Below, piece after piece: positions 1-64,000 of a stretch of 64,000 nt of DNA. Origin of the DNA: Girardinichthys multiradiatus (Eukaryota; Chordata; Actinopteri; Cyprinodontiformes; Goodeidae); assembly GCF_021462225.1 (NCBI RefSeq), contig NC_061800.1, positions 1,240,001-1,304,000 of the forward strand, read 5' to 3'. Within the stretch, counting starts at the first letter, position 1, and every line of letters begins with the position of its first letter. A program made the translations under genes and the position numbers. Below the pieces are notes generated by a model. That model saw only the letters and a program-made list of their open reading frames with translations. It was not told the origin of the DNA and did no database searches.

Positions 1-1479
1 TTAAGTCAAACACTGCAGTTTTTGTTTTGTTTGGGTAGACCATAAAAATGTCAACGCCGGCTTAAAATACTTCTTTGCATTTAACCTGAGCAGAGAAATT
101 CTGGAATACAGCTGCGATCAAATTGAGCCAAACAAAAAGAGAACTATAACAATAACTCTCAGGATTGTAGTTATTACTACAGAGTTACAGTACAAAGAAT
201 TGGCAAAAGGTTTCAGCATCAGTGAATTCGGATTAATTTAAGAGAAAACAGTTGCTGTGCTTCTAAATAGTTTGTGCACTCATCTTAAAAAGGGTCCTGA
301 AGATTGTCATAACAAAATTGATCAATTATAGTATTAAAAGATATGGCTGAGAAAACATATTCTGAAAAGAGATTGTTAAAAATTTATTTGAATTCTTGAA
401 GCTTCAAATTTGGCCATTTGTCTGTCTTTGATGTTTTGTCTTTGTTTTGTTGGTATGAATGTTTGTTTATATGTTGCATGAAACAATAATCCATGTTTAG
501 AATAATGTTTCTAAATCCTAGATTGATTAAAACTTTGAGTTTTCAGGAGAGTTAAGAAGCAGCTTGTTTCTGATGTAGGTGCATGTTAACAGTTTTGCAG
601 TTTAAGGTACACTAAGATGGGTTGGAATGAAGAAACTGTGGGTCCGCCCATAGGCTGCCAATCAGAGGTTAGTTCTGCCTGACTCCGCCCACCTACCAGG
701 TTGGTTCATGCCTTTGCTGTCATGGTAACGCTCAGCACCTCCCTTCCTGAGTTTTAACACTGTTTAAGAGACAATAGAATCAAAAGGCTTGTAGTGATTG
801 TTACCTTAAAAACATGGTTTTTTTTTTGTATAATAATTAAGGATGTAGCATGACTTTTAGATTTATGTGTTTTACTATTAAAAGGTTAATTAAATAGTTT
901 AAACTAATTTGAAGAATTAGTTTTACATACAGAATCATTGGTGATTTATTAGATTGAAAGTTTTCCCTGGTGCCATTAAGCTAACTGACAGATCAAGATA
1001 TGCCAAAAGTAAGGAATATATTTTTGATAAAGAATCAGAGTTATGATTTCATATTTGACAGGAATTATTTATTAGATTAAATTTATAGAGCGTATGCATC
1101 CAAATTACATTAGATTTCAATTAATCCAATACTTATCTTCATACAAGACAAATCAGGATGATATGTGACTTATTTCTAAGTGAGATATTGATGAACTCTA
1201 CAACGACTGAAGTTTGTGTTTTGTTGTTAATGGAACTGAGTTACAGTTAAAAACATCTGGATTTTATTTATGTTGCTTTTGTTAAATTCATAGTGACACA
1301 TAGTTATGTCAGAATTCATTTCTTTGGTTCTATGTAATGTGATCTTGGTTACTAGAACATTCTTGTTTAAACCTTTTGCTGGATTGTCGCATGGGTTGGA
1401 CCCTGCGCCAGAAGGGGGAATGTCAGAATAAAGTAACATGGAGTTATTGCCAAGATAATTTTTTTTCCGTGAAGATAGG
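1..1479. other. AT-rich non-coding stretch
   Basis: No open reading frame here resembles a known protein and no terminal repeat is obvious. A purine run followed by TGTCAG near 1409-1424 looks like a retroviral polypurine tract meeting an LTR start, but no matching LTR body follows. It probably belongs to the decayed retrovirus-like material that begins just downstream. This assignment is inference. Confidence 0.3.
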
Positions 1480-2950
1480 ATGTTGTTTTACTGTCAAAAC
1501 CTGTCCACTGTGTTTTCTCAAGTTTCAGAGATGGTAAAGGCTGCATTACCAGGAACAGCCACTTGCACCCTCCAGTCCTTTATGCCTGGCGACTGGATTC
1601 TGCTCAGAGAATCTAGGAGGAAACACTGGAAGCCCAGGCGCGAATGGCCCATATCAGATCCTACTAGACACCCAGGAAAGCTGCAGGAAAGCTCCAGCTC
1701 CTCCAGCTTCATCTGGCTTCCAGGACACAAGTCATCTTCCAACTGGATCATCCACGGCCTGAAAGGTGTGAGGAGAGCAGACCACCACAAGACAAAGAAC
1801 TGTAAGCTGATCACTGGCGAGTGATTGAAGAGGTTGTTGAAGAACACTGTTCTTACAAGGGCACAATAATCCCTTGAGCAGTGAAAAGTTATTTCCGAAT
1901 CTACTTAAGGCCATCGCATTGCCTGAAAGTTAGAAATCATAAGGTAATTTGCCTCACTGCACACATACCACAGTGAGAGACACATAGGAAACATACAGGG
2001 AAGACCTCTACACATTGCACATAACCTTTTTCTGGATGATGGACTGGCGACGTCTGCAACAGAGAGACAGTCAAACATGCGCCATGATGCTTATTCTCCT
2101 TAATTTCTTAACATTTGGTGGCTACTAGGCTCATTTGCCTGGACAGCGAGGGTCAGCCAAATTATTTTCTCCCAATGAAACTGACTCTGGGGAGGAAATC
2201 TTGGATGCTTTTATCTAACTTTATGGTATTATTACAAATTTGAAATGTGTTCATTTCCGCCGTTGTTATAATTTGTTTTCAGTACCAGAAGAAAGGAGTT
2301 GTAATGGAAATCCTTGTATTAAGTGCTCTAAGGTGTTCCAAAGTGTTTGACCTTTAGGTTACCTCTCTTTCTTCAGAACATTTGTATTACAGGAGGAAGC
2401 TGTAAAACCAGTATCAGACGTTTAATGGCTAAAACCCATTCCTTTGGGGTGATGTCTCAGGAACCAGCAGATGGTCTGTTACCACTGACCCGAGGACGGT
2501 TTAGTGTCATAAAGCACAAACTCTTTTAAGTTGAGATAACACCCATATACTCTTTAAATACTGTGTGTAAATGTTGACACCACACTGAACCCAAAGCAGA
2601 TGATTATGATGACATGTTGTAAATGAATATATCTTCAATGCCTGAGTGTATTCATAATTGTACTTCATAAAATGACCTTATAGCAGAAAATCTAAAGAAG
2701 TTGCTGTTTAAGTGAAATGAGAAAACGTGAAATGATGATATGAACAAGGCTTGTTTTAATTCTTTTTACTTTTATTACATTTGTTTTCTTTGTTTTATTA
2801 TATTGTTTCACTCTGCCATGATTGGTGGTTGCCTAGGGCGGAGGGACCATGTGCGTGTTTCCCACAATATAATCTGCTTTCCGTCGTGTGGGTTTGTGCT
2901 CACACAGAGTGTTTTCTTTTATTTGTATTTACTCATGACTTATTCGTGAT
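1480..2950 (+). pseudogene. Decayed ERV pol/env remnant (integrase C-terminal part and downstream)
   Basis: The frame opening at 1480 contains a basic stretch (LLRESRRKHWKPRREWP) that resembles the C-terminal GPY/F-type domain of class-I retroviral integrases, where a W-x-P-R-x-G-P pattern precedes a beta-rich segment. The motif is seen directly; the family link comes from general knowledge of such domains. Downstream to about 2530 the sequence is open only in short pieces, with no convincing env motif. It runs up to a polypurine tract and an LTR starting at 2965, the order expected for the 3' end of a provirus on the plus strand. Frameshifts and stops make it non-functional. The 5' part of this provirus is not recognisable. 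Confidence 0.5.
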
Positions 2951-2964
2951 AAAACAGGGGGGAC

Positions 2965-3375
2965 TGTTAGGGTTTTAAAACATTTGTATTGTTTATCACT
3001 AATGTATGCTCTAAGTGCTTTTCCCTCCTTACATGTTACAGGAAGGGAGATGGGGACAAGAATGAGTTATGCTTTTATGCTTTTATTCTTTTATGCTTGT
3101 ATTAGCAGCATCTGGGGGCTATTCACCAGGACCCCACTTCCCACTTCCTCTGTTTGTTTATAATCAAGACAAATGAACCCTAACCTTTTTGACCCCACAC
3201 ACACACACACACACACATACACACACCTTGAATGTTGTTTGAACTGTGTGTGAACCAGCATGTATAAATAAAGAGAGAGGGGGCTAATAGTTCGTAGTCT
3301 GTACTGCAGAGCTACCCTTGCAAGTAAATTGACTGTATCGTTCTTGCCTCTGAGTTGACTAAATAATACCTAACA
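2965..3375 (+). mobile_element. ERV LTR (family shared with the LTR at 30.8 kb)
   Basis: The segment begins TGTTAGGG and ends CCTAACA, a good inverted terminal match for an LTR. It is preceded by the purine tract AAAACAGGGGGGAC, a typical polypurine tract, so this is a 3' LTR on the plus strand. It matches the LTR at 30801-31189 over its whole length, including a CA repeat, a TATAAATAAAG region and the final exon-like block. An AATAAA-like signal lies near 3265. Confidence 0.85.
3196..3227. repeat. (CA)n microsatellite inside the LTR
   Basis: About 15 CA units occur inside the LTR. The related LTR at 30.8 kb has a shorter CA run at the same place, so the tract is part of the LTR family and has changed length. 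Confidence 0.9.
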
Positions 3376-3391
3376 TACATATACATATATA

Positions 3392-4951
3392 CACTGCTGA
3401 AAAAAAATATAGGGAACACTTAAACAACACAATATAAGTCCAAGTAAATCAAACGTCTGTGAAATCAAACTGTCCACTTAGGAAGCAACACTGATTGACA
3501 ATCAATTTCACAGCTGTTGTTCAAATGGAATAGACAACAGGGGGAAATCTTTGGTGATTAGCAAGACACTCAATAAAGGAGTGGTTCTGCAGGTGGGGAC
3601 CACAGACCACTTTTCAGTACCTATGCTTTCTGGTTGATGTTTTGATCATTTTGAATGTTGGTGGTGCTTTCACACTCGTGGTAGCATGAGACGGACTTTA
3701 CAACCCACACAAGTGGCTCAGGTAGTGCAGCTCATCCAGGATGGCACATCAATGCGAGCTGTGGCAAGAAGGTTTGCAGTGTCTGTCAGCGTAGTGTCCA
3801 GAGCCTGGAGGCGCTACCAGGAGACAGGCCAGTACACCAGGAGATGTGGAGGAGGCCGTAGGAGGGCAACAACCCAGCAGCAGGACCACTACCTCCACCT
3901 TTGTGCAAGGAGGAACAGGAGGAGCACTGCCAGAGCCCTGCAAAATGACCTCCAGCAGGCCACAAATGTGCATGTGTCTGCACAAACGGTTAGAAACCGA
4001 CTCCATGAGGATGGTATGAGGGCCCGACATCCACAAATGGGGGTTGTGGTCACAGCCCAACACCGTGCTTGGCATTTGCCAGAGAACACCAGGATTGGCA
4101 AATTCGCCACTGGTGCCCTGTGCTCTTCACAGATGAAAGCAGGTTCACACTGAGCACATGTGACAGACGTGACAGAGTCTGGAGACACCGTGGAGAGCGA
4201 TCTGCTGCCTGCAACATCCTTCAGCATGACCGGTTTGGCAGTGGCTCAGTATCAAAGGACAGTGATACTACAAACATTTCTTTCCGTGTGCTCGCCAGAG
4301 GTAGCCTGACTTCCATTAGGCACAGAGATTAGATCCTCAGACCCCTTGTGAGACCATATGCTGGTGCGGTTGGCCCTGGGTTCCTCCTAATGCAGGACAA
4401 TGCTAGACCTCATGTGGCTGGAGTGTCAGCAGTTCCTGCAAGATGAAGACACTGAAGCTATGGACTGGCCCGTCCGTTCCCCAGACCTGAATCCGATTGA
4501 GCACATCTGGGACATCATGTCTCGCTCCATCCACCAACGTCACGTTGCACCACAGACTGTCCAGGAGTTGGTGGATGCTTTACTCCAGGTCTGGGAGGAG
4601 ATCCCTCAGGAAGCCGTCCGCCGTCTCATCAGGAGCATGCCCAGGCGTTGTAGGGAGGTCATACAGGCACGTGGAGGCCACACACAATACTGAGCCTCAT
4701 TTTGACTTGTTTTAAGGACATTACATCAAGGTTGGATCAGCCTCTAGTGTGTTTTTCCAATATAATTTTGTGTGTGACTCCAAATCAAGGCCTCCATTGA
4801 TCAATACATTTGATTTTCATTGATGATTTGTGTGTGATTTTGTTGTCAGCACATTCAACTTTGTACAGAACAAAGTATTCAATGAGAATATTTCATTCAT
4901 TCAGATCTAGGATGTGTTATTTGAGTGTTCCCTTTATTTTTTTGAGCATTG
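3392..4951 (+). mobile_element. Tc1-like DNA transposon, about 1.56 kb, decayed
   Basis: The element starts CACTGCTGAAAAAAA and ends in an imperfect inverted copy (TTTTTTTGAGCATTG). It is flanked by TA on both sides, the target duplication of Tc1/mariner elements. One transposase region lies on the plus strand. It sits directly after the ERV LTR at 2965-3375 in a TA-rich stretch. It is a different family from the three 1610-bp Tc1 copies elsewhere in the window. Confidence 0.85.
3686..4693 (+). pseudogene. Tc1-family transposase, broken
   Basis: The first 130 codons from the ATG at 3686 encode paired-type helix-turn-helix DNA-binding segments ([20 protein letters not shown] onward) as in Tc1 transposases. 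After a frameshift near 4065 the first catalytic aspartate appears in LFTDESRF. The second sits in MQDNARPH near 4393 and the final glutamate in SPDLNPIEHIW near 4490, giving a DDE layout. The reading frame changes at least twice, there is a stop near 4330, and part of the core near 4246-4285 is replaced by foreign sequence (see findings). It cannot make a working transposase. Confidence 0.85.
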
Positions 4952-4983
4952 TATAAATATATACATATATATATTTAGAGAGA

Positions 4984-5075
4984 GAGGAAAATAAGTATTT
5001 GAACACCCTGCATCTTTGCAAATTGTCCCACTTAGAAATCATGCAGGGGTCTGAAATTTACAGAAGGAAAGCTCC
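4984..5075. mobile_element. Terminal fragment of another Tc1/mariner family
   Basis: The words AATAAGTATTTGAACACCC and a following block ending in GGGGTCTGAAATTT match, from memory of fish repeats, the terminal inverted repeat of a common fish Tc1/mariner family. Only one end is visible and no transposase follows. This is a recollection-based call without an alignment. Confidence 0.5.
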
Positions 5076-6130
5076 ACACTTACTTATTTACCTGGAAAAA
5101 TGTTCTGGGGTGGGCAAAAGGGCCTCTTTCTTAGAACCTGAGATGAATTATTATTATAAAAGCGCTTCTTAAATACGTTCTTTATGTTACATACATTCCT
5201 TAACTTGTGCGACGGTAGCGAGAATGGTAGAGGTTCGTCCTGTAACCGGTGGGTTGCGCTACACAAATGCAGGCCATTTACAATTTACCATTCTCAGTTT
5301 CCCATGCTTATTTAAATTTGGAAAAGACTTCACATTGGTCCTGTGAAACAGCAGATGAGCATCAGAGACAAGGAGACAAACAAGGGGACTGCCATTTGCC
5401 TACTGGACAGGCCCATCACCTTAGTGGACAGAAAGAGATTTAGGCTCCAAATTTAATTCAACCATTATGCAGTGTGCCATGGGGCCAATGTCACTTGTGT
5501 ATAATTCCTCTGTTTTCAAGATTGGAAAAGTGAGGTGGTCAAAGTGAGAAATAAATAATGAAATCTCGACAAAGTCAGTTTTTTCTTCTAAAATGATGAA
5601 CGGTAAACTATAAAAAAGGCAATTATTTTCCCATATCTGAGGTAGCCCACCTGTGCTTTAGTTTTGGTCTTAAATGAAATTATATCCATATACACTACTG
5701 CATCTCAAAATAATCATACATACACTACACATGTTCAGATGCTTTGATATTGAATGTTTTGACTGAAGGATGAAGTTTTCCTTTCTGGTTTGAGAAAATT
5801 CTTACTCCTACTTTAAATAAATCTAGCACTCTGTTGGATAAAAAAGGATGTTCCCCAAGCTCATTAGAAGATGGCTTTGTAGAGATGCATGGTTCTCAAA
5901 GGACAGTGATACTACAAACATGATCTATTATGATCATATTATGATGCACTGCTAATTCACTGCTATAGATTAAAGTACCCAACAGTATGAGCTCAAACAT
6001 CTACAGCAGTAAAATGCAACATACACATTAATGCAGCAGCCTCATTAATATAAAAGTATGAGATATAATGGTATCACAATGACAGGGAACATTTTACTGT
6101 GCAATGAGTATTTTTATTTCATGCTCAATA
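5076..6130. other. Non-coding stretch, no recognised gene
   Basis: Only short frames without protein-like composition are present. At 5896-5921 lies a 26-bp string that is also present inside the Tc1-like transposase at about 4253-4278. Nothing else was recognised. Confidence 0.4.
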
Positions 6131-6134
6131 CGCA

Positions 6135-6190
6135 CAGTACTGTGCAAAAGCTTAAGGCAGGTGTGAAAAAATGCTGTAAACAGAGAATAA
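6135..6190. mobile_element. Short Tc1/mariner terminal-repeat relic
   Basis: The word CAGTACTGTGCAAAAGCTTA followed by GGCAGGTGTGAAAAAATGC resembles the end of a widespread fish Tc1/mariner family. Only about 55 bp remain. The call rests on recollection of that repeat. Confidence 0.45.
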
Positions 6191-6449
6191 TCATTTATTT
6201 TTATCAATCAACAAAATTTGGAACTGGGACACCCATGTCCGAGTTGTAGCGTTCCAGTTTCCTGCTTGTTTTTGTTCGTATTGCTAGCAACTGTAACAGC
6301 AGTCTTACAACAATAACAATGACAATAACACTGTTCTACGCGGTATTTTGTTCATATAAACAGCGTTGAAACATCTCGTCTTAGAAACACTGAAAAATAG
6401 TGCAAAAAATGCGCGCAGATCAAAATTCTGCTCGCTTGCGAACGTGCGA

Positions 6450-6669
6450 GGATCAAAATCCTGCTCGCACAAATCTCTCTTTTGCTCGCGCTTTTCTGTC
6501 ACTGATATACCACCACAACAGTCCCTTCTGCGTCCTAAGTTTTGTGTCTTCACTGCGGTGTCCTCCACGTGGTAGATGCCCGGTAAATAGGAGGCACCAA
6601 GGAGGCATCCTGATCAGATGCCTGGACAACCTCAACAGTCTATTTTCTATGAAAAGAAGCAGTGGTTTT
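6450..6669 (-). pseudogene. LINE reverse-transcriptase C-terminal fragment, part 3 of 3
   Basis: On the minus strand the frame reads RLSRHLIRMPPWCLLFTG, matching the well-known C-terminal tail of a fish non-LTR retrotransposon polyprotein (pattern R-W-x-G-H-L-x-R-M-P). It continues the LINE fragment at 13429-13772, from which it is separated by provirus ERV1. The sequence GTTTT occurs at the break on both sides, as expected if ERV1 inserted into the LINE. The frame is not intact. Confidence 0.65.
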
Positions 6670-7169
6670 TGTCAGGTTTAAACAACCTAACAATATTTAT
6701 AACAACACAAAAAGAAGAGAGAGAGACAAAGTATTAGTTATTTACTCGTACGAGGAGAACGATCAGAGATATGTTCAGTTACAAGTCCCCAACCATTCTG
6801 AACAGCATCTGTCCGCCTCCTCTTTTTATTGTCTTTCGGGGGTCCCTAGTTTACAAAAACATTGTTCTCTAAAGGATGGGGGAAAACAACAGCTGCATCG
6901 TAAACAGGTCATAAACAGCTTTATACATTAACAACACATTTCCCACAGTCTCCTCCAACTTGTAGGGTCAGCTGTGCCTTCATCTTTATGACCTCCTCAA
7001 CTGGACTGCTTCCTTCTCTGCTAGTTCAGCTCCTATTTATGACCTTTGCCTGCAGACAAACTCACACATCCTTTCTCACACATACATCATGAAAGGTTAT
7101 GAGATCAAATAGTCAAGTTAAAGAATAGGAGAAAATATAAGATAAATCTAATATTCAATTATTCCAACA
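6670..7169 (-). repeat. ERV1 3' LTR
   Basis: Read on the minus strand it starts TGTTGGAATAATTG and ends AACCTGACA. It contains an AATAAA signal (complement near 6826) and a possible CATAAATA TATA-like element. It is preceded on the minus strand by the purine tract ACAGGGGGGAAA at about 7170-7182. Confidence 0.93.
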
Positions 7170-7182
7170 TTTCCCCCCTGTA
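7170..7182 (-). promoter_or_regulatory. ERV1 polypurine tract
   Basis: The minus-strand purine run directly abutting the 3' LTR is the expected plus-strand DNA priming site for reverse transcription. Confidence 0.8.
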
Positions 7183-7499
7183 TATCTTATATCTGCTCAT
7201 ATTCTCATATCACTTAAAGGCCACTTCTGTCAAATTTTGTAACTGTAAGTTTATCTTCATGAGTACAAAGACAAGAGGTACTTACTGACATTTAAATCAC
7301 AGAATCATATAGAAATGGATCTGCATACAGGTCAGAAAAGTGGTCAATACCATCCTCGTCATCTTCATCATCCTGATGTTTAAATAACGGATAGAGTTGT
7401 GTAACTCTGCTTTCCATAGGAGAAATAGCTGTGGTGATAAGACGGTTAACAGTACAAAAGCAGGGCATTCAACAATATCCACACAATGCTAAAATTTCA

Positions 7500-8660
7500 G
7501 CAAACACTGCAAAGGAAATTATTACTCATGATACTAAAATTTTATACTTCCCAAACATATCCAGCCAGGAGTCCCACATCGAGGCGTCTACTCCATAATG
7601 CTCTTTCATTTTGCCATTTAGAGATCTCAAACCTTCTATGGCTTTCGTTAGGCTGCCATGAGCCAGCAGCAGTGTTGTTAGGTATGAATGTGCAACATTT
7701 TTCTCCAAAAATAGCACAAACCTCTCCTTTTTCAGCTAACAACATGTGCAAAGCAATTCTATTCTGGAATGCCATCAGGGAAGTTGAAGCCAATTAGTCA
7801 TGGACAGTTCAAACCCGCTTTGTGTCCAATTTCCTCGTTTTTGTACATTGTAGTGAATATAGTTGATCCTGTCTACGTTTCTGTTCAACGTACATCACCA
7901 ACAGATACTTGATTCAAATCTTGCAGCTACTTGATCAGTTAATTTATATTCATCTATAGCATCTATGTATGTAGAGTCTCCCTCAGTCTGCCAAGCTACT
8001 TCTCTGCACTTCCTATCACACCAATCATGTGGATTTAACACTAAATAGTCCATCTGTTACTTCATCTACTAACAAAGGATACAACCATAAAGTAATTAAG
8101 CACAGAGTCCTGTTACTTTTGAAGGTAATCAATCAAACAACCACCACCAAATATCTCCTCTAGAGACTAGTTTAAAACACCTATTTACTTTCACAATTGT
8201 AATACACCATACTGCAATGAGATTTCCCAATTTATTACCTCTCTCTGTCATATTTATACATGTATAGTGTCCAGTGGTGACTCGCTTATGGAAAACTGAT
8301 TTATCCTTATCTGCTCTAATTACAGGAAAAACAGAATCCTTGTGCTAACACATTTCATTAGGATTAGTTTGATTCATTACTTCCATCACACAGAGTTGTG
8401 GTATCACAGCTGGACTTATTTATAATAAAAGCCTTGAACCCAAACACACAACACAATCTCTTTTAGTCATGTTAGGCCTTGCTCTACCATCAATAATCAG
8501 TTATTATTTGTTCCTGATACTCCTGTAATAACCTGGAACTTAGTCATCTGTGGTTAAGTTTCCTAACATAATTTTCACTCTCTTCGCTCTGTTACCTGGA
8601 TTGCATTATCAGCTTTATGACGCTTAAACAACTTCTTCGTTTAGTGCACATAGTTAGGTT
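7500..8660 (-). pseudogene. ERV1 env remnant (surface part decayed, transmembrane subunit recognisable)
   Basis: On the minus strand 7793-7542 reads through a heptad-like segment followed by VCAIFGEKCCTF, the CX6CC motif of class-I retroviral transmembrane subunits. Further on, in another frame (7717-7526), the membrane-proximal part continues, and related sequence reaches the acidic tail near 7300. The surface-subunit region (7800-8660) has many stops. The same sequences are found in ERV2 at 43.5-44.57 kb. The protein cannot be made intact. Confidence 0.8.
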
Positions 8661-8889
8661 ATCTTGCCTTCCTTGATTTAGCGCTACTTGTTTCATATAA
8701 CTCATAACAGATGTTGTTACATTCTAATTCATCTTGACTGGTTCCCAGAAGTACCAGAAAAATAAAAATGAATATAAGAAAAAAATATATAACCACCCAG
8801 CATCGGAAAGCATTGCTCATCCATCTAGAAATCATTTTGGCTGAAATGTTCACTCCTCTAAATGGTTCCAGTGTCTTAATTGTCTTCAC
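8659..8889 (-). pseudogene. ERV1 env N-terminus (leader and signal segment)
   Basis: The 76-codon frame starts MKTIKTLEPFRGV and contains a strongly hydrophobic segment of about 20 residues rich in Ile, Phe and Val, fitting an env signal/leader anchor. The matching start in ERV2 (about 42830) begins MKTIKTVEPLRGV. It ends in a stop before the surface subunit would begin. Confidence 0.7.
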
Positions 8890-8959
8890 TGACTTTCGGG
8901 TCTCTCCAGCCTCTAAATGTCTGGGTCCACCCTATTATCAGTCTGTAAATCACTTCCCC

Positions 8960-9600
8960 TGACGGAGCTTTCAACCGAAATGATCTTTTTACAATGTGTA
9001 AGGTGAATCCAGGTTCATCTCTCAGTTATTTTACTGCCCTTGCAGTGGTTAATAATACCTAATATGGATCCTCCCACTTAGGTGAATACCAATGCTTCTT
9101 CTTTACACTCCTTATTAACACCCAGTCTCCTGGTTTCACTAGTTAGTTTTCCTGCTGGGAAATAGAACATTCCTCATTAGTTTAAATTTATTTCTGTTGG
9201 TTTCTAACATACTCCTTATATAATCAACTAGGTTAGCTTCTTTATCTAACTCCCACTTATTTTTAACTGTGGTAATCTGTATGGTCTTCTAAATAACGTT
9301 TCATAGGGTGTTAGCCCTGAGGTGCTTGTAATGTTTAGTCGGAAATAGTTCTATCCGTTTAGAAAATGCATTTATAACGACTAAACAAAACTTTTTCCCT
9401 TCACTGTGGTTTAACTCAATAAAATCCATATGAATTGTTTGAAAAGGGTATCTTAGTTTTGCAAATTGTCCCCTTCGTTGTCTTAAATTCCCTTGTGGAT
9501 AATGTTTTACACATGCTAAACATGTTTTACAAAAATTTCTAATAAGAATCTTTTAGAATTTAATCAATATGTTATATAATATTAATATATCTGTCCTATC
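8960..9600 (-). pseudogene. ERV1 integrase remnant lacking the catalytic core
   Basis: On the minus strand the zinc-binding N-terminal region keeps a C-x2-C-x-K-H piece near 9490-9540. The start of the core follows (MDFIELNHS, first catalytic Asp, near 9420-9440). The sequence then jumps from the segment ending in FPTK to one beginning HLRANT near 9325-9345. About 100 codons that should hold the second Asp and the Glu are missing. The C-terminal part with the W-x-x-P-K-W-x-x-P-Y pattern continues to about 9050. The same junction occurs in ERV2. Confidence 0.8.
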
Positions 9601-9998
9601 CTTCCCCCCTGTTGAGACATTATGAAACACGATGGCTCAGATATTGCTTCCATTTATAGGTTCTTTAGTAGGACAGGTTTATTATCTGGTCAAATATAGT
9701 TTTCATCTTTTAATTCAGCTCCATGTTTTTTTCCACATTTCTATCTCCTGTAGTGAGCTTTATTGTTGCATCTTTTCTAACACTATATCCATTGTCACCA
9801 ATGCATATCCTGTTTGTGTCTTCTCCTTCTCATCTTTTTAGAGAAATCATTCACATAAACTATTTCGCAAATCACTTCTAATTTTTTTTTTCTTTTTTTT
9901 TTTTTTTCCTAATTCTGCAGTATCAATGCTGAAACTGCATGGGAAACTCTTAAGGTTAAAAGGTTAAACAACACTATTGCAGCACTGCAACTGTCATT

Positions 9999-11054
9999 TT
10001 AGGCAGCAATTACAGCTCTCACACAATATAGTTGCACACACGCAACACTATCTAGTTTTGTAGAGAAATAGGCTACTATTTTCATTTTATCTCCATGTTG
10101 TTGAACCAGAACTGAAGTCATAAAATGTCCCTTGCAATCTATCATCTGAACAAACGGTTTACTATAATCTGGTAATGCTAAAGCAGTACTGGAAAATAGA
10201 ACTTGTTTTATGTTGGTAAATGCTTCTTCAGCTTCTACACTCCATTTCAATTTAGACGTCATTTTCAGCTCTTCCTCCTACATTAATTTGTTTAATGGAG
10301 TTACTATTTCTGCATAATTTGGCACCCAGTTTCTACAATAATTAGTTAGTCCAAGGAAGGACATTATTTGCTTTTTTGTTACTGGTTTTAGAACTTGTAA
10401 TATTGCAGTCTTTCTTTCTTCTACAATTTTGCGTCCCTGTGCGCTAAGATTATGACCTAAGTATTTAACCTCATTTTTGCACAACTGAAGTTTATTTTTA
10501 CTGACTTTGTGTCCTTCTTCTGCTAAATGTTTTAATAATGCTATTGTGTCACTTTTACAAGTCTCCTCATCAGGAGAGGCTAATAGCACATCATCAACAT
10601 ATAGTAAAACCTGACTACCTCCTGGAGGGTCAAACCTGGCCATGCTTGCACTCATTACCTGAGGGTATATAGTTGGACTTTCACAGTAGGCTTGAGGTAG
10701 TCTGGTATAAGTATATCTTTGTCCCTCAAAGGTGAATGCAAACCAGAACTGACTATCTTTATCTACAGGTACAGAGAAAAATGCATTGCTTATATCAACT
10801 ACAGTAAATATTCTAGCATCCGCTCTTAGGGAATTTAATAATGTATAAGGATCAAGAACACACGGTGCCCTCTGAACAACAGCATTATTAACTGCCTGTA
10901 AGTCTTGTACCATGCGCCATCCTGTTGATGGAGCTTGTTTTTTAACTGGAAAAATGGGGGTGTTACATGGTGAGTCCTCGCATTTTATTATCACCCCTGC
11001 AGTTATTAAATCCTTTATTACTGGTTTTATTCCTTCACGAGCATCATATTTCAA
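9999..11054 (-). pseudogene. ERV1 reverse transcriptase, with one internal stop
   Basis: The frame 11054-10278 covers the RT fingers and palm, with the LPQAYCESP segment and YVDDVLLAS (catalytic YVDD). The thumb continues as MSFLGLTNYCRNWVPNYAEI. A stop at 10278 separates it from 10262-9999, which carries the connection part ending before RNase H. The ERV2 copy at 40096-41624 is highly similar. RNase H is missing apart from a few residues around 9830-9870, because that region is much shorter than in ERV2. Confidence 0.9.
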
Positions 11055-11059
11055 AGGGT

Positions 11060-11690
11060 ATTATTTATTCTGGGCCTGTATTCTGTTTTTGCTGTAATTT
11101 GAACAGGTACTGCTCCTTTACTAAACCCACATCAGTAGGGTCTGTTGACCATAATTTATCAGGGACTCCACTCAAAAAGTGTTCCTCCTGTTCAGTAAGG
11201 AATAGTTCTCATTGTTGTTTTGTATGCAAATGTATCCCTTCCTGCACTGTCACTGTCCATAATAATAATTTTCTAATTAATCCTGTGGATGCACTAGTTT
11301 CTGTATTCATTATTGTTACAAACCAGTCTGTGACATCTTTTACCCTCTGCACTAGTCTCCCCATATCATGCTACTTGAGTTCTTTATCCTTGAATAAAGA
11401 CATTTGTGGAGGTGACCACATGTTGCAGAGCTTCCTAGTGTCTTCCTCTAACACTACTTCAGCAACTGAGGTACTCTTCCTTTCTGTATAAACATAAGTT
11501 ACCATGACTTTTATAGGGGTTACTTTATTTAATACTATCTAGGGAGAGAAGGTTCTGGAAACTTAAGAGAATATCCTGCCCCTGTGTTTTTGATTTTTTG
11601 TTTTCATTGGTATCTGAGGTACTAGGAACAATTTCACATGTTTTCTGTCCTAGTCATGCTAAATCATTATTTTCTCTTATCAGGACAGTC
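11060..11690 (-). pseudogene. ERV1 protease and protease-RT linker, decayed
   Basis: Minus-strand pieces match the ERV2 segment at 39283-39855 (for example the words around SPPQMSLFKD and the YVYTE-type segment). No intact protease active site remains readable here and several stops interrupt it. Confidence 0.6.
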
Positions 11691-11740
11691 TCTTGCCAGA
11701 TGTCCTCCTTTCCCACAACACCAACACCCTGAGGTGCATT
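11690..11740 (-). pseudogene. ERV1 gag nucleocapsid zinc knuckle
   Basis: The minus strand reads CWCCGKGGHLARDC, a CX2CX4HX4C knuckle typical of retroviral nucleocapsid. It lies one stop codon downstream of the gag frame at 12416-11799. Confidence 0.85.
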
Positions 11741-11798
11741 GTCTGTAATTTCCTCTGCTCACTCCTCCTCTTTGACACCTGCGGTTTTGTCCTCTGCC

Positions 11799-12416
11799 TC
11801 AAAAGTTTTCTCTTCCTCTGTTGCTTTGATAATAAATCTGCTCTTCTTGCTGGAAAAAGGTGTTGACTATCTTTTTTTGTTTTTTATCCTTCATTACTTT
11901 TTCTGCTCTATGAAACAATAATTGTTTCCTACAATTTTCTTCTCCCTTTTTTTTCTCTTCCTCCTTACGCTTCTTTACTCCTTCCTCTCTCCTTTTAGCT
12001 ACTTTTAGCCAATAATCTACATCCTCATAACCTTCTTTTTCCATTTTTCTTGGGTCATGCTTTGTTTTTTCAATTATTGCATCCTGTAGATTGACTAATT
12101 TTTTAGAGTTCAAATGACCATCATAATGATATGTGGTTATCCATTTATCTAAATATTTTAATTTACTCGGATCTTGTGCTTCTATGAACTTCCAATCTTT
12201 GCATTGTAGTTCGTTTTTCAATTTATTTTTACTAGCCCCTTTTCCCATGTTTTGATTTAAATTTGGTCCAGCATATAAATACCTAGGGTATTCTAAATAC
12301 TGGATTTTTTTCTTCAGTAGGGTGACAGAAAAATCTCCTTTTGTGGTAATTCTCACTTCAACTCTTTCGAGTGGAGAATTCTTGCCTTTGCTTCCACAAA
12401 CGTTAGTCACTTTCAA
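11799..12416 (-). pseudogene. ERV1 gag matrix part fused to post-capsid linker
   Basis: The 205-codon frame contains an internal MGKGASKNK, the likely true start with a myristoylation-type MG and basic residues as in matrix proteins. It then has a very basic Lys/Glu-rich stretch and ends in the linker that precedes the zinc knuckle. ERV2 has, between these parts, a capsid C-terminal segment of about 100 or more residues with a major-homology-like region (38.40-38.70 kb). ERV1 lacks this, so an internal deletion joins matrix to the region after capsid. Confidence 0.8.
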
Positions 12417-12903
12417 TCCTACTGCTTTGGTATGAGGTAAAACCTAGTGGTTTAAATCCTCCATTTATTTCTCACATACACACATTTAAACGCAGATTTT
12501 ACTTAGTATTTTTTTGTTGTTTAAAATACTTAAACGCAGACTTTCTTAATACTTAAGAGGACTTTGTCGTCCCCTATAACCTCGGAATTTTCAGTATTTT
12601 CACTAATACTTTAAGCAGAACTCCGGCGCACTGCTGTTACCTGTCAGTGCCTAGGTTCCCAGGGTTTGTTTACTTTACGCAATGACCCCCAGTCATTCGT
12701 CACACTTTTGTTTTAAATCCAGATTCAACTCACCACTTTGTCCTCTCTTCTCTCTCTCAGAGTTCCGTCAGCCGTCAGACTCCAGCGGGCGGGCCGAAAT
12801 CCAGTCCCGGAAAGGGTCTGTGTGTCTTCCTGTTGAAAACAGCCGTGCGCACGGTCTTTTCCTGGAGTCTACCGACCCGCTGGAATCATCAGGCATATTG
12901 GAA

Positions 12904-12922
12904 TCCGGCTCTCGAAGGACCA
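12904..12922 (-). promoter_or_regulatory. ERV1 primer-binding site, tRNA-Tyr-like with 2-nt insertion
   Basis: On the minus strand, 6 nt inside the 5' LTR edge, the sequence is TGGTCCTTCGAGAGCCGGA. The 3' end of vertebrate tRNA-Tyr (as recalled) complements TGGTCCTTCGAGCCGGA, so the site fits with an extra AG. Confidence 0.7.
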
Positions 12923-12928
12923 AATTAA

Positions 12929-13428
12929 TGTCAGGTTTAAACAACCTAACAATATTTATAACAACACAAAAAGAAGAGAGAGAGACAAAGTATTAGTTAT
13001 TTACTCGTACGAGGAGAACGATCAGAGATATGTTCAGTTACAAGTCCCCAACCATTCTGAACAGCATCTGTCCGCCTCCTCTTTTTATTGTCTTTCGGGG
13101 GTCCCTAGTTTACAAAAACATTGTTCTCTAAAGGATGGGGGAAAACAACAACTGCATCGTAAACAGGTCATAAACAGCTTTATACATTAACAACACATTT
13201 CCCACAGTCTCTTCCAACTTGTAGGGTCAGCTGTGCCTTCATCTTTATGACCTCCTCAACTGGACTGCTTCCTTCTCTGCTAGTTCAGCTCCTATTTATG
13301 ACCTTTGCCTGCAGACAAACTCACACATCCTTTCTCACACATACATCATGAAAGGTTATGAGATCAAATAGTCAAGTTAAAGAATAGGAGAAAATATAAG
13401 ATCAATCTAATATTCAATTATTCCAACA
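12929..13428 (-). repeat. ERV1 5' LTR
   Basis: This is a full-length copy of the LTR at 6670-7169 with three differences noted by eye (near 13151, 13213 and 13403). It is flanked outside by GTTTT. Confidence 0.93.
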
Positions 13429-13772
13429 GTTTTACTTCGAGCTCCTCATGGATGATGGAGCTCCTCTGCCTATCTCTAAGGTTGAGCTCATTTCGGCGGG
13501 ATGTAGCTGGGATCTCTTTCCTTCCATCAGTGCCCTTATCTCATGACCATAGGTGAGTGTCAGAGAATAGACTAAAATAGAGATCTTTGCTTTTTGCTTC
13601 AGGTCTTTCTTCACCACGTTAGTCCGAAGAAATGCCAACATTTGTTGCAGATTAGAATCAAATAGGTCTAGCCATCTCCTGTTCACAGAGTTTTCCAAAC
13701 CAGACACCATGCTCTCCATGACTATGGCTTGAAATTCTCTAAATGAACACCCCAAAAAGGGTTGGTGCAAGA
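13429..13772 (-). pseudogene. LINE reverse-transcriptase fragment, part 2 of 3
   Basis: The minus strand encodes LTYGHEIRALMEGKRSQLHP, a diagnostic stretch of the C-terminal RT/thumb region of a common fish LINE (pattern LTYGHELWVMTE). The fragment is cut at 13428 by ERV1 and at 13773 by a solo LTR. It is one piece of an older minus-strand LINE whose other pieces are at 15953-16195 and 6450-6669. Confidence 0.75.
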
Positions 13773-13984
13773 GGCAGTGTTAAGGTTTGCCAGATATAGG
13801 ACCCCAGATTGCATGACGGTAAGTGCAAAAGATTTAATAACAAAAAAAAACTCACTCACTACAGGAGGCAGGAACAAAACAAACGGGCAGGCAAGACAGG
13901 CATGGCATGATCAAAAAACAAGACTTGAGCATGAAAACTTGACATGAGCATGAAAAATGTTTCCGCGATGAACAGGTGTGTATA

Positions 13985-15594
13985 CAGGTCCTTCTCAAAA
14001 AATTAGCATATTGTGATAAAGTTCATTATTTTCCATAATGTCATGATGAAAATTTAACATTCATATATTTTAGATTCATTGCACACTAACTGAAATATTT
14101 CAGGTCTTTTATTGTCTTAATACGGATGATTTTGGCATACAGCTCATGAAAACCCCAAATTCCTATCTCACAACATTAGCATATTTCATCCGACCAATAA
14201 AAGAAAAGTGTTTTTAATACAAAAAACGTCAACCTTCAAATAATCATGTACAGTTATGCACTCAATACTTGGTCGGGAATCCTTTTGCAGAAATGACTGC
14301 TTCAATGCGGCGTGGCATGGAGGCAATTAGCCTGTGGCACTGCTGAGGTCTTATGGAGGCCCAGGATGCTTCGATAGCGGCCTTTAGCTCATCCAGAGTG
14401 TTGGGTCTTGAGTCTCTCAACGTTCTCTTCACAATATCCCACAGATTCTCTATGGGGTTCAGGTCAGGAGAGTTGGCAGGCCAATTGAGCACAGTGATAC
14501 CATGGTCAGTAAACCATTTACCAGTGGTTTTGGCACTGTGAGCCTGTGCCAGCTCGTGCTGAAAAATGAAATCTTCATCTCCATAAAGCTTTTCAGCAGA
14601 TGGAAGCATGAAGTGCTCCAAAATCTCCTGATAGCTAGCTGCATTGACCCTGCCCTTGATAAAACACAGTGGACCAACACCAGCAGCTGACACGGCACCC
14701 CAGACCATCACTGACTGTGGGTACTTGACACTGGACTTCTGGCATTTCGGCATTTCCTTCTCCCCAGTCTTCCTCCAGACTCTGGCACCTTGATTTCCGA
14801 ATGACATGCAGAATTTGCTTTCATCCGAAAAAAGTACTTTGGACCACTGAGCAACAGTCCAGTGCTGCTTCTCTGTAGCCCAGTTCAGGCGCTTCTGCTG
14901 CTGTTTCTGGTTCAAAAGTGGCTTGACCTGGGGAATGCGGCACCTGTAGCCCATTTCCTGCACACGCCTGTGCACGGTAGCTCTGGATGTTTCTACTCCA
15001 GACTCAGTCCACTGCTTCCGCAGGTCCCCCAAGGTCTGGAATTGGCCCTTCTCCACAATCTTCCTCAGGGTCCGGTCACCTCTTCTCGTTGTGCAGCGTT
15101 TTCTGCCACACTTTTTCCTTCCCATATACTTCCCACTGAGGTGCCTTGATACAGCACTCTGGGAACAGCCTATTTGTTCAGAAATTTCTTTCTGTGTCTT
15201 ACCCTCTTGCTTGAGGGTGTCAATAGTGGCCTTCTGGCCAGCAGTCAGGTCGGCAGTCTTACCCATGATTGGGGTTTTGAGTGATGAACCAGGCTGGGAG
15301 TTTTAAAGGCCTCAGGAATCTTTTGCAGGTGTTTAGAGTTAACTCGTTGATTCAGATGATTAGGTTCATAGCTCGTTTAGAGACCCTTTTAATGATATGC
15401 TAATTTTGTGAGATAGGAATTTTGGGTTTTCATGAGCTGTATGCCAAAATCATCCGTATTAAGACAATAAAAGACCTGAAATATTTCAGTTAGTGTGCAA
15501 TGAATCTAAAATATATGAATGTTAAATTTTCATCATGACATTATGGAAAATAATGAACGTTATCACAATATGCTAATTTTTTGAGAAGGACCTG
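13985..15594 (-). mobile_element. Tc1/mariner transposon, copy 1 (1610 bp)
   Basis: It begins CAGGTCCTTCTCAAAAAATT and ends in the inverted counterpart. The terminal inverted repeats are about 200 bp long and TA flanks both sides (13983-13984, 15595-15596). Its length equals that of copy 2. A single transposase frame is on the minus strand. Confidence 0.95.
14262..15266 (-). CDS. Tc1/mariner transposase, full-length frame with altered catalytic residue
   Basis: The 334-codon frame is uninterrupted. It has an N-terminal helix-turn-helix pair (MGKTADLTAGQKATIDTLKQ, then EISEQIGCSQSAVSRHL), a GRKKCGRKR basic linker near residue 50 and a DDE catalytic domain. The first Asp is in LFSDESKF and the last Glu in SPDLNPIENLW. 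At the second catalytic position it reads QHELAQAH, where copies 2 and 3 read QLDLAPAH, so the metal-binding Asp is replaced by Glu. Cut-and-paste activity needs these three acidic residues, so this protein is probably inactive although the frame is open. The function and fold are from knowledge of the Tc1 family. Confidence 0.93.
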   Translation of the reverse strand: MGKTADLTAGQKATIDTLKQEGKTQKEISEQIGCSQSAVSRHLSGKYMGRKKCGRKRCTTRRGDRTLRKIVEKGQFQTLGDLRKQWTESGVETSRATVHRRVQEMGYRCRIPQVKPLLNQKQQQKRLNWATEKQHWTVAQWSKVLFSDESKFCMSFGNQGARVWRKTGEKEMPKCQKSSVKYPQSVMVWGAVSAAGVGPLCFIKGRVNAASYQEILEHFMLPSAEKLYGDEDFIFQHELAQAHSAKTTGKWFTDHGITVLNWPANSPDLNPIENLWDIVKRTLRDSRPNTLDELKAAIEASWASIRPQQCHRLIASMPRRIEAVISAKGFPTKY

Positions 15595-15952
15595 TATATG
15601 GAGTGAAAACCAGGTGGAGCAAGGAGACAGATTAACTTGGACAAGTGAACCTAATAAACTTAATTGACACACAGAACAAAACGTGGCTGCGGCAAAAACA
15701 GAGACTTTTGAACACAAACTAACAGAAACTAGAAAAAAACATGAAGCAAAAGCATAACCAGATCCGAAAACCAAACTTGGCAAAACATGAACAATATGAC
15801 AAAGCTAAAGCATGACAAGGAAAAACAGAATCATGATTCAAAATCTAAGAAGAAGAAGAATAAACAAAAGAACGAGTCAAAACCTTAACTGTGAAAAACG
15901 TAAGAAAAAACCAGAAACCAAAAACCAAACAACCCCAAATCATAACAGGCAG

Positions 15953-16195
15953 CTCTGTTAGAGTCCAAACTGCACTAGAAACAAGCTTGACTTTGTGGAA
16001 GAATGAGTACACAGCTCTTGCTCTTGGTATACAAGGAACAGATGGCCTTTAAAGAAACCATAATACCCAATTTTCCTGTTGCATATGCCGCACAATTCCT
16101 CCTAGGACATGGTTATAAGCCTTTTCCAGATCCACAAAACTCAGGTAGACCATAGAAGCAAACTCCCATGACCCTGTCTACCTTCTACAATTATG
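15953..16195 (-). pseudogene. LINE reverse-transcriptase fragment, part 1 of 3
   Basis: Minus-strand frames give pieces of the RT palm of a fish LINE: a V-D-L-E-K-A-Y-D-H-V-like segment near 16090-16130 (reads LEKAYNHV-like with frameshifts) and an SLYTKSKSCVLI segment near 16000-16040. The order on the minus strand leads into the fragment at 13772, with the solo LTR between them. Confidence 0.6.
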
Positions 16196-17880
16196 TTTTG
16201 TTTTTGCTTTTCCAGCATGGAAGAAGAGTTTCAGTATAGTGGCTGGTTTGTAAGACTACCACTATCATTTTAAAGAACAGAGCAATGCTCCAGTCCAATC
16301 CAACCGATTGAAAGCAGCACATTTTCAGGTGTTGTGTCAGGTACTATAGTAGAATGTTGTCTGAACTCTGATATGGCAGAGCAGAATGGTGTAAAGTTTG
16401 GGAGGATAGCTGCTGTCCAGGTGTTAAATCAGCCATCAACATGCACATAGTGCTAAGAAAAGCTCTGAGTTACACTGATTTTGTGTTAAAGTGTACCATA
16501 ACACAACATTGGTGCAAAGGCTGTTGCTTTTCATGGTGTTGACCTTTGCTTTTTTCTGTTTCTAAAAGCAACAATGATTTTCCATTTCTACATCTGTGTT
16601 GCAGGGAATAATAAATATAAGATTTTTACCCTTTTAGGAAGAGTGGTCAGACTCTTTTTCTATATAAAAACCTTTCAGAGAATATATTTGTGTAAACTAT
16701 GGTTGAATGCTTTATTGAATGGTGAGATGTTTCCATTTAGACCAAATAGGAATGATGTATCAAAGGAAGTGTTTGGGTTCACTATTTTCATCTGTCTACC
16801 ATGGTATTGAGCAATGCTTCACTGTTGTTTTCCTTTCTGCTTATTAGGAACAAGCTTTCCTGGTGTATACTTCAGCCTGAAATAACTGAATTGTGGATGT
16901 ACATGCCATGCGTGTAATTCTTAGTTTCATTAGTAGAAATTCAGATTTTAAGGTTTGATATAAACTCAGTTTGACTGAAACTGGAGATAGCTGACTTGCA
17001 CTAGAATAACTGTTTTGTGAAGAGGCTTCTAAATTGATACACCCACTTGCCAGGAGTCACTTTTAGTAGATTGAGCAAGTAGTAGAGGCCAGATGTCTCT
17101 GTTATGCAATTATGATTATTTGATTATGAATTATATTTAAACATTATGATTAAAAATCACAATTCATAAATATGAATTTCTAACCAAAATCCTTCCCAAC
17201 AAATAGATAGTAGAGGTACACTATAGGACTGTGATTATGGTGCTATCAGCACTTAATAATTCCAAGTAATTAATTGTCAATAACAATAATTATCAACCAA
17301 AATCATGCTAAATGTAACTATTATCAAAACATTTTACCAAAAGGGTGAAGCGAGCACTAACCTTAGTTGACAGAAAATTATCTTAATACAAGTGACCACA
17401 AACACCTTCTCTTTATCTACATGAAAATGTATTGAACAAAATAATACCCTTCCAACAATCCTTCACCTAACTACAACACTTGCTAAACTACTTAGGATAC
17501 ACTAATAAGTAAAATGCAAAAGTCGTTCAAGCTCGGATCATGGACTTACTTCAAATAACTTCAATAATCTAACTTTAAACTCTTGTCCGATTTAGGATGG
17601 GCTGGTCAAAAACACAGATTAACTTTCAAAACAGTAAAAGCACCAACATTCAATAAAACTTTGCATAGGAGAGCTCAGTTTAAAACACATTGTATCAGAA
17701 CAGTTATGATCCTGGATCACCTTACTTCCTTTTTTTGTGAAGAATTATTTTGGAATTTATTTAGTCCATTTGAGAAGAGAAGCAACTTTTATTGACTGAA
17801 AAATGCATTTATCACATTTTGACAAGTTTTTCCAAATCAGCCATAATACTGAAGCCATGTGAGTTAATTACTGTGCTGTA
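16196..17880. other. Non-coding stretch, no recognised gene
   Basis: No protein-like frame was found. A 17.10-17.35 kb AT-rich block shows loose inverted similarity to 23.80-24.03 kb (see findings). Confidence 0.4.
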
Positions 17881-17886
17881 TCAAGA

Positions 17887-18242
17887 AAACAGGAACTTCT
17901 GACAATTCATCCGGAACTCCTGGCCCTCCTCACCCTCACACACGTCGATCTGGGCTTTCTATTACTTTTCAAGCTTTTGGGGGTTTTTGTGAAGCTCTGA
18001 CCTTTGCTTCTCTTCTTTAAGAAGATTTCCTCCTCAGTTAGTGAACCGTGTTGCATCCATTGTTTTCTTTTCAAGCTCCAAATCGAGTCTCCAAATTTCT
18101 TTCCACTTCTGGACCCCTACAAAAAGCTCTTTTTGATACTTGTAATGCTGCTTTAGGCACTGCATCTCTGCATCATGCAGGGCCTACAGCTCCTCATTAA
18201 AATCTTCATTTAGATATGGTGCGAAATTGTATTGAAAAAACA
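17887..18242 (-). pseudogene. prc1: PRC1-like (protein regulator of cytokinesis 1) pseudogene fragment
   Basis: The minus strand reads, across in-frame stops, FAPYLNEDFNEEL, then LHDAEMQCLKQHYKYQKELF, then GVQKWKEIWRL, then RFTN*GGNLLKEEKQR. These blocks match the order and wording of the conserved spectrin/microtubule-binding part of PRC1, the microtubule crosslinker of the spindle midzone. At least four stop codons and one frameshift (near 17940) show it is dead. The coding blocks run on without an obvious intron, which suggests a processed copy, but a CAG/TTTAG-like acceptor just upstream (near 18245) leaves room for a decayed exon. About 115 codons remain. Confidence 0.8.
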
Positions 18243-18589
18243 CTTTTCCTAAACAATATAAACTAAACAATATATTTATATTTGATTCTGCAGGATAACA
18301 CTTTGGGAGGTTTCAAGTCTTTTGTCTCTTGTATTATTTGTATGCTTTTAGCTGCTCTTCATTGCCCATCTTAAGACTCACTTTTGCTGACCATTGCTGC
18401 ATGTGTTCCCCCTCTCTCTTCACCCAATTTCCTGTCGGTCAACTTACAAAATGAAGAGTACTAGTGCCACAAAATGTAAAAATAAAACCGAACATCCTTT
18501 TTTCTGTCAAAACAGCCTGCATCGATTCATTATTTACAGAATTGAGTCTTATAATATGTGTTATATTCAACTGCTTCATAATGCTTGAG

Positions 18590-19545
18590 AAGCATCATTA
18601 AATTTCATCAGCTGTTTGAGGAGTTCAGGATGCAGATGTTGATAAATCTGCACCATGTTAGGCATCTGTGCGTAGCTATATAACACTTTACCACCCACTG
18701 TGTTTATCTTCAATAAATCAAGTGCAAATGACACCAGGTTCTAATAATATGACCTCAATCAATACTGAACACATCAGGATCCTCTGTTATTATTGTGATT
18801 GGTATTATTTTTGTGGAAAATGTTGGATTTTAACAGAATGTCATCCCTGCCATCACTTCTTTCCTCTTTAAACAAGTAAGAACACTTGTTATAGAGTTGT
18901 GGTGTAATTTATGCCTTAATGTGCCAAATACCTTAGAATTTCTTCACTGGTGCCATTAAAGAATCATCTTCAAAATATTAATCCAATCAGGTTGTTTGTC
19001 AGCTGCAGTGATGTTCTTCTGAACATCATTGCATAATTTGTTAATCCGGCTCATTATGCTCTTAAACACAGAAGCAAGCCCTTCATGGGCTCTATTACCA
19101 TTGCTGTATGTTGGATGAATAAGCAGCTAGTGAAACTAATTAGTTGAAAATATGATGTTCCACATCAGCAGTTAGTAGGAAAAATCTATTTTTGTTTGGG
19201 AATAAGTAAAAAAAAAATAGTAAATGCTGGTGACCCAGAAATGATCTAATAATGCACAAGGCTACAAACTTAAGCATTTCTTGTATTCAACCATTTAAGT
19301 GTTCTGTTAAGAAAACTGCCAACCATCTTTATAGTGGCTTGTAGGTGCTCAGGGTCACCAGGGTGATGTAAGATGCATTTCAGAAGGAAAATGTTAAAGA
19401 AAACATTTGTTTCTTTCATATTTGGGAAAATGTAAGATTTATGGCTTTTAACAGATTTGGAACCATAGGTTTGTTTAAACATGTCTGAGAGAACACATAA
19501 GAACTGGACAAACACTTTTTGGTGGCTAGAGTTGGGACATGTCAT
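18590..19545 (-). pseudogene. Unidentified host-protein-like fragments (three blocks)
   Basis: Three minus-strand blocks have natural protein composition. 19545-19270 is an open frame of 91 codons including FVQFLCVLSDMFKQTYGSKS and HHPGDPEHLQATIKMVGSFL. 19130-18975 includes EGLASVFKSIMSRINKLCND. 18725-18590 includes KVLYSYAQMPNMVQIYQHLH and ends at a TGA. They look like alpha-helical repeat protein and appear in order on one strand, as exons or pieces of a decayed gene would. I do not recognise the family. No consistent splice sites were confirmed, so they may be exons of a real gene or pseudogene remains next to the PRC1-like fragment. Confidence 0.45.
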
Positions 19546-19560
19546 TGGAAGTAATTTACA

Positions 19561-19635
19561 TTATCTCACAGAAGTGAGTACACCCCTCACATTGTTGTAA
19601 ATATTTTATTATATCTTTTGTGGGACAACACTGTC
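19561..19635. mobile_element. Tc1/mariner terminal-repeat relic
   Basis: The block CACAGAAGTGAGTACACCCC followed by a TTGTAAATATTTTATTATATC run and GACAACACTG resembles, from memory, the terminal repeat of a widespread fish Tc1/mariner family. One end only. Confidence 0.55.
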
Positions 19636-20130
19636 ACGGTTCTGTCATGGTTTACTTGGAATTGGACACAGAATGCAGGTTAACTTTCTCTCCTACATAA
19701 TTGGTAGCCCATACAGGGACTCTTTTTGCTGAGGAAGAAGGGAAAAGTGTCCTGTCCAGGCAGAGGGTCATGAACTGCTGAAACGGGCCCGTTAAACCAG
19801 AAGGGGTAAGACCATCTGTCTCTTCTGTTATACTTTAGAAATACAGCTGTCCATAGGCCCTCTGCTCTGGTTATAAATTTAAGTAAACGACATCTGATGT
19901 ATCCCTCCCATATTAGACAGAACATCTGGTTTTCCTTAATGCAGCGACGCATGCTTGCGCGCGCAAGGAGACTGTCAGTCAAAAATCACAAAGTATTGTT
20001 TATGTCCCGGCACTCTAGTCATGGGGGCGGGCCAGGAATAATCCTGATTTAATATAGTGTCTGTCCAATACTGAATCCTTCAGTGACATAAGGCACCACT
20101 GCAGAAAAACAGCTATTTTGATATATATTT
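19636..20130. other. Non-coding stretch with GC-box-like word
   Basis: No gene is recognised. GGGGGCGGGCC near 20021 could be a GC box lying about 120 bp upstream of the TATA-like motif described next. Confidence 0.3.
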
Positions 20131-20137
20131 AAAAAAA

Positions 20138-20290
20138 AACGCTATAAAAGGCACGTTGTGACCTTGAGATTAAGTAGCCGGTGGACTGAGCTGAGGTGAG
20201 TTGAAACCTATTTGAAATGCCTGAGGAGCAGAGATTTTAAACGCAGAGTAATATTTGCATGAAAAGGGAAGAGCAACTGCAGGTAAGTTA
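20138..20290 (+). promoter_or_regulatory. Promoter-like stretch: TATA box followed by splice donors
   Basis: GCTATAAAAGGC at about 20141-20152 is a strong TATA box. It is followed at ordinary distance by possible transcript start sequence, then donor-like CTGAG|GTGAGT near 20192 and CTGCAG|GTAAGT near 20281. This arrangement fits a TATA promoter with a short non-coding first exon, either of a host gene or of an unrecognised LTR. No downstream coding exon was found. Confidence 0.35.
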
Positions 20291-21900
20291 CTGCACATGC
20301 ACAGGTTTCTTTGGGGGGGCATTGGAGGATGACCCTTTGGTGAGTTGAATCTTGAAACTGAGAAAGCTGCAGTGTTTTTGTCTTTAAGATATCTGTTGTG
20401 AGTGGAGCTTGGTGTTCTGAAGAAATGTTAAATTGATCCTGTTAAAGGGACTGGAGTCAATAGTATAATAATTAAAAGTGTGTAAAAGTGTGAGCACACT
20501 TTGAAATTGACAAACTGACTCGCTAGACCATCAACACACTATTAATCAGGTCAGTGGACCCCTGGAGGCATGAAAAAGAAGATGAAAAAGTGTGGGTGAG
20601 ATGTATGAATGAAAAGGCCTGGATCCGTAGCGTACGGCAGATAGGAACGTTGGTGTTTTGCATTCACGCGAGTTGTATGCGATGACAGACTGTAACAACA
20701 CCCATACACGTGCGCACACAGAGAAACAAACAAGAGACACACACAAATGCAGGGAGCAAAATAAATATATGATGTAAAAAGGAAAGTATGAATGTCAAAT
20801 GCCAGCATATGTTTGTTTAAATGTTTGTCTAAATGTCTGTCCATGTGTTCATCTAAGTGTTCGTCTGTGTTGAATCCTTCTATTATAGATATGGGTGTAT
20901 TTGTCACTAACATTTATTGATCAAAAATTTTTTTTTTCCTTTTCTCTTTAGACTTTTTGAGAAGAAATAGTTTCACAAAAGAATGACATAACTTGTGATA
21001 AAATAGCAGAACTCTTGGAAGGTGTAGGCCTCCTAGTACTCACAAAGTCCAGAGTTATGATTGAATAATTGAGTAGTTTAAATTCAAAGTAGTCTGCAGT
21101 TACCTTGAAGTCTAAATGACCTTTAAATTTAAGAAGAAAGGAAAAATGGGCAAGGAAATTGAAAGAATGTCCATAATTGAAGTGAGAATCCAGATTTTAT
21201 CTATTTTTGTTTTCTTTCTTGGTCGGAGCTTAAATGTTAACTACCTAAAGCAGGCAGACTTTTGGGTATATACAAAGTAAATACAAAGTAATGTGTTTAT
21301 ATTTTCTTAATCATCAAAAGACAACTGGTATATTTAAGTCTGTATGGGGTTTAACTGAATGTTTAACTGAAGAACAATTCTGAAATGGGGAAAAGTGGGA
21401 GTCAGCATGTGTGTATGAGGAAATGCACTGCATGTTTGACCGGATGAGCGAAAATCAGGAGCAGAGCAGAAGACGGGCTTGCACTTCTCCACAGGACCGG
21501 TTCTCAAAGGGGGCCGGGCCCAGAATTTCTACTGTCTACTTGTCATTGTAATGTAGTTAATTAATGTTTTACTTTTAAAATGGGTCACATATCATTTTGA
21601 TTTGCCTTCTATAAAGAATAATGAAAATGTAATCATGCAATTAATTACACATCTTGTAGAAATTCGATGGAAAGAAATTCCCTATATGTATAGAATCGGA
21701 ACTTCATCTTTATCAAAGTGTATTTCTTATTTATGGCATATTTCGAGTTTTTAGATTATAAAGGCACCATAGAATGCATCACTTTGTTGGACCATTTGTT
21801 CGCTACTATACCTCCCAGTGTCATCTACTACTATATACCCCAGTATGGTCTGCTACAACAACTCACAGCAGGAATTGCAGCTGATAGGAAGGGGCGTCGC
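20291..21900. other. Non-coding stretch, no recognised gene
   Basis: Only short frames without motif support occur. Composition is AT-rich throughout. Confidence 0.35.
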
Positions 21901-21904
21901 AGCT

Positions 21905-22030
21905 CTGATGTCACAGTGGACTATATAACAACACCAGAGACCACCTTTGCTTTTCTCCGCTGGAAACCGAGACCGGTTACCACGCAACGGAGGCACGCAT
22001 CCTTCTGGAGAGGAAACTACAGGTGGGTTT
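21905..22030 (+). promoter_or_regulatory. Second promoter-like stretch (CRE-like site, TATA, donor)
   Basis: TGATGTCACA near 21908 resembles a CRE/ATF site. CTATATAA follows near 21922, and CTACAG|GTGGGT near 22023 looks like a splice donor. The layout resembles a U3-R junction of an LTR or a small promoter. The segment from here to about 23.75 kb, interrupted by a solo LTR, ends in an AATAAA-like signal near 23690, so a long LTR is one option. Confidence 0.3.
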
Positions 22031-22437
22031 TCATTAATTCTCCCCACTGGCCAAACTCATGAGAAACTCAACGACTTAAGCTTGCAAGGTAGGAAGACTT
22101 GCAAAGTTTTACTTTACCGATGAAAGACGTGGATTTAACATGTAACCAAGAAAAACGGAGATTTTCCAAGGAGACGAAATTTTCCTCTTTGTTTTTGTTC
22201 CAGTTGACTGCTGACGGTCCATCATATTTTTCCCCTTTTGCCAAAGGAGGAAGGCCGGCTGTCTTTGAGTTTTTTACGGACGCGTAACAAACTCCCCCCC
22301 TCTGTCCCTCTGATCCAGAGAAGACGACACCAAGTAATCCCATTTTGTTTTTATTTCTATTAGAAATAGCTTGGGCAGGATAGAGTAGGATTTTGGAGCG
22401 ATTTAGAATCGCCACTTATAGTCCAATGTGTTCTAAG

Positions 22438-23212
22438 TGTCAGGGTTCTGGGTTTTTCTGTGTGTGTGTGTTTCTGTTCACTTTGTTTTTAGCTTTCAGA
22501 TGGTTCCAGAGTTTTTTCAGGTGCACGGGGTGACAGGTCTGACTGATCTGCTGATTGCCTTGAGGAGTATTTAAGCAGGAGGCTGTCAGCACTTCGATGC
22601 CAGTGTTTGCCTTCAGTGGTAACAAACCTAGCCACTACCCAAGCTATGCTTCGTTCCATGAGTCTTTGCTGACATTGTGTTTGATTTTTCGCAGGCTGAA
22701 ACCTGAACCTTGTTTATCTTCGTTGAGCTTTGTCTTTGCCTCCAGTGATTTCCTGGACGCTCAAGTTTACCTACATTTTGTGGATTACATTCTGGATTTC
22801 ATGTTTTGGATTAAGCTGGCAGCTTCCTGGAAATTCCCGACTTCTGAACCAAGGCAGCGGTGTACCCTGTCCAAGTACCTGAACATTGAACTCTCTCATG
22901 AACTCACCAGTATTCACTTCCAAGCTCGTACTGAAGCATCTGGACAACCTAGCTTCGCACACCCAGGTTCTGACTCCCTCCACCCCTGGCAACCTGACGG
23001 CATTTACTTAGTAAGACACTTTCTTGTTTACAAGTATCGTTTTCATTAACACCGTTCCCTATTTCACCAGTTCTCTTCCCTTCTCTTTCAGTTGGCAAAT
23101 TTACCCATTCATGTCCCTGTGTTCACGTACTGTAAATAAACACCATTACACTTTCAGCTTGTTTCCTGAGAGTGTTCTCTGTATATGGGTCAGTGCTATA
23201 TCGAAAATGACA
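22438..23212 (+). mobile_element. Solo LTR, 775 bp, probably Gypsy-type
   Basis: It starts TGTCAGGGTTCTG and ends AAAATGACA, with CTAAG on both sides (22433-22437 and 23213-23217) as a 5-bp target duplication. Inside are a TATTTAAG TATA-like motif near 22568 and an AATAAA signal near 23137. No internal coding region is present, so it is a solo LTR. The frames within it are not genes. Confidence 0.85.
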
Positions 23213-23217
23213 CTAAG

Positions 23218-25363
23218 TTGTATGTGCATGCAATGTCTTATTGAAACTTTGATTGCTGTTGGACTCTGAAGCCGCCGCGCTTTGAAGCTGTGTGTGTCTC
23301 ACTGTGTTTGAACACCTGAGCACAGACTAAGGTGAACTTAAAGTTGGACTGCTAGAACCTCATGGTGGAATACTCACTATTCCTTTGTCTTCACTCTTCG
23401 TGTTCCACTGGTTGCCGCCTTAAAGTTTTATGACCCTTTGTGTTTTACTGAGCTCCAACGTTGGGGGTTTTATGACGGGAGCCTGGTGGAGGCCGCTCCC
23501 AAAGCTTTGCTCAGTACTATATTTTCTCTTGTTTTTGCCATAACTGCTGATTTGACTTTCATACACACTCAATGCTGTTTTATCTTGTTTAGTTAGTTAT
23601 TTTACCCCTTTTGTGTAGAACTTTGCATGCTTGATTAGGTGAAGATTATTGAATCAGAATAGCGAGGTGTATGAGGGCTGTTGATTTAATAAATGTTCAT
23701 GTAGATAAAGATAAAGCGTTTGTCTTTATTTTGAGCAAGAGGGATTTGTCTGTCAAAATAAGGTCAAAGTTCCCCCACCTTCGGTGAAGCGGTTGATTAA
23801 ACAGTGACATCTAGTAATAGTTATCAATTATTACTGAGAATTGAATAACTGTAAATATCAGGGGCTTTGAGCCATAATTACAACACCAGAGGTCATCTCT
23901 GATTTCAATACGTAGGTAATAATGTTTGTTTAAGAAATTTATATTTTTCAAATTATGATTTTAAATTATAATTCTTGATAAATATTAATTAATCAATTGC
24001 CATAATTCTTACAACTTTCAATAATAATCTTGTGGGAGGAACAAATTCTTGGATCAGATTCAAACTATTTCATTGACCTTAATGGTGGGGTAATACAATC
24101 TGACAGTCTATGCTTTACCCTTGCTTAGTTAGTATGTAAATTTGTATTTAGTGTAATGTAATATCACACAATGTAAAAGTCAGAAAGTACAGGTGTAACA
24201 AACCAAGAGGAAAATTAATAACAGCAAATACAAATTCATTAATGTTTAATATAAGACTTAAACAACGCTTTGGACAGAGCAGCAGAAAGCCTTGCTGAAC
24301 ACCGCAGCCAGATCAGACCAGAGGCTGTAGAGATAAATTGCTAAATGTGCTAAAAAGTTTCACTAAAATCAATTAAATTCAGTTTTCTGTTTACAAAATA
24401 CAGAATAACCAAATATCTCTCAATCTTAAAAGAGAGAGGGAAAAGAGGAAAATAATTTACAAATAATCCAATTCATACTATGACTGAGCAATATAACTGA
24501 ACTTTGTTTATAAATCACTTGAGGACTAATAAAGTATTTTTGAAATTGAAAGTGAATTAAAATAAGTTACATTAAACAGCTACTGATCTTTTCCAAGTCA
24601 AAACAGTGATGGCCATGACGAGTTCTCTCCCTAGCAAAATAATTTACTGCCTCGTGAGCTCCAACTAGATGATAAATACAATTTATCTTTATAAAGGCTG
24701 ATAAGATATCGAAGATGTTAAAATGGGACAAATTAAAAAGCTCAAACCAACCAGACATTTTAAACAAATTAATATTGCATTTGAGCAACACTGCAATGGG
24801 AATTAGGAGTTTCACAAAGTCAAAACTTGCAAAATCACTCACGCCCCACTCAATAAGTCATGTTCAAAGGGGGGCGGAGGAGATCCTGAGAAGGTGTATA
24901 AATAATGTTAGTAGACAAGTCAGGTTATTACAAAACACACTTGGTATTTAACAGAACTGTTTCACTGTTAATGTTTTTACCTTAAAAAGCTGAAGAACTG
25001 ATATTAGAATAGTCTCTTTGAGTTTCTAAGCAAATTTAGTGATCAGACTGGTTACACTGAAAATAATCAAATAAGTAACCATGCGGGATCAGAAACAGAT
25101 CAATTAACTGTTGGTAGGAAATTCATACATATCTTTGCATTCAGTTTTAATCTATGACTTTCATTGTATCTTGAATCTTTTATTGTTTGTTTAAAATGTT
25201 TTTTTTTTTTTTATTTAATTCATGGGAATCTTATTTTTGTATGAACTAAATGTGAATTACTTTACAGGTTTGTTGGTAATTAATTTCCTTACTTTGTTTC
25301 TTTCTGCATAGGAATAGGTTCATGTCCGACGTTACCATGATCTTCTTTGAAACTGTCACCTAT
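23218..25363. other. Non-coding AT-rich stretch
   Basis: No gene is recognised. The first 500 bp contain an AATAAA-type signal near 23690 and may be the end of the LTR-like unit beginning near 21.9 kb. The 24.5-25.0 kb part has short overlapping frames on both strands without protein-like features. Confidence 0.35.
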
Positions 25364-25765
25364 TGTCAGAGTTAGAAAGCTGATAAATACAGACAAGTAT
25401 ATAATAAGACAGAAGTGAACCAAATAAGTTTGACTTGCAAGGGTGAGACAGTCCTCTGCCAGAACAGCGACTTCCTTCTCACAAAGGGAGAAATCCTTGC
25501 ACCAGCCTTTTGTTTACAACTCACATTCCTACAAGCAAAATGCGGGAATTGGTTCAGCCAATTCTTACAGAGATTTCAACCTAAAAGTGTAGTCATTCCC
25601 ATATATGGTATAAGCTTGTCCAATCCAGACCGCATTCCTTAACCTTCCACAAACACTTTTTCACACAAAAAAATAAATCATAGGAATCATCCTAACTATA
25701 GTAGAACTTCAGACATAAACATGATTTAAACTGAACAATGATAACTTACATACATTTTTCCAACA
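25364..25765 (-). repeat. ERV4 3' LTR
   Basis: Read on the minus strand it starts TGTTGGAAAAATGTATG and ends TCTAACTCTGACA. It is preceded by the purine tract AACAGGAGGAAAT. Its start resembles that of the ERV1/ERV2 LTRs, but the body differs. Confidence 0.8.
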
Positions 25766-25851
25766 ATTTCCTCCTGTTTATTATTGGTTAGTTTAATATC
25801 ACATCCATGTATACACTTCCAAAAGGCTTTATGCATACACCTCATTAAACA

Positions 25852-27235
25852 TTAAACTATTGTTAAGTTTAGTGACTTCTCTTCCATAATGTCATCATAG
25901 TCTTGGTTCTCGTCCAGAAGTTGGTAATCCTGGGACAACATTGTATCAAAAATTCCTCCAACCATCCTTAATATCATTGCTCTGATACAATGAACAACAC
26001 ACAGAGTAAAAAAGGCAGACAACAATAACACAGCAATGACAGGGGTCATGATTTTCAAAAACAGTTGCCACCACGGTCCAGAAGTAAGCCACGAAAAAAA
26101 GCTTCCTCGGCTGGGATGGACAACCTGCTGCATACCCCTTTTCATTTCATTTAATTGGCATATAGCATTGCTCAGTGTGTCCATCTCCATCGTTGGTCTC
26201 ATCAGGGATGTAGGTGCAGCAGGTCTCGTTCAGGAAAGCGCAAACTCCCCCAACCGAAGCCGTCAGCAGGTCCAACACCATCCTGTTCTGCAACACCACG
26301 GTTTGAAGAGTTGTGACTTCTGTGGACAGTCCTGTAAGAGCTTTTGTGGTTGCATTAACAAACAGTCCCATTTGATAATCTATAGTTTCTAATCTAAGCA
26401 TGTTCTTTCCTACTCCCAACCATGGGAATAAACTTAGAAAAATCTTATTTCCTGTTGATCTATGCTTGAATTCCTCAGGAACATCTGATCCCCACACACT
26501 GTCATGTGGCTTTACACGGATTAGTTCTCTCTTACTCCTATTTAGGGAAGGTTGAACTGAAATGACATAAGTGTGATCAGTGACATAAACAGGTGCACAA
26601 ACACCACTCCAACCTGGAGGCAACTACAAATAAATGGCAGTTCCACACATCCAGTGAAATCCATCTTTTGCATAAATGCCCTTTAGATCATGGACCTTTC
26701 CCCCAGGTTCAGCTTGGTGGGAAGGATACTAGTAAGTCGTGTTACACATGCACATTGGAATAGTCCGCACTGGGATGGAACCAGTGCCTACGACACAATG
26801 AGAAAAATAGGAACCTGCAAGAAGCTCCACATAGTTGGACACAGGAGTTGTAACATTAAACTGTTTAAACTTTGTAACAGTACAGTTGTAAAATGTTACA
26901 TTACCCATTACCATGCGGAAACTGGTACTGGCACCAGATACGCTGTTTCTGATAAAACACTCATCTCTTGGCACTGGTACTGGTCTAGCTGTCAACGTGG
27001 GCTGGTTGGAAGAGATAGGAAGTTCAGTACATACATAACAACCAGAAATGTTTCTGGACTTGGTTACAATTTTTGTATATTGGTACCAGCTGTTAGTCTC
27101 AAATAAGTAATTTATATCTTGTATAAACATTTTATGGAAATCTTCATTTATCCACCTCATTAATTTCTGGAAATTATGAGATTGTGGAAATGTCTGGCAT
27201 ATTATTAACACAATCAGGGAACACATGATAAACAA
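25852..27235 (-). pseudogene. ERV4 env, nearly full length with few lesions
   Basis: The minus-strand frame from 27235 begins with a hydrophobic signal peptide (MFIMCSLIVLIICQ). The surface subunit has several N-glycosylation sites and a CYVC (C-x-x-C) motif. A furin-like RSKRE lies near residue 230, before the transmembrane subunit. That subunit carries the CX6CC motif in VCAFLNETCC, a membrane anchor around 26000-26050 (VIAVLLLSAFFTLCVVHCI) and an acidic tail ending at 25852. Breaks are an in-frame stop at about 26730, another near 26625 and one frameshift near 26190. It is a class-I envelope, non-functional as it stands. Confidence 0.88.
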
Positions 27236-27239
27236 ACTA

Positions 27240-28328
27240 AATGTTTCAACAACATCTTTCCTTTAGATTTACCTGTCAGTCTCTCTCTCACACCTAAGGG
27301 CTGGAAAGGATCGTTGGTTTCTTCACTGACGTTGAGACGAAGCCTCCACTAGATGGCGACAACCCCTTTGTAGTCAGACTTTATCACATCCCAGCTTGTG
27401 GGTGGAAAGACTGACAGGCTCACCTCTTTACAGTGTGCTTTGGATTTTCACAGCAGTAGGAGTTGTCAATAACAATTGGAATGGACCCTCCCACTTTGGA
27501 TCAGACCACGTTTCCTTCTTAATGGTCTTAATCAGCACCGATCACCTTCTTTCACGTCACCAGGAACCTGTAGGGCTTCAGAAACATCATTTGGCAGATT
27601 ATTAACATTTTGTATGTCTCTAGTCTGTAATATCTTCCTCATGTAGTCTACCAACGTTACATCTTGTTGTGGATCTTTTAGGTCTTTTTGTAGATCAGGA
27701 ATATAATAAGGTCTGCCATGTATTATTTCAAAACGTTTTAGTCCACCTTGAGCATATTAAGTTTTACTATATCTAAACATTCAACCTAATTTATTTGTTT
27801 CTTACTTTTAACTGTCCCATTTGTTCTATCTATTTGTTCTACCAACCCTGCACTTTGGGTATGATAGCTACAATGTGTTTTCAGGTCAGTCTTAAAACAT
27901 TTACCAAGTTCTTATGTGACTTTGTTAACAAAATGTGTTCCATTATCACAATAAATCCTTCTTGGAATTCCAAATTTACATAGCCCCTTTTGCCACCGTT
28001 ATAGCATCTGGTCCTCTGCAAGGAAAGATTTCCTTGGGAATTATGTTTCAGACATGTCAAACAAGATGCACAAAAAAAATTTCTAGCAAGTATTAAGTCC
28101 ATATGTAGTCAATTGTTTGTTCACTAGGCCAATCATCCCCCCTGTTGACACATGGCCCTGCCCATGGCTCACATTTGCAACCCATTGAAACATTGATTTA
28201 GGTAATATCGGCTTTCCTTCAGGGCATCTAGTAATCCCTTCACGCTTACACTCAACTAATTTAGCTGGTAACAGCACAACATCTAATAATTTCAGTAATA
28301 ACTCTGCATTTTTCCACTGTGCTACCAA
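27240..28328 (-). pseudogene. ERV4 integrase remnant (plus end of RNase H linker)
   Basis: The minus strand shows the zinc-binding domain: GKPILPKSMFQW and SHGQGHVSTGG (His pair) near 28150-28210, then CASCLTCLKH (C-x2-C) near 28050-28070. Across frame changes it then shows CDN/HF-type core motifs near 27940 and a G-L-V-E-Q segment near 27840, and finally a W-E/R-x-P-type C-terminal piece near 27480. Stops and frameshifts are frequent. Confidence 0.75.
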
Positions 28329-28330
28329 TT

Positions 28331-28686
28331 ATACCTTTATTTTATTTCTTTGCATACATATGCGATGTCCAAGATGTTAATAAAACCTGTATGGTGTCAT
28401 GATAGATAGGGTTAAATAAAATTACATTGGATGTTTCCTACTGTTGAGGTAAAATAATGCTATCCCTGATATCCTTGCGGCCTCAACCTCTCCCAGTCCG
28501 GATGTTGTGAGAAAGAACAGATGAAGAGCAGGAAATTAAGATTAACACAAGTTTAATTTGGAAGATAATAAATCCAATGATTTCTAATGCAAAATGAATA
28601 CATACAGAATAACACAAAGACACAAAATTTACATAAGGCCTTATGGAGAGAGATCGCAGGTTTTCAGCAAAGCATGGCTATCTTTA
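28331..28686. other. Short non-coding stretch
   Basis: No gene or repeat end was recognised between the ERV4 remnant and the L2 insertion. Confidence 0.35.
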
Positions 28687-29598
28687 GAATCAGAATCAGA
28701 ATCAGAAAAGCTTTATTGCCAAGTACGTTTTTGGACATACAAGGAATTTGTTTTGGCGTAGTCGGTGCAATACAGTACAAGTTAAACAGTACAAACATAT
28801 CTACAATATAATATAAATATAAGTGCACAGTTTTAAGTGAGTGAGAGTAAATATAGAGCAGTATAAGATGCAAGAGCAATACAACAGTGCAGGTGATCAT
28901 TGTGCAAGTAAAGCAGTGCAAGTAAGCAGGAGTCCAAGCTGAGCGTTAATGTAACGCATAGAGTTACAGGTTACAGGTGTCCTGTCAGCAAAAAAAGGGG
29001 GGGTGTGGGGGAAAGGGGGAATGTCAGGGTGGTTTCCGGGCTTTGTTAACCAGGCTGGTGGCAGATGGGAAAAAACTGTTCTTGTGGCGTGAGGTTTTGG
29101 TCCGGATGGACCGCAGCCTCCTGCCAGAGGGGAGAGTCTCAAAGAGTCTGTGACCGGGGTGGGAGGGATCAGCCAGAATCTTCCCTGCCCGCTTCAGGGT
29201 CCTGGAGGTGTACAGTTCCTGGAGCGACAGTAGACTGCAGCCAATCACCTTCTCAGCAGACCGAATGACACGCTGCAGCCTGCCCTTATCCTTGGCTGTA
29301 GCAACGGCGTACCAGATGGTGATGGAGGAGGTGAGGATGGACTCAATGATGGCTGTGTAGAAGTGCACCATCATAGTCTTTGGCAGGTTGAATTTCTTCA
29401 GCTGCCGCAGGAAGAACATCCTCTGTTGGGCTTTCTTGATGAGGGAGCTGATGTTTGGCTCCCACTTGAGATCCTGGGAGATGATGGTTCCCAGGAAGCG
29501 GAAAGATTCCACAGTGTCAATTGTGGAGTCACAGAGGGTGATGGGGGCAGGTGGGGCTGGGTTCTGCCTGAAGTTCACAACCATCTCCACCCAGATGT
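28687..29598 (-). mobile_element. 5'-truncated L2-type LINE, 3' 0.9 kb
   Basis: It ends on the minus strand in AATAAAGC followed by TTCTGATTCTGATTCTGATT, the tail of fish L2 elements. The coding part 29590-29024 (188 codons, stop at 29024) is the C-terminal part of the reverse transcriptase polyprotein, ending in the FFPSATSLVNKARKPP stretch. It differs from the copy at 45.9-46.46 kb by a single residue noted by eye. It is truncated just upstream of the VNFRQNPAPPAP stretch, the usual result of incomplete target-primed reverse transcription. Confidence 0.9.
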
Positions 29599-30800
29599 CT
29601 CTGTCATTACAAGTTCCAGAACATCTTTATACAGTTGACTTCAAAGCTTACTGACTATGCCTACCCCTTTTTGCAGTCTGGTGTTGTAAATCAGCCAACC
29701 ACCCTTGTGGTATCTATACCATGGCCAAAAGTTGACATTTATTGCTTTATTGTCCCTACAGCCAGCTTTTACTGCTTACAGCTGCAGAGAACCCCTGCTC
29801 CATCCTGACTCCTGCTGTGATCTATGATCTCTCCTCAAGGCTCACTCATGTTAAATCTCAGTTTAATGTTCCCACATGCAAACTAAACTAATATCATGAA
29901 AGTACATTATCTTAATTCTCAACAGTACAAACATTTCCGTTTGGCCATGATAAAGTTGCTCTCTTTCAATCATCTGGTTCCATAACAATTTTCTTTTGTG
30001 GTATTCATCAGCAAGATTATCACAACTCTGAACAATCTATTCTAATCTATCTTTTTTTTTAATTAAATGCAGTAAGTTCTCATTATATTTAAGAATGAGG
30101 TCACTCTTTTTGTTAGTTTCTATTATTTTAATAATGCTTGGTTTACTTTAGGTGTCATTGGTCCAAAACAAAAACTAACTCCACATCCGCTTAGAAGGCT
30201 TAATAAACTTGATGAACACAAAAATGAAGAGCATGTTATGTCTTATAATCTTAGTTTGTCTTACCCAGTTTTATAAACACACCGTACAGTTTCAGCCAGC
30301 TATAGAACTTCCATTTTAATTACACTTTGTATTTATTTCAAGTAACTAAAGTTTGTTTCAATTAACTCAAGTTTTTTTCTATTTCAGTCCAGTACTTCTG
30401 TTAAGGTACATTTCACCTTGTGTTAAATTTGAATCTAGTTTGATCATTCTGAACCTGACCTGAAAAAGTCCAAACATCTGTTAAAATCCTTTTGTTTTAC
30501 CATAAAGAACTGACCTAATATTATTATGGTACTGTTGAGGATCAGACCTGCTCTTGTATTCTTTAATTATTATTGTGCACATATACCCTCATTTTTTAAT
30601 AACATGAAACAGACATTCATTTCACAAAAACAGACAAACAAAATGTACAGACAATGGCCCCATAAAAGTTTGATTACTCTGTTTGTTAAAGAATTGCGAA
30701 AAATTGAGGACAGGTCAATGAACTTTCTTATGTTTATCGGTATTTTCAATACAGGTAGAATCGTTGCTATCTATATGATTTTGGAAAAATTCTGGAAACC
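29599..30800. other. Non-coding stretch, no recognised gene
   Basis: AT-rich, with short frames of no recognisable content. Nothing repeat-like was identified by eye. Confidence 0.35.
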
Positions 30801-31189
30801 TGTTAGGGTTTGAAAACTTTTGTATTGTTTATCACTCATGTCTGCTCTAAGTGCTTTTCCCTCCTTACATGTCACAGGAAGGGAGATGGGGACAAGAATG
30901 AGTTGTGCTTTTATGCTTTTATTACCAGCATCTGGGGGCTATTCACCAGGTCCCCACTTCCCACTTCCTCTGTTTGGTTATAATCAAGACACATGAACCC
31001 TAACCTTTTTGACCCCACACACACACACACACCCTGAATGTTTGTTGAACGGTGTGTGACCCAGCATGTATAAATAAAGAGAGAGGGGTGCTAATACTTT
31101 GTAGTTTGTATTGCACAGCTACCCTTGCCGCAAGTAAAACTGACTCTGTGTCGTTCCTTACCTCTGAGTTGACTAAATAATACCTATCA
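30801..31189 (+). repeat. ERV3 5' LTR
   Basis: It starts TGTTAGGG and ends in a degenerate ACCTATCA. It matches the LTR at 2965-3375 along its length. A TATAAATAAAG element near 31069 doubles as TATA or poly(A) signal. A primer site follows directly, which makes this a 5' LTR. Confidence 0.88.
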
Positions 31190-31195
31190 TTAATT

Positions 31196-31212
31196 TGGTC
31201 CTTCGAGCCGGA
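31196..31212 (+). promoter_or_regulatory. ERV3 primer-binding site, tRNA-Tyr
   Basis: TGGTCCTTCGAGCCGGA is the exact reverse complement of the last 17 nt of vertebrate tRNA-Tyr including CCA (tRNA sequence from memory). It sits 6 nt after the LTR. Confidence 0.8.
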
Positions 31213-32040
31213 GATTATAAGAACTAAACTGATTTTATCTTTCTTTGCAGTGACTGGCGGATCTCCGGGAACAGCCTGACATCGAGTTAAGCTCTGCTGC
31301 ACAGCCACATCTAGGCCTGGTGGCTGAAAGTCTCGGTGCGTGACGTTCGCATCTGGCAGGTGGGTTATCGTCTTGCTCGACGCCGGGTGACTCTGGGGGT
31401 CCGACAGAGTCACCTAGAAGTCAACTCCGAGGTGAGATAGCTTTAAAATACAGTACATGAGATAAGAGTAAGCACTATATAAATAAAAGAAGAAAAGTAC
31501 TTAAAAGTTGTTGGTAGTGTGTCGCCATAAGGACACTGCATTGGAAAGGTTTTATGTCGCCGGAAAGAAATAGCGATAAATTTAGGTAATGATCTCGCCG
31601 TAAGGAGATTAGAAACGACTAGGTGGTTCCACCGTAAAGTGAAACTGGATAATTTGGTTGGTAACATTTCGCAGGAAGGAAATTAAATTAAATGTTGAAT
31701 AATAAGGGAGCTCATAAACTAAACTAGGTCTAATACATATTGCTGAAGGGACATAAATATGTTAAAATACTAACTGTGTGAGTGTTGTTTTGTGTGTTTG
31801 GAAGACTAAGCATTTTGGAAGAATCATAGCAAGATTCTGCTGGTCTTGTGTTTTCTTTTGCCCAGAATAGAAAGACGTATTGGTGATTCTTGGAGATAAA
31901 GGTCGGGTTTAATCCCAGAAAATTAACACCGCTGCGAATTAGTCGCAGTAGAAGGGCGTGTTAATGTCCTCTCCTTGAATCTCATGCCAGTGAATTTCTA
32001 TCTGGGACATTTATAGTATTGTGAACTAAAATTAAACATC

Positions 32041-32985
32041 ATGGGGAAGAAACAAAGTAAACTAATTAACTTGGAAGGGGATGTAAAGTTTATGGAGAAT
32101 TATGTAAAAGGAGCAGGTATGATCTGTCATAGATGGAACAAAAAACATGGTTTCTTGGGTAAACTAAATATTAACAATATCTTAAAATTACAAAGGGATT
32201 TAAAATTAGAAATAATGAATACCAAGAAACCAACTAAAAAGGAAAAGAGAAAGGTCGAGTATAAATTCTCAGACAAATGGCTGGAACAAAGTAAATTAAG
32301 AAACATTCAGAGGCAAGATAAGGAGGAGAAACGAAAGGAGAAACTGACAGCTGCAGTCTTGGTGCGCCCACATGAGGAAACAGTGGTCGCATCCAGATAG
32401 CGAGGAGTGCAGCCCCCTGCCGAGCAGGAAGCATGCCAGGAGGCTGCAGCACAACAAATTGCAGGAGAGATAGAAGGAGCTGTAGCAGTTCCTAAAACTC
32501 CTAAAAGTAAGCAAGAAAAATTAAGCAATCCTTTTAAAACAGAAGAACAGAGCTCTTCTAGTGAGTCCTGGTCTCCTAATTCCTGGTGGGACACAGGAGT
32601 GCGAACTAGGAGTAAATATAAGAAAACAATTCCCAGCATATACCCAGGCGAAGCCTTAATGGCTCACGAACAGAAATGTCATCCATCTGAAATAAATTTC
32701 GAGGAAGACACATTTCCTTTAGTTGAGGTAGCCAATCCAAACGTACGTGACGCTAATCACCGACAGCCGCCAACTATTCTAGTATATAGACCATGGACAC
32801 AGGAAGACAAAACTGCTGCTTTAAAAAGTTTTCACATCGATACAGGAAGTAGTAGAGGAGTTTTTAGCAGCTATTACAGAACTCAGAGGAAGCTTCCATC
32901 TTAATGGCAGAGAGATGCTCCAGTGTTTTACCCAGCTGTTTGGCCATCAGTTTGTTTCACGTATTCACTCAGATCTTTATATTAT
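32041..32985 (+). pseudogene. ERV3 gag, matrix and first part of capsid
   Basis: The frame starts MGKKQSK, a myristoylation-type N-terminus followed by basic residues. A single stop at 32398 separates the first 119 codons from 32407-32904 in the same frame (PPAEQEACQEAAA and onward). A Pro- and acid-rich middle and the start of capsid (PTILVYRPWTQEDKTAALKS) follow. Near 32855 a frameshift leads to a second frame that continues capsid (LRGSFHLNGREMLQCF). At about 32985 the gag sequence stops and continues on the other strand (next entry). Confidence 0.8.
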
Positions 32986-33585
32986 ACCAGTAGGTGAAGT
33001 TATTAGTATGTCATGTAGACTGACATTTACTTTTGCACTTGGAGAGGATCTCTGCTTATCCATGTATGCTGCTGCAATGTCTATCATTTCTTCATCTTCA
33101 TCATGAGTATTATCTATAGTGTACCCTCTATCATCTAGTCATAGTTGACTGGGGTGCCCATTTGGACAGTTTCTAGCCCAATGACCATGATGTCCACAAG
33201 CCCCGCATGCATCATCTCTTCCGGCATCTCCCCCTCTCACTTGCCTCCATCCACGCCCCTAAGGCCTCCTCTTCCTCTGAAATCAGTAGGGGGTTGTTTT
33301 TTCTTTCCACTGACCACCTTTTCAACATGCATTGCCCAGTTCTGCCAACTGCTGACCAAGCAGGTGGTTAGATCAATATTATGTTTTGTGACCCAGTTAC
33401 GAATCTTAGGTAAATAATTTTCCTGGAAGTCATTTTTTAACTGCTGTTGATAGGGACTGTCATCAACATTATCGGGTTGCAGTCCACTATTACTTTTAAA
33501 CACTTATTCCATTCTCATTCTGTACTCAATGATTGGCTCCCCTATTTTCTGTTTAGTCTGGTGAATGATGGCATAATGATGGTAT
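32985..33585 (-). pseudogene. ERV3 gag 3' part (capsid end, nucleocapsid), inverted
   Basis: The minus strand encodes QKIGEPIIEYRMRME, a major-homology-like capsid end. A linker with many Lys/Gln residues follows, then the zinc knuckle CGACGHHGHWARNC (CX2CX4HX4C) near 33160-33205. The next acidic stretch DEDEEMIDIAAAYMDKQ leads toward protease. It is in opposite orientation to the matrix/capsid half immediately upstream, so the simplest reading is an in-place inversion of about 0.6 kb. Confidence 0.75.
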
Positions 33586-35073
33586 GATGATGGTTTCCCA
33601 TTTTAAGAGTTGTTTTTTTTAATTAAAACTATTGTTAAGAACTGAGTTCTACTTCTATTAATTTATATTAGCGCTATCAATTTGATTCTTTGTGTTTTAT
33701 TATATACTTTTATCCTATTTACTCTAGTTTATTATTATTATTCGGACTCAGCTCTTTTTTTTAAATATATTTATATTTATCTAACAGGGGTATAGTATAT
33801 ATATATATTTTTGTAGCCTACCATCAAATCACAATACAATTCCTCAACGGGCCCCCCAACATCTCCCAGAAAACAGGCTTCTAGATCAAACACCTAGTTT
33901 TGATCCGGTTTTCCGCATTGAGTTCTACTCTCGGAGATTGCAGGGGTTTTAGACTGAGATTTGATGGCACCTAATATCCAAATCAGAATTCCCCATGACA
34001 CATCTCAGCATTCAACAACTTTATGTTAACACCAGCAAGGTTTTGGGTTGTCTCACTGAGTGAATCATGTGATTCTGCATTTATACATACACCCCTTGTT
34101 TATTAGAAGGCCTCTTCAAAATGCCGAGCATACCGGCTCGCGTACTCATCTAGCGCTAACGCCAAGAGAGACTAAAATACACCCTTTAATCAAACTTTTG
34201 ACAGGTGACCTTTGACCTCAAGGGGGGGGGGGGGGGGTCATGGGGCGGGGAGGTCAAGGTCATGGGGTCAACAGGGGTGTGTCCAAGGGGCGTAACCGTG
34301 CATGCTGATTGGTTGTTGTCATTAGGGGCGAAACCTTAAATGAACCAATTATAATACAGGGGTGTGTTTAAGGGTGTTATTAATAATCTGTATGTTTTTC
34401 AGGCGTTAATACATCTAAAAAATACATGCATCTTTTATATTTTAAAGGTATACTCAACTTAATGCTGACCTGTCACATGAAATCCTAATAAAATTAATTG
34501 TGTAACCTGACAGAATTGTAAGTTCATTTTGCTTTACAGCAGGACCTATTTGCTGAATATATGAGCCAGTCTAAATCAGTTCAAAATAGAAAAGACCTAA
34601 AAGTAAATAAAGATTGTGCTTCCCTACATCGGTAGAACGAGAAAAACCTTCCACTTCTGCGTCAACAGACTGGAAACCAGGAGAAAGAGGTAAGACAAAT
34701 ATGAGATTAACAGAAAAACTTTACGAACCCTCAGCATACTGTTTCCAAGTTATAAATTGACTCTAGTGATGATGTGTTTGTTATGAAGGAAAAGGAATGA
34801 TAATTGTAGTTACCTGTCGCTTTTCTAAAACATTTTTTTTTTTATCTTAGAGCAAATGTTATTGAGGGACTTACTGAAACAGTTATTCTGTAACTGAACT
34901 CCCAGTCAACATCACCCTCGGCCTTCTGATTCAATTTCCTGACCAAGTGTGTGACACAGGGCAATAAAGTAATTAGAACTCTCTCAACCCCCTGCTCCAA
35001 AAGAGTCAATACATAGGTTCATGAACAGATGAGACCCCCAGGGCCTGATGAATATCAAAGTTTGCTGGTTTCT
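33586..35073. other. Non-coding stretch with a poly-G tract
   Basis: No gene was recognised. A run of 16 G is at 34222-34237. The surrounding GGGGTCA/AGGTCA words repeat locally. A GAGAAAGAG|GTAAGA donor-like word is near 34690. Protease and pol of ERV3 are absent. Confidence 0.4.
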
Positions 35074-35580
35074 TGTTGGAAAAATTGTATATAGTTTTTA
35101 TTTTTATCTTATATTCTTTTCCTTTTCTTTCATTTGACTATTTGATTTTATAACCATTCATGATGTTTGTGTGAGTAAAGAATGTGTGAGCTGTCTGCAG
35201 GCAAAGGTCATAAATGGAGCTGGGAAGGAAGCGGTCCAGTTGAGGTCATAAAGATGAAGGCTGTTTGCGCTAACCAGAAGATGCACTGATCCTGGAAGAT
35301 GGAGAGATTGTGGAAGTGTGTTGTTAAAAGATAAAGGAGTTTATGACCTGTTTACGATACAGCTGTTGTTTCCCATCCTTTAGAGAACAATGTTTTTGTA
35401 AATAGGGACCCCCAAAAATAATAAAAAGAGAGGTACAGGCAGATGCTGTTCAGAGCGGTGCGAGATTTGTAACTGAACACATCTTGACCGTTCTCCTCGA
35501 CTCGAGTATATAATTAATTCTTTGTCTCTCTCTCTTCTTTTTGTGATGTTATAAGTATTTTAGGTTGTTTAAACCTGACA
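35074..35580 (+). repeat. ERV2 5' LTR
   Basis: It starts TGTTGGAAAAATTG and ends TTTAAACCTGACA. It is related to the ERV1 LTRs over its full length but clearly diverged. AATAAAAAG near 35420 is the likely poly(A) signal. Confidence 0.88.
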
Positions 35581-35586
35581 TTAATT

Positions 35587-35605
35587 TGGTCCTTCGAGAG
35601 CCGGA
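35587..35605 (+). promoter_or_regulatory. ERV2 primer-binding site, tRNA-Tyr-like with 2-nt insertion
   Basis: TGGTCCTTCGAGAGCCGGA is identical to the ERV1 site, including the extra AG relative to the ERV3 site. Confidence 0.75.
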
Positions 35606-35970
35606 TTTCAACTACGCCTGAGGATTCCAGCAGGTCGGTAGACTCCAGGAAAAGACCGTGCGCACGGCTGTCTTCAACAGGGAGACAGACAGACCCTTTC
35701 CGGGACTGGATTTCGGCCCGCCCGCTGGGATCTGACGGCTGACGGAACTCTGAGAGAGAGGAGAGGACAAAATGGTGAGTGAAAATGGATTGAAAAAAGT
35801 GTGATGAATGACTGGGGGTCATTGCGTGAAATAAAAAAACCCTGTACATCCTAGGCCCTAACAGGTAACAGCAGTGTGCCGGAGTCCTGCTTAAAGTATT
35901 AAGGAAAATACTGAAAATTCCGCGTTTAAATGTGTGCATGTGAGAAATGAATGGAGGATTTAAACCACTA

Positions 35971-37580
35971 CAGGTCCTTCTCAAAATATTAGCATATTGT
36001 GATAAAGTTCATTATTTTCCATAATGTAATGATGAAAATTTAACATTCATATATTTTAGATTCATTGCACACTAACTGAAATATTTCAGGTCTTTTATTG
36101 TCTTAATACAGATGATTTTGGCATACAGCTCATAAAAACCCAAAATTCCTATCTCACAAAATTTGCATATTTCATCCGATCAATAAAAGAAAAGTGTTTT
36201 TAATACAAAAAACGTCAACCTTCAAATAATCATGTACAGTTATGCACTCAATACTTGGTCGGGAATCCTTTTGCAGAAATGACTGCTTCAATGCGGCGTG
36301 GCATGGAGGCAATCAGCCTGTGGCACTGCTGAGGTCTTATGGAGGCCCAGGATGCTTCGATAGCGGCCTTTAGCTCATCCAGAGTGTTGGGTCTTGAGTC
36401 TCTCAACGTTCTCTTCACAATATCCCACAGATTCTCTATGGGGTTCAGGTCAGGAGAGTTGGCAGGCCAATTGAGCACAGTGATACTATGGTCAGTAAAC
36501 CATTTACCAGTGGTTTCGGCACTGTGAGCAGGTGCCAGGTCGAGCTGAAAAATTAAATCTTCATCTCCATAAAGCTTTTCAGCAGATGGAAGCATGAAGT
36601 GCTCCAAAATCTCCTGATAGCTAGCTGCATTGACCCTGCCCTTGATAAAACACAGTGGACCAACACCAGCAGCTGACACGGCACCCCAGACCATCACTGA
36701 CTGTGGGTACTTGACACTGGACTTCTGGCATTTTGGCATTTCCTTCTCCCCAGTCTTCCTCCAGACTCTGGCAACTTGATTTCCGAATGACATGCAGAAT
36801 TTGCTTTCATCCGAAAAAAGTACTTTGGAACACTGAGCAACAGTCCAGTGCTGCTTCTCTGTAGCCCAGGTCAGGCGCTTCTGCCGCTGTTTCTGGTTCA
36901 AAAGTGGCTTGACCTGGGAAATGCGGCACCTGTAGCCCATTTCCTGCACACGCCTGTGCACGGTGGCTCTGGATGTTTCTACTCCAGACTCAGTCCACTG
37001 CTTCCGCAGGTCCCCCAAGGTCTGGAATCGGCCCTTCTCCACAATCTTCCTCAGGGTCCGGTCACCTCTTCTCGTTGTGCAGCGTTTTCTGCCACACTTT
37101 TTCCTTCCCACAGACTTCCCACTGAGGTGCCTTGATACAGCACTCTGGGAACAGCCTATTTGTTCAGAAATTTCTTTCTGTGTCTTATCCTCTTGCTTGA
37201 GGGTGTCAATAGTGGCCTTCTAGACAGCAGTCAGGTCGGCAGTCTTACCCATGATTGGGGTTTTGAGTGATGAACCAGGCTTAGAGTTTTAAAGGCCTCA
37301 GGAATCTTTTGCAGGTGTTTAGAGTTAACTCGTTGATTCAGATGATTAGGTTCATAGCTCGTTTAGAGACCCTTTTAATGATATGCTAATTTTGTGAGAT
37401 AGGAATTTTGGGTTTTTATGAGCTGTATGCCAAAATCATCTGTATTAAGACAATAAAAGACCTGAAATATTTCAGTTAGTGTGCAATGAATCTAAAATAT
37501 ATGAATGTTAAATTTTCATCATTACATTATGGAAAATAATTAACTTTATCACAATATGCTAATATTTTGAGAAGGACCTG
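35971..37580 (-). mobile_element. Tc1/mariner transposon, copy 2 (1610 bp), in the ERV2 leader
   Basis: It starts CAGGTCCTTCTCAAAATATT, ends in the inverted counterpart and has TA on both sides (35969-35970, 37581-37582). Comparison with the same leader position in ERV1 shows an empty site, so the insertion happened after ERV2 integrated. Confidence 0.95.
36248..37252 (-). pseudogene. Tc1 transposase, copy 2, early nonsense
   Basis: From the ATG near 37252 the frame is the same as in copy 1, but codon 11 is TAG (at about 37222). The remaining frame is open from 37111 to 36248 (287 codons) and keeps the second catalytic Asp (QLDLAPAH) and the final Glu. The helix-turn-helix N-terminus would be lost if translation began at the internal Met. 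Confidence 0.88.
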
Positions 37581-37582
37581 TA

Positions 37583-38960
37583 GGTTTTGCCTCATACCAA
37601 AGCATTGGGATTGAAAGTGACTAACTTTTGTGGAAGCAAAGGCAAGATTTCTCCACTCGGAAGAGTTGAAGTGAGAATTACCACAAACGGAAATTTGTTC
37701 TGTCACCCTCCTGAGCAGAATAATCCAGCATTTAGAATACCCTAGGTATTTATACACTGGACCAAATAAAAAAAAATAAAAAATGGGAAAAAGGGCGAAT
37801 AAAAATAAACTAAAAATGAATAATAATGCAAAGATTGGAAATTTATGGAAGCACAGGATCAAATTGAAATATTAAAATTAAAATGTTTAGATAAATGGAT
37901 GCAATAATTAAAAGTACATTAAAAGTAAAAGTGATTTAAGAAAAATGGAAAAAGAAGGTTATGAGGATGTAGATTATTGCTTAAAAGTAACTAAAAAGAG
38001 AGAGATGTGATGCAGGAGACAAGAATGAACGTTTTTTTGGAAAGCAGAAAAGGTCAGAGGGCTAAGAAGTAATTTTTTATGGACTTGCAAAGTAGAACAG
38101 CAGGACAGAAGAAAGGGAGTAAAAGAGTAGGTGGAAAGTTTTTGTTTTGCACCAAAGATCTGATGAGGTTTGACAGGATTGGATGGGCTAAAATGAGTCC
38201 CTTTGGTGAATAAATCCATCCCGACCATGGCTGTACCTCATGTATGTTTTATTTGTGTTTATTAAATTTTTTTTTATTGTTTGAGACGCTGAAGGCTGTT
38301 TATACAGCGTGTCACAGAGGTTCATGACATGACACGGTTTTTTCTCTGAGTAACCTTAGAAAATATTTTACTCTTTTTAACAGCAGAACAAACAGAGTGA
38401 GGGGATTAATCAATAGGCTTACAGTTAGATACAGGCGCAAAGCTGACTACGCAGAAATAGCCAGAGTGAAACAAAAAGAGGAAGAACCTTTTGAAGAATA
38501 TAGGATTAGACTGACAAAAGTGTTTAAAATACATAGTGGTCTACAAGAAAATGAAAACGAGCAAGGAGCTTATTAACAGCAGTTAAAAAAATGCACTACA
38601 TGCTGGTTCCAGGGATGTAATTAATACCTGGGTAAGGAGACATTTTATAGGGTTCCCCACAGCAAATCTAGAAGACTATGTAAATCATGCCCTCCATGCA
38701 GAAAAAGGAAATGAAGGATAAAAAAACAACAACAAAAAGATAGTCAACACCTTTTCTAGCAAGAAGAACAGATTTATTATTAAACAACAGAGGAAGAGGA
38801 TGATTTAGAGGCAGAAGATAAAACCAGGTGTCAGAGAGAAGGAGTGAGCAGAGGAAATTACAGACAATGTACCTCAGGGTGCTGGTGTTGTGGGAAACAC
38901 ATCTGGCCAGAGATTGTCCTGAGAGGAGAAAATAATGATTCAGCAAGACTAGGACAGAAA
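37583..38960 (+). pseudogene. ERV2 gag, decayed
   Basis: A matrix-like start MGKRANKNK lies at about 37783. Capsid end fragments (KQKEEEPFEEYRIRLTKVF; the I-R-L-T-K-V-F region is major-homology-like) lie at 38440-38540. Sequence equivalent to the ERV1 zinc knuckle is disrupted near 38880-38910 (GCWCCGK then shifted). Frameshifts and stops are spread throughout. The capsid end shows what ERV1 has lost. Confidence 0.75.
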
Positions 38961-39059
38961 ACAAGTGAAATTGTTCCTAGTACCTCAGACACCAATGAAA
39001 ACAAAAACACAGGGGCAGGATATTCTCTTACATTTCCAGGACCTTCTCTCCCTAGATAA

Positions 39060-39860
39060 CATAAAACCTGAAGTTACCTTACTGTTGAATGAAAATCAAT
39101 TAATTTTCTTTGTGATACCAGAGCATGCATGACCACCTGTAGAGAAAAAAATCCCAAATTCCAGACTTAGTTATCAGTAAATAACAGTAAGGTCAGCTAG
39201 TGGGAAATTGACAAAAGTCTGTGAGTCTGAACCAGTTTGGATAAGAGATCCCAATGGATAGTCATGTCAGCTATCTATTCTAATGTTCTCTGAGTGTCCG
39301 GTGAATCTATTGGGACGAGATGGATTACTACATCTGGGGTTAGTATTAATTCTAACCTCAGAAGGACATATTGTAGTAAAGAGAAAAGCAGAACTCAGCC
39401 AAGGAGATTGTTTTATGCTGAAAGGAGTGGGACCACCTTATTACCACTATTCACTGGATGTTCCAAATAAGCCACCCCTAGACATAGGGACAGCTTTATT
39501 AACAGAAGGAAGAAATGTCATTACTCAACTACAAGATCAGATGACACCAGATGATCTACATATTACCATGTGGCATAAAAATACTCCTGGACCAGATAAA
39601 ACTTATGAAGAAGCATTAACTAAAGTAACCCCTACCAAAGTCATGGTAACTTATGTTTATACAGATGGGAAGAGTACGTCAGTTGCTGAAGTAGTGCTAG
39701 CGGAAAACACAAGGAAGCTCTGCAATATGTGGTCACCTCCACACATATCTTTATTCAAGGATAAAGAACTCAAGTGGCATGATATGGGAAGAATAGTGCA
39801 GAGAGGGAAAAAATGCCACAGACTGGTTTGCAACAACAATGAATACAGAAACTAGTGCAT
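39060..39860 (+). pseudogene. ERV2 protease and protease-RT linker
   Basis: Near 39100 the active-site region reads FLCDTRACMTTC, where DTG is expected, so the Gly is replaced by Arg. After frameshifts the open frame 39283-39855 begins SECPVNLLGRDGL, the conserved end of class-I retroviral proteases, and continues into a 150-residue linker with MTPDDLHITMWHKN. Confidence 0.8.
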
Positions 39861-40095
39861 CCACAGGATTAATTAGAAAATTATTATTTTGGACAGTGAC
39901 AGTGCAGGAAGGGATACATTTGCATACAAAGCAACAATGAGAAATATTCCTTACTGAACAGGAGGAACAGTTTTTGAATGAAGTCCCTGATAAGTTATGG
40001 TCAAAAGACCCTACTGATGTGGGTTTAGTAAAGGAGCATTACCTGTTCAGATTAGAGCAAAAACGGAATACAGGCCCAGAGTAAAACAATACCCT

Positions 40096-41624
40096 TTGAA
40101 ACATGATGCACGTGAAGGAATAAAACCAGTAATAAAGGATTTAATAACTGCAGGGGTGATAATAAAATGCGAGGACTCACCATGTAACACCCCCATTTTT
40201 CCAGTTAAAAAACAAGCTCCATCAACAGGATGGCGCATGGTACAAGACTTACAGGCAGTTAATAATGCAGTTGTTCAGAGAGCACCGTGTGTTCCTGATC
40301 CTTATACATTATTAAATTCCCTAAGACCGGATGCTAGAATATTTACTGTAGTTGATATAAGCAATGCATTTTTTCCTGTACCTGTAGATAAAGATAGTCA
40401 GTTCTGGTTTGCATTCACCTTTGAGGGACAAAGATATACTTATACCAGACTACCTCAAGCCTACTGTGAAAGTCCAACTATATACTTTCAGGTAATGAGT
40501 GCAAGTATGGCCAAGTTTGACCCTCCAGGAGGTAGTCAGGTTTTACTATATGTTGATGATGTGCTATTAGCCTCTCCTGATGAGGAGACCTGTAAAAATG
40601 ACACAATAGCATTATTAAAACATTTAGCAGAAGAGGGACACAAAGTCAGTAAAAAGAAACTTCAGTTGTGTAAAAATGAGGTTAAATACCTAGGCCACAA
40701 TCTTAGCGCAGGGGACGCACAATTGTAGAAGAAAGAAAGACTGCAATATTACAAGCTCCAAAACCAGTAACAAAAAAGCAAACGATGTCCTTCCTTGGAC
40801 TAACTAATTATTGTAGAAACTGGGTGCCAAATTATGCAGAAATAGTAGCTCCATTAAACAAATTAATGTATGAGGAAGAGCTGAAAATGACGTCTGAACT
40901 AAGATGGAGTGTAGAAGCTGAAGAAGCATTTACCAACATAAAACAAGTTCTAGTTTCCAGTACTGCTTTGGCATTACCAGACTATAGTAAACCGTTTGTT
41001 CAGATGGTGGACTGCAAGGGACATTTTATGACTTCAGTTCTGGTTCAACAACATGGAGATAAAATGAAACCAATTGCCTATTTCTCTTCAAAACTAGATA
41101 GTGTTGCGTGTGCGCAGCCATATTGTGTGAGAGCTGTAATTGCAGCCTCCATGGCAGTTGAAGTCAGTGCCACAATAGTGTTATTTCACCTTTTAACTTT
41201 AAGAGTTCCCCATGCAGTTTCAGCATTATTACTGCAGACGAATTTGACCTTTCTATCACCTGCTAGACATTTGTCCTGCATGTCAACCTTACTGTCACAA
41301 CCACACTTAACTATAGAAAGGTGCACCACTTTAAACTCAGCAACACTGTTACCCACACCTGAAGATGGAATTCAACATGATTTTCAAGAATTAGCAGAAA
41401 AAGAAGCAAAAACAAGAAGTGATTTGCAGGATTTACCTCTTTTGCATGGCAAAATAGTTTATGTAGATGGTTCCTCTAGAAAAGATGAGAGAGGGAAGAC
41501 AAACAGGATATGCAGTGGTGTCAAGAAATACAGTGTTAAAAGCGGAGCAATTACCTTCACATTATTCTGCGCAAGCTGCAGAGTTAATTGTGCTAACCGA
41601 GGCCTGCAAACTATTTGCAGATGA
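40096..41624 (+). pseudogene. ERV2 reverse transcriptase and start of RNase H
   Basis: The frame 40096-40728 holds fingers and palm with LPQAYCESPTIYF and YVDDVLLAS (catalytic YVDD). A one-base change near 40710 shifts the frame. 40785-41624 holds thumb and connection (SFLGLTNYCRNWVPNYAEI) and the start of RNase H (KIVYVDGSSRKDERG, first Asp). It is close to the ERV1 RT (9999-11054). Confidence 0.9.
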
Positions 41625-42012
41625 AAAAGTAACTATTTATACTGATAGTCAATATGCATTTGCAACAGTGCATACATTCGCTCAATATTGGAAAAATAGG
41701 GGCATGGTAACATCTACTGGAAAACCAGTAACGCATGCTGATTTATTGAAAAACGTATTGAAATCAGTACCCCTCCCTAGAAAATTAGCAGTTTGTAAGT
41801 GTGCAGCACACACTTCTGGCACGAGTGATGTCATAAAAGGGAATGCATTTGCAGATAAGACAGCAAAAGCGGCTGCAGCGGGACAAATCAAAATATTAGT
41901 AATGGAAAAACAAAATAGTATAGACAATATTGTGTTAAAAGAGATGCAACAACAAAGCCCACCACAGGAGATAGAAATGTGGAAAAAACATGGAGCTGCA
42001 TTAAAAGATTAA
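41467..42012 (+). pseudogene. ERV2 RNase H and end of pol before integrase
   Basis: In a second frame it carries AQAAELIVLTEA (Glu), VTIYTDSQYAFA (Asp) and GNAFADKTAKAAA (last Asp), the full RNase H set. The upstream Asp is in the previous frame, so a frameshift lies near 41500. The integrase N-terminal linker follows (QEIEMWKKHGAALKD). Confidence 0.88.
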
Positions 42013-42660
42013 ATCTATATTTGACCAGATAATAAGCCTATCTTACCAAAGAACCTTTATAAATGGGTGGCAATATTGAGCCATGGTGTTTCACATGTCT
42101 CAACAGGGAGGAATGGTAGGACAGATACATCAATATTATATAACATATGGATTTAATTCTTATTAAAAAGAAAATTTTAAACATGTTTAATATGTGTAAA
42201 ACATAATCCACAAGGGAATTTAAGACCACAAAGGGGACAATTTCCAAAACCAAGATACCCCTTTCCAAACAGTTTATATGGATTTTATTGAGTTAAACCA
42301 CAGTGACGGGAAAAAGTTCTGTTTAGTCATTATAAATGCATTTTCTAAACGGATAGAACTATTTCCAACTAAGTATTACAAGCACCTCAGGGCTAACACC
42401 CTATGGAATGTTATTTGGAAGACCATACAGATTACCACAGTTAAAAAATAAGTGGGAGTTAGATGAAGAAGCTAACCTAGCTGATTATTTGAGGAGTATG
42501 TTAGAAAAGCAACAGAAACAAAATCAAACTAATGAGGAATGTTCTATTTCCCAGCAGGAAAACCAACTAGTGGAACCAGGAGACTGGGTGTTAATAAGGA
42601 GTGTAAAAAGAAACATTGGTATTTCACCTAAGTGGGAGGACCCATATTAGGTATTATTAA
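42013..42660 (+). pseudogene. ERV2 integrase lacking its catalytic core
   Basis: Zinc-domain pieces remain (ILSHGVSHVSTG; CLICVKHNPQGN). The core start near 42270-42370 (MDFIELNHS-type, first Asp) is followed directly by HLRANT near 42385, the same junction as in ERV1. From 42408 the C-terminal region is open (MLFGRPYRLPQLKNKW to KWEDPY, 80 codons). The second Asp and the Glu are missing. Confidence 0.85.
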
Positions 42661-42829
42661 CCACTGCCCCGGCAGTAAAAATAGCTGAGAGATAAACCTG
42701 GATTCACCTTACACATTGTAAAAGGTCATTTTGGTTGAAAGCTCCGCCAGGGGAAGTGATTTACAGACTGATAATAGGGTGGACCCAGACATTTAGAGGC
42801 TGGAGAGACCCGAAAGTCAGTGAAGACAA

Positions 42830-44568
42830 TTAAGACAGTGGAACCACTTAGAGGAGTCACAATTTCAGCCAAAATGACTTTTAGACGGATGAGCAATGTT
42901 TTCTGGTGCTGGGTATTTATATATTTTTTTCTCATATTGATTTTTAATATTTCTGGTACTTCTGGGAACCAGTCAAGATGAATTAGAATATGAGTCATAT
43001 GAAACAAGTAGCGCTAAATCAAGGAAGGCAAGATAACCTAACTATGTGTACTAAAAACAGACTTCTTATACTTATGGCATTCAAGTGTGCGTGAAATCTA
43101 AAACCACAGCTGTGGTGCTGATCCCACTCATTAGCTTGACCAAATGAGGAAGGAAAGGGCAGGATTATAGAAGTTATAAATGGTACTTAACTAATGACAG
43201 AAGAGACACCTCATGGTCCATGATGGTAGCTGATGGAGGAAAAAATTGGACACCAGAGTGGGGCACCACTGCTTATGCTAGTCATCAAAAGAAGTTTTTT
43301 AAGCGCCATAAAGCTGATAATGCAATCCAGGTAACAGAGCGAAGAGAGTGAAAATTATGTTAGGAAACTTAACCACAGATGACTAAGTTCCAGGTTATTA
43401 CAGGAGTATCAGGAACAAATAATAACTGATTATTGATGGTAGAGCAAGGCCTAACATGACTAAAAGAGATTGTGTTGTGTGTTTGGGTTCAAGGCTTTTA
43501 TTATAAATAAGTCCAGCTGTGATACCACAACTCTGTGTGATGGAAGTAATGAATCAAACTAATCCTAATGAAATGTGTCAGCACTGGGATTCTGTTTTTC
43601 CTGTAATTACAGCAGATAAGGATAAATCAGTTTTCCATAAACGGGTCACCACTGGACACTATACATGTATAAATATGACAGAGAGAGGTAATAAATTGGG
43701 AAATCTCACTGCAGTATGGAGTACTGCAACTGTACAAGTAAATAAGTGTTTTAAACCAGTCTCTAGAGGAGACATTTGGTGGTGGTGTGGTGACGACAGG
43801 TTGTTTGATCGATTACCTTCAAATGTAACAGGACTCAGTGCTCTAATTACTTTATTGTTACCAGTTTCAGTATATCCTGTTAGTAGATTAAGTAACAGAT
43901 GGACTTTCTAGTGTAATACCACATGACTGGCGTGATAGAAAGTGCAGAGAAGTAGCTTGGCAGACAGAGAGAGACTCTACATACATAGATGCTATAGATG
44001 AAGATGATCAAGTACTGCAAGTACAAGCTTTGAATTAAGTATCTGTAAGTGGTGTATGAGGAACAAAAACATAGACAGGATCAATTATATCCATTACAAT
44101 GTTCAAAAACTAGGAAATTGGACACAAAGCGGGTTTGAAGTTGTCCATGACCAATTGGCTTCAACTTCCCTGATGGCATTCCAGAATTGAATTGCTTTGG
44201 ACATGTTGTTAGCTGAAAAAGGAGAAGTTTGTGCTATTTTTGGAGAAAAATGTTGCACATTCACACCTAACAACACTGCTGCTGACTGATGGCAGCCAAA
44301 TGAAAGCCATATAGGGTTTGAGATCTCTAAATGGCAAAATGAAGGAGCATTCTGGAGTAGACACCTCGATGTGGGACTCCTGGCTGGATGTGTTTGGGAA
44401 GTTTAAAGTTTTAGTATCATCAGTAATAATTTCCTTTGCATTGTTTGCTGCAATTTTGACATTGTGTGGATGCTGTTGTATTCCCTGCCTTTGTTCTCTG
44501 CTTAACCGTCTTATCACCACAGTTATTTCTCCTATGGAAAACAGAGTTAACCAACTCTATCCGGTACT
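42830..44568 (+). pseudogene. ERV2 env
   Basis: The leader near 42830 (MKTIKTVEPLRGV) has a hydrophobic anchor. The surface part has one longer open frame (43519-43911) with N-glycosylation sites. The transmembrane subunit near 44170-44300 carries VCAIFGEKCCTF (CX6CC). The membrane anchor and Cys-rich tail are in frame 44318-44570 (FALFAAILTLCGCCCIPCLC). Multiple stops and frameshifts occur. The tail is interrupted by a Tc1 at 44569. Confidence 0.82.
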
Positions 44569-44976
44569 TACAGGTCCTTCTCAAAATATTAGCATATTGT
44601 GATAAAGTTAATTATTTTCCATAATGTAATGATGACAATTTAACATTCATATATTTTAGATTCATTGCACACTAACTGAAATATTTCAGGTCTTTTATTG
44701 TCTTAATATGGATGATTTTGGCATACAGCTCATGAAAACCCAAAATTCCTATCTCACAAAATTAGCATATCATTAAAAGGGTCTCTAAACGAGCTATGAA
44801 CCTAATCATCTGAATCAACGAGTTAACTCTAAACACCTGCAAAAGATTCCTGAGGCCTTTAAAACTCCCAGCCTGGTTCATCACTCAAAACCCCAATCAT
44901 GGGTAAGACTGCCGACCTGACTGCTGTCCAGAAGGCCACTATTGACACCCTCAAGCAAGAGGATAAGACACAGAAA

Positions 44977-46796
44977 CCCCCCACACCACCCCCACCTCCC
45001 CAACCTCAAGAGGGGCCTTGGCACCTCCAACCCCCACCAGCCCCCTACCCACGCCGAGGACGGCTCTTTCCATCCAGGAGAGGGACGTCAACAAACTCTT
45101 CAGGAGACAGAACCCCCGGAAAGCTGCTGGTCCGGATTCTGTCTCACCAACCAGCCTGAAGCACTGCGCTGATCAGCTGTCTCCAGTCTTCACAGACATT
45201 TTTAACACCTCACTGGAGACATGTCATGTGCCAGCCTGCTTCAAGTCCTCCACCATCGTCCCTGTTCCCAAGAAGCCAAGGACCACAGGGCTTAATGACT
45301 TCAGACCCGTCGCCCTGACCTCTGTGGTGATGAAGTCCTTTGAGCGCCTTGTGCTCTCACACCTAAAAGACATCACCGACCTCCTCCTGGACCCCCTGCA
45401 GTTTGCCTACAGAGCCAACAGGTCTGTAGATGATGCAGTCAACCTAGCCCTTCACTTCATCCTCCGGCACCTGGACTCCACAGGAACCTATGCCAGGATC
45501 CTGTTTGTGGATTTCAGCTCTGCCTTCAACACCATCGTCCCAGCTCTGCTCCAGGAGAAGCTCTCCCAGCTGAGTGTGCCCGACTCCACCTGCAGGTGGA
45601 TCACTGACTTCCTGTCTGACAGGAAGCAGCGCGTGAGGCTGGGGAAGCACGTCTCTGACTCCCTGACCATCAGCACCGGTTCCCCCCAAGGCTGTGTTCT
45701 CTCTCCTCTGCTCTTCTCCCTGTACACCAACAGCTGCACCTCCAGTCACCAGTCTGTCAAGCTTCTGAAGTTTGCGGACGACACCACCCTGATCGGACTC
45801 ATCTCTGATGGTGACGAGTCCGCGTACAGATGGGAAGTGGACCATCTGTTGGACTGGTGCAGCCAGAACAGCCTTGAGCTCAACGCTCTAAAGACAGTGG
45901 AGATGGTTGTGAACTTCAGGCAGAACCCAGCCCCACCTGCCCCCATCACCCTCTGTGACTCCACAATTGACACTGTGGAATCTTTCCGCTTCCTGGGAAC
46001 CATCATCTCCCAGGATCTCAAGTGGGAGCCAAACATCAGCTCCCTCATCAAGAAAGCCCAGCAGAGGATGTTCTTCCTGCGGCAGCTGAAGAAATTCAAC
46101 CTGCCAAAGACTATGATGGTGCACTTCTACACAGCCATCATTGAGTCCATCCTCACCTCCTCCATCACCATCTGGTACGCCGCTGCTACAGCCAAGGATA
46201 AGGGCAGGCTGCAGCGTGTCATTCGGTCTGCTGAGAAGGTGATTGGCTGCAGTCTACTGTCGCTCCAGGAACTGTACACCTCCAGGACCCTGAAGCGGGC
46301 AGGGAAGATTCTGGCTGATCCCTCCCACCCCGGTCACAGACTCTTTGAGACTCTCCCCTCTGGCAGGAGGCTGCGGTCCATCCGGACCAAAACCTCACGC
46401 CACAAGAACAGTTTTTTCCCATCTGCCACCAGCCTGGTTAACAAAGCCCGGAAACCACCCTGACATTCCTCCTTTCCCCCACACCCCCCCTTTTTTTTGC
46501 TGACAGGACACCTGTAACCTGTAACTCTATGCGTTACATTAACGCTCAGCTTGGACTCCTGCTTTACTTGCACAATGATCACCTGCACTGTTGTATTGCT
46601 CTTGCATCTTATACTGCTCTATATTTACTCTCACTCACTTAAAACTGTGCACTTATATTTATATTATATTGTAGATATGTTTGTACTGTTTAACTTGTAC
46701 TGTATTGCACCGACTACGCCAAAACAAATTCCTTGTATGTCCAAAAACGTACTTGGCAATAAAGCTTTTCTGATTCTGATTCTGATTCTGATTCTG
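44977..46796 (+). mobile_element. L2-type LINE insertion, 5'-truncated, in Tc1 copy 3
   Basis: Flanked by AGAAA on both sides (44972-44976, 46797-46801). The 3' end is AATAAAGC followed by four TTCTGA-type units, as in fish L2. It begins with a Pro-rich linker and lacks the endonuclease domain. Confidence 0.93.
45018..46463 (+). CDS. L2 reverse transcriptase polyprotein, C-terminal 481 codons
   Basis: The RT domain is open throughout, with motif A near LFVDFSSAFNTIVP, motif B near TGSPQGCVLSPLLF and the catalytic FADDTTLIG near 45770. The C-terminal part ends FFPSATSLVNKARKPP. RT copies the element's own RNA into DNA at a nicked target. The ATG used here lies in the Pro-rich linker and the normal N-terminal endonuclease is missing, so the insertion is probably not autonomous even though its RT is open. 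It shares its 3' part with the 29.0-29.6 kb copy almost perfectly, so it is a recently active family. Confidence 0.9.
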   Translation: MAPPTPTSPLPTPRTALSIQERDVNKLFRRQNPRKAAGPDSVSPTSLKHCADQLSPVFTDIFNTSLETCHVPACFKSSTIVPVPKKPRTTGLNDFRPVALTSVVMKSFERLVLSHLKDITDLLLDPLQFAYRANRSVDDAVNLALHFILRHLDSTGTYARILFVDFSSAFNTIVPALLQEKLSQLSVPDSTCRWITDFLSDRKQRVRLGKHVSDSLTISTGSPQGCVLSPLLFSLYTNSCTSSHQSVKLLKFADDTTLIGLISDGDESAYRWEVDHLLDWCSQNSLELNALKTVEMVVNFRQNPAPPAPITLCDSTIDTVESFRFLGTIISQDLKWEPNISSLIKKAQQRMFFLRQLKKFNLPKTMMVHFYTAIIESILTSSITIWYAAATAKDKGRLQRVIRSAEKVIGCSLLSLQELYTSRTLKRAGKILADPSHPGHRLFETLPSGRRLRSIRTKTSRHKNSFFPSATSLVNKARKPP

Positions 46797-48008
46797 AGAA
46801 AGAAATTTCTGAACAAATAGGCTGTTCCCAGAGTGCTGTATCAAGGCACCTCAGTGGGAAGTCTGTGGGAAGGAAAAAGTGTGGCAGAAAACGCTGCACA
46901 ACGAGAAGAGGTGACTGGACCCTGAGGAAGATTGTGGAGAAGGGCCGATTCCAGACCTTGGGGGACCTGCGGAAGCAGTGGACTGAGTCTGGAGTAGAAA
47001 CATCCAGAGCCACCGTGCACAGGCGTGTGCAGGAAATGGGCTACAGGTGCCACATTTCCCAGGTCAAGCCACTTTTGAAACAGAAACAGCGGCAGAAGCG
47101 CCTGACCTGGGCTACAGAGAAGCAGCACTGGACTGTTGCTCAGTGGTCCAAAGTACTTTTTTCGGATGAAAGCAAATTCTGCATGTCATTCGGAAATCAA
47201 GGTGCCAGAGTCTGGAGGAAGACTGGGGAGAAGGAAATGCCAAAATGCCAGAAGTCCAGTGTCAAGTGCCCACAGTCAGTGATGGTCTGGGGTGCCGTGT
47301 CAGCTGCTGGTGTTGGTCCACTGTGTTTTATCAAGGGCAGGGTCAATGCAGCTAGCTATCAGGAGATTTTGGAGCACTTCATGCTTCCATCTGCTGAAAA
47401 GCTTTATGGAGATGAAGATTTAATTTTTCAGCTCGACCTGGCACCTGCTCACAGTGCCAAAACCACTGGTAAATGGTTTACTGACCATAGTATCACTGTG
47501 CTCAATTGGCCTGCCAACTCTCCTGACCTGAACCCCATAGAGAATCTGTGGGATATTGTGAAGAGAACGTTGAGAGACTCAAGACCCAACACTCTGGATG
47601 AGCTAAAGGCCGCTATCGAAGCATCCTGGGCCTCCATAAGACCTCAGCAGTGCCACAGGCTGATTGCCTCCATGCCACGCCGCATTGAAGCAGTCATTTC
47701 TGCAAAAGGATTCCTGACCAAGTATTGAGTGCATAACTGTACATGATTATTTGAAGGTTGACGTTTTTTGTATTAAAAACACTTTTATTTTATTGGTCGG
47801 ATGAAATATGCCAATTTTGTGAGATAGGAATTTTGGGTTTTCATGAGCTGTATGCCACAATCATCCGTATTAAGACAATAAAAGACCTGAAATATTTCAG
47901 TTAGTGTGCAATGAATCTAAAATATATGAATGTTAAATTTTCCATCATTACATGATGGAAAATAATTGACTTTATCACAATATGCTAATATTTTGAGAAG
48001 GACCTGTA

Positions 48009-50171
48009 TATGAAGCGGAATAATTTTGAAAATAATGATCCAATCCTGCGTCCGTACATTACCGGAGCCCCATAAAACCTGGCAGATTACCGCCTGATTG
48101 ACTTACATAGTAATTTACAAAGCGATTTGGATCACGTCTCAGACTTAGCTGTGCCATGCTCTCTCTTGCCTGCTTGATGCAGTGTTGAAGGACCAGGGTA
48201 ATATGAATGATAACCAATCAGTCTTAGAGGTTATATATTGTCAAAATAAGGTGAGATCTTTCCATGTAATCCATGCAGCATTTAGTAACTGCTCACAGTT
48301 AACTCCATAAAAGTTACAATAAATATCATTATGTGTAATCCATGCAATCATTATTAAAACACAGTTGAAGCAGTGAGGAGTGAAACAAGCATGTTCTCAT
48401 ATTCTGGAGCTGAGAGACTGGAGAGGCCTGTGTGGAGCCATGTATTATCTGCCACATGTTATCTGTCTTATCTTTTGCAAAAATATAAACAAGTATATCC
48501 AAAGAAATGATGTATGATGATTTTATATTCTTTCACATGTATTGAATAAAATTAGTAGTCTTTGATTAACAAGTTAAAAGATGTATGATTGAAATGTGGT
48601 TAAGAACTGAGAATTAGAGGAAAAAACATTAAGGTTTGACATTCTCAATCAGCTATATATGAAAGAAATATAACATTAATCATCTGTAAAGAATGAATAA
48701 AAAGAATGAAGTGATGGTTTTGAAATTGTGTTTTAAATTGAAAGCTGAAAGCTGAAGAATGAAATGTGTAATGTGTAAAGTTTAAAACTGAGCAGATTAG
48801 GGAAACATTGGAGGATGAAAAGGAGTGACGAGAGCCAGCTGCATGCTGACAGCGACGGGAGGATGCGACTACAGACCAGCATGGCTATTATTAGCATCTC
48901 CAAGGCTGAGAAGCAGAATCAGTGGGTCACAATGACCATGACGAAAGTATTGAGCAATAATCAAGAAGCTGAGCCGAATAGGTTGCACAATAACTAAGAA
49001 GCCTAATAAGGGCCTGACCGGTGCAGGCATCAAGCGCTATAAAAACAATGATGAGAGCAGAAACGGGGTTGTTTCCTCGCAGAAGACCAGCGAACAAGAT
49101 CTGACGGAGAGACGAAGCTTGGATGGAAAAGGAACAGAGACACAGCCCCATTGATCGATTGCATTAAAGAGGATCAACCCGTGAGCCCAGAAAGGACTGT
49201 GCCTCAGAATTAAGAATCTGATTTAATCTAAAGCCTTTTTATCCAGACAACAGAAGTGAACTTGATCGGTGAACAGCTGATTGCTCTAAGTTTCAGGCTT
49301 CTGGAAGTCCTGAATCAACCTCATTTATGTCTCCGGGTTTCCTTCAACTCTTCAGCCACTGGAAACTACTGTTTTAGGATGTAACAACAAAGATTCTGTT
49401 TAACCATCAAAGCCTGGAGCATCAGTGCCTGCCACTTAAAGGAAGAAAACTGAAGATTAAGTCGTATTCCCTTCAGGAAACCACTCGTTGTTACCAGAAG
49501 AATTCTTCTCCATCAGGTGCATGGATGAGCCTCCGTCTTCAAAGCCTCTCCAAACCCACTAGTTTCAGCATCAGGGAAAGACAGGTTGATTTGATTGATT
49601 CATTTCTATTATTGAAATGATTTTGTGTTGCCAAATTTAAGCTGTTACTGACCCCTGCAAAAGCGTTACTAATTAAAGAAAGCATATAAAATTCTAGTTA
49701 AATCGTGGACATTCAATTATTTGAGTCACCGTATTGTTGGTTTTTCATTGGTGGTAAAAAGTCTTGTTACCTGGTTCTAAGATATTTTAGGAGGTTTTTA
49801 TAGGTTGCCTTAGCCAAGTTTGTTAAAACAGCGCCCTTGGGGCTCGTGCTGAGCTACTAAAATTAACCCAGCCCATATACCAAGAGCCAGTTGTAAATTA
49901 GGGAATGAGCAGCCGTGAACAAAAGTGACTGTCGAAGGTGTGGACGGCTGCGAGAGGCTACTCGGTCGCCCGGACCTCCAGTTGAAGAAGGGCGAGACTT
50001 TTGGATGAAGGCTGTCAGAGGCTAGGCGAGTCATTTCCCGACACCAGCTTAAACAGAACTTTCAGTAAAGGTTTAGGGAAGTCCGGACCCGTTGGATGAG
50101 AACTGGATTGAGCAATCCCTTTAGACATGGGGAAGTAGGAGGGAGGGGTTAGCTCATCGGGCAACGAAAGG
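48009..50171 (+). other. Region upstream of a tRNA-Lys primer site: probable LTR and leader of the macro-domain retroelement
   Basis: No gene is recognised. A TATA box (TATAAAAA, 49038-49045) lies about 1.1 kb before the primer site, and an ATTAAAG poly(A)-like signal is near 49163. These fit U3, R and U5 of a long LTR that ends just before 50172. The start of the LTR could not be placed because no second copy is present. The first 70 bp may be the tail of the ERV2 env. Confidence 0.5.
49038..49045 (+). promoter_or_regulatory. TATA box of the probable LTR
   Basis: CGCTATAAAAAC lies upstream of a poly(A)-like signal and the primer site. Confidence 0.45.
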
Positions 50172-50189
50172 TGGCGCCCGAACAGGGAC
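50172..50189 (+). promoter_or_regulatory. Primer-binding site, tRNA-Lys3 type
   Basis: TGGCGCCCGAACAGGGAC is the exact 18-nt complement of the 3' end of vertebrate tRNA-Lys(UUU), the same primer site as in lentiviruses (sequence from memory). It marks the start of the internal region of the element that follows. Confidence 0.88.
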
Positions 50190-50510
50190 CCTGACAGAGA
50201 TAAAGGGGCCCCAGAAGAAGGATGCTCAGCAGAGAGACGTGTCTGCCTGAGCACCCTGGACAGACAGCTTGAAAGGGAGTAAGGTTGTCTGTGACTGTTA
50301 AGGCCGTCAGTCACAACCCCCGCAGTAACTGCATAGAGTGCAGGTGAGGATAGGGCTTTATTGAGGGTAGAATGACCAAACCCAGACAGTAAAGCTAGTA
50401 GCCAAATAGTCTTAATCCATCCCTACTCGAAGGATCCTCGAGAGGCTTTGGAGACGGACAACTCGAGACGACAAAGATGTAGCGATGGACGAAGAGAGTG
50501 AAATGCAGGA

Positions 50511-51599
50511 ATGGACAGAGCTGAAGGACCACTCCCTTCAACAGAACAACCGACATCAACACATTTAGAGTTACACTGCATACCTACCGAGGTGCTGTTA
50601 GGTGGGGACGGATGTTCAACATGGGTTCCATCGGTAAAGAAAATGTTCTTCAGTTTCAACAAAGAGCAATCGAAAGAAGCACTAGAGAGTGAGCTAACAG
50701 ATCACCTCCAAAGAGATGACGTATTTTATTGTTCAGAGATAAAATATGGATATAGACTTGTCGTGGTGCCATGCCCCAAGGCAGTCCAGAAGAAGGAAGA
50801 AATTGGTCGATGGTGACATTGGTGGACAGGGTTTATTGAACTATGGGGACTGGGGAAACTGATGTCACTGTACAGTCCATCCGAGAAATGTGACCCGATC
50901 GTAAATATGGTTTCTAGTGAGTCTGGACTAAATGGGTACCTCACAAGCTCCAACACCAGAGCCACGGCAAGGTTAAAAGAGTATGAACCGAAGATCAGAA
51001 GGATGAGCCAGTTCAAAGAAAAGCTCCGAGCCATGCAAGATGATGACAAAGAGAGTTTGCTTGAGGAGTGTAGTGACTCTGGACCGAACGGGTACCCTAC
51101 AAACCCCGACATCAGATCCCCGGCAAGCTTAAAAGAATATGAAACGGATATCAGAAAGAAGAGCCAGTTCAAAGAAAGGCTCCGAACCATCCAAGACGGC
51201 GACAAAGTGAGTTTACTTGAGGAGTGTAGTGAGTCTGGTGGACCAGATCAAAGAAAAGACCACAGAGCTCCCTTAGAGATACCAGCTTATGATTTAACTG
51301 AAGAAACAGAGAGTGAAGAAGAGGGCATCGAGTCAGAACAAGAGCAAGACCAAAGAAAAGCTGAACCCAGCCAAGAATCAACTATTACCCCATTCATCAC
51401 AAAGTCGAAAGATGAGATACTTCAACAGATTGCTCTGGCCAGACAAGAACTGCAAGAGACTGCCAGGCGGAGAGCCCACTTATCAGCAGCCTTCGAGCGC
51501 CATAAGGGGAGCCTCCAACGTATGGCCAACACCTCAAGCCACAAGGAACATGACCCTACACAAAGTAAAGTAAGAGACCTTACCTTCCAGTATGAATGA
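50511..51599 (+). pseudogene. gag N-terminal region with tandem repeats
   Basis: One frame from the ATG at 50511, broken by a single TGA at 50814, runs to 51599 and after that stop continues open in the same frame to about 51800. The first 100 residues (SVKKMFFSFNKEQSKEALES, LVVVPCPKAVQKKEEIGRW) have no known family. From 50916 two copies of a 52-residue unit (start SESGLNGY / SDSGPNGY, end LLEEC) are in tandem with a third start at 51228. A strongly acidic/Gln-rich stretch and an alpha-helical segment rich in Arg/Gln/Glu (IALARQELQETARRRAHLSA) follow. It occupies the place of a matrix domain. It appears to be part of one long gag together with the next entries. Confidence 0.65.
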
Positions 51600-51682
51600 G
51601 AAACCAAAGAAAACAGTGCCAGTAACCAACCCAAAATGACAAGAAAGATGAATTTTGAAGGAAAAGAGCCAAGAAAGGTTAG

Positions 51683-52708
51683 TCAGAAGTCAGACAGAGT
51701 CATGATGTCCTGGAGCCGATGCCCACAGATGCAAGACGAATTTCCCTGCAAAACGGGACTCGACTCTACCAAGTTATCGGAGACCCCTGGGGCATAGAGG
51801 GAGACGGACTGTTAGTTTTCACAAATGATAACTTCAAGATCCATAATACCAAATTCAGAAAGAGGTTAAGAGCCCAGGCAGGGGGAGATTACAAACAAGA
51901 GGTTCGAGAGCTGAGGAAACAAGTGAGCCAGAACAAAGCAACCAAAGTGCATCTGACTAGTGGGGCCGACCTCGCTTATTATGCTGTAATCCACTCTCCC
52001 ATTGCCGCTTACAAAAAGGGTGAAGACTTGAAAGAGTACAGAGAGAAAATGTGGGTAGCCCTGAAAGAAGGACTGAATGCTGCCATCAACCACGGCCTCA
52101 GAAGGGTAACAATATGCCTAGACGGACTGAGATTGCATAACCTGCCATGGGAGTCGGCAGAAAAAGTAGCCATTGCAACAGCACACCATGTAGTCAAGAA
52201 TCTGCTGACAGATGCCTCACTGACCGAAATAGTCATCATCACTTCCCTTAGCCAGCATGAGAGTCGGAGGAAGATAGAGCTGGCATTAGTAGAAAGGATG
52301 GATGAGAAGAAGCCGAAAGATCCTCCTCAATTAGAGATTTCAAGAATCAAACAAGGCAGTGAAATCAAACCACACCCTGATGAAAAACGCTATCTGCATA
52401 AGAGTGAGACCAACCAAGCCCGCCTGGAGAAAAGACCAAAATCAGCAAAGAGGGACGCAGCTGCCCCTTCAACCTCCGTGCTGGCTGTGGAACATAGCCT
52501 AGCTAGTTGCAGCCCGGAAGATCTAGATGAAACAGAGCAGGTTCCAACAAAAGATTTAAAAGCAAAGAAGAAGATAAGACAAAGTCTAGCCCAAGAGGAG
52601 ATCCTGAGTCCATTTAAAATGGAGCCCTTGAACCCAGAAAGAGAAGATAGTCAGTGGCTCGGAAGAAGAAGAACCATCAGAACGGGAGACCTCTGGGGCA
52701 GAGAGTGA
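51683..52708 (+). pseudogene. Macro-domain-like segment of gag
   Basis: The frame is open from 51683, with ATG at 51719, to 52708. Residues about 15-185 after the ATG read as a macro domain in order: YQVIGDPWGIEGDGLLVFTN (strand, then the N-A-x-N loop position, here TNDN), GGDYKQEVRELRK (A-G-x-x-L-x-x-E helix position), KVHLTSGADLAYYAVIHSPI (T-x-G-x-x-L-x-x-x-V-I-H), LKEGLNAAINHGLRRVTICL, ESAEKVAIATAHHVVKNLL and LTEIVIITS. Macro domains bind ADP-ribose and some remove it from proteins; viral ones counter host ADP-ribosylation. Here the Gly-rich ligand loops are altered, so catalysis is unproven. The C-terminal third is a charged linker. The frame joins the next gag part by a shift near 52655. 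The assignment is by pattern, not by search. Confidence 0.72.
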
Positions 52709-53986
52709 TGACAGTGAAAGCCTTTTTTCAATCCCAGTGCAGCCGGCAACCCCTCACAAGCCACTCAAAGTAGGACAGAGAAAAGGGTAAAAGAAAGCAC
52801 TGGAAGTGTTTGACATCTACCGGGTCTAAGAAAGAATGGCCAGAAACCTGACATGGGGGCCGGTTCAAGTGAATGATGGCCGTCGAGCGTACATACCAGA
52901 AGCTGGACAGAGAGACTATCACATCCCGGCTGTATGGGCTGACCGCCTGGAAGACAAAGTCGAACTCAGGGTAAAAGCAACAGTTGGAGAATGGGCCAAC
53001 GTCCTAATGATGCCATCGTACCACACCTTAGCAACTTATCAGCCCCTGACCAGCAAGTTCAGATCTGCTTATGTTGGAGTTGTGCATGATGTGATGTTAA
53101 GAAGACTAAAGAAAGCCGCATACAAGTATGCACAAGAGATCGAGCGACAGGTTGATGAGTTGTCAGCCGAGGAAGAAGGGGAAGAACCTCCACTGCCGTC
53201 AGCACTGCTCTCCACAAGCAAGCCCACAGGGAAGTTGTCTGAACAACACACGGCATTCAGCCCTGAAGCTGATGTTTTTTGTGAGTACAAAAAGATCAAG
53301 ACCTTAGTTAGAGAGAAAATATCAGAAGAAAGCAATGAAGATTACATCAAATATGTGTGGCCGATAATTACCAATGCTACTGAAAGTGATGAAGCTAAAA
53401 CGTTGTGGCTGAGCCATGTAACAGCCCATCCCTTAGACAAGCAAGGAACAGCTCAAAGCCATTATAGGAGGTTGGTGTTGGAAGACATGGATGATGAAGA
53501 CTCCCAGATCAAAAGAGCTAGACTGCGCATGGATGGAGGTCAGCGCCTTGCACCGGTGTGGCATGTGCTTAAGCAAACAATCTCACCAGCTAGATACGTG
53601 AAAGCCCTCCGAGAAGTAACCAAAGGGAGGAGAGGAGAGATAGCTTTTGCTAAAATGCTGATGCAGGGTACACAGTTCCACAGATGGATCAAGCAGTGAT
53701 TTCTTATGATCTGGAGCAGCAGTTTTATGAAGAAAGAAGAACGAAAGAGGCAGGACAAGGGGCCAAACCAACAACTAAGGCCAGTGTGAAAGCTCCAGCC
53801 AACCCCCCTAACAGACCACTGCTCCAGAGAAGAGAAGAACCGCAAAGAAGATTTCACGGACCACCAGCATCACAAGGCCCACAAAAAAAAAACACCTTTC
53901 TCCCTAGAGAAGAGTACGACAAACTGTCCTCTGAAGAAAAGAAGGTCCTCTTCGAGTCCGAAGGGACCGGTGGGCCTGCCAAGTAA
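52656..53986 (+). pseudogene. gag capsid and nucleocapsid-like region
   Basis: An acidic linker (SEEEEPSEREPSG-like, about 52660-52710) leads, across two stops (52788, 52828), into the ATG-started frame 52836-53699. This frame contains a conserved-looking stretch GPVQVNDGRRAYIPEAGQRD, a long helical middle and a probable capsid end (AQSHYRRLVLEDM). Near 53690 the frame shifts to 53684-53986, a short basic, Pro/Gln/Arg-rich tail (RRFHGPPASQGPQKKN) that replaces the usual zinc knuckle; no CX2CX4HX4C is present. The terminal TAA overlaps the pol start. No retroviral family match is obvious, which supports an unusual lineage. Confidence 0.6.
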
Positions 53987-53988
53987 TG
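53984..53988 (+). promoter_or_regulatory. TAATG stop/start overlap between gag and pol
   Basis: The gag stop TAA shares its last A with the pol ATG (TAATG, followed by a second ATG at 53989). Pol is in another frame than gag. This layout suits termination-reinitiation or a separate message rather than a classical gag-pol frameshift. Confidence 0.6.
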
Positions 53989-56322
53989 ATGACACGGCCG
54001 CGAGTCACCCTGGAAAATGCCTACTGGAAAGGGGACGAAATCTACACAGAAGTGGGAGAAGAACCCTATCTAGTGGACACCGGGGCTGAGGTATCCATGA
54101 CTCGCAGAGGCCTAAAGACGACAGGATACCTTACGGTCCAATTTGCCAACGGGACCATAGAAGAGATGCCGTATGGAACTTGGCAAGGAATCATTTGGGT
54201 GAAGGGTCCATACAACCTCATCACCGTCACAGACTTGAAAGAACTCAACAAACCATGGGGAAAGCGCAGCTCTCTATCTCAAAGGTTCAGCCAGCTACGG
54301 TCAAGGTTAGTAAAAGTAGGATCGACTCAGAGTGGAACTGGGGCTCAAGAGTGGTACAAAGCAGTAGATGTGCCAGAAGTAACTGAACAGAAGCTGAAAG
54401 AAAGCGACTTCTCCCTGGCTGGGAAAGAGAAGTTGCGTAAGATCATCACCTCAGCTAATGTGGCCCGGTTCAAGAACGACTGTGGAGATTTGGGACCGAA
54501 GTATGTACACCTCATACAAGGGGGAGTGCATCCACCTGTTCGACAGTACCCCCTGAACCCGGGTGCTGTTGAAGAAATGGATAAAATAGTAAAAGAATTG
54601 AGCGCTCTAGGAATCATCAGAGAAGAGCTAAATCCCATCACTAACAGTCCCATTCAAGCAGTAAAGAAACCAGAGTCAGCAGGAGGAGGTTGGAGGCCAG
54701 TAATCAACTTCAAGGCCCTCAATCGAAGAACCATAACAAACCGAGCCAGCCTAATCAATCCCCAAGGAGCATTGAAGACGCTAAGAGTCAAGAAATATAA
54801 ATCCTGCATTGACTTAGCAAATGAATTTTTCTTCCTCAGACTCGCAAAGCAATCACAAGGCAAGAGTTATGTGTGGCATAGGTTACCTCAAGGGTATAGG
54901 AACTCCCCTAATGTGTTCCAGTCAGCTGTGATGGAGGTTTTGGGTGACCTAGGAGCAACAGTGTACATAGATGATGTGTTCATTGCAGACGACACCGAAG
55001 AGGAGCACCTAAAGAGACTGCAAACAGTGGTGGAGAGAATCACAGCAGCAGGTTTGAAGCTGAATCTCAAGAAATGCCAGTTTGGACAGTTTCAGGTTAA
55101 CTACCTAGGGTTCCAAGTGACAACAGATTTGGGACTCTCAGAAGGATATTGAGAAAAGCTGGCACAAATCAAGCCACCTGAATCTGAAAATGATCTACAA
55201 AAGATTTTGGGATTCTGCAATTATGTGAGAGATCATGTTCCTAATTATCAAAGATATGCTAAGCCGTTATATGCCTGCCTAAAGAAGCGAGAAGGAGAAG
55301 AAAAAATGACAAAGAAAAATTGGACATGGACTGCATCAAACCAGAACGACCTGGATAAGTTCAAAAGAGCAATCCAAGAAGCCGTGAGGTTGGAACCGAG
55401 GAACTTGACTGAAAAGTTGGTGGCCGAGATCAGCTGTGAAGATGAGGACTCCATGCTGAAAGTAAGCAATGAAAATGGGGGGTTAGTAACGTTGTGGAGT
55501 TACACTTTGTCATCTGTAGAGAAGAAATTCCCCCAAGAAGAAAAAGAGTTAGCAGCTAGATACTGGAGCACCTTAAAAGACCTAGCACAAGGACAGCAGA
55601 TTAAAGTCATCACCCAGAGCCAAGTCCACAAGTATCTCAGAAAGGGGACAGCGGAAAGCACAAAAGCAACAAATACAAGGTGGGGAAGATGGGAAGACAT
55701 ACTGCTGGACCCCGACCTTGAGATTGGCCCAGCACAACCAGCCGAGAAGAAAACACCCTTAGAGCTGTCTGTGACAGAAAGGCCGCCAGAGTGGGTCCTA
55801 TACACTGATGGTTCGAAGAAAGGACTGGATCAGATGGCCTACTGGGGGTTTATTCTCAAACAGCACGGTCAAGAGAGGTGCCGCCAGAAAGGTAAAACTC
55901 CCGGTAGTGCACAGACGGGAGAAGTGACAGCAGTACTGGAAGGAATGTTAGAGTTGATGAAGAGAAGAATCAAGACAGCAAAGATAATCACAGACAGCCA
56001 CTACTGTGCACAAGCCTTGAACGAAGACTTATCCATCTGGGAGGAGAATGGATTTGAAAGCGCCAAAGAAAAGTTAGTGGCCCATCACGATCTGTGGAAG
56101 AAGATCGCCAAGTTGAGAATGAGCCTGGAACTTGAAGTGGAGCACCAAAAGGCTCATACCCGAGAAGGGGCTCACTGGCGTGGAAATGATGAGGTGGATC
56201 GCTATGTTCAACAGAGAAAAGTTGTCTTTGTTGGGATTGAGAAGTGGGACAGAACGCCCCTAGGATGGGCGGTCCCTGAAGACTACGTGGTGAGGTGGTA
56301 TGGAGTGTGCATGAGGCCTTAG
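53986..56322 (+). pseudogene. Protease, reverse transcriptase and RNase H of the macro-domain element
   Basis: One frame with a single TGA at 55150. Protease active site YLVDTGAEVSMT is at about residue 30. RT has VKKPESAGGGWRPVIN, LPQGYRNSPNVFQ and YIDDVFIADD (catalytic YIDD near 54966), with a thumb FCNYVRDHVPNYQRYAKPL. A connection/tether follows. RNase H then has VLYTDGSKKG (Asp), GEVTAVLEGMLELM (Glu), IITDSHYCAQAL (Asp) and WRGNDEVDRYV (Asp). The frame ends at 56322, where a shift leads into integrase. All catalytic residues of RT and RNase H are present. The TGA and the frameshift are the only lesions I see. Confidence 0.92.
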
Positions 56323-57185
56323 GACATGCAGGCGTGCTGCCTACCCGTAAAGAATTGGAAGAGCAGGACCTCTGGATCCCTATGAAACACATCCACCGTG
56401 TACTACGGGACTATGAAGTATGTGGTTAATAGAACACAGGACGCCGTGGACAGCGGCTGGAAGGTCTGACCATCAAGAGCACCATCCCCTGGGGCTCAGT
56501 GTGCATGGATGTCATGGGCCCCATGGGGATAACAGGGAAGAAAGGTGAGAAATACCTCCTGGTGCTAGTAGACTCAATGTCAGGGTATGTAACTGTAAGA
56601 GCAGCAAGGAGAGCCAACGGCAGCAGTGTCGTTGCCATGCTGGAGCAAGTCTGTAGTTCCCTTGGGGTGCCTAAGGAACTGCGAACAGACAATGGGACTC
56701 ATTTTCGCAACGCACAGGTTGACCACTGGTGCCAGAGACATGGAGTAATGAGAGTGTATTCTCCACCATACACTCCCCAAGCAAATGGAGTGGTGGAACG
56801 CAACATAGGTCTGGTGAAAAACTGGATAGCAAAAAATGCTAATTCTCGTGACTGGAGCACCAAAGCTGTAGAAATAGGGCAAGCACTGAATGACAGACAT
56901 CGAGTCAGTAGGCCCTCCCCTGCTGCAGAACTCAACCAACTACCATTTTCTTCACAAGAATTGAGGCGGAGCTCCAATGAGAAAACAGGGAAGCCAACTC
57001 CTAGGGTGCCATTCCATGAGGGACAACGAGTGTGGGTGAGAGCACGAGATCACCCTGTGTCGACAGCAGTGAAACCCAAGTACGACACCACTGACATTGT
57101 GAAGCAAGTATTAGATCGTAACACAGTGTTGTTACAGAAGAGAGGGATTCCAGGAGTTGAACAGCTCAAACCAATTCTCAGCTAA
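56307..57185 (+). pseudogene. Integrase of the macro-domain element
   Basis: In the frame starting at 56307 the zinc-binding part begins HEALGHAG (His pair) and ends at EVCG followed by two adjacent stops (near 56428), so the second Cys pair is damaged. From 56499 the core is open: CMDVMGPMG (first Asp), RTDNGTHF (second Asp) and PYTPQANGVVERN (Glu). There are 35 residues between the second Asp and the Glu, as in retroviral integrase. The C-terminal part has an RVPFHEGQRVWVRARDHP stretch like the GPY/SH3-type end and stops at 57183-57185. Integrase inserts the DNA copy into chromosomes. Confidence 0.9.
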
Positions 57186-57199
57186 GGATAACCAGAAAC

Positions 57200-57772
57200 C
57201 GGAGAGATGGCCAGTGAACCAAGCACCATGCCACCCTACATCAGACTGGCCACTATATATGGGGTGGTTGCCATTCGAAGAACCACTTCAGGGCTTTGGG
57301 CAGGAAGAGCCTTGAAGAAATTGGAACTTGCTAAAAAAGGATTCCTGTCAACAGAAGATGAAATGCTGTGGTGACGAGAGGTCAAGAACTGTTGCGCAAT
57401 CTGCTCGGGCCCAAGTCAGCTCAAAGTCCGCTGGGAAGGACAAGGACGAGAGAAACCACTACATCATAACACAGGTGGCAATGAGTTAGACAAACTGCCG
57501 TTACCTTTAACTGCCCGTCAAGGTAACAGACATCTTCATTTGTGGGTCATGCCAGTTCATTTCTTAAGTACTGTGATTCCTGTGGAGCCCAGACAAGATC
57601 AGGAAGGCTGATGCAGGTGGTTCAGGCAGAGGGGTGGCAAATAAAGCGATTTTATGACCTACTCAGATCCTTTAAACCGCATCCTGCTGAAGGAAGCCCT
57701 GCACCGTATAGACAAGCCACCCAGGACCAAGACAGTGTGGTATTAATAGCTCGACCATCAGCTCCTGGATAG
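57200..57772 (+). pseudogene. Short ORF region after integrase, unidentified
   Basis: A frame with MASEPSTMPPYIRLATIYGV, then a stop at 57373, then a Cys-containing stretch (KNCCAICSGPSQLKVRWEGQ) continues to about 57600. A shift then reaches a second piece ending at 57770 (VVQAEGWQIKRFYDLLRSF). No signal peptide, membrane anchor or CX6CC is visible, so it does not look like a normal env; it could be an accessory or env leader region cut by truncation of the element. Function unknown. Confidence 0.4.
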
Positions 57773-57985
57773 GGGACCAACAAATCTGCTGACAGCATCA
57801 GTCAGGGAGTCCTGGCCATATGATCCAGCCTCTGGCCAGGTAAGCCAGAAAATATATCTCTGGAATAGTTTATACAAATAAAGTTTATCTCAGGCTATGT
57901 TGTGATATCACCGGTCTGAAGTGTAGTCTTATGATGGTCTTTGCGTAGACGAAATTTAAAGGAACGTTTTGATCCGATTTAATTT

Positions 57986-58399
57986 CTATATTGATATTTT
58001 CTGATAGTGGGCGGGGTTAAACGTCAGAGCAATCATATCACTGAAGTCGCCTTGTACTTTGACGGTCCGCAGTAAAGGTGCAAAAAAGTGTTTGAAAAAC
58101 ACTTCCATCTCTGTCTTGAGTTGAATAACGCTGTTATAGTAGCCAGCTCTGATCCTTTGCATATTGATCTCCACATCACCAACCTTCCTCCATTCAAAGT
58201 AGGCATCATGATCCGGTAAATTATGCCATGTATGAGGATATGAAATCTCGGCTAATGCAACCATCCATTGGCATTCTAAATCAATATGTTGAGCTAAATT
58301 TACACGGAAACTTGAACTGGTATTATTTTTAAACACTTCCATGCTAGCATTAGATGGAAGAGTAACGTAAAAGCCATCATCCTCTAACTGACGGTTCAT
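57986..58399 (-). pseudogene. Polinton conserved small virion-type protein, N-terminal part
   Basis: From the ATG at 58399 the frame reads DDGFYVTLPSNASMEVF, FRVNLAQHIDLECQWMVALA and EISYPHTWHNL, the usual start of a conserved Polinton protein found beside integrase in fish elements (identity from memory). It ends early at 57986. The minus-strand sequence continues with readable but shifted pieces (FVYAKTIIRLHFRPV), so a frameshift truncated it. The exact role is not known to me; a minor virion component is plausible. Confidence 0.7.
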
Positions 58400-58441
58400 G
58401 ATGCTGTGTCAACTGTGAGGTTTAGTGCAAACCTTTTTATA

Positions 58442-59480
58442 CGTTACGAAGTTCATCAAACCTGATCCAACTGTTGAATTTCTCAGGCCAGTTTTTCCAG
58501 CTTACAAAAACCTGTTTGACACCTTTGACTGTACGTCGTTTTAATATGTTTTCCACTTGATACATCTTGTCGTTAAATATTTTTACTTTTTGAAGCTCCT
58601 CTGCGTAAAAGGAACCCTCGATAGGTTCTCAATCGAAATCTTTGAGTTTGTATACAGGAGGAGATCGGGGTATCTGCTCTTCATCCGTAAAACTCAGTTT
58701 GTATTTTTTGTCCAACATTCCACGGACTTTGGATATTCTGACAAGATCCCCTTGTTTAAAAGTTGTCACTGAGTCCTTGCAATATCTGTTGGACTTAACT
58801 TCATACAGATTCTGAAACACTTGAAAGGCACTCTGTGAGGTCACTTCAATAGGGCTCATTTTAATGCTGGAGTAGTAGCTGTGGTTGTAGCTTCTGGCTA
58901 GGTTTTGCAGGACATCGACATACCACCGGGTGTTGTTAGCTGTAAAATATCTCCACATCCTTGTTTTTAATGTGCGGTTAAATCTCTCGACCACTGAAGC
59001 TTTTGCTTCACTCGCTGTCGCGAAATGTTCAATACCGTGTTTCTCCATTAAAACCTTAAATTTCTTGTTAAAAAATTCTTTACCGGCATCAGTCTGAAGT
59101 TTTTTGGGGATCTGACTTTCTTTAAAAACTGATTCAAATGCCTTTACCACCTCAGCGGCTGTTTTCCTCTTCAAAACTCGTACATACGCCCTTTTTGAAA
59201 AGATGTCAATGATGGTTAATAAATAATTATAACCATAATTTTCCTTGGCCAGAACTTGCATGTCACAGAGATCAGCCTGGAACTGTCTCAATGGTCTGGT
59301 GACAAAAATTTTGTTTCTCGGGAACTTTATTCTTGCAGGTTTATGTAGAGTATAGGTATCTTCTCCTGATAAAATATCTTAAATTTTTTCAACCGCAACC
59401 TTCTTTCCCGTTTCATCTTGCATAACCCTCCTCAACCTATCTACACCCCAAAACTTAATATACTTTCTTCATCAACCGTC
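58442..59480 (-). pseudogene. Polinton integrase with chromodomain
   Basis: The minus strand begins with a zinc-domain-type segment GVDRLRRVMQDETGKK (about 59440). After a stop near 59380 it continues through the rve core: FQADLCDMQVL (first Asp), LQTDAGKEFFN (second Asp) and ASVVERFNRTLK (Glu). A GDLVRISKVRGMLDKKY segment comes after the core. After one TGA near 58628 it continues as SFYAEELQKVKIFNDKM and YQVENILKRRTVKGVKQVF, then FVSWKNWPEKFNSWI, a chromodomain. Retroviral-type integrase inserts Polinton DNA, and the chromodomain may target chromatin. Two nonsense changes, otherwise open. Confidence 0.88.
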
Positions 59481-59800
59481 TTCCTACCATCTCTGCCTTA
59501 TGCTCACTCTGACGATTACTTGTTAAATAATGAGAAAAAAACACACCGGAGGGTAGATTTATCTCTTTTTTTATTTTTTTATTTAATAGTAAAAAGAAAA
59601 AAAAAATCAGATAAAATGCAGATTAATGCAGATGAATTCAAACACTACAAGCTTTTTAAACAACACTTTCGGGAAAGGTTAATATGTTCCCACTTTAATT
59701 GTATTTAATAGTAAAAAAGAAAAAAAAAAAGAAGAAAAATCATATAATGCAAATTAATTAAAGTACTGGAATACTAAAAATGATACAACAAGTCATCAAA
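59481..59800. other. AT-rich spacer in the Polinton
   Basis: Poly-A/T runs and no protein-like frame. Confidence 0.4.
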
Positions 59801-59809
59801 CATGTGAGA

Positions 59810-60520
59810 TCAGTTTGTCAGTCCGTAGCACTCTGAAACAGAGTTAAGTTGTTTGAGGTGTTTCTCTTTGGCCATGCAATCATAAACGTGTGCTATTGCA
59901 ATGTGGATGCCTTGTACCGATTTCAGTTCATATAAAACCGTCTCTGCAATCGTTTTCACTCTGAAGTCATCCGCTTGTATGCGTCGAAGTATCAGAAGAT
60001 TCTGAATAGCAGGAATGAGTTTGGGGGTTACGAGTCGTCGCACGATGCGTTGAAGGTTGACTTGGTAATAATCCTCCCCCAATACCTCCAAGCATTGGTG
60101 CTGACGCTGGCTCGGGTGGTTCGTTATGCACCCATAGCAGGTTTCTCTGAGATAGTTCAAAGAGGTTATGTTGAATAAATGAAGTATTGCTGTTTTCACT
60201 GTATTGATGAGGGTGGTTGAGAACCAACTGTCAATTTCGTCCCCCTGGTTACTCTCATCCTCCGCTGAAGGCTGAGGGTCCTGCATCGGTTCCAGGGTTT
60301 GTGTAGGGGCTTCGGTAGAGGGTGAGTAGCTGGTAGCTACCTCATCCTCCACGACCACCTTCTTGTCTACAGGCAGGACATTTGTGTCTACAGACTCAGC
60401 CATGAATAGCGGCGATGGTGAGTAGAGGTCTGGAGAAGGCGGTTGATACATTTTCATGTTGTATCCTGTAGGTGATGCAGGACTGAAGTGGGTCTCTGAG
60501 AATGAGGACATTGAGGTGGA
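59810..60520 (-). CDS. Polinton-associated ORF, unidentified
   Basis: The likely start is the Met near 60510 (MSSFSETHFSPASPTGYNMK) rather than the upstream one. A Ser/Pro-rich N-terminal 110 residues is followed by an acidic linker. A compact C-terminal half has CYGCITNHPSQRQHQCLEVL, with Cys and His placed as in a metal site. Helix-like segments RIVRRLVTPKLIPAIQNLLI and VYDCMAKEKHLKQLNSVSEC follow. The frame is open to the stop at 59810. I do not recognise the family. It lies upstream of integrase on the same strand, and its intact frame contrasts with the broken neighbours. Confidence 0.6.
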   Translation of the reverse strand, partial: STSMSSFSETHFSPASPTGYNMKMYQPPSPDLYSPSPLFMAESVDTNVLPVDKKVVVEDEVATSYSPSTEAPTQTLEPMQDPQPSAEDESNQGDEIDSWFSTTLINTVKTAILHLFNITSLNYLRETCYGCITNHPSQRQHQCLEVLGEDYYQVNLQRIVRRLVTPKLIPAIQNLLILRRIQADDFRVKTIAETVLYELKSVQGIHIAIAHVYDCMAKEKHLKQLNSVSECYGLTN

Positions 60521-60549
60521 TGGTTTGGGAGCAAAGCGGTTGGATCTCT

Positions 60550-61109
60550 GACCCGAAATAATTAAAACAGTACTCAGAAATATTCTCTCCTCAAACAATA
60601 CTCACGAGAGGGTACTTTTATTCTTCAAAAAGCGCACAGTGTCATATTAATCACAAATTCCAGAAGTCACCCTGGCCTCCAGTCTGTGCAGGGTGGTTTT
60701 TATACAGATACAAAGCATTGGTGTGTATTTGGGCCTTCTTAACCAATTGAAATCATTCTTCTCCTTTACATAACATTCCTTGGCACATTCACACTGTTAT
60801 CTCTACTTTTTCTGAGAATACACTCCGGCCCAACATCTGGAAAACATCAGATTGGCGTACGTGACAACACTCTCATGACTTTATTAAGATTGCCAGGTCT
60901 GTTGACCTGGCAGTGTTCACCAGTTTTCCTGGTTGCCTGCAATAACAAGTTCATTTGTCTTTCCTCTCGCCAAGAACTTTCCTCTAATGTAATCTGTTTC
61001 CCAGCTTGCATGTCTCCACTCAGAGTGAACTTATCACAGAGTTCATTTTATTATGGTAAAGACAATAATAACACTTTTGTCTAATTAAACAGAGCTTTAC
61101 GCTTCCACA
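60550..61109 (-). repeat. ERV-type LTR (560 bp)
   Basis: On the minus strand it starts TGTGGAAGCGTAAAG and ends TTTCGGGTCA. It has a TATAAAAACC box (complement near 60700) and an AATAAAAG signal (complement near 60617). A purine tract TTAGGGGGAATA abuts its start, so it is the 3' LTR of an element extending to the right. A matching 5' LTR is not in the window. Confidence 0.7.
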
Positions 61110-62843
61110 TATTCCCCCTAATTAGGTTTTAAGCTAATTAACAGCTGAGAGAGGTCTTATATTCATATTGTAAATATCCTGTGATTATATGTGATGTAGT
61201 CAAGTGATTAAACGAATAAAAATGTGAACGATTATAAAAGAAATTGAAGATACTCTATGTACAATATTAAGCAACCCTAAATGATTGTTCTTGTTTAGGT
61301 CTGAAATTTCGGATTCAACTAATTAATTAAGATCCTATTTAGAGCTTCTATGCGCACATTATTTTAACTGTGTTTGACTATGCTAAACTAAACCTATTCA
61401 CTAATTAGACCAAATCCGGCTACTCTGTAGCTTTTCCCAAAAGTCTCCTTCAGGAACACATCTAATCAACTCACCCATGGAAAACATCCATGTCAGTCAA
61501 ACTCCCAAGCTTACGTATCGATGAAGGGGACGTTCAGGTCGGCTTAGGTCACACCAGTCGAAAAACCCACCCGTCCTAAAAGGCGGGGAAAAACGTCTGG
61601 AGGCCTCAGAGAAATCCCATTCTCGTCCAATCTGAACAAGAGATCTCTGTTTTTAATCTAATGTGTCATTATCATCTATTTTACGGACGTTTCATGCCAA
61701 TCAGGTCCTGGTTCATCATTCCTATTCACCATAATATTTGTAACAGAAAACATTGACCATGTTGAACCTCTGGAGCTGAATATCACTTGAATGGATGCTC
61801 CCATTCTATCAGAGTGCATAAACAGCCTGAATCAATTCAGAACATTAAAACGACATAAAGACAAACTTAAAGTTATTACAGAAAATAGAAAAACATCAGT
61901 AAAATTCTCAGCAGCAACACAGTGTAGTTCAGTCTCTGTCCTTGGTCTTCCTGGAACTTTCTTTAGTCTCTGCGATTGGTCTTTTCGACTTTATTGTTCT
62001 GCCATCGCATTTATCCTGGTTCAGGGTCCCACAAAGTCTTCATGTGTCCATCGGTCTCTGAGTCCAACGCCCAAAAAGGTTACTTGTACTGCCAGTCTCT
62101 GGATTGGTGTCATTCTGAGAAGACAGAGAATACTGACCAGTATCCTGCTAACCCATGACATTAAAGTACCACATGTCTAATTAAACATCCTTTCTTGATG
62201 TCTCCACAGTCCGATTACTGTTTTTGTCCTTTTAACTCCTCCACATATTCTCCTCTAAACCATACAAAGCTCTATAAAATCACCGAATATGAAACCAACT
62301 AATGTACTTGGTATTAAAACTTAAGTTGTGCAAAAAGGAGATTGTTGTAACTTCAGGGTTAACCCAGGCCAAAATAACAACCAAACAGATCTGCCTTTAA
62401 TGGATAAACCTGACCTGATAAAGGAAATTGAAACCAAAGACATTCATCTTACCTTCCTAAATTAACAGAAACAGGAGAAAACGTTGTACAACAAAAATGG
62501 CAGTCAAATCCTTACTAATCTCCTCTTAATTATTACATCATACATGTTATCCAAGCATTAGACGTCAGGGAACCTGTTCAGATCATAGTTGTAACAGAAG
62601 TATCGCATGTAAATTGGGTGTTGTTGCATCGGTAGCATCACCTTTTCTGTATTTCCTTAGTGTCCTTTTTCTGTATTTCCTCAACGTCCTCCGTTGTCAT
62701 GGTCCAATGCGATGATGACGTTAAAAGGGGTGTGATAACTTTCACAGTAGTGTTCATACTCCAGCCCCGAGTACATAGGAATCATTTTCCATTCTGAAAA
62801 CAAAATAATTATGAGCAGAAATGAAATTTTGAAACCAAATTTA
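61110..62843 (-). other. Unassigned stretch, possibly internal 3' region of the ERV with the 60.55-kb LTR
   Basis: No certain gene. Minus-strand pieces with protein-like wording occur (for example MWYFNVMG and QDTGQYSLSSQNDTNPETGS near 62080-62170), but stops are frequent. An env remnant is one option. Most of the plus-strand frames look accidental. Confidence 0.3.
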
Positions 62844-63237
62844 ATCAGAATCAGAATCAGAATCAGAAAAGCTTTATTGCCAAGTACGTTTTTGGACATA
62901 CAAGGAATTTGTTTTGGCGTAGTCGGTGCAATACAGTACAAATTAAACAGTACAAACATATCTACAATATAATATAAATATAAGTGCACAGTTTTAAGTG
63001 AGTGAGAGTAAATATAGAGCAGTATAAGATGCAAGAGCAGTACAACAGTGCAGGTGATCATTGTGCAAGTAAAGCAGTGCAAGTAAGCAGGAGTCCAAGC
63101 TGAGCGTTAATGTAACGCATAGAGTTACAGGTTACAGGTGTCCTGTCAGCAAAAAAAGGGGGGGTGTGGGGGAAAGGGGGAATGTCAGGGTGGTTTCCGG
63201 GCTTTGTTAACCAGGCTGGTGGCAGATGGGAAAAAAC
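62844..63237 (-). mobile_element. L2-type LINE 3' end, strongly truncated
   Basis: It contains the same tail (AATAAAGC then TTCTGA units) and the last coding stretch (FFPSATSLVNKARKPP) as the copies at 28.7 and 46.4 kb. It breaks off at 63237 just inside the coding end. Confidence 0.9.
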
Positions 63238-64000
63238 AAGTTAAACTTCTAGAGTAAAATTGTGCTGCAGCAAATATAAAATACATAAAGTTCTTAAGAA
63301 AATAAAATAAATGGTCAAACCATTTTCCATTCAGTAATAACTTTCTTCTAAAAGCTCTCTGAATGACAACCCAGGTCCAGCCTCCAGCCTCAACAAAGGG
63401 TAACATTCTGTAGGTCAATTTGGTTCCCTCTCATCACCTGTAAAAGGCTATTGATAGAGAGATCTGAACTGCTCCTTTTAGCAGTCATAATCAATTATAT
63501 TTGCTCAGGGTTTTCATGCAAAAGATAGAAACAGAAGTTAGCACGGATAGTTCAAGCAATCACCTTTTCCCCTGGAAGCATGAAGTGCCATTCTACCTCA
63601 CCCTATCAGCATAGAAATTGTTCTAAACTATGTATTTCTCAGACATTATTCTGAAAAGAGAGATTGACATTGCTAACTACTGTGTTTTTGTACAGTAAGT
63701 AAAAAAGTTAAACAGTCTTCAATTTTATCCTGTGCCTAAAAATAGTATGTTTGGTGCGCATTTATTATCATTCGGAAATTAGTTATTTTATAAAACCGTG
63801 TGTGTCCTCACCTCATGTATTATTTTATTTTTAAATCGATCTCATAAACTTTTGACTTAACCCCCCTTTGATCAGAGAGATACATCAGAACATTTAGATG
63901 TGTTGTTCAGGCTTCACCAATAAGCTCAGGTTTCCCTCTTATTCGACTGAAGACATGAGCCTTGTCACTTATGTACTTCAAATGGTCCTCTTACTCACAG
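63238..64000. other. Non-coding stretch, no recognised gene
   Basis: AT-rich. No gene or repeat end was recognised. Confidence 0.35.

What the first reader, a model, noticed from the sequence alone, without database searches (positions are those of the whole stretch)
51683..52708. A macro-domain-like segment inside the gag region of a retrovirus-like element
The frame shows, in order, the strand and loop pattern of macro domains (GDPWGIEGDGLLVFTN, then T-S-G-x-x-L-x-Y-Y-A-V-I-H, then helix and strand blocks). It is flanked by gag-type sequence and followed by protease, RT, RNase H and DD35E integrase. RNA viruses such as coronaviruses and alphaviruses carry macro domains to counter PARP-based antiviral defence; I know of no retrovirus with one in gag. 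If real, this could be an undescribed retroelement strategy or a captured host PARP/macro gene.
Basis: partly seen in the sequence, partly recalled or inferred. Interest (0 to 1): 0.88.

Follow-up and report, generated by a model that had tools for sequence, protein, structure and literature searches.

The report
Macro domain in fish foamy-like Gag
A family of foamy-virus-like retroviruses stranded in fish genomes carries, inside its structural Gag protein, a domain predicted to have the shape of the cell's ADP-ribose-binding macro domain but without the usual enzyme residues, and its preservation suggests it did a real job for the virus.

Summary

The residues that published work ties to ADP-ribose hydrolysis are absent by alignment, and a different loop (C-x-D-G-L-R) is invariant instead. 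Macro-domain ORFs in fish retroviruses were reported before (Basta 2009, seen only through PMC4977317), and a toad retrovirus Gag in the viral fold library matches too. I rate it a new variant of a known kind.

The parts
48239..50169 (+). 5' LTR of the window copy (begins TGTCAAAATAAGG)
   Evidence: 5' boundary within 48236-48240 in eight other copies, six of them inspected base by base, and 3' boundary at 50169-50170 in three LTR fragments elsewhere; copy L026 repeats the first 57 bases of the LTR 8.7 kb downstream; the window copy itself has no 3' LTR
50172..50189 (+). primer binding site, lysine-tRNA type
   Evidence: TGGCGCCCGAACAGGGAC two bases after the LTR; the assignment to tRNA-Lys is recalled
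50502..51599 (+). N-terminal part of gag (one frame cut by a stop), matrix-like by position only, with an imperfect tandem duplication at 50915-51082 and 51071-51238
   Evidence: 50817-51599 has no Pfam match above cut-off
51710..52324 (+). macro domain
   Evidence: Pfam PF01661, predicted fold, dN/dS 0.185 between subfamilies, frame control
52325..52829 (+). charged linker of gag
   Evidence: dN/dS 0.305 for 52325-52663
52830..53699 (+). conserved gag region, capsid by position only
   Evidence: 46-50% identity to six Gags or Gag-Pols of other sources; fold not established
53654..53986 (+). basic C-terminus of gag without cysteine, ending in TAA
53986..57185 (+). pol: own ATG overlapping the gag stop, DTG protease, RT, RNase H, DD35E integrase; interrupted in this copy
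   Evidence: Pfam RVT_1, RNase_H, rve; best PDB matches of RT and integrase; junction
57186..57847 (+). start of the region after pol, truncated
   Evidence: similarity to copies L014, L023 and L028 ends at 57845-57847

Best explanation
The window holds a decayed, 3'-truncated copy of a foamy-like endogenous retrovirus (FLERV) of ray-finned fish whose Gag contains a macro domain between its N-terminal part and its capsid-like part. Shown by computation: the profile match and predicted fold, the position in one Gag frame, the many copies, the presence at the same place in Gags of other fish, and purifying selection. Inferred: the domain is a non-hydrolysing binding module. Because every Gag molecule would carry it, it would sit in many copies inside each particle and on the incoming core. 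I think it most likely binds a host ligand through its remodelled pocket: an ADP-ribose-like group, a nucleic acid or a modified host protein. That would help Gag assemble or help the incoming core stay attached to chromatin or another host site. I put about 0.9 on the identity and about 0.4 on this role.
Against: No ligand was tested. The pocket result is modest, I drew the loop limits myself from the model's topology, and the strands (0.77) are more conserved than the pocket loops. Scanned whole, P0010 (E 0.0016) and P0008 (0.083) stay below Pfam's cut-off, and P0009, P0011, P0012 and the partly deleted P0001 show no Macro match at E<=1. Only one of five AlphaFold models was good. Within subfamily A the macro dN/dS is 0.474, and over all pairs 0.342. 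Attachment to chromatin is an idea by analogy to foamy Gag, recalled and not tested. I could not search for copies lacking the domain.
Confidence: 0.55

Rival explanations
1. The domain is an active ADP-ribosylhydrolase that removes ADP-ribose from viral or host proteins and so counters PARP defence, as in coronaviruses and alphaviruses.
For: Macro fold close to PARP14 and MacroD2 structures. Purifying selection. The window copy keeps an Asp in the GD motif; in SARS-CoV-2 the Asp at what I take to be this place coordinates the adenine (PMC7729036 passage).
Against: [quoted passage not shown] Here loop 1 has no glycine run, its candidate Asn is N in two and D in four of six compared sequences, and loop 2 reads DGLR. 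The GD Asp is D in one, S in four and E in one of the six. The Pfam match begins only at profile position 17, which I recall as lying past the loop 1 motif.
Confidence: 0.12
2. The fold is kept only as a structural part of Gag, a spacer or assembly interface, with no ligand.
For: Sits in a structural polyprotein; hydrolase residues lost; the strands are the most conserved class (mean 0.77).
Against: The longest invariant block lies in a loop on the pocket side (D-G-L-R; 6 of 12 columns of loop 2 invariant), while the loops away from the pocket average 0.57.
Confidence: 0.25
3. A recent capture of a host macro gene by one element in this genome.
For: Best matches are to animal and related macro domains such as macroH2A.
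Against: Same segment at the same place in the Gags of Larimichthys, Siganus and two other sources at 35-43% identity.
Confidence: 0.04
4. An unrelated insertion or a chance resemblance.
For: Low sequence identity to known macro domains (about 12-20%).
Against: Pfam, predicted fold and selection results agree, and the genome search gave 121 rows.
Confidence: 0.02

Closest known systems
[quoted passage not shown] Aiewsakun and Katzourakis 2017, PMC5512871, passages read)
   Same: RT nearest to foamy RT, lysine-tRNA primer site as in their AciFLERV, further reading frames after pol; Larimichthys crocea is on their list of hosts and yields one of our Gag relatives.
   Different: The passages read describe no macro domain: 'ADP-ribose' occurs 0 times and the 4 occurrences of 'macro' are macroevolution terms. 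Named FLERV sequences were not compared here.
Fish epsilon-like ERVs with macro domain ORFs (Basta et al. 2009, cited in PMC4977317, passage)
   Same: A fish endogenous retrovirus that encodes a macro domain.
   Different: The review calls them additional open reading frames in epsilon-like sequences; here it is inside Gag of a foamy-like element. The original paper is not held, so overlap cannot be excluded.
Gag of Rhinella marina endogenous retrovirus (UniProt A0A2U9K508, predicted structure)
   Same: Its predicted structure matches our domain at E 1.2e-06, TM 0.67 of the query, in a protein named Gag.
   Different: 14% identity; lineage, and whether its authors noted the fold, unknown here.
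macroH2A macro domain
   Different: A histone part, not a viral Gag; 17-20% identity; loop 1 glycines of macroH2A (alignment) are missing here.
Nidovirus, alphavirus and rubella macro domains
   Same: Macro fold inside a viral polyprotein (nidovirus and rubella matches).
   Different: Those sit in replicase proteins and many keep hydrolase residues, though PMC10221186 reports losses in some alphaviruses; this one sits in Gag and lacks them.

Membership tests
Macro domain (PF01661) | Pfam score above the curated cut-off | tested here: met
   32.1 bits against 22 for the window frame, 25.9 and 25.8 for L009 and L013; not reached by P0001, P0008-P0012 scanned whole
Macro domain (PF01661) | three-layer macro fold | tested here: met
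Active ADP-ribosylhydrolase macro domain | Asn/Ser and Gly residues of loop 1 (NAAN and triple glycine) | tested here: not met
   N in two, D in four of six sequences; no glycine run in loop 1
Active ADP-ribosylhydrolase macro domain | hydrophobic plus aromatic pair in loop 2 | tested here: not met
   loop 2 is C-x-D-G-L-R in six of six; loop position inferred from the model and alignment
ADP-ribose-binding macro domain | adenine-binding Asp after strand 2 | tested here: inconclusive
   D in the window and in five of the six other genome copies of A3 (L018 has N); S or E in the five sequences from other sources
ADP-ribose-binding macro domain | binding of ADP-ribose | not testable with these tools
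   needs purified protein
Foamy-like ERV | RT and integrase closest to foamy viruses | tested here: met
   PDB phmmer: the first five chains (7ksf, 7kse, 7o0h, 7o0g, 7o24; 115.8-119.5 bits) are foamy RTs as I recall them (one is named Peptidase A9), then 8r0s 70.9, MLV-type about 57, HIV about 45. Integrase: 3dlr 54.6 and PFV integrase 53.4, HTLV-2 48.6, so a small margin. No tree was made
Foamy-like ERV | Pol with its own start codon, separate from Gag | tested here: met
   gag TAA followed by or overlapping a pol ATG in 14 of 14 junctions found, 21 copies examined; that this is a foamy trait is recalled. Against it, database models P0009 and P0012-P0014 run Gag and Pol in one protein
Foamy-like ERV | lysine-tRNA primer binding site | tested here: met
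   50172-50189; PMC5512871 reports a tRNA-Lys site in AciFLERV (passage)
Foamy-like ERV | no Cys-His box in Gag | tested here: met
   no cysteine in the basic C-terminus 53654-53986 or in that of P0007 (read); that this is a foamy trait is recalled
Foamy-like ERV | env and accessory genes after pol | tested here: inconclusive
   open frames follow pol in copies L010 and L013 but none was searched; the window copy is truncated at 57847
Foamy-like ERV | groups with named FLERVs in an RT tree | not tested
   no reference RT sequences at hand
Fish epsilon-like ERV with macro ORF | same gene arrangement as in Basta et al. 2009 | not testable with these tools
   paper not held

The most novel reading that the evidence does not exclude
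Ray-finned fish foamy-like retroviruses made a non-enzymatic macro domain a standing part of their Gag shell, with a pocket rebuilt around an invariant C-x-D-G-L-R loop. With very many copies per particle it would work as a built-in reader of a host mark or nucleic acid that guides assembly or holds the incoming core at chromatin, a Gag strategy that I know from no other retrovirus.
Probability: 0.3. Interest if true: 0.8.

Novelty: new variant of a known kind. Interest (0 to 1): 0.6.

Why it matters
Viral macro domains are known mostly as parts of replicase proteins. A selected macro domain inside a retroviral structural protein, at one place in the Gags of distant fish, points to a role of ADP-ribose-type recognition, or of this fold as a plain binding module, in retrovirus particles. 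The isolated domain is small, so its ligand and activity can be tested directly.

Tried and rejected

Not answered: a count of macro genes in the own genome (family PF01661, 14 tries) and a search of the own genome with the capsid-like part to look for copies without the macro domain (12 tries).

Literature: in the rows listed (several lists were capped, for instance 25 of 1,599 papers) I saw no paper on a macro domain in a foamy-like Gag; only open-licence papers are held. Papers seen as passages: PMC4977317, PMC10499221, PMC7729036, PMC10221186, PMC9503650, PMC5512871, PMC6431247, PMC8278194; in PMC6001957 the five terms asked for did not occur. Basta et al. 2009 was not seen, nor was the cane-toad virus paper (recalled, looked up by a recalled DOI without success).

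Full report

The element. Shared boundaries with other copies place a 5' LTR at 48239-50169, followed by a lysine-type primer site at 50172-50189. In copy L026 the first 57 bases of this LTR recur 8.7 kb downstream. Gag and pol run from about 50.5 kb to 57185; similarity to other copies ends near 57847. The window copy is broken: gag lies in frames ending at 50816, 51599, 52708, 53699 and 53986, and pol in frames ending at 55152, 56322 and 57185. Copy L009 has the whole Gag (N-terminal part, macro domain, capsid-like part and basic end) in one open frame of 1164 aa. Copy L013 has an open pol of 1076 aa. The five best PDB matches of RT (115.8-119.5 bits) are foamy RTs as I recall them; the next is 70.9 bits, MLV-type about 57, HIV about 45. 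Integrase is nearest to foamy integrase by a small margin, 54.6 and 53.4 against 48.6 bits for HTLV-2. A weak match to the spumavirus protease family, below its cut-off, appears in the Siganus relative (E 0.068). In 14 of 14 gag-pol junctions found among 21 copies examined, the gag stop is followed by or overlaps an ATG that opens pol, although the Larimichthys and three Siganus database models run Gag and Pol together. Together this fits the foamy-like ERVs of ray-finned fish described in PMC5512871.

Is the domain a fixed part? The genome search gave 121 matching rows, some of them pieces of one copy, with 118 of 307 candidates scored. I fetched 20 of these places, chosen for long frames plus some diverged ones: all 20 have the Gag N-terminal part before the domain, 18 have the capsid-like part, 18 have RT and 19 some pol. 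As they were chosen by the domain, they cannot show copies without it. Outside this genome, P0009 (Larimichthys crocea), P0011-P0014 (Siganus canaliculatus) and P0008 and P0010 (no organism given) carry the segment upstream of the capsid-like part; P0014 was checked only for the DGLR motif. The searches drew words partly from the macro segment, so Gags without it were less likely to be found.

Selection. I set two subfamilies by identity: A (window, L014-L016, L018, L019, L021-L024, L026, L027) and B (L009-L013, L020); L017, L025 and L028 were left out of both. A copy entered a domain's count if it covered 80% of it, so the numbers differ: 18 grouped copies for macro, 9 for integrase. The median A-B dN/dS is 0.467 and 0.757 for the two N-terminal parts, 0.185 for macro (range 0.135-0.512, 72 pairs), 0.305 for the linker, 0.187 for the capsid-like part, 0.142 RT, 0.176 RNase H and 0.136 integrase (an RT value was computed in the wrong frame and is dropped). 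Broken copies are included, their stops skipped; with ten stop-free copies the bootstrap range for macro is 0.115-0.263. In the two wrong frames the macro value is 1.06 and 1.38, and differences fall mostly on third codon positions (0.262 against 0.114 and 0.077; 30 pairs). Within A the value is 0.474 and within B 0.156; the higher A value is what decay after insertion would give. So the domain was kept by selection while the elements were active. No tree-based test was made.

Function. Published work ties hydrolysis to Asn/Ser and Gly flanking loop 1 and a hydrophobic-aromatic pair in loop 2 (PMC10221186, passages), and to the NAAN and triple-glycine motifs, with an Asp that coordinates adenine (PMC7729036, passages). 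In six sequences (window, P0008, P0009, P0010 and two of Siganus) loop 1 has no glycine run and the candidate Asn is N twice and D four times; the Asp is D once, S four times, E once; loop 2 is C-x-D-G-L-R in all six. The pocket-side loops are more conserved than the rest, 0.73 against 0.64; 6 of 184 circular shifts reach this difference. The strands stand at 0.77, the loops away from the pocket at 0.57. I drew these loops from the model's topology. The simplest reading is a non-hydrolysing domain with a rebuilt binding site. That it reads ADP-ribose, nucleic acid or a host protein, and where in the viral cycle, is inference.

What is known. PMC4977317 states that some epsilon-like fish ERVs include additional reading frames for macro domain proteins, citing Basta et al. 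2009 (passage). That paper is not held, so I cannot say whether any of its elements is of the present kind. A Gag of the cane-toad ERV is the fifth-best match of our model among viral predicted structures. In the listed rows of ten paper searches I saw none that describes a macro domain in a foamy-like Gag. The fair label is a new variant of a known kind.

Noticed in passing
57986-60601, minus strand: An element next to the truncated end: an integrase frame at 58629-59378 (rve E 5.1e-13) with two frames without Pfam match at the thresholds used (57986-58408, 59810-60601); it recalls a Polinton-like element, which was not tested.
   Followed up: partly
50915-51238 and other copies: Imperfect tandem duplication (168-base copies, 83% identical, offset 156) in the Gag N-terminal part; in many other copies the alignments break at this place, suggesting copy-number differences.
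   Followed up: no
44967-46463 and 29024-29626: Frames carrying the ALKBH8_N Pfam signature, the first together with an RT, a LINE-like combination.
   Followed up: no
3638-4153, 14262-15302, 36248-37219, 46763-47728: Four frames with Tc1/mariner-type transposase signatures (HTH_Tnp_Tc3_2 in all, DDE_3 in three).
   Followed up: no
10278-11060 and 40018-41624: Two further RT regions, the second followed by RNase H, apart from the element studied.
   Followed up: no
L029:675-1837 and 1976-3721: Downstream of copy L009 an LTR-like piece of the same family is followed by a 582-aa frame that looks RT-like by eye.
   Followed up: no
L030 and L031: Several open frames of 120-494 aa follow pol in two copies, in the place where PMC5512871 puts accessory genes and env; none was searched.
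   Followed up: no
viral fold library, A0A2U9K508: Predicted structure of the Rhinella marina ERV Gag matches the macro model: macro domains in Gag may be wider than foamy-like elements.
   Followed up: partly
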